From Bacteroidota bacterium (GTDB lineage: Bacteria; Bacteroidota; Bacteroidia; Flavobacteriales; Schleiferiaceae), in NCBI GenBank assembly GCA_024742495.1, contig JANSYJ010000015.1:1-33485 (forward strand): a stretch of DNA of 33,485 bases, in the 5' to 3' direction. This document shows, piece after piece, positions 1-33,485 of this stretch; the first letter of the stretch is position 1, and each line of letters begins with the position of its first letter. The notes under the pieces are model-generated. The model saw nothing but the letters and a program-made list of their open reading frames with translations, was not told the origin of the DNA and did no database searches. Position numbers and translations under genes: made by a program.

Positions 1-96
1 ACTAAACTTACCCGATTCGTAATCTGATACTATCGATCTCTTAAACTCTTCGGAGTATCGACGTTGTTTTCGTATTGCCCGAACATTTGCTTTCAT
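1..96 (-). CDS. IS3-family transposase OrfA, N-terminal part (cut by window edge)
   Basis: Only the first 32 codons are inside the window, beginning MKANVRAIRKQRRYSEEFKR. The basic stretch followed by (R)RYSEEFKR.IV..YE.GK.S is the usual opening of IS3-type OrfA, the helix-turn-helix protein that binds the element's ends and is normally fused to the OrfB integrase by a -1 frameshift. ATG at 96-94 is the natural start: it lies about 45 bases inside the presumed terminus. OrfB and the frameshift site are outside the window, so intactness is unknown. The orientation is opposite to every host gene here. Confidence 0.75.
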   Translation of the reverse strand, partial: MKANVRAIRKQRRYSEEFKRSIVSDYESGKFS

Positions 97-140
97 TGTT
101 GATCACTTTATTTGTGGTCAACCTATATCAGGGACGGACA
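1..140 (-). mobile_element. End of an IS3-type insertion sequence
   Basis: Read on the - strand, the segment begins TGTCCGTCCC near position 140, a TG-start terminus as expected for an IS3-family inverted repeat. It runs through a short leader into the orfA start codon at 96-94. The rest of the element lies outside the window, so the other inverted repeat and the target duplication cannot be seen. The base just outside continues as a dispersed intergenic repeat that also occurs near 33256, so the element appears to have landed inside a repeat copy. The boundary at 139/140 is inferred. Confidence 0.65.
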
Positions 141-177
141 CTGTTCTCAGGTCTAATATCTAACAGCGAAGCGGTCT
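141..177. repeat. Dispersed intergenic repeat, copy A (interrupted by IS end)
   Basis: Contains TAACAGCGAAGCGGTCT. Bases 152-177 are identical to 417-442 (copy B), and ACTGTTCTCAGGTCTA at 140-155 recurs at 33256-33271 (copy C). The left part of the unit seen in B and C (GGAGCNAAGCGAC) is missing here, replaced by the IS3-type end. The role is unknown; it resembles REP-like intergenic repeats. Confidence 0.6.
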
Positions 178-392
178 AAAAAAAGCCCTTCGAGCTATTA
201 TTGCTGCTCAGGGCCCCTCTCGCTCCGAAGTGCCGTTTTTTGCTAGTAGTAGTAATTCGTCAATGCGTTTTTTGAAAATACTTAAACAGGGATCCAAAAA
301 TGAAATTGATGGCCACTTAATAGTACTATGTCAGGTTAGATAATGATTACTTAGAACAATAATCAAACTCTTAGCAGCAAATAAGTCTAAAA

Positions 393-442
393 GGGAGCAA
401 AGCGACCGGTCTAATGTCTAATATCTAACAGCGAAGCGGTCT
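393..442. repeat. Dispersed intergenic repeat, copy B
   Basis: Opens with GGGAGCAAAGCGAC and ends TAACAGCGAAGCGGTCT. The first block matches copy C (GGAGCGAAGCGAC at 33245) and the last 26 bases match copy A exactly. This is the most complete copy near the left end. It sits 60 bases upstream of the promoter motif of the first host gene and could act in transcription termination or as a REP-like element; neither is shown. Confidence 0.6.
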
Positions 443-502
443 CTGCTAAAAATTGACCGTTTTTGGATTACAAATGAAATTCCGAACGCACACTTGAGAT
501 TG

Positions 503-538
503 CGAACCTTGGCGCAGCAACCAAGCTGCACCTTTGCC
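503..538 (+). promoter_or_regulatory. Two-block promoter motif CGAAC-N21-CACCTTTGCC
   Basis: CGAAC at 503-507 and CACCTTTGCC starting at 529. The offset between block starts is 26 bases, identical in four other places in the window. The spacing fits the -33/-7 geometry of Bacteroidota promoters (-7 consensus TAnnTTTG). A TTG at 509-511 gives an alternative -33. The motif lies about 95 bases upstream of the MDR gene start. Confidence 0.55.
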
Positions 539-632
539 AAAGTAAGTATAAACTGTGGTCATTGGATTCAGCAAGAAAAACCGGAAGAAACCAATCAAGC
601 CATTCTTAACTGACTAGAAAACAAATAGAATT

Positions 633-1571
633 ATGAAAGCGATTAGATGCTTAAAATACGGAGGTTCCGAAAACCTTGTGATGGATAATTTTGAAAAGCC
701 ATCCCCGAAAGCAAATGAAGTGCTGATAAAGATAAAAGCTACTTCAGTTACAGCAAGTGATGTGCTCATGCGGAGATTAAATGAACCCCCAATACCCAAA
801 TTAATAATTCAAGTCATCTTTGGTTTCGGAAAACCAAGGAACCCGATTTTAGGAATGGTGTCATCGGGGGTGGTGGTCGATAAAGGTGCTGATGTTAGTT
901 CGTTTAACATTGGAGATGAGGTATTTGCCTACGGTTCCATTTCATCATTGAAACATCGTTTTGGATCTTACGCGGAGTATATCTGTTTGCCACAGGATTG
1001 GAACATCGCACTGAAGCCCAAAAACCTGAGCTTTGAAGAAGCCGCTGCCATTCCCTATGGAGGTTTGTTGGCGACTCACCTGCTCAAGCAAACTGATATT
1101 CGAAAGGGAGATGAAGTGCTTATTTATGGAGCATCAGGAAGTATTGGAACCGCAGCTGTTCAGCTTGTCAAAAATGCCGGAGCTCAGCTTACCAGCGTGT
1201 GCAGCACAAGAAATATTGACCTGGTTCGCTCCCTGGGCTCAGATAAGGTAATCGATTACACCGCTGCAAACGCAGTGAATGAACTGGGCACCTATAAATA
1301 CGTGATAGACGCGGTTGGAAACAGTAAGACTTCAAGCTTAAAAGAAAAAAGCAAAGGGGCACTTAGTGAAGGTGGCAAGTATCTTTCCATCGACAATGGG
1401 GTTCCTAAAACTCCAAAAAGCGCATTTTTGAAACTCAAGGGCTTGGCAGAAAGTGGCAAATTCAAACCGGTTATCGATAAAGTGTTTCCATTGGAAAAAA
1501 TGGCCGATGCACACAATTATGTGGAACGAGGTCATAAGCGCGGAAATGTCATCATCACCCTTTCTCATTAA
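633..1571 (+). CDS. NAD(P)-dependent alcohol dehydrogenase / quinone oxidoreductase-like (MDR superfamily)
   Basis: A 312-residue medium-chain dehydrogenase/reductase. The N-terminal GroES-like domain (about 1-125) opens with the typical MKAI...YG, and the Rossmann domain carries the dinucleotide loop YGASGSIGTAAVQL at about 165-178. The structural-zinc cysteine cluster and catalytic zinc ligands are absent, which points to the zinc-independent quinone reductase branch that reduces quinones or enones with NADPH; the substrate is unknown. A second copy of the family at 16577-17569 shares the VCSTRN, VIDYT and GHK(K/R)GNV segments. It appears monocistronic, with a CGAAC/CACCTTTGCC promoter motif upstream and a perfect palindrome (1583-1594) just after the stop. 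Start: first ATG after an A-rich leader. Confidence 0.85.
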   Translation: MKAIRCLKYGGSENLVMDNFEKPSPKANEVLIKIKATSVTASDVLMRRLNEPPIPKLIIQVIFGFGKPRNPILGMVSSGVVVDKGADVSSFNIGDEVFAYGSISSLKHRFGSYAEYICLPQDWNIALKPKNLSFEEAAAIPYGGLLATHLLKQTDIRKGDEVLIYGASGSIGTAAVQLVKNAGAQLTSVCSTRNIDLVRSLGSDKVIDYTAANAVNELGTYKYVIDAVGNSKTSSLKEKSKGALSEGGKYLSIDNGVPKTPKSAFLKLKGLAESGKFKPVIDKVFPLEKMADAHNYVERGHKRGNVIITLSH

Positions 1572-1582
1572 TCTATCTATCG

Positions 1583-1594
1583 CCTTAATTAAGG
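1583..1594. other. 12-base perfect palindrome CCTTAATTAAGG
   Basis: CCTTAATTAAGG lies 12 bases after the stop of the MDR gene. It is symmetric with no loop and no T-tract, so it is a poor terminator. It could be a protein-binding site or chance. Confidence 0.3.
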
Positions 1595-1604
1595 AATCAC
1601 GAAC

Positions 1605-1787
1605 CCTCTATTAAAATCGCCTCAATACCAACAGGAAATACTCATTATCTATGATCAACAATTTGAATATTTCCTTATCGACTCGAGCTACCTTCAAGTG
1701 GAAAAAAAGTTTCGATATATCAACTATTACTACAAAGGAAACTCATCATATCTGCTGCGCATAGCCCAACCGTTTGTGCGTCATTAA
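1605..1787 (+). pseudogene. Relic of the alpha/beta hydrolase N-terminus (truncated copy of the gene at 2199)
   Basis: The frame from 1611 reads LKSPQYQQEIL..YDQ....IDS.YLQVE, matching residues 5-36 of the hydrolase at 2199-3056 (LFKSPQGKQEIL..YDQ....IDSDYLQVE). The DNA aligns without gaps at an offset of exactly 600 bp, with 17 identical bases in CTACCTTCAAGTGGAAA (1687-1703 and 2287-2303). Similarity fades after about 1765, before the HGS oxyanion motif and nucleophile serine, and the frame ends at TAA 1785-1787. There is no ATG at the equivalent place. This looks like the leftover of a tandem duplication; the DUF6326 gene now lies between the two copies. Confidence 0.7.
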
Positions 1788-1790
1788 ATA
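1752..1790. repeat. Dispersed hairpin repeat, copy 1
   Basis: CTGCTGCGCATAGC, a variable middle, then TGCGTCATTAAATA. This matches CTGCTACGCATAGC...TGCGTCATCAAATA at 20657-20694. The inner arms form an inverted repeat, imperfect here and perfect in copy 2. It overlaps the 3' end of the hydrolase relic, so the repeat may mark the point where the duplication was cut off. Confidence 0.5.
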
Positions 1791-1805
1791 ATCAAAATAG
1801 TAAAC

Positions 1806-2192
1806 ATGGATAAAAAAGTATTACTCTCCACTTTATGGATATTTGTAACGGTAAATTACATTTTTTGTGATGTTTTTACGCTCTTTCACGCCCCTGACCT
1901 TAACCAGTTTTTAATAGGTCAAGTTGGAGGCATTGAACTGACGCAAAGTTTCCTACTAACTTTTGCCATCATCATGGAATTTGCGATGGTGATGATTGTC
2001 CTATCACGAGTTCTTGAATATTCTTTTAATCGTTGGTTTAACATTATTGGAGGACTTGTCTTCACTTTAATTCAAGCTGGAACATTACTAGATGGTGACT
2101 TTACCCTGCACTACCTCTTTTTCAGTATAGTAGAAATCTCAGCAACATTATATATTCTTTGGGCGGCATGGACCTGGAGGAATTTAGAATAA
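1806..2192 (+). CDS. DUF6326-like four-helix membrane protein
   Basis: A 128-residue, very hydrophobic protein with four predicted membrane spans (about 5-27, 46-68, 76-96 and 101-122), a DVFTLF segment in helix 1 and a C-terminal WAAWTWR end. This pattern is what I associate with small DUF6326 integral membrane proteins; their function is unknown. Start ATG follows an A-rich leader. The hydrolase gene begins only 6 bases after its stop, so the two are almost surely co-transcribed. No signal peptide or catalytic motif is seen. The family name is from memory; the membrane topology is directly visible. Confidence 0.75.
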   Translation: MDKKVLLSTLWIFVTVNYIFCDVFTLFHAPDLNQFLIGQVGGIELTQSFLLTFAIIMEFAMVMIVLSRVLEYSFNRWFNIIGGLVFTLIQAGTLLDGDFTLHYLFFSIVEISATLYILWAAWTWRNLE

Positions 2193-2198
2193 AATAAT

Positions 2199-3056
2199 AT
2201 GAAATCACTATTTAAATCGCCCCAAGGCAAGCAAGAAATCTTGAGCCTTTACGATCAAAAACTAAATGAGCTCAACATTGACTCTGACTACCTTCAAGTG
2301 GAAACGAGCTTTGGCAGAACAAACATTATAGCTACCGGGGATCCATCCAATCCTCCTATCATCTTAGTGCATGGATCTAATGGTTGTGCCCCCATTGCAT
2401 TGGAAACCTATCCGAACTTAAGCAAGTCATTCAGGGTATTTGCGGTAGATGTAATTGCTCAACCGAACAAGAGTGCGGAAACTAGACCGAGTATGAAAGA
2501 TGACTCGTATGGAAAATGGATGAATGAAGTCATTGACCAACTCAAGATTACCGATGTAAGACTGGCCGGATTTTCATTTGGGGGACTGGTTATTTTAAAA
2601 ACCTTGGAGTATGATGAAAGTAAAATCAAGGAAGTATTTCTATCCGCTCCAGCCTACATTGTAAATGGAAACCCGATAAAAGCCTTGTTTAAATTCTTCA
2701 TTCCCATGAGGAGGTACATGAGTACGGGAAAAATCAAATTCGTTGAATCTTTTTTGAAAGAGGTCTTTAGCGATAGGGATGAATTCGCCATTAAGTACTT
2801 GTCGAAAGTGTTTGAGCATTTTACCATGGACTTTAGTCCGGTCCCAGTGATATCAGACAAAAAAGCAAAGCTTATAAAAACCCCGATAAACCTCATTGCG
2901 GCAAAGCAAGATGTTCTGTTTCCGGGCGAGAAAATGATCAAGCGAGCCACGCAAATATTTCCATCCTTAAAAGAAAGTGTTTTGCTGAAAAACTCCAAGC
3001 ACGTTCAATCGGCACAAGACAATCGCTTCATTGAAAACCTGATCTTAGAAGCTTAG
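2199..3056 (+). CDS. Alpha/beta hydrolase
   Basis: A 285-residue serine hydrolase of the alpha/beta fold. Oxyanion-region HGS is at 58-60 (ILVHGSNGC), the nucleophile elbow GFSFGG places Ser126, Asp238 lies in AAKQDVLFPG and His268 in NSKHVQ, completing the triad. No signal peptide, so cytoplasmic; the substrate cannot be read from sequence. It begins 6 bases after the DUF6326 gene and is followed after 20 bases by the glycine-zipper gene, consistent with one operon running to about 4198. A broken copy of its first ~36 codons lies exactly 600 bp upstream, so the locus has been duplicated once. Start ATG chosen by spacing and by alignment to the relic. Confidence 0.85.
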   Translation: MKSLFKSPQGKQEILSLYDQKLNELNIDSDYLQVETSFGRTNIIATGDPSNPPIILVHGSNGCAPIALETYPNLSKSFRVFAVDVIAQPNKSAETRPSMKDDSYGKWMNEVIDQLKITDVRLAGFSFGGLVILKTLEYDESKIKEVFLSAPAYIVNGNPIKALFKFFIPMRRYMSTGKIKFVESFLKEVFSDRDEFAIKYLSKVFEHFTMDFSPVPVISDKKAKLIKTPINLIAAKQDVLFPGEKMIKRATQIFPSLKESVLLKNSKHVQSAQDNRFIENLILEA

Positions 3057-3076
3057 TACGGCCTTAATTGAAACCG

Positions 3077-3259
3077 ATGAAGATGAAAAAGGAGCAAGAA
3101 GAGAAATACATAGCTAGGGGCATCGCCCTTGGAACGGCTATTGGTGCAGCCCTGGGAGTGGCAATGAACAAGATCGCACTTGGTATTCCCATTGGAATTG
3201 CCATTGGAGCAGCTATTGGTTATTCCATGCAGAAAAAGAAAAACGAGGATGCCAGCTGA
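3077..3259 (+). CDS. Glycine-zipper membrane miniprotein
   Basis: About 60 residues: a charged head (MKMKKEQEEKY), then two glycine-zipper helices with G/A every third or fourth residue (GIALGTAIGAALG and GIPIGIAIGAAIG) separated by a short MNKIA linker, then a lysine-rich tail. The two helices resemble each other, suggesting internal duplication. Such zippers pack tightly in membranes and occur in small membrane or envelope proteins. The frame also allows a TTG start at 3068, but ATG 3077 or 3083 is preferred. It lies between two hydrolase genes in the same operon. Function unknown. Confidence 0.6.
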   Translation: MKMKKEQEEKYIARGIALGTAIGAALGVAMNKIALGIPIGIAIGAAIGYSMQKKKNEDAS

Positions 3260-3307
3260 TAGGTGCGGGCAGTTCCATTTCAATGAATGTTTAACAAATA
3301 GTATAAA

Positions 3308-4198
3308 ATGCTCAAGCAAAGCCTAAGCTATTACTTACTGCTCTTGGTCTTAAAACTAAAGGGCGTAAAAAAAGACTTTAGTCAAGACCCCATAAATTTC
3401 CGAAGGATAAGAAATGGAGATATTCATGCTCCCGGAGTGTCCTTCTTTTCTGGAAAAAAGCTTAGCATTTTCAAAATAGCAGCAAGCACCATTACGGAGC
3501 TAATGGGAGCTAATACTTCTAAAGAATTAATTCTGATGGTACATGGAGGCGCCTTTATTTCCGGACCTACCGATTTACATTGGAAGGTGCTTAAAAAGAT
3601 TGCCGCTAAAACCGGGCAGACCGTTTGGTTGTGCGATTACCCAAAAGCCCCTGAAAATCAAATTAGCGCCATCTCAATGAATATTGACAAGGTGTATGAA
3701 AGAGCTTTAGAGGAATATCCACCCGACAGGATTAGCCTATTGGGAGATTCGGTGGGAGCTACTTTAATAATCGCCTTAACGCAAAGACTGATCCAAGGGA
3801 ATCAGGAACCACCAAGCAAGCTTATTTTAGTTTCTCCTGTAATGGACGCTAGCATGTCTAATCCAAAGATTGCGGAAATAGACGTTAAAGACCCCATGCT
3901 ATCACAGGCAGGAGTGCTAAGCGCAAAGAAAATGTGTACTGGGGAGATAGATTTGAAAAACGTAATCATATCCCCATTGTACGCTAGCTTTAATGGATTT
4001 CCGAAGACAACCCTGTTTTTGGGACAAAAGGATATCACCTATCCAGACCAGCAATTGGCTGTGAAAAAGATGGAAGCTGAAGGCGTTAAAGTAGAACTAA
4101 TCTTGGGCGAGGATATGCCGCATATTTGGCCATTTCTGCCTGTGATGAGTGAAGCAAGATTGGCCTTAGATCAACTTATAAATCGATTGAATACCTAA
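3308..4198 (+). CDS. Alpha/beta hydrolase, acetyl-esterase / hormone-sensitive-lipase type
   Basis: A 296-residue esterase-like protein. It has the family's HGG oxyanion motif (VHGGAF, 79-81), nucleophile Ser148 in GDSVGA (GDSAGG in most relatives), an acid at Asp242 in LGQKD or Asp247, and His272 in MPHIWP. These features place it in the HSL/AlnB-like branch acting on short-chain or aromatic esters; the real substrate is unknown. The N-terminus has a hydrophobic patch (YYLLLLVLKL) that may be a membrane anchor rather than a cleaved signal. It starts 48 bases after the glycine-zipper gene, probably as the last member of that operon. Confidence 0.85.
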   Translation: MLKQSLSYYLLLLVLKLKGVKKDFSQDPINFRRIRNGDIHAPGVSFFSGKKLSIFKIAASTITELMGANTSKELILMVHGGAFISGPTDLHWKVLKKIAAKTGQTVWLCDYPKAPENQISAISMNIDKVYERALEEYPPDRISLLGDSVGATLIIALTQRLIQGNQEPPSKLILVSPVMDASMSNPKIAEIDVKDPMLSQAGVLSAKKMCTGEIDLKNVIISPLYASFNGFPKTTLFLGQKDITYPDQQLAVKKMEAEGVKVELILGEDMPHIWPFLPVMSEARLALDQLINRLNT

Positions 4199-4322
4199 TA
4201 TTCTAAGCCTTAGTTTAAGCTTAGCTTAAAAATGAACTGTGAACCGCTATAAGCATCATAAAAGTGGTAAGCGATTGAACTTTAGCCTTGAAATAAATAA
4301 TGAAATACAGCTACAATAACTG

Positions 4323-4898
4323 ATGAATACGGTTGAAGAATTTTGTCCTGAGGGCAAGAAGGATTGGCGTAAATGGCTCGACCTAAACCATGAAAAGAAG
4401 GAGGCCGTTTGGGTCATATTCCACAAAAAGAATGCTCCAAAGCATAACCTGACCTGGAGCGAGTCTGTTGATGAAGCCTTGTGTTTCGGTTGGATCGACA
4501 GTACCAAAAGGACCGTAGACAGCACCAGGTACAAGCAATACTTCACTAAAAGGAAAGCAAAGAGTAATTGGTCTAAAGTGAATAAAGACAAAGTAAGAAG
4601 TTTAATCGATCAGGGACTTATGCGAGAAGCCGGCTACAAAAGCATCGAAGTCGCTAAGGAGAATGGTTCTTGGACAATCTTAGATGGAGTTGAGGCCCTA
4701 ATAATTCCTGAGGATTTGAAAGAAGAACTTGCAAAATCTCAAAAGGCGGAGGACTACTATAAGGCACTATCAAACTCTACTAAAAAAATGCTTTTGTACT
4801 GGGTGGTTTCGGCTAAAAGAGAAGAAACGAGACAGAAAAGAATCAGGGAAATCGCAGCGAGCGCTAGTAGAGAAGTGCTGCCAGAACATTTAAGATAA
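4323..4898 (+). CDS. YdeI/OmpD-associated family protein
   Basis: A 191-residue soluble protein with hallmark segments of the YdeI/OmdA family: W..WL..NH...E.VWV.F.KK near the start, EALCFGWIDS at about 52-61, the arginine/lysine-rich ..F..RK.KSNWSK.N block at about 79-87, and a C-terminal domain with a (K/R)..R..EI motif. Relatives have been linked to antimicrobial-peptide or bacteriocin tolerance, but the biochemical role is unknown and context here adds nothing. The stop codon overlaps the ATG of the next frame (TAATG), suggesting coupling with the esterase gene. The 124-base gap before it contains no obvious terminator. Confidence 0.8.
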   Translation: MNTVEEFCPEGKKDWRKWLDLNHEKKEAVWVIFHKKNAPKHNLTWSESVDEALCFGWIDSTKRTVDSTRYKQYFTKRKAKSNWSKVNKDKVRSLIDQGLMREAGYKSIEVAKENGSWTILDGVEALIIPEDLKEELAKSQKAEDYYKALSNSTKKMLLYWVVSAKREETRQKRIREIAASASREVLPEHLR

Positions 4899-4924
4899 TG
4901 ACATCAACGAAAGAAATTAAGAAA

Positions 4925-6178
4925 ATGAATACAACAAGCAATTTAAGAAGCATAAACATCCTTGTTTTTAGTTTGCTCATTCACTTTTGTGCACTGGCGC
5001 AAAAAGAAGGCAGCTATCTAAAACAGCTAGGCTTAAAGGATAGTCTTTACTCCAAGACCCTCAGTGAAACACGAACCATTTACGTTCAACTGCCAAATGG
5101 CTACAATCCTGAGAGCCAAAGAGAATACCCGGTGGTTTATCTATTAGATGGTGACGTCATGCTTCCTTCACTTAATACCGTTTATGAGACCTACTACGGT
5201 GGTTTTATGCCCGAGATGATTCTCATTGCTATTGCCAATGACCATGATCGCACTAAAAACCTGACGCCAACTACCATCACCTCCAGGCGTGGAATGCCTT
5301 TTCAGCAAGAGAATGGCGAAGCCGCCACATTTGCCAAATTCATAAAAGAAGAACTCATTCCTTTTGTGGAGCACAAATATCGGGCAAGCTCTTACAGAAC
5401 TTTAGTGGGCCACTCCTACGGTGGTCTTTTTGTTTGCTATGAGTTTATCAATGACCCAAAGCAATTTGCCAACTATTTGGCCATTGACCCAAGCTTGGAT
5501 TGGGATGATCAATATCTGCTGAAGCAAGCCCAAAAATCACTGCCTACCGCAGAACACGAGGGCAAAGCCATTTTTATATCGATGAGCGGGCAACTGCATA
5601 TGCAAGATCCAACTATTACCATCGACAATCTGATGCAGGATACTTCTGATTTCACCCTTTTCTCACGCTCCAACGTGCAGTTTACAAATCTGCTGAAGGA
5701 AAAGGGCCAAGGGCTGAAATCCTATTGGAAGCATTATCCAAACGATTTGCACGGAACGGTTCCACTACCTTCCATGCTAGACGGAATGCTGGCACTTTTT
5801 CAATGGTATCAAATGGAGCAAACCGATAAGTTCAATGTGCCAGACACACCCAAAGACGATTTGTATGAAATTATGAAATACCGGGCTCAAAAACTCGAAA
5901 CGCATTTTGGCCATCCTGTTCCACCTTATCCTGAAGACCTGATGAATATGAGTGGCTATATGTACCTGGACATGGGGCAAGTCGCTAAGGCTAAAATGTT
6001 TTTTGAGCTTTGCATTGAGTATTATCCAAGTAGTGCCAATGCTTTCGACTCCTTGGCCGATTATTACGAAAGTCAGAACGACTATGCCAATGCCTTAAAG
6101 GCTATTTCTAAGGCCTATGCATTAAGTGCTAGCCCTTATCACAAGGATAGAATGGAGGCACTTGAGAAAAAGAAATAA
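4925..6178 (+). CDS. Exported esterase (alpha/beta hydrolase, esterase-D/Fes type) with TPR tail
   Basis: The precursor has a signal peptide (NILVFSLLIHFCALAQ) followed by an esterase domain of the IroE/BesA type: YLLDGD, then nucleophile GHSYGG, then DPSLDWDD and an HGTVP histidine. Residues after about 340 form one or two TPR-like helical hairpins (Y.DLGQ..KA..FFE...Y and SQNDY.NALKAISKAY). Family members cleave ester bonds of siderophores or acylated sugars in the periplasm; this substrate is unknown. ATG 4925 is chosen because it gives a compact signal peptide after an A-rich stretch; ATG 4898, overlapping the previous stop, would add nine residues and is the alternative. Confidence 0.8.
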   Translation: MNTTSNLRSINILVFSLLIHFCALAQKEGSYLKQLGLKDSLYSKTLSETRTIYVQLPNGYNPESQREYPVVYLLDGDVMLPSLNTVYETYYGGFMPEMILIAIANDHDRTKNLTPTTITSRRGMPFQQENGEAATFAKFIKEELIPFVEHKYRASSYRTLVGHSYGGLFVCYEFINDPKQFANYLAIDPSLDWDDQYLLKQAQKSLPTAEHEGKAIFISMSGQLHMQDPTITIDNLMQDTSDFTLFSRSNVQFTNLLKEKGQGLKSYWKHYPNDLHGTVPLPSMLDGMLALFQWYQMEQTDKFNVPDTPKDDLYEIMKYRAQKLETHFGHPVPPYPEDLMNMSGYMYLDMGQVAKAKMFFELCIEYYPSSANAFDSLADYYESQNDYANALKAISKAYALSASPYHKDRMEALEKKK

Positions 6179-6367
6179 GCCGGATTTTTCTACCAACAGA
6201 ATGGTCAGCGAAGGCCGGCAAATACGCATTGATAGCGGCCATAAATGATCCAGGGCAAAGAAAATAGCAATCGGAATGGCCTATTCATACCCATAAAAAG
6301 AACTTAATAAGACTACTCAGAATCAATATACCAGTCACTAATCTGATAACCATCAAAAAAAAATAAC

Positions 6368-7945
6368 ATGCTTAAATATAGCTACCTTTTAACAGGACTT
6401 CTCTTTTGCCTGTTCCTAAAAGCTCAAGGCCAAACTGAGTTTAGAGTTTACCTAAAAGATAAAGGCTCCAGTCTGGATTTACTCGATTCGCCCGAAGGAT
6501 TTCTGTCAAGCGCGGCACTTAACCGTAGAGCGCTTCAAAATATTCCCATTAAAAGGAGCGATTTACCCATTGCCAAAGAGTACTTGCAAGTCCTGAAAGA
6601 TTTAGGTGCTACACCTTTGGCGCAATCCAAATGGCTGAACTATGTCTATGTCAGTCATCCACAAGCCCAATTAATTGCCTCCTTACCTTTTGTGGAGCGT
6701 ATTGAATTTCCAAAAGGACATCAAAGTTTCTTGTGTGGAGTAAATTCTGGCGATACCCTGGATTATGGATTTGCCCGAGGGCAGATTGAAATGCTGAATG
6801 GACATTTACTGCATGAAAAGGGCTATACCGGAACCGGTATTAACATAGCTGTAATTGATGCTGGTTATGAAGGCTTTCTGCAAAGCTCTGCTTTTGATAG
6901 CCTGCGCAACTCACCAAGACTCTTAGGTACTTTCAACTATCTAACTAATGACACTAACGTGTTTTCGGGCTGGGGCAGCCATGGTACCAGTGTATTGTCT
7001 ATTATGGCAGCAAACCTTCCCGACACTATGGTTGGAACCGCTCCCGACGCAAACTATTGGTTGTTCACCACGGAAGATATATATCAGGAAACTCCACTAG
7101 AAATGGATTATTGGGTAATGGCAGCGGAGTTCGCAGACAGTGTTGGGACGCATGTTATTAACACTTCACTTTCTTACCAAACATTTGATAATCCACAGGA
7201 TAACTACAGCTACAGCGACATGGACGGCAATACCACTGTAATTAGCAAAGCGGCAGATATGGCTGCTTCAAAAGGCATTTTAGTGATTGCTAGTGCAGGA
7301 AATGAAGGAGAAAGCCCGCAGCCTCATATTGCAGCTCCCGCAGATGGTGATTCTGTGCTCACTATTGGAGCGGTAAGCTGGCAAGGAGACTATGCCCCAC
7401 TTTCCAGCATCGGCCCCAGCTTTGACGGAAGGGTGAAACCCGATGTGATGGCTCAGGGCTATCCTACCACATTGATTGATGGAACAGGGAGTTTCAACGC
7501 TGAATTTGGTACTTCCTATGCCGCACCCTTGGTAGCCGGCTTGGCAGCCTGTTTAATAGAAGCTTATCCTGCAAAGCATAGCGAAGAAATTGCTAATTAC
7601 ATTCGTCAATCGGCGCATCTATTCGCTAGTCCAAATGACTCTATGGGTTACGGTATTCCCGATTTTCAACTGGCCTTAAGCCTAAACGCTCCGATATATT
7701 TAGTTCAGGAAACAGAATATATGCTCTATCCTAATCCTGTCCAAGATCATATTATCATCGATGCCAAAACTCAGAAAAACTGGCAAGCCGAACTCCGCAT
7801 ATTTGATTTAGGCGGTAATTGCCTTGTGCAGAAGGATATTCAAGCTTATGATGCTTATCGGGCCAAGCTAAACTTAAAACCAGGGACTTATATTTTAATT
7901 CTGGCCGGCGATATCAATGGGGTTTATAAATTTCAAAGTCGGTAA
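6368..7945 (+). CDS. S8 family serine peptidase with T9SS type A sorting domain
   Basis: A 525-residue secreted subtilase. Signal peptide at 1-21 (TGLLFCLFLKAQGQ), an N-terminal prodomain to about 120, then the catalytic triad: Asp164 in IAVIDAGY, His205 in GSHGTS, Ser383 in GTSYAAP, with oxyanion Asn312 in SAGNEG. The last ~75 residues begin LYPNPVQDHI and end in a beta-rich domain, the classic C-terminal signal for the type IX secretion system, which carries proteins across the outer membrane. It likely degrades proteins at the cell surface or outside. It stands alone, with 189 bases before it and a 138-base gap after it to the regulator relic. Confidence 0.92.
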   Translation: MLKYSYLLTGLLFCLFLKAQGQTEFRVYLKDKGSSLDLLDSPEGFLSSAALNRRALQNIPIKRSDLPIAKEYLQVLKDLGATPLAQSKWLNYVYVSHPQAQLIASLPFVERIEFPKGHQSFLCGVNSGDTLDYGFARGQIEMLNGHLLHEKGYTGTGINIAVIDAGYEGFLQSSAFDSLRNSPRLLGTFNYLTNDTNVFSGWGSHGTSVLSIMAANLPDTMVGTAPDANYWLFTTEDIYQETPLEMDYWVMAAEFADSVGTHVINTSLSYQTFDNPQDNYSYSDMDGNTTVISKAADMAASKGILVIASAGNEGESPQPHIAAPADGDSVLTIGAVSWQGDYAPLSSIGPSFDGRVKPDVMAQGYPTTLIDGTGSFNAEFGTSYAAPLVAGLAACLIEAYPAKHSEEIANYIRQSAHLFASPNDSMGYGIPDFQLALSLNAPIYLVQETEYMLYPNPVQDHIIIDAKTQKNWQAELRIFDLGGNCLVQKDIQAYDAYRAKLNLKPGTYILILAGDINGVYKFQSR

Positions 7946-8058
7946 TTATAAAAGGCGCATTCATTTTACTATCGACCCGATTCACAATTACTAGCACTTC
8001 TTTGCTTTCTATACTAAGTATAGTTCTAGCCCCTACTTCCTTTATAAAAAGCTTAGGC

Positions 8059-8067
8059 TATCTTGCA
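8059..8067 (+). promoter_or_regulatory. Old promoter -7 box of the regulator relic
   Basis: GGCTATCTTGCA here matches GGCTACCTTGCA at 14555-14566, in front of the intact TolB_N/TPR/AraC gene, at about the same distance from the ATGCCAGCC start. The upstream block near 14531 (CGTCC) is not recognisable here. If still active, it would drive the TonB receptor gene that now follows. Confidence 0.35.
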
Positions 8068-8083
8068 GTTCTAAACTGATGCC

Positions 8084-8245
8084 ATGCCAGCCACTACCCT
8101 GGCCTTAAAGCCTTTTTTAAATAGGAGTTTCCATTGGAAGAAAGAATATTTCTGTGATGGTACTACTGAGAATATTATAAATGACCCGGCCAATACTAAT
8201 GGGCTAAAAGTTATGTTGCTCTCCAATTTGCAAGCTTTTGAGTAA
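8084..8245 (+). pseudogene. N-terminal relic of a TolB_N/TPR/AraC regulator
   Basis: A 54-codon reading frame starting ATGCCAGCC, as in the intact gene at 14581. It reads MPATTLALKPFLNRS...EYFCDGTTENIIN...LKV against MPATTLAVLPFVNMS...EYFSDGITEEIIN...LKV, with no gap for 43 codons. It then drifts and stops at TAA 8243-8245. The remaining ~540 codons of such a gene are absent; the TonB receptor frame begins at 8238, inside the last codons. The matching C-terminal relic lies right after the receptor at 10825. Whether the small frame is still translated, for example to couple translation of the receptor, is unknown. Confidence 0.75.
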
Positions 8246-10802
8246 TCTGCTACCATTGGAGAATCTATTCAACAAGCGTATAGGGTCGAAATTTTTCTGG
8301 ATAGTTGTCTTCATCTTTCTTAGGACATGCCTGTCGCATGGAAGTGCTTTTACCAATGTTTTGGAAGACAACAAGCTTAGCTACCTGGAATTAAGTGACA
8401 CCAGTACTATTTCATCAAAAGCTAATCAAGAAGCTAAGGGAAACACTGCAAAAGGGCTAAGCCAAACTATTCGTGGACGGGTAATAGATGAGGAGAGCAA
8501 ATTACCCTTGTTTGGAGTAACCGTAAAGATTAAGGACTCCTCTCCTCCTATTGGTGCTACTACGAACATTGATGGTAATTTCCGGATTGAAGAGGTGCCA
8601 GTTGGGCGAGTAAATCTGCAACTTTCATATATCGGTTATGAGGAAAAAATAATCCCAAATATTGTAGTGAATTCGGCCAAAGAAGTGGTACTAAACCTCA
8701 GCCTACATGAATATTCTACCAAAATGGGCGAGGTAACTGTAGTTGCACAAATGGACAAAGGCACTCCCATAAATGACATGGCATTGCTTAGTGCCAGATC
8801 AATTTCTCCAGAGGAATCAAACAGATATGCAGGACCTTTTAACGATCCTACCCGAATCATGTCGAACTACGCAGGGATAGCTACAACGCAAGATGGTAGC
8901 AACGACATTATCGTTCGTGGTAATTCACCGAAATTTATACAATGGAGATTGGAGGGGATACAAATCAGCAACCCAAACCACTTCGCCAATCAAAGCGGGA
9001 TCGGTACAGGAGGCATCAGTGCCCTTAATAATAATCTGCTGGCTACTTCAGATTTTTACTCCTCCGCATTTCCGGCAGAATATGGTGATGTCTTATCAGG
9101 CGTATATGATATTAAATTAAGATCCGGAAACAATGAACGCTTTGAAGGCGTGTTTGGACTGGGAATCTTGGGTACAGACATTACACTAGAAGGCCCGCTC
9201 AAAAAGGGCTATGCCGGTTCTTACCTAGTCAATTACCGTTACTCTACTATCACTTTAATGAGCATGCTCGGCTTGCTGAATCGCAGTGGAGCTACAAATT
9301 TTCAAGATGGTGCCTTTAAAATTACGCTGCCTTCTGAAAAGCTAGGTACTTTCTCAATCTTTGGTTTAGGTGCTTATAGTGGATTTGATTTAGAGAATAT
9401 GTCGGGTATAGATGCTATAGGGTCGCCTGGTCACATCGCTCAGTTGAACAGGCTGTCAAAAGATCATTCTACGAGATCTTATCTATTTAACACTGGTGTC
9501 AATCATTGGATCAACCTATCCAAGAATAGCTATCTCAATACTTCTATTATATACTCTACCGATGGTATCAATGATGATGTACAAGCTAGATCCATTTCCC
9601 CTACCCAAGCCTTGGGTTCGGCTTACAGATTTTTCGAAGGAAATTTGAGCAAATCAAGCTACCGGGGAGCCGTAAGCTTTCATCACAAATTCAATAATCA
9701 GCATAAGCTACAGGCAGGATTCAAATATGCCTATTTCAGCTATGACTATTTCCAGAGTCTGCAGAGAGATACGGTTTCCGCCCCGAGATTGCTCGCTGAT
9801 TTTGATGAGCAAATGAGCACTCTCAGGAATTTCATCAGCTGGAAATATCAGCCCTTCAACAAGCTCACAATTATTACCGGCATTCATCAGATGAATGATT
9901 TCTACAATCAAAACCGAACCATAGAGCCGCGATTTGCCATGGATTGGGAGCTAAGCCCCAAAATTGATCTCACCCTTGGATATGGTAAGCATAGCACCCT
10001 GGAAAATGCGCATAACTATTTTGCCAAAGTATCCAATAACAATGGAGCACTTACAGAACCCAACCGCAATATGGGCCTGCTCAAAGCCGACCATTACTCG
10101 CTTGCAATTGAGAAACGATTTCGGTCTGACCTAAAAGCAAAATTAGGATTGTATTACCAGTGGCTGTATGATTTACCAGTTGCCGCTGACAGTAGCTACT
10201 ATGCCACCATTAATGAACGAATAGACTATGACTACGTAAGTCTTGTAAATGAAGGGCAAGGAAGGAATTATGGAGTGGAGCTAACTATCGAGAAGTTCTT
10301 TAACAACAGCTATTACTTCTTGATCAATATGTCCCTCTTTCAATCGGAGTATAAAACCCTAGAAGATAGGTGGCGAAACACAGCCTATAATAGCGATTAT
10401 ATAGCTAATCTATTAGTTGGAAAGGAATTCCTTAATCTTGGAAGAAAGAAAAATCAGGCGCTCACTATTAACTTAAGAGTTTTTATGGGCGGAGGAAGAA
10501 AAATAATACCGCTTAGGAGAAATGATCAAGGCCAGCTAAATGTGGACCCAGCCAATGATCAATACTGGGACTATGACAAAGCCTTTGAATCATCCCTTGA
10601 CGACCTGTATCAGATTGATATCTCCATGAGCTATAAGTGGAATAATCTAAAAACAACGCAGGAGTTTTACTTCAATATTTCCAATATCACTGCTGCAGAA
10701 GGAAGAATATCGGAGTATTACGATGAAAGCGAAGCTGATAATATCGGCTATGTTACACAGATTGGACTCTTTCCCAATCTCATGTATAAGGTCTATTTCT
10801 GA
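8238..10802 (+). CDS. TonB-dependent receptor (SusC/FecA-like) with carboxypeptidase-like domain
   Basis: An 854-residue outer-membrane receptor. Order: signal peptide (FFWIVVFIFLRTCLSHGSA, about 19-37), a low-complexity linker, a carboxypeptidase D-like beta-sandwich (about 77-157; IRGRVIDEES..PLFGVTV...NIDGNF...YIGYEE), a TonB plug (about 175-300), then a barrel ending in a terminal phenylalanine (LMYKVYF). It should import an unidentified ligand using TonB/ExbBD energy. No in-frame ATG precedes the signal peptide; the best start is TTG 8238, overlapping the end of the regulator relic by 8 bases. The gene lies between the two halves of that relic, suggesting it replaced or was inserted into the regulator. 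No DUF4249 or SusD partner follows. Confidence 0.88.
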   Translation: MSNLLPLENLFNKRIGSKFFWIVVFIFLRTCLSHGSAFTNVLEDNKLSYLELSDTSTISSKANQEAKGNTAKGLSQTIRGRVIDEESKLPLFGVTVKIKDSSPPIGATTNIDGNFRIEEVPVGRVNLQLSYIGYEEKIIPNIVVNSAKEVVLNLSLHEYSTKMGEVTVVAQMDKGTPINDMALLSARSISPEESNRYAGPFNDPTRIMSNYAGIATTQDGSNDIIVRGNSPKFIQWRLEGIQISNPNHFANQSGIGTGGISALNNNLLATSDFYSSAFPAEYGDVLSGVYDIKLRSGNNERFEGVFGLGILGTDITLEGPLKKGYAGSYLVNYRYSTITLMSMLGLLNRSGATNFQDGAFKITLPSEKLGTFSIFGLGAYSGFDLENMSGIDAIGSPGHIAQLNRLSKDHSTRSYLFNTGVNHWINLSKNSYLNTSIIYSTDGINDDVQARSISPTQALGSAYRFFEGNLSKSSYRGAVSFHHKFNNQHKLQAGFKYAYFSYDYFQSLQRDTVSAPRLLADFDEQMSTLRNFISWKYQPFNKLTIITGIHQMNDFYNQNRTIEPRFAMDWELSPKIDLTLGYGKHSTLENAHNYFAKVSNNNGALTEPNRNMGLLKADHYSLAIEKRFRSDLKAKLGLYYQWLYDLPVAADSSYYATINERIDYDYVSLVNEGQGRNYGVELTIEKFFNNSYYFLINMSLFQSEYKTLEDRWRNTAYNSDYIANLLVGKEFLNLGRKKNQALTINLRVFMGGGRKIIPLRRNDQGQLNVDPANDQYWDYDKAFESSLDDLYQIDISMSYKWNNLKTTQEFYFNISNITAAEGRISEYYDESEADNIGYVTQIGLFPNLMYKVYF

Positions 10803-10824
10803 GACTAGAGCGCTGTGAAACATC

Positions 10825-10971
10825 GAGGACCTTTTCAAATTATTTCAGACTAAATCAGCTATAGCATTAGCGCTGGCATAGGAAAGCGGCTTTGGCTCCA
10901 AACGATATTCAATAGATTCTTAGAAAATCGAAGGGATGAGAGCTAAGGCATTGTTGAAATCAAATCATGTT
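10825..10971 (+). pseudogene. C-terminal relic of a TolB_N/TPR/AraC regulator (AraC helix-turn-helix)
   Basis: Frame from 10825 reads EDLFKLF.....ALALA*ESGFGSK...*KIEGM..K.LLKS. The intact regulator ends ISLIGLAYESGFNSK...KKEVGM..KEFLKS. Two in-frame stops (10879, 10921) and a one-base loss after TCCAAA show decay. DNA similarity continues to about 10971, where the intact gene would end. It begins 22 bases after the TonB receptor stop. With the N-terminal relic at 8084-8245 it frames the receptor gene; the central ~490 codons of the regulator are missing from both sides. Confidence 0.75.
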
Positions 10972-11022
10972 TTAGCCAGCACAGAAATTATAGACCTCTG
11001 TATAAGAACGGAATTACATTTC

Positions 11023-11058
11023 CGAACGACTCACCACTCTATTCACTTCACATTTGCA
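11023..11058 (+). promoter_or_regulatory. Two-block promoter motif CGAAC-N21-CACATTTGCA
   Basis: CGAAC at 11023-11027 and CACATTTGCA from 11049, offset 26 bases as at 503, 16506, 22627 and 31171. It precedes the outer-membrane barrel gene by about 105 bases. The leader between contains a small hairpin (CCTAG/CTAGG arms near 11083-11098). Confidence 0.55.
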
Positions 11059-11160
11059 CCATAATCTTGACAAGGCAGCCTAGGGAAAACCTAGTCTCCC
11101 AAGCTAAAAAGATAATACCGGTAGACGCTTTGTAAAGATTAAAACTTAAAAGAAAAAATT

Positions 11161-11727
11161 ATGAAAAAAGCAGCATTCATCTTGACTTTGTGCGGACTAT
11201 CCTTAATCGCTAAGTCTCAAAACGCAAGTGTAGAAAAATCAACATTTGGAGTGCAAACCGGGGTTCTAGGGCTTTGGGCCTATAATGAAGTTAAACTATC
11301 AAATAGCATTGCCCTAAGAACAGAGCTTGGTTTTGACTTTGGTATTTGGGAAACCACCTATTATGATAGTTATGACTCTCCCTTTATTCTTACTCCGGTA
11401 ATAGTAATTGAGCCTCGGTTTTATTATAACCTCCAAAAACGCCTCCAAAATTCAAAAAGGATTGATGGAAATTCCGGCAATTTTATTGCTTTAAAAACGA
11501 GTTATCATCCAGAGTTGGCGCTATTCAATACTGACGATGCTCCGGTGGTAAGTGACTTCGCCATTATACCTACTTGGGGAATTAGAAGGAATATCGGAGA
11601 CCATTTTAATTATGAAGCTGGCATTGGCGCAGGATATAGCTACACCTTTGCCGAGCGCGCCGGATACTCAGAAGACGAAAGTGGATTTGAATTAAATATG
11701 CATTTGCGAATCGGGTATAGATTTTAG
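11161..11727 (+). CDS. Outer-membrane beta-barrel protein
   Basis: A 188-residue protein with a signal peptide (MKKAAFILTLCGLSLIAKSQ) and alternating amphipathic strands, ending in LNMHLRIGYRF with a terminal phenylalanine, as expected for a BAM-inserted eight- to ten-strand barrel. No enzymatic motif. It is followed 88 bases later by a lipoprotein serine hydrolase, and a second, smaller barrel/hydrolase pair follows at 12847-14463, so barrel and hydrolase genes appear to be duplicated as a unit. Start ATG sits after an A-rich stretch. Exact function unknown. Confidence 0.75.
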   Translation: MKKAAFILTLCGLSLIAKSQNASVEKSTFGVQTGVLGLWAYNEVKLSNSIALRTELGFDFGIWETTYYDSYDSPFILTPVIVIEPRFYYNLQKRLQNSKRIDGNSGNFIALKTSYHPELALFNTDDAPVVSDFAIIPTWGIRRNIGDHFNYEAGIGAGYSYTFAERAGYSEDESGFELNMHLRIGYRF

Positions 11728-11815
11728 CAAAAATCTCAAAATGCCATTGATTGGGGAATTGAATGTATTCGCAATTATCGCAATCAATATTCACAACTAG
11801 ATTTAAACAGACGAT

Positions 11816-12850
11816 ATGAAAAACTTCCAAACGAGCAATCTAGGCAGTCTTGGCCTACTACTCTTAATGCTGGTTCTAAATAGTTGTTCTAGGGATCTAA
11901 TCTACTTCCCAAAAACAGTCCAGGAAGAGGTGGAAAAAACCCTTGACAATGGATTTGACGGCATTATCGTTTGCGTTAACCAATCCGAAAAATCGTCACT
12001 CTATAGCGCGGGTTGGAATAACCGAGAGAACCTCCTTCCTGCTGATGCTCACCTACTATTTAAAATCGCAAGCATCAGCAAACTTTATATAGCGGCCGCC
12101 ACTACTAAATTGGTTGCTAAAAAGCAATTATCACTGGAAAGTACACTAGCAGAGCTTATACCCGAGCTAGCCGGTAAAATCGAGTATGCCGACCAGATTA
12201 CCCTGCGAATGATGTTACAGCATCGCAGTGGTATTCCAGAATTTATTTATGAACCAGACTTTCCAAATCGGAGCCCACAAGAAAGCTATCTGGAAACGGC
12301 TACTCTAATAATTGATAAACCTGCCGATTTTAAACCTGACAGAAAGCACCGTTACTCTAATACGAACTACCTTTTAATTGGGGAAATACTCGACAGGACT
12401 TTAGGCTATAGTCATCATAGCTATATCCGCGAAGAGATCTTGCAGCCATTGGGTTTAAAAAATACTTTCAGCCTGCTTAGTGAGGTAGATTCCAATGTTG
12501 TAATGAGTGGCTATTATGTAGGATATCAAGATGATCTTAAAATGAATGACTACACTAGGCCTGGAGGGTCGATGATAGCCAGTGCTGAGGATGTTGCCGT
12601 ATTTCTGCGAGCCTTGATTGATGGTACCTTACTCAATAAAGAAGAACAGGCCATCTACTCCTCGGTTTATGAGTATGAACATACTGGGTGGTTGAGTGGA
12701 TACACGAGCATTGCTCGATACCATAGCGACATAGATGCCGTGGTGGTGCAATTTGTTAATACCAGTAAAGATGAAATGTTTTGGACTGGTCTTGAGCGAT
12801 CCTACAGCAGAATAGTCCATGCAGTAAAAAACGAAAGCGCTAATCAATGA
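11816..12850 (+). CDS. Serine hydrolase lipoprotein (beta-lactamase / DD-peptidase-like)
   Basis: A 344-residue penicillin-binding-fold hydrolase. N-terminal lipobox LVLNSC marks it as a lipoprotein attached through Cys24. Active site motifs: S86-x-x-K89 (ASISK), the YxN motif at 180-182 (YSN) and H289-T-G291 in place of KTG. This is the class C / AmpH / EstB arrangement, acting as an esterase, peptidase or peptidoglycan hydrolase; a true beta-lactamase is not implied. The gene at 13423 is a close paralogue (shared GFDGII, FKIASISKLY, ADQITLRMM.QHRSGIP). The stop overlaps the next start (ATGA at 12847), so translation is probably coupled. Confidence 0.85.
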   Translation: MKNFQTSNLGSLGLLLLMLVLNSCSRDLIYFPKTVQEEVEKTLDNGFDGIIVCVNQSEKSSLYSAGWNNRENLLPADAHLLFKIASISKLYIAAATTKLVAKKQLSLESTLAELIPELAGKIEYADQITLRMMLQHRSGIPEFIYEPDFPNRSPQESYLETATLIIDKPADFKPDRKHRYSNTNYLLIGEILDRTLGYSHHSYIREEILQPLGLKNTFSLLSEVDSNVVMSGYYVGYQDDLKMNDYTRPGGSMIASAEDVAVFLRALIDGTLLNKEEQAIYSSVYEYEHTGWLSGYTSIARYHSDIDAVVVQFVNTSKDEMFWTGLERSYSRIVHAVKNESANQ

Positions 12851-13392
12851 AACACTTTCTTTTATTAAGTTTTCTTATTCTGGTTCCGCTCTTAAGTCAG
12901 GGGCAAGAAAAGAGTTCAGAAGGTAACTTTGGCTTTGCTATCAATTCTGGTATGAACGGGGAAATTTACCCTATACGATTAGTTCCCAGCATTACTTACC
13001 AAAAGGATAAAAGTCAGTGGGAACTAGGCGCGGGGCTGCACCCCTACATTTATAAAGATCAAAGAATTTTGAGCCTAGAACTGAACTACAAATACTTTCC
13101 AAATGGCAGCAGCAACAAATTCAATATGTACCTGCTTACCCATTTTTCTTACGTAAACAAGAAATTGGAAACCTACTTCCCCACTACTCTTAACTACCTC
13201 TTTTTAAACGGGGGATACGGCTTTCAAATCAATGTTCTAAAAGGGGCTTACATTGGAACCAATATGAACCTGGGAGTTTTTACCCACCAAAAAAACTCCG
13301 AAATCCCCTCCGAAAGTTTTTCTTCGAATGCCCTTTTCCGTGAATTCGGTCTTAACCTCGCCTTTCAGTTCAATATGGGGTATCGTTTCTAA
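12847..13392 (+). CDS. Outer-membrane beta-barrel protein
   Basis: A 181-residue exported protein: signal peptide MKHFLLLSFLILVPLLSQGQ, then alternating beta-strand patterns and a C-terminal NLAFQFNMGYRF. Its size and ending match the barrel at 11161, although overall identity is low by eye. It overlaps the upstream hydrolase gene by four bases (ATGA) and is followed after about 30 bases by a second hydrolase gene, so 11816-14463 is likely one transcript. Role unknown; a partner of the hydrolases is a guess from gene order. Confidence 0.75.
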   Translation: MKHFLLLSFLILVPLLSQGQEKSSEGNFGFAINSGMNGEIYPIRLVPSITYQKDKSQWELGAGLHPYIYKDQRILSLELNYKYFPNGSSNKFNMYLLTHFSYVNKKLETYFPTTLNYLFLNGGYGFQINVLKGAYIGTNMNLGVFTHQKNSEIPSESFSSNALFREFGLNLAFQFNMGYRF

Positions 13393-13422
13393 AAGTGTAT
13401 TTATAGATGCCCATGTTTTTTG

Positions 13423-14463
13423 ATGTTAATGATTAAAACAACCAAAACCATCGTCAGAATAAGCTTAATGCTTGGGACAATTATCTCGCTCTACTTTGTG
13501 CCCTGGCTTTTGGTAAAAGCTTGGATACTTCCCCTTCCCGATACCATTCAGGAACAGGCCCAGGAAGCCATCGGACACGGATTTGATGGAATAATAATTT
13601 ATATAGATGAAAGTGGTAAACCGCCGGCTCTTTACACAGCGGGCTGGCACGAACGTGAAAATGAAACCCCCGCAAAAGCAAAAGCATTGTTCAAAATTGC
13701 CAGTATCAGCAAGTTGTACGATGCCGTGGCTGTTACTAAACTGGTAAGTGAGGGGCGGCTTTCTCTCGACAAATCCTTAGCAGATTACTTGCCAGAGCTT
13801 AGGGGAAGAATCGAAAACGCAGATCAAATTACTTTGCGGATGATGATTCAGCATAGAAGTGGCATTCCTAATTTCACCGATGCTTCTCGTTTTTGGGAAG
13901 CGCCAACGGAGACTTATGAAGAAAGTCTGGCTTTGATTCTGAACAAGCCCGCGAACTTTAAACCTGGTGAAGACTATGAATATTGCAACACCAATTACCT
14001 TTTGATCAATAAGATAATGGATGAAGAGTTGGGCTATGACAACTTTCAATTCATCCGTAAAGAAATTCTCATTCCGCTAAACCTCAACCACACCTTCAGT
14101 TCGCTAGATGAAGTAAATTTAGAGGATGTGATGAGTGGGTATCATGTTGGATACCCTCATAATTTAAGGGCAGATGAACATGGAATGCTGGCTACCGCTG
14201 AAGACCTAGGTATCTTTCTGCGAGCGCTAAATGACGGATCTGTATTTAAGCCAGGAGAACTAGAAATTTACGATTCCATTTATGAGTATGAACATGCTGG
14301 TTGGGTACCGGGTTACCAAAGCTTTGCAAAATATCATGCAGATCTAGATGTCGTTACCGTTGAGTTCTACAGCACAACCGACCCAAAATTGTACAACTGG
14401 AACCTGTCAGAAATCATCAACAATAGAATAGTAAAAATTTTAAAGAGGGACGAAAATAATTAG
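13423..14463 (+). CDS. Serine hydrolase, membrane-anchored (beta-lactamase-like)
   Basis: A paralogue of the lipoprotein at 11816, about 346 residues. Instead of a lipobox it has an uncleaved-looking N-terminal membrane segment (ISLMLGTIISLYFVPWLLV). Motifs are kept: S-x-x-K in FKIASISKLY (about Ser94/Lys97), Y-C-N in EYCNTNY, and H-A-G where the sister has H-T-G. The active site should face the periplasm. The frame also permits TTG 13420; ATG 13423 or 13429 is more likely. The change of anchoring and of the third motif suggests the two copies have diverged in place or substrate. No terminator is evident before the regulator gene 117 bases later. Confidence 0.82.
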   Translation: MLMIKTTKTIVRISLMLGTIISLYFVPWLLVKAWILPLPDTIQEQAQEAIGHGFDGIIIYIDESGKPPALYTAGWHERENETPAKAKALFKIASISKLYDAVAVTKLVSEGRLSLDKSLADYLPELRGRIENADQITLRMMIQHRSGIPNFTDASRFWEAPTETYEESLALILNKPANFKPGEDYEYCNTNYLLINKIMDEELGYDNFQFIRKEILIPLNLNHTFSSLDEVNLEDVMSGYHVGYPHNLRADEHGMLATAEDLGIFLRALNDGSVFKPGELEIYDSIYEYEHAGWVPGYQSFAKYHADLDVVTVEFYSTTDPKLYNWNLSEIINNRIVKILKRDENN

Positions 14464-14530
14464 CCATGGTTGAGGCTGGCCCTGGAAATCTACAGGCCGC
14501 TCACTCAGGAATAGCTCCTAATCTCCAATT

Positions 14531-14566
14531 CGTCCGTTTTTTTAAAATGAACTGGCTACCTTGCAT
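14531..14566 (+). promoter_or_regulatory. Probable promoter of the first TolB_N/TPR/AraC gene
   Basis: CGTCC at 14531 and TACCTTGCA from 14557, offset 26 bases, a degenerate form of the CGAAC/CACNTTTGC motif with one T fewer. The -7 part is conserved in front of the relic at 8084 (TATCTTGCA). The start codon is only about 16 bases downstream. Confidence 0.35.
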
Positions 14567-14580
14567 TTTCAAACCTCACC

Positions 14581-16362
14581 ATGCCAGCCACTACTTTAGC
14601 AGTACTCCCTTTTGTAAATATGAGTTCCAATTCGGAGAATGAATATTTTAGCGATGGTATAACAGAAGAAATAATAAATGCCCTAGCTAAAATTGAAAGC
14701 CTGAAGGTAACCTCGCGAACCTCATCTTTCTTTTTTAAAGGACAATCGGTTCCGCTGAAAGAGGTGGCTCAAGCGCTAGATGTTTCCGTAATTCTTGAAG
14801 GCAGTGTGCGCTCTGCTGGCAACACGGTTCGGATTACGGCCCAGTTAATACAGGCGGAGGATGACTTTCATTTTTGGTCGGAAAGCTGGGATCGAAAGCT
14901 GGAAAACATCTTTGAAATACAAGATGACATAAGCTTGCTCATCGCTGAAAAACTAAGGGAGCAGTACGGACATTTTGAGATAGCCGAACATCTGGTTGAG
15001 AAGCAAACCGAAAGCATCGATGCCTATGAGCTTTCGCTAAAAGCTAAATTTCATTTTAATAAATGGAACCCGGATGATGCCAAGAAATCCATAGAACTAT
15101 GGAAAAAGGCATTGGCTCTAGACCCAAATCACATTCCATCATTAGTTGGCATAGCCGATGCCTATGGCTTTTTGGGGGTTACCCAGAATATGCCTTATGA
15201 CGAAGCTTGGACCAATACAGCTGAGTTTACCAATAAAGCATTGGAACTCGACCCCAATAACGCTCCGGCACATTACCAGCTAGCAAATATTTCATTCTTC
15301 GTAAAAGCCGATTTTCAGGAGGCCTACACACAGGTGCAACGATCGGTAGAGCTTAAGCCCAACTACGCAGAAGCACAGCAGTTTACAGCCTTTTTACACC
15401 TTTTAGTGGGAGATAAGAAGCAAGCTTGGAAACACCTTGAAGTGGCCTTGGAAATTGACCCTCTAAACCAAGAAACCATTTTTTACAAGGCCTATTTTCA
15501 TCACATGAATAGTGAATTTGAAACCGCACTTAACATTTTGAATGATTGTCTTGCCAAAAACCCGCAAAACCTACCCGCAATCATTACCAAGTGCTATTCG
15601 CTACTGAACATGAAAAGAGTGGATCAGGCATTGGCTATTTTAGAACAAGCGCCCGAAGGTTTTATTCCAGCAGGAGACGCTTTGGGCATAAGCTGCCTAG
15701 CCCATATTATCGCTAAGGATGAAAGACAAGCCGACAATTATTTAGAAGAGCTTTTTAAACAAGCTCAAAGTCCAATGGCCTTTCAGGAGCATTCTTATCT
15801 CATGCAAGCTTACGCTCAAAGGGAAGACTATGATAAAGCCTTTGACTGGTTGGAGAAAGCCATTAGTATGAAGTCATCAATACTCTTCCTTGGCTTTGCC
15901 GGACCTTTGGCCAGTAATCTCCGAAAGGATGCCAGATATAAAGCCTTTAAAACCAAACTTTATGGGCAATTGCCTAAAGCTAAGCAAGAGAAGGAAAAAA
16001 ACGCTTTGCTGGATAACGAAACGGCCTCCAATTACTCTACTACGCTTCTAGCTTTCATGAGTGAGGAGCAGCCCTATCTCACTCCTGATCTCTCGCTTCG
16101 CTCATTGGCAGATCGAATTGAGATTCACCCCAATCAACTTTCGTGGTTGTTGAACGACAGGCTAGGTAAGAACTTTAACCAGTTTATAAACCATTACCGG
16201 GTAGAGCACTTCAAGCACCTGGCCGTAGATCAATCCAATGCACATATTTCGCTAATTGGACTGGCTTATGAAAGTGGTTTTAACTCCAAAACGGTTTTCA
16301 ATACTTACTTTAAAAAAGAAGTAGGAATGACGCCCAAGGAATTTTTGAAATCCAGTAAATAG
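14581..16362 (+). CDS. TolB_N/TPR/AraC fusion regulator, copy 1
   Basis: A 593-residue cytoplasmic protein with three parts. Residues 4-115: TolB_N/FlgO-like domain (TLAVLPFVNMSS....EYFSDGITEEI and GNTVRITAQLI). About 130-430: TPR repeats (ALALDPNH, ALELDPNN, VELKPNY, ALEIDPLN). About 500-593: AraC-type helix-turn-helix (LSLRSLADRIEIHPNQLSWLLN and IGLAYESGFNSKTVFNTYFK). No signal peptide or membrane span. The DNA-binding end indicates a transcription factor, with TolB_N and TPR as sensing or protein-contact modules; ligand and targets are unknown. The same architecture occurs at 27149, and a broken copy frames the TonB receptor at 8238. An MDR gene and a DUF4386 gene follow. Confidence 0.85.
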   Translation: MPATTLAVLPFVNMSSNSENEYFSDGITEEIINALAKIESLKVTSRTSSFFFKGQSVPLKEVAQALDVSVILEGSVRSAGNTVRITAQLIQAEDDFHFWSESWDRKLENIFEIQDDISLLIAEKLREQYGHFEIAEHLVEKQTESIDAYELSLKAKFHFNKWNPDDAKKSIELWKKALALDPNHIPSLVGIADAYGFLGVTQNMPYDEAWTNTAEFTNKALELDPNNAPAHYQLANISFFVKADFQEAYTQVQRSVELKPNYAEAQQFTAFLHLLVGDKKQAWKHLEVALEIDPLNQETIFYKAYFHHMNSEFETALNILNDCLAKNPQNLPAIITKCYSLLNMKRVDQALAILEQAPEGFIPAGDALGISCLAHIIAKDERQADNYLEELFKQAQSPMAFQEHSYLMQAYAQREDYDKAFDWLEKAISMKSSILFLGFAGPLASNLRKDARYKAFKTKLYGQLPKAKQEKEKNALLDNETASNYSTTLLAFMSEEQPYLTPDLSLRSLADRIEIHPNQLSWLLNDRLGKNFNQFINHYRVEHFKHLAVDQSNAHISLIGLAYESGFNSKTVFNTYFKKEVGMTPKEFLKSSK

Positions 16363-16439
16363 CAATTACGCCTAGAACCGCGGAAAAAGCGCGGAAGAGC
16401 CTTGAGCAGTTTAAGTCTTTAAAACGCTACAAGTCATTG

Positions 16440-16447
16440 TACTTTTG
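16440..16447 (+). promoter_or_regulatory. TAnnTTTG box (possible second promoter)
   Basis: TACTTTTG is an exact match to the Bacteroidota -7 consensus TAnnTTTG. A CTTTA at about 16418 could serve as -33. It lies about 130 bases upstream of the MDR gene at 16577, which also has a nearer CGAAC-type motif. Weak, single-site evidence. Confidence 0.3.
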
Positions 16448-16505
16448 TGCAATACATAGGCTTATCGGTTCCCTTTTATAATCTAGAACCTTTGCCACTA
16501 AATCA

Positions 16506-16541
16506 CGAACTCCCAGCCCTCAATTCCACAGTTCATTTGCA
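16506..16541 (+). promoter_or_regulatory. Two-block promoter motif CGAAC-N21-TTCATTTGCA
   Basis: CGAAC at 16506-16510 and TTCATTTGCA from 16532, offset 26 bases. The second block differs from CACNTTTGC at its first and third positions. It lies 36 bases upstream of the MDR/DUF4386 gene pair. Confidence 0.5.
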
Positions 16542-16576
16542 TCGTAAATCAGTTTTTAAAACAAAAAACAAATACG

Positions 16577-17569
16577 ATGACAACAAATACAATGAAAGCC
16601 ATAATAGCTACTGGCTACGGATCACCTTCAGTATTGGAGCTTAGAAATATTACGCTCCCCGCACTTAAGCCCAATGAGGTTCTCGTGAAAATCAAAAACA
16701 CCACTGTAAGCCAAGCCGATGCTATGATGCGCACTGGCAAACCCTACTTAGGGCGATTAATGCTGGGTCTCTTTAAACCAAAAAATCAAGTATGGGGCAC
16801 CAGTTTTGCCGGTACCATTGAAAGGCTGGGTTCAGAGGTAACAAATTTTAAAATTGGAGACCGGGTTTTTGGCGAAAATGCAGACTCCTTTGGTGCCTAT
16901 GCCGAATTTATTAAAGTGCCCGCAGATGGAACCGTTTTGCTCCTACCCGATAGCATTGATTTCGATGAAGCCGCCGGTATGGGAGACGGGCCCCTTACTT
17001 CCTTAAATTTTTTACGGAATGTTAGTGGAGGAATAAAGGCCGGGCAAAAAGTGCTGATAAACGGTGCCTCGGGTTCCCTGGGATCAGCGGCTGTACAGAT
17101 TGCTAAGCAGCTTGGCGCTGAAGTAACCGGTGTTTGTAGTACCCGTAACCTAGGCCTGGTAAAATCTCTAGGTGCCGACCATGTGATTGATTACACCAAA
17201 CAGGATTTTACCCGAAGCGGAAAAACCTATGATCTCATTTACGATACGGTTGGCAAAAGAACTTATTCCGACTGTAAAAGCGCCCTTACTCATAATGGTC
17301 AATATTTGTCTCCCGTCCTGAATTTTAAGTTGCTATTGCAAATGATGTGGACCTCAGCTTTTTCTTCCAAAAAAGCAAAGTTCGCTGCAACAGGTTTGCT
17401 CAAAGCTCCTGAGACCAAGGTACTGTTGGCAGAAATTATTGATTTGATAAAAGAAGGTCGCTTAAAAACTGTAATTGACCGTCAGTACCCTTTAGAAAAA
17501 ATACAGGAAGCACACAGCTATGTGAGTGTTGGGCATAAAAAGGGTAATGTGCTAATCGCAGTTCAGTAA
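16577..17569 (+). CDS. NAD(P)-dependent alcohol dehydrogenase / quinone oxidoreductase-like (MDR), second copy
   Basis: A 330-residue MDR protein, paralogous to that at 633: same opening (MKAI...YG), same Rossmann loop (INGASGSLGSAAVQIAK at about 161-177), VCSTRN, DHVIDYT and the closing GHKKGNV. Zinc-binding residues are lacking, so a zinc-independent NADPH:quinone or enone reductase is likely. It carries an insertion between strands (MMWTSAFSSKKAKFAATG, about 258-275) common in this subgroup. Start 16577 gives MTTNTMKAII; ATG 16592 is equally possible. The DUF4386 gene begins 25 bases downstream, so the pair is probably one transcript from the motif at 16506. Confidence 0.87.
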   Translation: MTTNTMKAIIATGYGSPSVLELRNITLPALKPNEVLVKIKNTTVSQADAMMRTGKPYLGRLMLGLFKPKNQVWGTSFAGTIERLGSEVTNFKIGDRVFGENADSFGAYAEFIKVPADGTVLLLPDSIDFDEAAGMGDGPLTSLNFLRNVSGGIKAGQKVLINGASGSLGSAAVQIAKQLGAEVTGVCSTRNLGLVKSLGADHVIDYTKQDFTRSGKTYDLIYDTVGKRTYSDCKSALTHNGQYLSPVLNFKLLLQMMWTSAFSSKKAKFAATGLLKAPETKVLLAEIIDLIKEGRLKTVIDRQYPLEKIQEAHSYVSVGHKKGNVLIAVQ

Positions 17570-17594
17570 ATCTCCAATCCTAAATTCTATAATT

Positions 17595-18299
17595 ATGAGA
17601 GCGCTTAAAAGCACCGCCCGTTTTACCGGGCTCGGATATCTTATCATTTTCATTAGTGGATTTTTTGCAAATTTTTACAGCCTTGAGGGAATGGTGGTCG
17701 ATGGTAATCCACAGCTTAGCCTCGAAAATATTTCCAAACATATAGGGCTTTTTCAGCTTGGAGTAGCGGCCTTCAGTCTTATGATCACTATAGACATCCT
17801 GTTGGCTTTCCCTCTGTATAAACTGCTAAAGTCGGTTCATAGAAATTGGGCATTAAGCTCATCTGTGATCCGCTTTACAAATGGCTTGGTCTTCCTTTTG
17901 GCACTAATGAATCTTTTTGAGGTCATATTCATGGTGCAAAACGGAACAGCTGCACCTGTAGACGTGATGCGCCTGCTGGAAGACTTTAATACAATATGGA
18001 ATGTAGGTCTCTTGTTTTTTGGAGCACATCTACTGATACTGGGCGCTCTGATTGTGAAGTCGCCGAAATTTCCTGTGCTAATTGGCCTATTAATTCAAAT
18101 GGCTGGGCTCACCTATCTCGCTGACAGCGGAGCCCAGCTTTTTTTTGGCCATTACCAGAATTATCAGCCCTTCTTTGAAACGCTTGTGATTGGAGGTGGT
18201 GTAATTGGTGAATTTTCCTTTACCCTTTGGTTGCTCATCAAAAGACTGAAAGGAGCGGAGGACTTTCCAGCGAGGCAGACTGTTTCGTATACCCAATAG
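17595..18299 (+). CDS. DUF4386 domain membrane protein, copy 1
   Basis: A 234-residue polytopic membrane protein with about six or seven spans. Family landmarks: ARFTGLGYLIIFISGFFANFY at the N-terminus, a central FNTIWNVGLLFFGAHLLILGALI, GLTYLAD, and a C-terminal GEFSFTLWLLIKR. Members are of unknown function and often sit near stress or TetR/AraC regulators. Here it lies directly downstream of an MDR reductase, 25 bases away, and behind a TolB_N/TPR/AraC gene. A second intact copy is at 29055, and pieces of a third are at 18422-18650 and 22348-22467. Confidence 0.83.
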   Translation: MRALKSTARFTGLGYLIIFISGFFANFYSLEGMVVDGNPQLSLENISKHIGLFQLGVAAFSLMITIDILLAFPLYKLLKSVHRNWALSSSVIRFTNGLVFLLALMNLFEVIFMVQNGTAAPVDVMRLLEDFNTIWNVGLLFFGAHLLILGALIVKSPKFPVLIGLLIQMAGLTYLADSGAQLFFGHYQNYQPFFETLVIGGGVIGEFSFTLWLLIKRLKGAEDFPARQTVSYTQ

Positions 18300-18421
18300 G
18301 GCTATAGTGCGTATGCCAATTTTAGTTTTAGGCAGGCTGCGCATTCATAGCTATTCCCTTATGAGGCTCGGCCTTTAAGGTTCGCCATCTCGTCAATGAA
18401 AGTCTAAAGCTTCCACAGATA

Positions 18422-18650
18422 ATGACTTTTTTCAATGGTCAATATGGACAAATTGGAATGAATAAGCGAATGGCCGAATTGATGCAGCATCTCAATTCCA
18501 TTGAGGATATTGGGTCTAAAAGCCTCATCCTATTTGGTTTTCATCTGACCCTTTTAGGCTTTCTCGCTTTCTAAGCAGAATGCTTTCCAAAGATTGGAGA
18601 AGTGTCTCTAGTGATTGCTGGCTTTAGGCACATCTATCTCCTCGTGGTAG
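18422..18650 (+). pseudogene. DUF4386 relic, central part
   Basis: An open frame from ATG 18422 to TAA 18572-18574 encodes a piece ending LILFGFHLTLLGFLAF, matching the family's LLFFGAHLLILGALI helix in copy 1. In the same frame past the stop, FPKIGEVSLVIAGF matches FPVLIGLLIQMAGL. The N-terminal ~110 residues and the C-terminal part are missing; a matching C-terminal piece appears after the two ATPase genes at 22348-22467. An in-frame stop, substitutions and no start region show it is dead. It begins about 120 bases after the intact DUF4386 gene, so it may derive from a tandem copy. Confidence 0.7.
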
Positions 18651-18764
18651 TGAATTAAATCTAAGCAATAAAACTAGCACCTATAGACTTATACAGGTCA
18701 TTTTAGTTATATAAGATCACTCAATTGACTCTATTTCGTAAATTTACACTGAATAGAAATAAAT

Positions 18765-20192
18765 ATGATCAAAGAAATTTCTAAAAAGCAGGTTTTAGAT
18801 AGAATTCGTTTCGAAAATCCATGGTGGGTTGATGGTAAAATAGAAGATGACTATCAACAAATGCCGAGAAGGCTTTATTTCGAATTATTTAAACCACTGG
18901 TATATGAACGAGACATAAGACGAGCGGTAGTTCTTATGGGGCCAAGACGTGTTGGTAAATCCGTGATGTTATATCATATGGTTCAGGATATGATTGAAAA
19001 TGGGGCTGACCCAATGAAAATCATATTCATCACAATTGAAAATCCCATTTACAATAACATTGGCCTGGAGCAACTTTTTTCATTTGCTAAGGAAGCTACG
19101 GGACTCAAGGATAAAAGTGACTGGCACATCATTTTTGATGAAATTCAATATTGCAAGGATTGGGAGGTACACCTCAAGTCACTTGTAGATAGCTACAGAA
19201 AAGATAAATTCATTGTATCAGGTTCAGCCGCTGCTGCTTTAAAGTTTGCCAGTAATGAAAGTGGAGCAGGACGCTTTACCGATTTCCTATTGCCGCCATT
19301 AACCTTTAACGAATACATCTCGCTTAAAGGGCTGGATAGACTGATAAAAACAATCGACATAACTTGGAACAACAAGATAGTCGACTTCTATTCGACAGCT
19401 CATTTAGAAGAATTGAATAAACATTTTATTGATTACATAAATTTTGGAGGATACCCAGAGGTCATCTTTTCAGAAAAGATTCAAGCCAACCCAGGAAGAT
19501 ACATAAGACAAGACATTGTTGACAAAGTCTTGCTCCGAGACCTCCCGAGTCTTTATGGTATATCCGACACAAGGGAGCTTAATTCCCTATTTACAACTAT
19601 TGCCTACAATAGTGGTGGTGAGTTCTCATTAGAAACTTTAAGTAAACAATCTCAAATACCCAAAAACACGCTTAAAAAGTACATAGGGTATTTGGAAGCC
19701 GCTTATTTGATTAAGCAAGTTAAACGGATTGATCAAAGTGGAAAACGGTTTAAAAGGGATAATTTTTTCAAAATCTATTTAACCAACCCCTCTCTTCGTA
19801 GTGCTCTTTTCTCACCAATTTCTTCAACCGACGAGATGATGGGTAATATGGTAGAAACGGCCATTATTGCTCAATGTATGCATAGAGATTGGTTTACACC
19901 TTGGTATGCGAGATGGAGCAATGGAGAAGTAGATATGGTAGGGCTTAGTGAAACACTTAAGCCCTTATGGGCTCTTGAAATTAAGTGGACTGATAGATAT
20001 TTTGAAAAGCCCAAGGAACTTAAAAGTTTAATTAAGTTTTGCAACGAGAATAATCTGCAAAGCCCTATTGTAACGTCAATAAATAAGGAAGGGAATATTG
20101 AATACAATGGATTAAACCTTCAATTCATACCCTCTTCGTCCTATGCTTATACCGTCGGCAAGAAAACTCTTGAAATGAAAAAGAATAAATAA
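18765..20192 (+). CDS. AAA_14 / DUF4143 ATPase, copy 1
   Basis: A 475-residue P-loop ATPase. Walker A GPRRVGKS at 59-66, Walker B IIFDEIQ with Asp125-Glu126, sensor-like VSGSAAAAL at 151-159, then a DUF4143 C-terminal half that closes with a nuclease-like GEVDMV...LEIKW pattern, reminiscent of PD-(D/E)xK folds. Such proteins are common, often horizontally carried, and their role is unresolved. The gene looks more AT-rich than its neighbours. A close paralogue follows at 20823 after a 630-base non-coding spacer. Both sit between fragments of one DUF4386 gene. The start ATG follows an AT-rich leader with no clear TAnnTTTG box. Confidence 0.87.
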   Translation: MIKEISKKQVLDRIRFENPWWVDGKIEDDYQQMPRRLYFELFKPLVYERDIRRAVVLMGPRRVGKSVMLYHMVQDMIENGADPMKIIFITIENPIYNNIGLEQLFSFAKEATGLKDKSDWHIIFDEIQYCKDWEVHLKSLVDSYRKDKFIVSGSAAAALKFASNESGAGRFTDFLLPPLTFNEYISLKGLDRLIKTIDITWNNKIVDFYSTAHLEELNKHFIDYINFGGYPEVIFSEKIQANPGRYIRQDIVDKVLLRDLPSLYGISDTRELNSLFTTIAYNSGGEFSLETLSKQSQIPKNTLKKYIGYLEAAYLIKQVKRIDQSGKRFKRDNFFKIYLTNPSLRSALFSPISSTDEMMGNMVETAIIAQCMHRDWFTPWYARWSNGEVDMVGLSETLKPLWALEIKWTDRYFEKPKELKSLIKFCNENNLQSPIVTSINKEGNIEYNGLNLQFIPSSSYAYTVGKKTLEMKKNK

Positions 20193-20822
20193 AACTCATT
20201 GCAAAGGCAGGAATATGGTGTTGATGTATAGGAGCAGGCATTAAGCTTATTTAGCCGAGGCACTAAGGGCAAAAAAAAAAACGAATTAGCAGATTAGCTA
20301 CCAAGCTTTATTCTTGACAAGTATTGAAGTGAAATTTAGCTTCTTGACGAATAAAGCCTAAATGACGTTGGTGATTAGTTCGGGATTGCTCCGAATTGCA
20401 AGCGTTTTTTTTGCTTATTAAAATGGTTACAGCTAGGAGTCTGGCATAGCGAGCGACGAGCCGATAGATTGAGATTAGGGCTTAGGGAGATCGCGTAGCT
20501 CCGAAGGAGATCCCGCGACCGAGCTTGGCCTAATGAAAATCTGAGGTTGGGAGCTTGCAAGCCTTGTCCTTTTGTTTGGTTTTACAAAGCCACTTTATTT
20601 TTTTGTGAGCTAGGAACAAGCCCTTTCAACAGAAACTATATCCAAGGCCCTGCGGGCTGCTACGCATAGCTAATCTTTATGCGTCATCAAATAGAATATG
20701 CAAGTGTCGGATTAACTCATTCCTTCGTCAACAATCTGCCTATTAGTTCAATTATGTAAAAATAGATAGATTTAAATCTTCTTATTTAAGTGTATTTGTC
20801 TTATTAAGCTGAAATCGAGGCA
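20193..20822. other. Spacer between the ATPase genes, with hairpins and repeats
   Basis: No gene seen in 630 bases. Contents: an 11-base A run (20271-20281); a TTCGG/CCGAA hairpin at about 20379-20395 followed by an eight-T run; a region of GAGATC-containing direct and inverted repeats with a CTCC/GGAG hairpin (about 20488-20518); GCTTGCAAGC (about 20552); a GCCC/GGGC hairpin (20647-20657); and repeat copy 2 (20657-20694). The mix resembles mobile-DNA or REP-like scrap. A promoter for the second ATPase gene is not obvious; TGTATTTG at about 20791 is the nearest candidate. Confidence 0.5.
20657..20694. repeat. Dispersed hairpin repeat, copy 2
   Basis: Pairs with copy 1 at 1752-1790. Arms ACGCAT (20662-20667) and ATGCGT (20679-20684) are perfect complements around an 11-base loop, preceded by a GCCC-TGC-GGGC hairpin. 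The same CTGCTNCGCATAGC and TGCGTCATNAAATA blocks occur in both copies. Confidence 0.5.
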
Positions 20823-22265
20823 ATGCTAAACCCTATTCCGACAGAAAAGATCATCGAACGTCTTCGATACGAAAATCCGTGGTGGATTACCAAAGAGATT
20901 CCCGTCGCTTACAGTTCCATGTCTAAAAGATTATATTTTGATCTCTTCTATCCATTCGTCCTGGAAAGAAGTATAAAAAAGGCATTAGTCCTAATGGGAC
21001 CAAGAAGAGTAGGTAAAACGGTAATGCTATTTCATTCCATTGGAAACTTACTAAAAGAAGGAATAAATCCTCATCGACTGTTTTTCATTGGGATTGATAA
21101 CCCGATTTATGTAAACTTAAGCTTAGAAGACGTTCTAGCACTTTGCAAAGAATCTTTAAACCTTGATAATCTTAATGGTTGTTATGTCTTTTTTGATGAA
21201 ATACAATATTTGAAAGATTGGGAAAGACACTTAAAGGTATTGGTGGACTCATTTCCAGAAACCAAGTTCATTGTATCGGGCTCAGCTGCTGCTGCATTGA
21301 AATGGCATAGCACAGAAAGTGGAGCGGGTAGGTTTACTGATTTCTTATTACCTCCGCTGACATTTCAGGAGTATATTCATTTGAAAAATTTAGACCATTT
21401 AATTTTTGAAGGCGTTATTCAATATGGAGATAAGGATATGAAGTATTGCCTAACCCATGATTCAAAAGCCTTAAATAAAGAATTCATTCATTATCTAAAT
21501 TTTGGAGGCTACCCTGAGGTTGTGTTATCTGAAAAAATACAAGGCGATATGGGTAGATTTGTGAAAAATGATATTGTAGACAAAGTTCTTCTTAGAGACT
21601 TACCAAGTTTGTACGGCATCAAAGACGTCCAAGAGTTAAACAGGTTTTTCACCTATATAGCCTATAATTCAGGTAATGAATTTTCATACGAGACAATGTC
21701 TAGGGAAAGTGGAATTCAAAAGGATACATTAAAAAAATATCTAGAATATTTAGAAGCTGCATTCCTAATTAAAGTATTAAACAAAGTCGGTGTCAATGCA
21801 AAAAGATTAAAAAGGATTACAAGCTTCAAAGTATATCTTATTAATCCCTCACTTCGTACTGCTTTGTTTTCACCGATAAGTGAAACAGATCAAGAAATGG
21901 GAAACATGGTTGAAACTGCGATTCTTTCACAATGGATGCATCGCGAGCAGCTAGATTTAACCTACGCTAGATGGAAAGATGGCAGAAATGAAGGAGAAGT
22001 AGACCTTGTCTTAGTAGATGATAAAAATTACAAACCTGTTTGGGGAGTAGAAATTAAGTGGACTAATCGCTATTTTAACAAACCACAAGAATTGAAAAGC
22101 TTAATTAAATTCTGTAAATCAAATAAACTTAAGGCGGCGGTTGTTACTTCAATTGATCAAATAGGAATGAAAGAAACACAAGGCTTGGGCTTCACTTTTC
22201 TACCAGCTTCTTTATACGCATATAATATTGGGGTAATCACACTTAGAGTGAAAACTAATAATTAA
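20823..22265 (+). CDS. AAA_14 / DUF4143 ATPase, copy 2
   Basis: A 480-residue paralogue of the protein at 18765. Shared landmarks: FENPWW/YENPWW near residue 17, Walker A GPRRVGKT at 59-66, Walker B VFFDEIQY, FIVSGSAAAALK, ESGAGRFTDFLLPPLTF, VDKVLLRDLPSLYGI, and the C-terminal GEVDLV...VEIKWTNRYF. The Walker and DUF4143 motifs are intact, so it is probably functional. The two copies have diverged enough in DNA to be old duplicates or two arrivals of the same family. After it lies the C-terminal DUF4386 relic and then a strong terminator. Confidence 0.87.
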   Translation: MLNPIPTEKIIERLRYENPWWITKEIPVAYSSMSKRLYFDLFYPFVLERSIKKALVLMGPRRVGKTVMLFHSIGNLLKEGINPHRLFFIGIDNPIYVNLSLEDVLALCKESLNLDNLNGCYVFFDEIQYLKDWERHLKVLVDSFPETKFIVSGSAAAALKWHSTESGAGRFTDFLLPPLTFQEYIHLKNLDHLIFEGVIQYGDKDMKYCLTHDSKALNKEFIHYLNFGGYPEVVLSEKIQGDMGRFVKNDIVDKVLLRDLPSLYGIKDVQELNRFFTYIAYNSGNEFSYETMSRESGIQKDTLKKYLEYLEAAFLIKVLNKVGVNAKRLKRITSFKVYLINPSLRTALFSPISETDQEMGNMVETAILSQWMHREQLDLTYARWKDGRNEGEVDLVLVDDKNYKPVWGVEIKWTNRYFNKPQELKSLIKFCKSNKLKAAVVTSIDQIGMKETQGLGFTFLPASLYAYNIGVITLRVKTNN

Positions 22266-22347
22266 AGAAATTAAGAAGGCACACACATTATGTTTAGTGC
22301 ATAAGACCCTGCAGATCTCTCCAAAACCATACACGGAATGGCATACA

Positions 22348-22467
22348 CGCCTTCTTCCTCAAATTTCAGAGCCTTCCAAGCAAGTCGAGTCCATCCCCCC
22401 TATCCTGAAGATTGCGGGCGAAGTGGTTTTTGCAGTATGGCTAGCAATTAAAGGTGAAAAGGATTAA
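22348..22467 (+). pseudogene. DUF4386 relic, C-terminal part
   Basis: In frame to TAA 22465-22467 it reads ...IPPILKIAGEVVFAVWLAIKG, matching the family end GEFSFTLWLLIKR (17595 gene) and GEVLFTVWALFQR (29055 gene). About 40 codons are recognisable, with no start. The central part of such a gene lies before the ATPase pair at 18422-18650. The two pieces nearly meet in the family alignment (break near the G(L/F)xYLxD segment), so the ~3.7 kb between them looks inserted into one DUF4386 gene. Its own terminator follows at 22517. Confidence 0.7.
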
Positions 22468-22516
22468 GCCGCCTTAAAGGCCTTGGCAATCTTAAAATCT
22501 ATTCAAAGGATTTGTC

Positions 22517-22555
22517 ATCCGCTTTTAACCTTTCGGTTGAGGGCGGATTTTTTTA
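22517..22555 (+). terminator. Rho-independent terminator
   Basis: Arms ATCCGC (22517-22522) and GCGGAT (22543-22548), with inner AACC (22527-22530) pairing with GGTT (22535-22538), followed by a run of seven Ts. It lies 50 bases after the DUF4386 relic's stop and probably once ended that gene. It now ends the transcript from the second ATPase. Confidence 0.75.
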
Positions 22556-22626
22556 GGCCCGGCAATTTTTTCATTGATTATAAAACTAGTTCAGAAATAT
22601 AATCTCGAACCTGAGTCCTTGAAATC

Positions 22627-22662
22627 CGAACTTTTCTGCTCCTGTTTCCAGTCACTTTTGCC
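22627..22662 (+). promoter_or_regulatory. Two-block promoter motif CGAAC-N21-CACTTTTGCC
   Basis: CGAAC at 22627-22631 and CACTTTTGCC from 22653, offset 26 bases. It lies 27 bases upstream of the aspartic protease ATG, giving a short leader. A second CGAAC at 22606 has no partner at the right distance. Confidence 0.55.
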
Positions 22663-22688
22663 TCATCAAACTACAAAAGAGTTTTACC

Positions 22689-23681
22689 ATGAGACCAAAG
22701 GCAAAGAAACCAAACATCGGCAACAGCTTAAAGAGCCGCTTAAAATTTCCTCTAATCCTCAGCACCCTTATTCTTTTATGCAGCTGTTCTACTTCCCGAA
22801 GTGCCGTATCCTGGCCAGAGGCAAACACCGAAAATGAGTCTAGCACTTTTCACTCTATTCCTCTTTACAAAGCAGGCAAGTTGATTTTAGTAAAAGGTGA
22901 GGTGAATGGTAAACATGGCTACCTCATTTTTGATACTGGAGCACCAGGTTTAGTTTTAAATGATCATTACTTTAAAAACTGCAAGGCCGATCCAAGCCGA
23001 CAGGTAACCGGGGTAAACGGCCAGCTCCACCCTGCCCGGGTCATTACCGCTAGCAATTTAAAACTCGGAAATCTTGGTTTTAAAAGACAGCTGGCAGATG
23101 TGATGGACCTAAGTCATATTGAAGAGAAGCGAAATGTTAAGATACTGGGCTTAATGGGTGTCTCACTCCTTCAAGGGGAAGAACTGGAAATTGATCTGCA
23201 GAAAAAGGTTCTTCGCGTTTATAAAACAGATAAAAATGGTTTAAGAATGCAGCCCAAAGTAGCAGCTGAGAATAAGGGCCTCATAACGGTCCCTTTTCGC
23301 TACAGCGGTCATTTGATAGAATTGGAAGCCAAAATAAACAATCGCTCCTACCGCATAGCCTTTGATACGGGCTCTGAAATACTGCTATTCGACAAATACG
23401 CTTTACTTAAAGATAAGATCCAAACCAGCATTCTCAAGAAGCAGAAACTACTTAGCACTGGCGGCTCCTCATCAGATATCGAAATCAGGGAACTAGGTGA
23501 AATTGATTTGGGAGTGACCCTTAAAAAGGTTACCACGGTAGCGGTTGACCTTAAGAGCTTACGCGGCTTTGGATTGTATGTAGATGGATTTATAGGCTAC
23601 GACTTAATGGCTTCCGGAGTGGTTACGATAAACTTTAAGAAACGAATAGTTCAAATCCAACCCTTCCCTAAAGCGCAGTAG
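22689..23681 (+). CDS. Two-lobed retropepsin-like aspartic protease lipoprotein
   Basis: A 330-residue lipoprotein with lipobox ILLCSC (Cys33 or nearby). Two catalytic-type DTG motifs are present: Asp82 in FDTGAPGLVL and Asp226 in FDTGSEILLF, one in each of two similar lobes (about 55-180 and 200-328). Each lobe ends with a related block: LGLMGVSLL...EIDLQKKVLRV and IDGFIGYDLM-like ...INFKKRIVQI. The single chain therefore resembles a pepsin-style pseudo-dimer built from two retropepsin domains. It probably cleaves peptides in the periplasm or at the outer membrane. Start ATG is 27 bases after the promoter motif. It is probably transcribed alone. Confidence 0.8.
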   Translation: MRPKAKKPNIGNSLKSRLKFPLILSTLILLCSCSTSRSAVSWPEANTENESSTFHSIPLYKAGKLILVKGEVNGKHGYLIFDTGAPGLVLNDHYFKNCKADPSRQVTGVNGQLHPARVITASNLKLGNLGFKRQLADVMDLSHIEEKRNVKILGLMGVSLLQGEELEIDLQKKVLRVYKTDKNGLRMQPKVAAENKGLITVPFRYSGHLIELEAKINNRSYRIAFDTGSEILLFDKYALLKDKIQTSILKKQKLLSTGGSSSDIEIRELGEIDLGVTLKKVTTVAVDLKSLRGFGLYVDGFIGYDLMASGVVTINFKKRIVQIQPFPKAQ

Positions 23682-23824
23682 CCAAAGCTTTTGGTCTCCA
23701 ATTATAATCCCGAACCTAAGTAATGAGATACAGGACTTGCAGGGCTAAGGCTACCAATAGTTTTGCCCCGGTAAATGTGAAGAACGCGAAACTCACAATC
23801 TTAAAAATAAACAAAGCCAATCCA

Positions 23825-26152
23825 ATGAAAAAAGTAATAACCGTCATGTTGAGCCTTTTAATCTTCATGGCCAAAGCTGAAGAAAAGGCCACCCTCAGTG
23901 GTTATATCGCTGATGCTATCACTTCCGAAACCCTCATTGGGGCTACAGTATATGCTCCAGCGCTCCAGATTGGGGCAACATCAAACGCCCAGGGATATTA
24001 TACCATGACTTTACCAACAGGTAAGCACCAATTGCAGATCAGCTTTATCGGCTATGAAACCAAAACCATTGAAATAAAGGTAGCTGGCAAGCAAAAACTA
24101 AATTTAAGCCTCAGCCCTTCTGCTACCCAGCTTGCCGAAGTTACGGTAACGGACCAGCTTGAAGCAGCTCACGTGGAAGATCTGAAGATGAGCAGTGAAG
24201 TACTGAGCCTCAAAACCATTAAAGAAATTCCCGCTTTTATGGGGGAAGTTGATGTGCTGAAAGCGATTCAGGCGCTGCCGGGTGTGCAATCTGGAGGCGA
24301 AGGAACCACGGGTTACTTCGTGCGTGGGGGCTCGGCCGACCAAAATCTGGTTTTACTCGATGGCGCAACAGTGTACAGTCCCAGCCATTTAATGGGCTTC
24401 TTTTCGGTTTTTAATGCCGATGTAATAAAGGAAGTAGAGCTCTATAAAGGTGGTGTTCCAGCTCAATATGGTGGAAGGTCGGCTTCACTTTTAGACATCA
24501 AACAGAAAAACGGCAACAATGAAAAATTTACTGGCAATGCTGGCCTAGGGCTTATAGCCAGCCGATTGAGTTTAGAAGGCCCAATTAAAAAAGGGCAAAG
24601 CTCGTTTTTGTTGGCTGGACGTAGAACTTACGCCGATGTGTTTACCCGCATGAGCTCGAGGGAGGATTTGAAAAACAGTGTGATGTATTTCTACGACCTC
24701 AATGGAAGACTGAATTTCAAGCTGGGCGAAAAAGATGTTCTCACCTTTTCGGGATATTACGGAGATGACGTTTTAAAAAACAAAGAGCAACTGAGCTGGA
24801 ACTGGGGCAACCGCACCGCCACTGCCAATTGGAAACACGCCTTTTCAGAAAAGTTATTTGCTGATGTTTCTGCGCTCTACAGCGATTACAACTACACCCT
24901 AGGGGTGAATTCCACCGGAAGCTCTCAACTTGAATGGAAAGCCCGAATCAATAATGAAACCTTAAAAGCTGATTTCACCTATTTGCCGAGCTCAAAACTT
25001 AGCTTTAAGATGGGTGCATCTTCTATCTATCACACCATAAACCCTGGAGCCATCAGCATTAGCGGCCCAGAATCTGATATCTCCTTTGTATTAGAAACAC
25101 AGCGAGCCCTTGAAACAGCTGCCTACCTCAGCTCAACCTTAAAAGTGAATGATGAGTTTACTATTGACGCGGGTATTCGATATTCAATGTTTCAGAATAT
25201 TGGTGGCACGGTAAACCAGTATGAAAATGGTGCCGATGATCCCTATTCGAGCACAGAATATAATGCCAATGAATTTCACGGAACGCAAGGTGGTTTTGAA
25301 CCAAGGCTAAGCATGCGTTATATGTTGGGCACCTCCACTTCCATTAAAATGTCATACAACCGTATGATGCAATATCTGCAACTGGCTTCTAACTCTACCA
25401 CGGGAACACCGCTAGATATATACTTTCCCGCTTCGGAAAACATTAAGCCTCAAATTGCAGATCAAATCGCTCTGGGCTACTTCCAAAACTTTCATAACAA
25501 TAGTTATGAGGCTTCTGCCGAAGTTTACTATAAGTACATGCAAAATCAAATTGACTTTAAAGACAATGCGAATCTTATTCTCAATAAACATTTGGAAAAC
25601 GAAGTCCTTTCTGGAACCGGCCAGGCCTACGGATTGGAATTGATGCTAAAGAAAACGAAGGGAAAACTGACCGGGTGGATCAGCTATACCCTTTCACACA
25701 CCGAGCGCACTATAGCAGGGATAAATAAGGGCGAATCTTATCTACCCTATCAAGATCGCCCGCATGCCATCAATATTGTTTCATCATACCAGTTAAAGCC
25801 CCGATTACAATTGGGCGCCGCCTGGACTTATTCTACCGGAGCGCCAATAAGTCTACCTACTTCTTCCTATGAATATAACGGGGTAGTGGTTCCGGTTTAC
25901 GATGAAAAAAATGGTTACCGACTTCCCGACTCTCACCGACTGGACCTGTCATTAACATTAGATGGCAAGAAGAAGCCCGGCCGCAAATGGGACTACAGCT
26001 ACAACTTCTCCATCTACAACTTATACGCTCGCCAAAACCCTTTCAGCATTCAAGTGCGCCAAAATGCTGACAATCCCAAACAAACCGAAGCCGTACAAAC
26101 CGCATTGGTAGGAACCATCGTTCCCGCCTTCACCCTAAATATTAAATTTTAA
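23825..26152 (+). CDS. TonB-dependent receptor with carboxypeptidase-like domain
   Basis: A 775-residue receptor: signal peptide KKVITVMLSLLIFMAKAE, carboxypeptidase D-like domain (about 24-105; LSGYIADAITSETLIGATVY...GYYTMTLPTG...FIGYE), plug (about 125-240, with GYFVRGGSADQNLVLLDGA) and a barrel ending NIKF. An upstream extension to 23723 is open but has no signal peptide, so ATG 23825 is preferred. The DUF4249 lipoprotein starts 4 bases after the stop, the usual pairing for this receptor class in Bacteroidota. The ligand is unknown; many relatives import metal-organic complexes or peptides, but nothing here decides. Confidence 0.9.
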   Translation: MKKVITVMLSLLIFMAKAEEKATLSGYIADAITSETLIGATVYAPALQIGATSNAQGYYTMTLPTGKHQLQISFIGYETKTIEIKVAGKQKLNLSLSPSATQLAEVTVTDQLEAAHVEDLKMSSEVLSLKTIKEIPAFMGEVDVLKAIQALPGVQSGGEGTTGYFVRGGSADQNLVLLDGATVYSPSHLMGFFSVFNADVIKEVELYKGGVPAQYGGRSASLLDIKQKNGNNEKFTGNAGLGLIASRLSLEGPIKKGQSSFLLAGRRTYADVFTRMSSREDLKNSVMYFYDLNGRLNFKLGEKDVLTFSGYYGDDVLKNKEQLSWNWGNRTATANWKHAFSEKLFADVSALYSDYNYTLGVNSTGSSQLEWKARINNETLKADFTYLPSSKLSFKMGASSIYHTINPGAISISGPESDISFVLETQRALETAAYLSSTLKVNDEFTIDAGIRYSMFQNIGGTVNQYENGADDPYSSTEYNANEFHGTQGGFEPRLSMRYMLGTSTSIKMSYNRMMQYLQLASNSTTGTPLDIYFPASENIKPQIADQIALGYFQNFHNNSYEASAEVYYKYMQNQIDFKDNANLILNKHLENEVLSGTGQAYGLELMLKKTKGKLTGWISYTLSHTERTIAGINKGESYLPYQDRPHAINIVSSYQLKPRLQLGAAWTYSTGAPISLPTSSYEYNGVVVPVYDEKNGYRLPDSHRLDLSLTLDGKKKPGRKWDYSYNFSIYNLYARQNPFSIQVRQNADNPKQTEAVQTALVGTIVPAFTLNIKF

Positions 26153-26156
26153 ATCC

Positions 26157-26999
26157 ATGAAAAATCCATCCATACTCTTAATGACTTTCATTATTGCTCT
26201 TCTAAGTTCCTGCACCAAGGTGGTAGACTTAAAGCTCAATGAACCCGAAAGCAAAATTGCCGTAGAGGGTTTCATATCAAACCAAATTGGGGGAAGCTTT
26301 GTGAAACTGGCTTATACCAAGGGCTACTTGGCTTCTGAGGGTCCCGAGTTTGTAAATGACGCTCAAGTAAGTGTGAGTGATAGTAAAGGAAATCTCACGC
26401 TTTTCACAGCAACAGACAATGAAGAAATATACCTTCCTCCTGCTGATTTTGTAGGCGAATCTGGCGAAAGCTATACCCTGGATGTGCAATATGATGAGGG
26501 AAGCGTTTCAGCTCAGGCGCTTATGCGTGATACAGTTTTCGCAAAAAATGTAAATGTGATAAAAACCGATGTCAGCCATCCTTACCTTGAAGCGGGCCAA
26601 CATCTTATGGCTACCATCAGCAAATACCAAAAGGAAGACAGCTATTACCAGGCGGAGATTTATGTAAACGGAATAAAGAGGATGGGCACCGCCTCTGATA
26701 TTATAGTTTTTGACGATCGTTTATATGATCAAAATGATGAGCTGGAGCTTAGGATTGCCCTGTGGGCCGATGAATTGGATGAGGAAGAAAAGCCGCAAAT
26801 GGGTGATGTGCTTAGCGTGCAGTTTATCCGCATTAGCGAAGAAACCTATGCGTATTTACAGGCCCTTTCGGAGACACCCATGCAAGGTGGTCTTTTTGGC
26901 CGCACACCCGCCAATGTGCCTTCAAATATTCAAGGTGGCCTGGGATGGTTTCAGGCCAGCTCTTTCGGAAGCCCACAACATGCCCTAGTAATGGAGTAA
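26157..26999 (+). CDS. DUF4249 lipoprotein
   Basis: A 280-residue surface lipoprotein: lipobox LLSSC with cysteine at about 20, then the family signature KVVDL.L.EPESKIAVEGFIS and a beta-sandwich-like body with TDNEEIYLPP and SYTLDVQYDEG. DUF4249 proteins are encoded next to TonB receptors and are thought to be their extracellular lid or loading partner, by analogy to SusD-type pairs. The gene starts 4 bases after the receptor stop, so it is co-transcribed. It is ended by the strong hairpin at 27036. Confidence 0.85.
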   Translation: MKNPSILLMTFIIALLSSCTKVVDLKLNEPESKIAVEGFISNQIGGSFVKLAYTKGYLASEGPEFVNDAQVSVSDSKGNLTLFTATDNEEIYLPPADFVGESGESYTLDVQYDEGSVSAQALMRDTVFAKNVNVIKTDVSHPYLEAGQHLMATISKYQKEDSYYQAEIYVNGIKRMGTASDIIVFDDRLYDQNDELELRIALWADELDEEEKPQMGDVLSVQFIRISEETYAYLQALSETPMQGGLFGRTPANVPSNIQGGLGWFQASSFGSPQHALVME

Positions 27000-27035
27000 A
27001 TAGCGCTAAGCAAGCAGCATTTCAAATTTTCATAC

Positions 27036-27068
27036 ACATAAGTCGGGCTTTCCTGACTTATGTTTTTT
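27036..27068 (+). terminator. Rho-independent terminator after DUF4249
   Basis: A nine-base perfect stem ACATAAGTC (27036-27044) / GACTTATGT (27055-27063) extended by GG/CC, then six Ts (27063-27068). It closes the TonB receptor/DUF4249 operon and rules out the long upstream extension of the next frame. Confidence 0.85.
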
Positions 27069-27148
27069 GGTTTAAGCCTATTTCGTCTAATAGGGATAAT
27101 ACATCTATATTTACTCATCAAAGCGCCGTTGCACCAACCGAATATTCA

Positions 27149-28936
27149 ATGAAGTCCGAAATTCCGGAACGCTCCATTGCCGTACTTCCATTTTTAAATC
27201 TAAGTTCCGATCCAGAGGATGAATACTTTAGTGATGGAATTACCGAAGAAATTATCAATGCCTTAAGCCTAATCAAAGGCTTGAAAGTAATTGCGCGTAC
27301 CAGTGTCTTTTCCCTTAAGGGTAAGGATCTGGATGCACGTGAAATAGGAAATAAACTAGGTGTAAATCTACTTTTGGAAGGAAGCCTAAGGAAGGCTGGC
27401 AATAAAGTGCGCATTAGTGTGCAATTGGTTACCGCCGAAAACGGATTTCGAATCTGGACCGAAAAATACGATCGTGAGCTGGATGACATTTTTGCTATTC
27501 AGGATGATATAGCCAATTGTGTATTGGCGGGATTGCAACTTAAGTTAGAAGTTAACTTTACCAGTAATAATTACACCCAAAACACCGAGGCTTACCAATT
27601 ACTTTTAAAGGGAATCTACTTTTTTAGAAGAGACTTTGATGGCACCGTAAAAGCATTGGAGTATTTTAAAAAGGCTACCGAATTGGCGCCCGACTATGCA
27701 GAGGCCTATGCCTACATGGGCGAAACATTAATTCACCATGCCGCTTTTGGTATAATTTCTACTATTGATGCGCACGAGCAGGCTCGCGCTTTTGCCTACA
27801 CGGCTTTGGGCCTTAATCAATACGACCCACGCGCGCATAAAGTCCTGGCTTTTATCCACCTGTATTATGATTGGAATTGGGATGCGGCCTTAGAGTCTTA
27901 TCAAAAAGCAGTGCGTTATGGCTTGCCCAACCAAAATGACTTCATCACCTATTATTACATCTTCCTTGAAAATGATGTAGATAAAGCCATAGAAATTTCT
28001 AAAAAGATATTGGAAAGCGACCCGCTGCATTTCAAAAGCCATTGGCAACTTGGACTCAGCTATTATTTTGCCGCCCGCTTTGAAGCAGCGGTAGATGCTT
28101 TTGATAAAGCTATTGAGCTCGAACCTTCAGACAGTGAGTCTTATCACTGGAAGAGCACATCACTTGGATTTCTACAGAAGTTTGATGAAGCCAAGCTGGC
28201 CTCTCAAAAGGCCATCGAATTAAGTGAAGATAATCCGTGGTCGCACTTTTCGCATCTCATTTTAAAAGTACTATTAGGGCAAGAAAAAGAAGTTTTAAAA
28301 AGTGTAGAAAGTCAAGATTTTATGGACCCCATGGACCCTGCCCTGCTCTACGCCCTTATGGGCCTAAAGGATAAAGCCTTTGCAAAGCTGGAAGAAGGTT
28401 ATAAGGCGAAATCTATAATGATGGTTACCCTCAAAAATTATTGGATTTGGGACCCGATTCGCGATGATGAACGTTTTCAGGAAATGCTGGAAAGGATGAA
28501 TTTAGCAGAAGGTGAAAAGGATCAGCAAAGTATAAAAGGAAGAGTTCTTCCAATTTTAGGTGAGCATAAAAAAGTGAGCAGCCCAGATCCTGACACCCTG
28601 GCCACGCTTGAGCAATTAAAGCAACTTATGGAAGAAGATGAGACCTATCTCAACCCTTCACTTTCCCTGCGCGATCTGGCACAATCGCTACAAATTCACC
28701 CCAACAAACTGTCTTGGTTGATCAATGAAAATCTCGATAAAAATTTCAATGAATACATTAACAGTTGGCGTTTGACCGCTTTTCAGCGAAAAGCGCTTGA
28801 CCCTGAAAATAGTAACATAACACTATTGGGCCTAGCTTATGACAGCGGCTTTAATTCCAAAACAGTTTTCAACGAATTTTTTAAACGCTCAACCGGCCTC
28901 ACCCCAAGGGCATGGCTTAAATCACGAGAGGATTAA
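27149..28936 (+). CDS. TolB_N/TPR/AraC fusion regulator, copy 2
   Basis: A 595-residue protein with the same three-part plan as the gene at 14581: TolB_N/FlgO-like (about 8-135; SIAVLPFLNLSS....EYFSDGITEEI, GNKVRISVQLV), TPR repeats (about 140-430; ATELAPDY, AIELEPSDSES), and an AraC helix-turn-helix end (LSLRDLAQSLQIHPNKLSWLIN, LLGLAYDSGFNSKTVFNEFFK). An open frame extends upstream to 26945, but it overlaps the DUF4249 gene and crosses a strong terminator, so ATG 27149 (MKSEIPERS) is the start. Its position after a TonB/DUF4249 operon and before a DUF4386/MFS pair suggests it controls one of them. Confidence 0.85.
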   Translation: MKSEIPERSIAVLPFLNLSSDPEDEYFSDGITEEIINALSLIKGLKVIARTSVFSLKGKDLDAREIGNKLGVNLLLEGSLRKAGNKVRISVQLVTAENGFRIWTEKYDRELDDIFAIQDDIANCVLAGLQLKLEVNFTSNNYTQNTEAYQLLLKGIYFFRRDFDGTVKALEYFKKATELAPDYAEAYAYMGETLIHHAAFGIISTIDAHEQARAFAYTALGLNQYDPRAHKVLAFIHLYYDWNWDAALESYQKAVRYGLPNQNDFITYYYIFLENDVDKAIEISKKILESDPLHFKSHWQLGLSYYFAARFEAAVDAFDKAIELEPSDSESYHWKSTSLGFLQKFDEAKLASQKAIELSEDNPWSHFSHLILKVLLGQEKEVLKSVESQDFMDPMDPALLYALMGLKDKAFAKLEEGYKAKSIMMVTLKNYWIWDPIRDDERFQEMLERMNLAEGEKDQQSIKGRVLPILGEHKKVSSPDPDTLATLEQLKQLMEEDETYLNPSLSLRDLAQSLQIHPNKLSWLINENLDKNFNEYINSWRLTAFQRKALDPENSNITLLGLAYDSGFNSKTVFNEFFKRSTGLTPRAWLKSRED

Positions 28937-29054
28937 GGGCCCTTATTGTGCCCAACTTAGATGATCTCAAAACCGCAAATAAAGTCCTGAAATGTAATGC
29001 GGGACGATCCACTCACCTTATTAAGGCAGTTTTGTGGAGAATAAAGATTAAAAG

Positions 29055-29747
29055 ATGAAACCGAATTTCAACTATGCTAAATTAATGGGGATAAGCTTTT
29101 TGCTGCTCTTTATTTTTGGCTTCTTCGGTATGGGCTATGTTCCTTCAAAGCTCTACGATTATAATAGTGCCCTTAACACTGTTGCCGAAGTTAGCGCCAA
29201 TTCTCAGCTTTTGCGTTACGGCATATTGGCTACGGTATTGATGAACGCCTCTAGTCTTTTCTTGGCCATTTTCACCTACCGCTGGTTAAGGAAATTCTCA
29301 TCCACACTAGCAGTAAGTGCAGCCCTTCTTTTAATGACCGGTGCTATAGTATCCTTAGTCAATGAGCTCAATAGTTTCTCTGTTTTGCATTTTTCCCAAA
29401 ACCCCGTAAATCTCGAAATGATTGCCCTTCATTTAAATCTTTACCAAGCAGGAGTTTACATAGCCACCCTGTTTTGGGGCTTTTGGCTGCTGCCTGTGGG
29501 TTGCGCTCTTCTTTTCCAGTCAAGATGGATAAAGCTCATCGGTATTTTACTCATCATATCGGGTTTAGGTTATTTGGTCGACAGCGCGTTTTATTTGCTC
29601 TGGGATCAAAAGATATTGGTATCAGACTATACCTTTTTGGGAGAGGTCCTTTTTACCGTCTGGGCTCTTTTTCAGCGCAAGTCAGAATTTACATCTATCA
29701 AAAGCACACTGCCTGAAAAGCACTTTCCGGCTAACTTTTTACGATAA
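29055..29747 (+). CDS. DUF4386 domain membrane protein, copy 2
   Basis: A 230-residue membrane protein of the same family as the gene at 17595: N-terminal LMGISFLLLFIFGFFGMGYV, a central LHLNLYQAGVYIATLFWGFWLLPVG, GLGYLVDSA and GEVLFTVWALFQRK near the end; about six or seven spans. It is less canonical than copy 1 (the GxHLLLLG helix reads GFWLLPVG). An MFS gene starts 11 bases after its stop, so the two form an operon. The TolB_N/TPR/AraC gene ends 118 bases upstream. Confidence 0.8.
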   Translation: MKPNFNYAKLMGISFLLLFIFGFFGMGYVPSKLYDYNSALNTVAEVSANSQLLRYGILATVLMNASSLFLAIFTYRWLRKFSSTLAVSAALLLMTGAIVSLVNELNSFSVLHFSQNPVNLEMIALHLNLYQAGVYIATLFWGFWLLPVGCALLFQSRWIKLIGILLIISGLGYLVDSAFYLLWDQKILVSDYTFLGEVLFTVWALFQRKSEFTSIKSTLPEKHFPANFLR

Positions 29748-29758
29748 AGTCCAAGCCC

Positions 29759-30997
29759 ATGAAAAGCCCAACAGCAGAAAGCCAAAAATTCAGTTCCTAT
29801 CAAATATTATTGCTAATATGTATTGCAGGACTGCTGTTTACAGTAGTACTCGATTTTATGCTTTTGCCAGCCATCAGTGCTATGGTAATGCCAGCACTCG
29901 ATCTAAGCGCCAAGGAATTTGGCTATGTAGTTTCAACCTACTCCATTAGTGCAGGGGCTTCTGCATTAATCTTCAGCGCCTTTGCCGATCGTTTTGAGCG
30001 CAAAAAGCTCTTAATGTTTATCTATACGGGATTTTTAGTGGGCATTCTCTTTTCAGCATTAGCGCAGGGCTTTTGGATGTTGATAGCGGCAAGGGTTTTT
30101 GCGGGCGTTTTTGGTGGTTTGATTGCGGCCATTTGTTATGCAATGGTTAGTGAAATATTTGCGCTGCAACAGCGAGGAAGAGCTATGGGCTCCCTTCATG
30201 TGGCCTTCGCGCTTTGTCAGGTTTTAGGCCTTCCTGCTGCTATTTTTATTGCTTCGCGTTTTCAGTGGCAAACCGCTTATTTTATAACCTTATCAGCAGG
30301 TTTGCTGTTTTATAGCCTTTCTCTTTTTATAATAAAGCCTTTAACAAGTCATCTTGCAGAACAGGAAAAGATGACTTCCAAAATCAAGGCTATAATCAAC
30401 ACCTCTTCTTACTGGTTGGTCTTCGCTAATAACCTTACTATCGTTGCTGCCGATGTACTCTTTATGACCTTTGCCTCGGTGTTTTACGTGAAAAATCAAT
30501 TGATATCTGAGGATCAGCTGGCCATGGTTTTTGGTGCCTCGGGCATTGCCACAATAGTACTAAGCCCATTGTTAGGAAAGCTTGCAGACAAAACCAGTCA
30601 TTTTAAAGTGTTTGCCTTTGGGACAGGGCTTTCCACAATAATGGTAATAGTAATTGCTCAGCTGCATGAAGCGGGATTTATTTGGGTGGTAATATGCAAT
30701 ACCCTTCTTTTTGCGGGTATGGCCGCACGTATGATTTGCTCAGGAGCTCTTGGCTTAGAAATTCCAAAAAGCGCCGATCGAGGTTCATTTATGACTTTCG
30801 ACTCAGCCCTTCAACTAATATGCGCTGGTTTGGCTGCTTCAGCTGCAGGCTGGATTGTTTTTCAAAGTGCGGATGGCAAAATGCTCAACTATCCTGTACT
30901 ATCCATTATTGTAGTGCTGCTGTTCGGTATCACAATATTTCTCATGCTGAAAATTTCGCGCAAAGCCATTTCTTCCAATAAGCCGGAAAGTGAATAG
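29759..30997 (+). CDS. Major facilitator superfamily transporter
   Basis: A 412-residue, 12-span inner-membrane transporter. The loop between helices 2 and 3 has the MFS motif A pattern (FADRFERKKLLMF, about 75-87), with two six-helix halves joined by a charged loop (EQEKMTSKIKAI, near 200). The DHA1-type drug/solute efflux branch is plausible from the VVLDFMLLPAISAMVMPAL opening, but the substrate cannot be assigned. It begins 11 bases after the DUF4386 gene and is followed by a six-base hairpin with a T-rich tail, so it is the end of that transcript. Confidence 0.85.
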   Translation: MKSPTAESQKFSSYQILLLICIAGLLFTVVLDFMLLPAISAMVMPALDLSAKEFGYVVSTYSISAGASALIFSAFADRFERKKLLMFIYTGFLVGILFSALAQGFWMLIAARVFAGVFGGLIAAICYAMVSEIFALQQRGRAMGSLHVAFALCQVLGLPAAIFIASRFQWQTAYFITLSAGLLFYSLSLFIIKPLTSHLAEQEKMTSKIKAIINTSSYWLVFANNLTIVAADVLFMTFASVFYVKNQLISEDQLAMVFGASGIATIVLSPLLGKLADKTSHFKVFAFGTGLSTIMVIVIAQLHEAGFIWVVICNTLLFAGMAARMICSGALGLEIPKSADRGSFMTFDSALQLICAGLAASAAGWIVFQSADGKMLNYPVLSIIVVLLFGITIFLMLKISRKAISSNKPESE

Positions 30998-31011
30998 GGA
31001 CTAACCCTTAG

Positions 31012-31031
31012 AAGAGTCCTACTCTTGTTTT
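31012..31031 (+). terminator. Possible rho-independent terminator after the MFS gene
   Basis: AAGAGT-CCT-ACTCTT is a perfect six-base stem with a three-base loop, followed by TGTTTT. The stem is short and only moderately stable. It lies 14 bases after the MFS stop. Confidence 0.4.
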
Positions 31032-31170
31032 GAAAATACCCCGCTGGCAGCTAGCGCGGAGATAAGCCGATAAAGGGCTTAATGTCACAAAAACAAAGCT
31101 GGGGAAATCACCTTTCTCCGCGTCCCTCTGCGAAAAAACTTTCAGCCCAAAAAGTCCCGAATCATAATCA

Positions 31171-31206
31171 CGAACGATTGGCCTCCCTTCCCTTTGCACT
31201 TTTGCC
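31171..31206 (+). promoter_or_regulatory. Two-block promoter motif CGAAC-N21-CACTTTTGCC
   Basis: CGAAC at 31171-31175 and CACTTTTGCC from 31197, offset 26 bases. It is preceded by ATAATCA. An alternative -33 TTG is at 31178-31180. The start codon is 42 bases downstream. The bases before it (about 31108-31135, CTCCGCGTCCCTCTGCG) resemble a low-complexity intergenic repeat seen in many Bacteroidota. Confidence 0.55.
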
Positions 31207-31247
31207 TTGTCATTTCGGAATGACCTGAAACATAATTAAAAGCAAAT

Positions 31248-32117
31248 ATGAAGGCGGAACTGAAAAGTATGCATGTCTTAGTCGCAGGAGCTACTGGCTA
31301 CCTGGGCGGATACATTATTAAGGAATTAGCCGAACGGAATTTTTTCTATAAAGCCATTGCCCGCAGTCCTCAGAAATTGAAAGCTTTAAAAGCTGATCAG
31401 GTTATAAAAGCAGAAGTGACCCAAGCTGAATCACTAAGAGGTATTTGCGCAGGCATGGATGTGGTAATTAGCACAGTTGGCATTACCCGCCAAAAGAACG
31501 GCCTCACATACATGGATGTGGATTATCAGGCGAATTTGAACCTTCTGCGCGAAGCTCAGAAAGCTGGGGTAAAGAAGTTTATCTACATCTCCGCCATTAA
31601 TGGAGATAAGATGCGTCAACTTAAAATCTTCGCGGCCAAGGAAGCCTTTGTGGACGAATTGAAAAAGTCGGGGCTTGATTACACCGTGCTCCGACCAAAT
31701 GGATTCTTTTCTGATATGCGGGATTTTTTGGAAATGGCAAAACGAGGACGGGTATACCTTTTTGGTTCTGGACAGTATCGCCTCAACCCTATCCATGGTG
31801 CGGATCTAGCCGAAGTGGTTATTGATGCCATCCGCTCTCCTGAAAGGGAAATAAGCCTTGGCGGACCGGATATTTTGACTCAAAATGAAATTGCCGCTCT
31901 GGCCCTAGACACTTGGTACAGAGATGTCAAAATCACCCACCTTCCCGACTGGACCAGGCGCCTAAGCATCAGCCTACTGCGCACCTTCACTTCCTCAAAA
32001 ACCTATGGCCCTATTGAGTTTTTTCTGACGGCCATGGCCATGGACAATGTAGCACCCCGTTGCGGTACCCATCGTTTGTATGAATTCTTCAAAAGCGAAA
32101 CAGAGCAAAAGCGATAA
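31248..32117 (+). CDS. NAD(P)H-binding protein, atypical short-chain dehydrogenase (NmrA/NDUFA9-like)
   Basis: A 289-residue Rossmann protein. The dinucleotide loop GATGYLGG is at 14-21; further landmarks are DVVISTVG (71-78), DYQANLNLLREAQKAGVKKF (92-111), FIYISAI and YTVLRPNGFFSDM. The catalytic YxxxK of classical SDRs is not evident, as in atypical SDRs that act as redox sensors, epimerase relatives or quinone-reductase-like enzymes. The first Met (31248) fits the promoter; Met8 (31269) is a possible shorter start. It is probably monocistronic; the barrel gene follows 108 bases later. The substrate is unknown. Confidence 0.83.
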   Translation: MKAELKSMHVLVAGATGYLGGYIIKELAERNFFYKAIARSPQKLKALKADQVIKAEVTQAESLRGICAGMDVVISTVGITRQKNGLTYMDVDYQANLNLLREAQKAGVKKFIYISAINGDKMRQLKIFAAKEAFVDELKKSGLDYTVLRPNGFFSDMRDFLEMAKRGRVYLFGSGQYRLNPIHGADLAEVVIDAIRSPEREISLGGPDILTQNEIAALALDTWYRDVKITHLPDWTRRLSISLLRTFTSSKTYGPIEFFLTAMAMDNVAPRCGTHRLYEFFKSETEQKR

Positions 32118-32225
32118 TCAAATCAACAAACGGGAGAGTATGAAACCTTTAAAAATCTCGCAGGCTACTGGTAACCTCTTGCTTGCAAACGCTAACAATT
32201 TCACTAATCATCAAAATCAATTAAA

Positions 32226-32822
32226 ATGAAAATCAAGATTCTAAGTATCCTACTGCTTATGGCCAGTGTAAGTTTTGCTCAAAGCAATGCTGAGCCCGAT
32301 AGTAAAACTAATACCAAGCGGAATTGGGGCGCTTATGGTGGAACGCTTCTACAACTATCCAATCCTGGAGATGAAACGAGTCTATTTGTGGGAGGCCAAG
32401 GTGCCATTGTACTAAATAGTAAATTCGTGTTAGGCGCTTTTGGCTTGGGCAGTCCCGGAAGTGCCAAGCTCAGTGGAAGCTCTTATGGATACGACCAGGA
32501 CCTTGAACTGAGTATGGGTTACGGTGGCATTTATTTGGAATATATCATTGGCCGCCACAAATTGTTCCACCCATCCGTAAGCCTTCCGGTAGGTATAGGA
32601 AGGGCATCGGTTAAACAAGATGGTTCCGATGATAAAATCTCCAAAACCAGCCTTCTCACCTTTAGCCCCAGGCTAAATTTGGAATTCAATCTCGGAAACA
32701 ATGCCCTTATCGCCATTTTTGGTGGCTACCAGCTTTTGAGCGCTGAAAATCAATTTCTGGTCTCGAGTAATGATTTATCCAGCTGGCAATATGGAGTTTG
32801 CTTAAAACTTGGTCAGTTTTAA
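32226..32822 (+). CDS. Outer-membrane beta-barrel protein
   Basis: A 198-residue exported protein: signal peptide MKIKILSILLLMASVSFAQ, then glycine- and serine-rich alternating strands (NWGAYGGTLLQL, GGQGAIVLNSKFVLGAFGLG, LSMGYGGIYLEYI), typical of a small outer-membrane barrel of about eight or ten strands. It ends YGVCLKLGQF with a terminal phenylalanine. No known catalytic motif. It is probably transcribed alone, or with the gene upstream across a 108-base gap, and a GC-rich hairpin follows 8 bases after the stop. Confidence 0.75.
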   Translation: MKIKILSILLLMASVSFAQSNAEPDSKTNTKRNWGAYGGTLLQLSNPGDETSLFVGGQGAIVLNSKFVLGAFGLGSPGSAKLSGSSYGYDQDLELSMGYGGIYLEYIIGRHKLFHPSVSLPVGIGRASVKQDGSDDKISKTSLLTFSPRLNLEFNLGNNALIAIFGGYQLLSAENQFLVSSNDLSSWQYGVCLKLGQF

Positions 32823-32830
32823 TTTCCTTA

Positions 32831-32868
32831 GGGCTGGTGGGCGTTTTTACTCACTGGCCCTTTCATTT
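32831..32868 (+). terminator. Probable terminator after the barrel gene
   Basis: GGGCTGGTG (32831-32839) pairs with CACTGGCCC (32852-32860) over nine positions, two of them G-U in RNA, followed by TTTCATTT. The broken T-tract makes it a moderate candidate. Confidence 0.5.
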
Positions 32869-33380
32869 AGCTTTTTAGGAAGGCAAGTCTTGGACTGCGT
32901 CTGATTGCAAGCCACCTCTAAATTCGATCATCCAGAAATTAGAACGAAAAAAGACGCTAGGCTCTTTTTAATTTTGCATGGCGCAAAAAAGGAAGCAAAA
33001 AGGCTAGGTCTGGGTGCACTGCTCTTTAAATGTTTGTAGTCTCCTGCTTCGGTGGGCGAGCTCCTTATGTCGCAACCCATCTCAGCTAGTCGTCTACTTC
33101 CATTTGGCAAGCTGCGCACCCTAGGGCCGACAACTACCCAATATTGTTGGTTTAAAATATTTTAAGGGCGGTGCCTTATTTTGAACAAGTAAACTGTAGT
33201 TCTAGAGTAATGCCTGTTATTCTAAAACGCAATCCTTCTCTCAAGGAGCGAAGCGACTGTTCTCAGGTCTAGGTTCTAATAGCGAAGCGGTCTGAGCTTA
33301 AAGCGAAGCGGCCCCTCGACAGGCTCGGGGTGACAAGGTTTAGGCTGTCATGGTGAGCATTCTAAGATTAAAACAAACTT
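32869..33380. other. Intergenic region rich in repeats
   Basis: No gene found. Contents: an imperfect long hairpin at about 32953-33010 (CTAG arms with T-rich and A-rich flanks around TTGCATGGCGCAA), repeat copy C (33243-33293), a second AGCGAAGCGG (about 33301-33311), and a CCCCTCGACAGGCTCGGGG hairpin (33312-33330) followed by GTGACA, then TGTCATGGTGAGC. The last type resembles an intergenic repeat that is widespread in Bacteroidota. It borders the IS110-type fragment. Confidence 0.5.
33243..33293. repeat. Dispersed intergenic repeat, copy C
   Basis: AAGGAGCGAAGCGACTGTTC...AGCGAAGCGGTCT. Shares ACTGTTCTCAGGTCTA with copy A (140-155) and the GGAGC(A/G)AAGCGAC block with copy B. It is the uninterrupted version of copy A and so shows what the IS3-type end displaced. 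Confidence 0.6.
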
Positions 33381-33485
33381 TTAGGCCGCTAATTTCACAA
33401 AAGGTTCTTCTCGATTGGCTACAGCAAAAATTCGTAATACAATTTTATTTGCCACGGCGTTCAAAGCCGACAGTTTGTGCTTTCC
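33381..33485 (-). CDS. IS110-family transposase, C-terminal end (cut by window edge)
   Basis: The last 34 codons before TAA (33383-33381 on the - strand) read GKHKLSALNAVANKIVLRIF followed by AVANREEPFV. The G(K/N)xK(M/L)S.(L/I)NAV.NK(I/L).LR(V/I)FA pattern is how IS110-type DEDD transposases end. The start, catalytic DEDD residues and non-coding bridge-RNA region are outside the window. The stretch between its stop and repeat copy C may include the element's end, but IS110 elements lack clear terminal inverted repeats, so I cannot place the boundary. Confidence 0.75.
   Translation of the reverse strand, partial: GKHKLSALNAVANKIVLRIFAVANREEPFVKLAA

Follow-up and report, generated by a model that had tools for sequence, protein, structure and literature searches.

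Gene content of the locus

The window, the 33,485-nucleotide stretch of contig JANSYJ010000015.1 that was analysed (assembly GCA_024742495.1, a Bacteroidota bacterium of the family Schleiferiaceae), contains a TonB receptor gene with a decayed piece of a TPR/AraC regulator gene, here called a relic, on either side. Two intact regulators of this family, one A type and one B type, lie in the same window (Table 1). TPR and HTH_18 score above the Pfam cut-off in both. The N-terminal domain had been called TolB_N in the original prediction, a name that Pfam does not give at E<=0.01.

Table 1. Features of the receptor locus and of the intact regulators in the window
Feature	Position	Strand	Remarks
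A-type regulator promoter segment	8041..8083	+	alignments and local scores
Promoter box TATCTTGCAG	8059-8068	+	
Left relic: codons 1-43 of an A-type (14581-like) TPR/AraC regulator	8084..8212	+	
53-codon open frame	8084..8245	+	43 regulator codons plus 10 codons from the probable former MFS-receptor spacer
Left junction	8201..8212	+	regulator codons Gly-Leu-Lys-Val at the start of MFS-stop homology
Native receptor leader, probable former MFS gene-receptor spacer	8213..8255	+	
Receptor, 848 aa (most likely start)	8256..10802	+	signal peptide-like start, CarboxypepD_reg; TonB-dependent receptor type by homology
Native receptor 3' flank (block 1)	10803..10844	+	clear in G009, weak in the window
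Right relic: last ~45 regulator codons, with stops and frameshifts	10845..10975	+	nearest relative: B-type regulator, Marinoscillum MSM7 (L038)
Palindrome 1 (putative operator)	11006..11027	+	upstream of the gene at 11161
Gene for a 188-aa secreted protein	11161..11727	+	no Pfam or NCBIfam match
Intact A-type regulator	14581..16362	+	TPR repeats and HTH_18
Palindrome 2	16468..16489	+	follows the A-type regulator, ahead of the ADH gene (16577)
Intact B-type regulator	26945..28936	+	A-type homology begins at 27164
Palindrome 3	28984..29005	+	between the B-type regulator and the DUF4386 / MFS genes (29055, 29759)

The receptor has a CarboxypepD_reg domain (PF13715) above the cut-off (E=1.8e-15). 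Pfam returns no Plug match in the receptor itself, and in its L036 homologue Plug reaches 17.3 bits, under the cut-off of 23.9. Homology to the product of the Plug-bearing gene at 23723-26152 (E=1.3e-28) spans most of the protein. The receptor start had been placed at 8238 and is most likely 8256 instead. This codon is TTG in the window and in G009, which belongs to another genus of the same family, and ATG in G002, of the same genus as the window genome (G000). It lies 10 nt past the stop of the 53-codon frame. A published study (PMC6847099) describes the phylum as lacking ribosome sites of the Shine-Dalgarno kind.

DNA upstream of the receptor matches the promoter region and codons 1-43 of the gene at 14581, as the original prediction had proposed. 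By blastn (E=3e-24), 8020-8260 and 14464-16576 share 121/172 identities over a stretch that begins at about 8041, so as to include the promoter box, and ends at 8211/8212, which is codon 43. The local alignment score of this relic is 69, and the best of 500 dinucleotide shuffles reaches 24. Protein searches retrieve it from its own genome (E=4.6e-8) and retrieve its counterpart in G009 (E=1.4e-9). The relic had been drawn to 8245. Regulator homology holds to about 8212, but 8213-8245 is receptor leader DNA, the same as in relatives that have no relic, and is by chance open in frame as far as the TAA at 8243-8245. A protein match that extends across this TAA to 8311 proved spurious in the comparison with these relatives. 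The overprinting of the receptor signal peptide on regulator codons 55-76 that it implied was ruled out because this DNA also precedes the receptor where the relic is absent. Another lone N-terminal regulator fragment occurs in G001:C28.

In G000, G002 and G009 alike, the open frame runs for 53 codons to the same stop. Its dN/dS is 0.45 (14 changes), 0.79 and 0.58 for three genome pairs, values that rest on few changes, versus 0.13 for the receptor (G000/G002), whose codons 1-70 alone give 0.87. Protein-level selection on the frame is not convincing and looks relaxed.

On the other side, 10873-10961 matches the end of the regulator (blastn, 66/92 identities, E=4e-11). The local score is 42, with 27 as the best of 500 dinucleotide shuffles; regulator similarity is thus above chance on both sides. 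The regulator end with its stops, predicted at 10825-10971, is present but begins at about 10845; the ~40 nt directly past the receptor stop are instead 3' flank native to the receptor. A protein search of the own genome listed 7 matches, none of them the window's right relic; that of G009 was retrieved (E=1.0e-5). Neither relic is a functional open frame, with homology stopping at codon 43 on the left and with stops and frameshifts on the right.

The receptor in relatives without relics

Among 88 family genomes, five have receptor matches at E<=1e-230: G000, G002, G009 and, at 48% identity, G005 and G001. Identity of at least 81% is found in G000, G002 and G009 only, with 91% in G002 and 81-82% in G009, and both relics are present in each. 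Among the relatives compared, which were identified through the receptor, none was seen with an intact regulator at the empty site. In 395 sampled class genomes there are six matches at E<=1e-200, the genome's own and five at 52-55%. Genomes of named species gave nine receptor loci from 47 pattern stretches: L035 (taken as the same as G002:C9), L036-L039 and four more distant ones. L036 is Cyclobacteriaceae SS2, L037 and L039 belong to one MAG labelled Rickettsiales, and L038 is Marinoscillum MSM7. The L036-L039 receptors are 78-81% identical to that of the window and lack relics by alignment. These close receptor homologues stand in the order MFS transporter, receptor, palindrome. In a tree rooted with G005 and Ekhidna, the G000, G002 and G009 receptors form a clade (support 98), despite a raw identity of the G009 receptor that is higher to L038 (86%) than to G000 (82%).

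A B-type regulator precedes the MFS and receptor genes in L037, L038 and L039; the L036 contig starts inside the MFS gene, which is followed by the receptor. L038 has, in order, an A-type regulator (2740-4518), ADH, another gene, the B-type regulator, MFS and receptor, with the named genes all on the forward strand. The receptors at 55% identity were discarded as guides to the ancestral order, as their five loci (L115-L119) have no such regulator or MFS gene near the receptor.

From the MFS stop codon on, the spacer between MFS gene and receptor is common to the window, G009 and the relic-free relatives. The regulator codons Gly-Leu-Lys-Val coincide with the onset of homology to the MFS stop of L036 and L038 (the TAA in CTTAAAGTT). 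Since regulator homology ends at this spot, the frame consists of 43 regulator and 10 spacer codons. A frame ending in the last MFS codons was ruled out, because the homology starts at the stop codon.

The right-hand flank was compared in the same way. Block 1 of G009 scores 25 against L036 (shuffle maximum 12) and 28 against L038 (13); the window scores 11 (13) and 14 (12). Past the palindrome, the leader of ~140 nt in G009 scores 52, 59 and 48 against L036, L037 and L038 (shuffle maxima 21, 23 and 18), and finds no match in the 3' flanks of seven regulators (10-15; maxima 17-19). The window leader scores 24 against L036 (18) and 18 against G009 (19). These matches to L036-L038 on both sides indicate that the right relic sits inside receptor-cluster DNA, most clearly in G009, and since block 1 and leader are weak in the window, the right-hand argument depends on G009. 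Behind the palindrome, the 188-aa gene stands in place of a 216-aa gene in L036-L038, and no similarity was found between the 188-aa product of the window group and the 215-216 aa product of L036-L038. With a different coding gene in the two groups, this boundary has also been rearranged. Alignment scores give no trace of the right relic in L036-L039; a decayed copy seen by eye in L037 and L039 is unsupported (scores 12-16, shuffle maxima 20-26).

A palindrome beside the regulators

A 22-bp palindrome, GTTCCGAATTATAATTCCGAAC, occurs within 180 nt past the stop of 18 of 25 regulators (p<0.02 by shuffling, a generous value since the consensus was built from these very sites and the gene set includes near-duplicates). 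G009_A, G004, Ekhidna_a, NP5_B, Marinosc_B, G005_c and G002_c have no such match. For NP5_B and Marinosc_B the MFS and receptor genes come between, and a palindrome follows the receptor. A regulator directly before the palindrome is the usual arrangement. Thirteen further gene ends of the window were scored: 12 reach 10-14 and one, with the palindrome before 31248, reaches 18. A weight matrix finds six window sites at 18.4-25.9 (11006, 16468, 22589, 23694, 28984 and 31154), of which 16468 and 28984 were in its training set; 20 shuffled windows do not exceed 14.7.

A strict A-type pattern has nine sites in six of eight genomes, six of them directly at a regulator 3' end; reversed, it has one palindromic site in the eight, counted once per strand. 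The B-type pattern was dropped as a genome-wide marker, its reversed controls matching equally (G000, 11+5 versus 10+12). The core GAATTATAATTC also occurs in literature that, by title, concerns E. coli detection and wasps. Overall, the palindrome is likely a putative operator of the regulator for downstream genes. A broader reading, to which we give little credence, is that each of these TPR/AraC regulators would be a self-contained cassette with its own palindromic operator right behind the stop codon, that reshuffling of the cassettes would rewire uptake genes nearby, and that the 53-codon frame would be retained as a leader coupling translation to the receptor start 10 nt on.

Origin of the two relics

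A tree of 25 intact regulators has an A group, made up of the 14581 gene, its G009 orthologue and G019, and a B group of the 26945 type with the Marinoscillum and NP5 genes (support 100). All 47 positions on this tree were scored for each relic set. In its best placement the right relic is the sister of the Marinoscillum B gene. Its five A placements are all rejected (p-AU 0.003-0.019); G023 (p-AU 0.287) survives, as do some other branches in or beside the B group. The right relic groups with the B-type gene found next to this receptor in relatives without relics. The left relic places best on the A-group stem (p-AU 0.909). Marinoscillum B and NP5 B are singly rejected for it (p-AU 0.014 and 0.015); survivors include the Marinoscillum/NP5 B stem (0.11), the all-B stem (0.149) and G023 (0.509).

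The promoter was compared as well. Upstream of the start, the box TATCTTGCAG is the sole clearly conserved stretch between G000/G002 and G009. The 60 nt upstream of the G000 relic score 20 against G009_A (shuffle maximum 13), 16 against winA (16), and 6 each against Marinosc_B and NP5_B. This similarity supports an A-type left relic in G000/G002. The G009 relic promoter, at 13 against G009_A (13) and 9 against winA (11), appears only marginally A-like.

Several same-branch placements survive singly, namely G023 (p-AU 0.509 left, 0.287 right) and the Marinoscillum/NP5 B stem (0.11, 0.106), so single tests do not settle the origin. Forcing both relics on one branch, G023 at best, costs 11.17 lnL relative to separate placement. 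The same cost is 0-5.64 lnL for the two ends of each intact regulator and at most 9.9 lnL for 150 regulators artificially decayed at a random 15% or 30%, so that all 25 and all 150 controls fall below the relics, which were scored as sets of three sequences per side and the controls as one. On this evidence, two different regulators are the most likely source of the relics. If so, the receptor probably came under a new promoter by deletion and was not dropped into one regulator.

The original prediction was that both flanks are the ends of a single regulator whose codons 44-548 were exchanged for the receptor gene, which took over the promoter. The layout is in its favor: both regulator ends abut the receptor in order and in the same orientation, with only ~43 nt of the receptor's own DNA per side, and the right relic is spaced from the palindrome behind it as intact regulators of the family usually are. 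The rejection of every A-type placement for the right relic, a same-branch penalty above those of the 25 intact and 150 decayed controls and the receptor cluster's own DNA past the right relic speak against it, and we consider it unlikely. A chimeric regulator with an A-type front and a B-type end, interrupted by the receptor, would accommodate both placements and the order of the parts, and such clusters are heavily rearranged. It is still less probable, as no chimera is seen in the 25 intact genes, whose ends place together (gap at most 5.64 lnL), and the receptor-cluster DNA past the right relic would be left unexplained. We regard as equally doubtful that regulator pieces were repeatedly integrated or duplicated and left the relics behind, for instance if MFS and receptor genes were inserted between a B-type regulator and its palindrome, with a duplicate of the regulator end remaining on the far side. 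In favor of this, the B-type gene situated upstream of the L038 MFS and receptor genes is the nearest to the right relic, the relic adjoins the palindrome, the normal position of a regulator end, and the lone fragment in G001:C28 would be a further product of this kind. However, neither a mobile gene nor a duplication in the flanks was identified, and the right-relic fragment has no trace in L036-L039.

We favor two separate events as the probable history, although the fragments are short and decayed (43 and ~45 codons). The receptor would be native to a cluster of regulator, MFS transporter and receptor, and the ancestor of G000, G002 and G009 would have had the L038-like order, from A-type regulator through ADH, another gene and B-type regulator to MFS and receptor. 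In L038 the left junction partners are collinear neighbors, as promoter capture by deletion requires, and since the A-type regulator lies upstream and points the same way, a single deletion would suffice for the left junction. That deletion would have fused the A-type TPR/AraC regulator at codon 43 with the MFS stop codon before the receptor. The A-type promoter would now drive the receptor, with a 53-codon frame between them as leader. In a separate event, a B-type regulator between the receptor and the downstream palindrome would have been lost except for its last ~45 codons. The receptor would be under a regulator promoter in both arrangements, formerly in a B-type operon and now behind the A-type box. 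We infer deletions as the cause of the junctions, their order and the driving of the receptor by the box, as we do a former second B-type gene between receptor and palindrome; an intact regulator was found in this position in no genome.

On this reading, a receptor gene can swap its controlling promoter while fragments of two genes pass for one interrupted gene, a trap for inferring genome history from a single sequence. The conserved palindrome beside TPR/AraC regulators, as a candidate binding site, gives a simple way to test regulation in Bacteroidota that have been little studied. The rearrangement is instructive but ordinary, and the operator motif may be useful.

Several known systems resemble parts of this locus. 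The receptor shares its CarboxypepD_reg domain with TonB-dependent receptors that carry PF13715 at the N terminus, but its own Plug region falls below the Pfam cut-off. Both intact regulators share TPR repeats and HTH_18 with AraC/HTH_18 regulators of this kind and differ in an N-terminal domain without a Pfam name at E<=0.01. The cluster recalls siderophore-type arrangements of regulator, MxcK-like MFS exporter and TonB receptor, in that NF038077 is the best match of the window and L038 MFS proteins (E=9.8e-45 and 4.9e-57), but their scores of 153 and 194 are far under the cut-off of 525. Promoter capture and gene fusion by deletion between neighboring genes are a general phenomenon. In promoter capture, loss of the intervening DNA brings a promoter and a few codons of one gene directly in front of another, as appears to have happened here, where in addition an unrelated regulator end on the far side gives the look of one interrupted gene.

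A repeated palindrome and its leader

A 22-bp palindrome (consensus GTTCCGAATTATAATTCCGAAC) occurs in six copies in the window, each standing 5′ of a gene. The palindrome probably serves as the operator for the TPR/AraC regulators.

Copies of the 22-bp palindrome in the window
Copy	Position
1	11006-11027
2	16468-16489
3	22589-22610
4	23694-23715
5	28984-29005
6	31154-31175

Together with a 140-nt leader, the palindrome is homologous before the window gene at 11161 and before genes at L036 3550 (Cyclobacteriaceae SS2), L038 12780 (Marinoscillum MSM7) and L037 7112 (MAG NP5). The protein encoded after this leader in the window is unrelated to those at the other three loci. It appears that the coding gene behind this leader was swapped for another.

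L037 and L039 are two contigs from one MAG, labelled Rickettsiales bacterium NP5. Their receptors are 100% identical to each other and their clusters are Bacteroidota-type; the Rickettsiales label may be a binning error.

Regulator fragments and local rearrangement

A second lone N-terminal TPR/AraC regulator fragment lies in a same-genus genome (L073, G001:C28, 6619-6834), with 63% identity across residues 3-65 and a stop codon at its end. Another regulator start (75% identity, residues 5-53) is found at an Ekhidna contig edge (L040 14-160, minus strand).

The S8 peptidase (window 7050-7841) is incomplete in the same-genus relative G002. Here, a stretch of ~2 kb preceding the left relic (L028, reverse complement, 5342-7486) holds a 461-aa and a 178-aa frame and is bracketed by two copies of the S8 peptidase end (~106 bp). 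Elsewhere in the window, two consecutive AAA_14/DUF4143 ATPase genes (18765-20192 and 20823-22265) have an identical domain layout.
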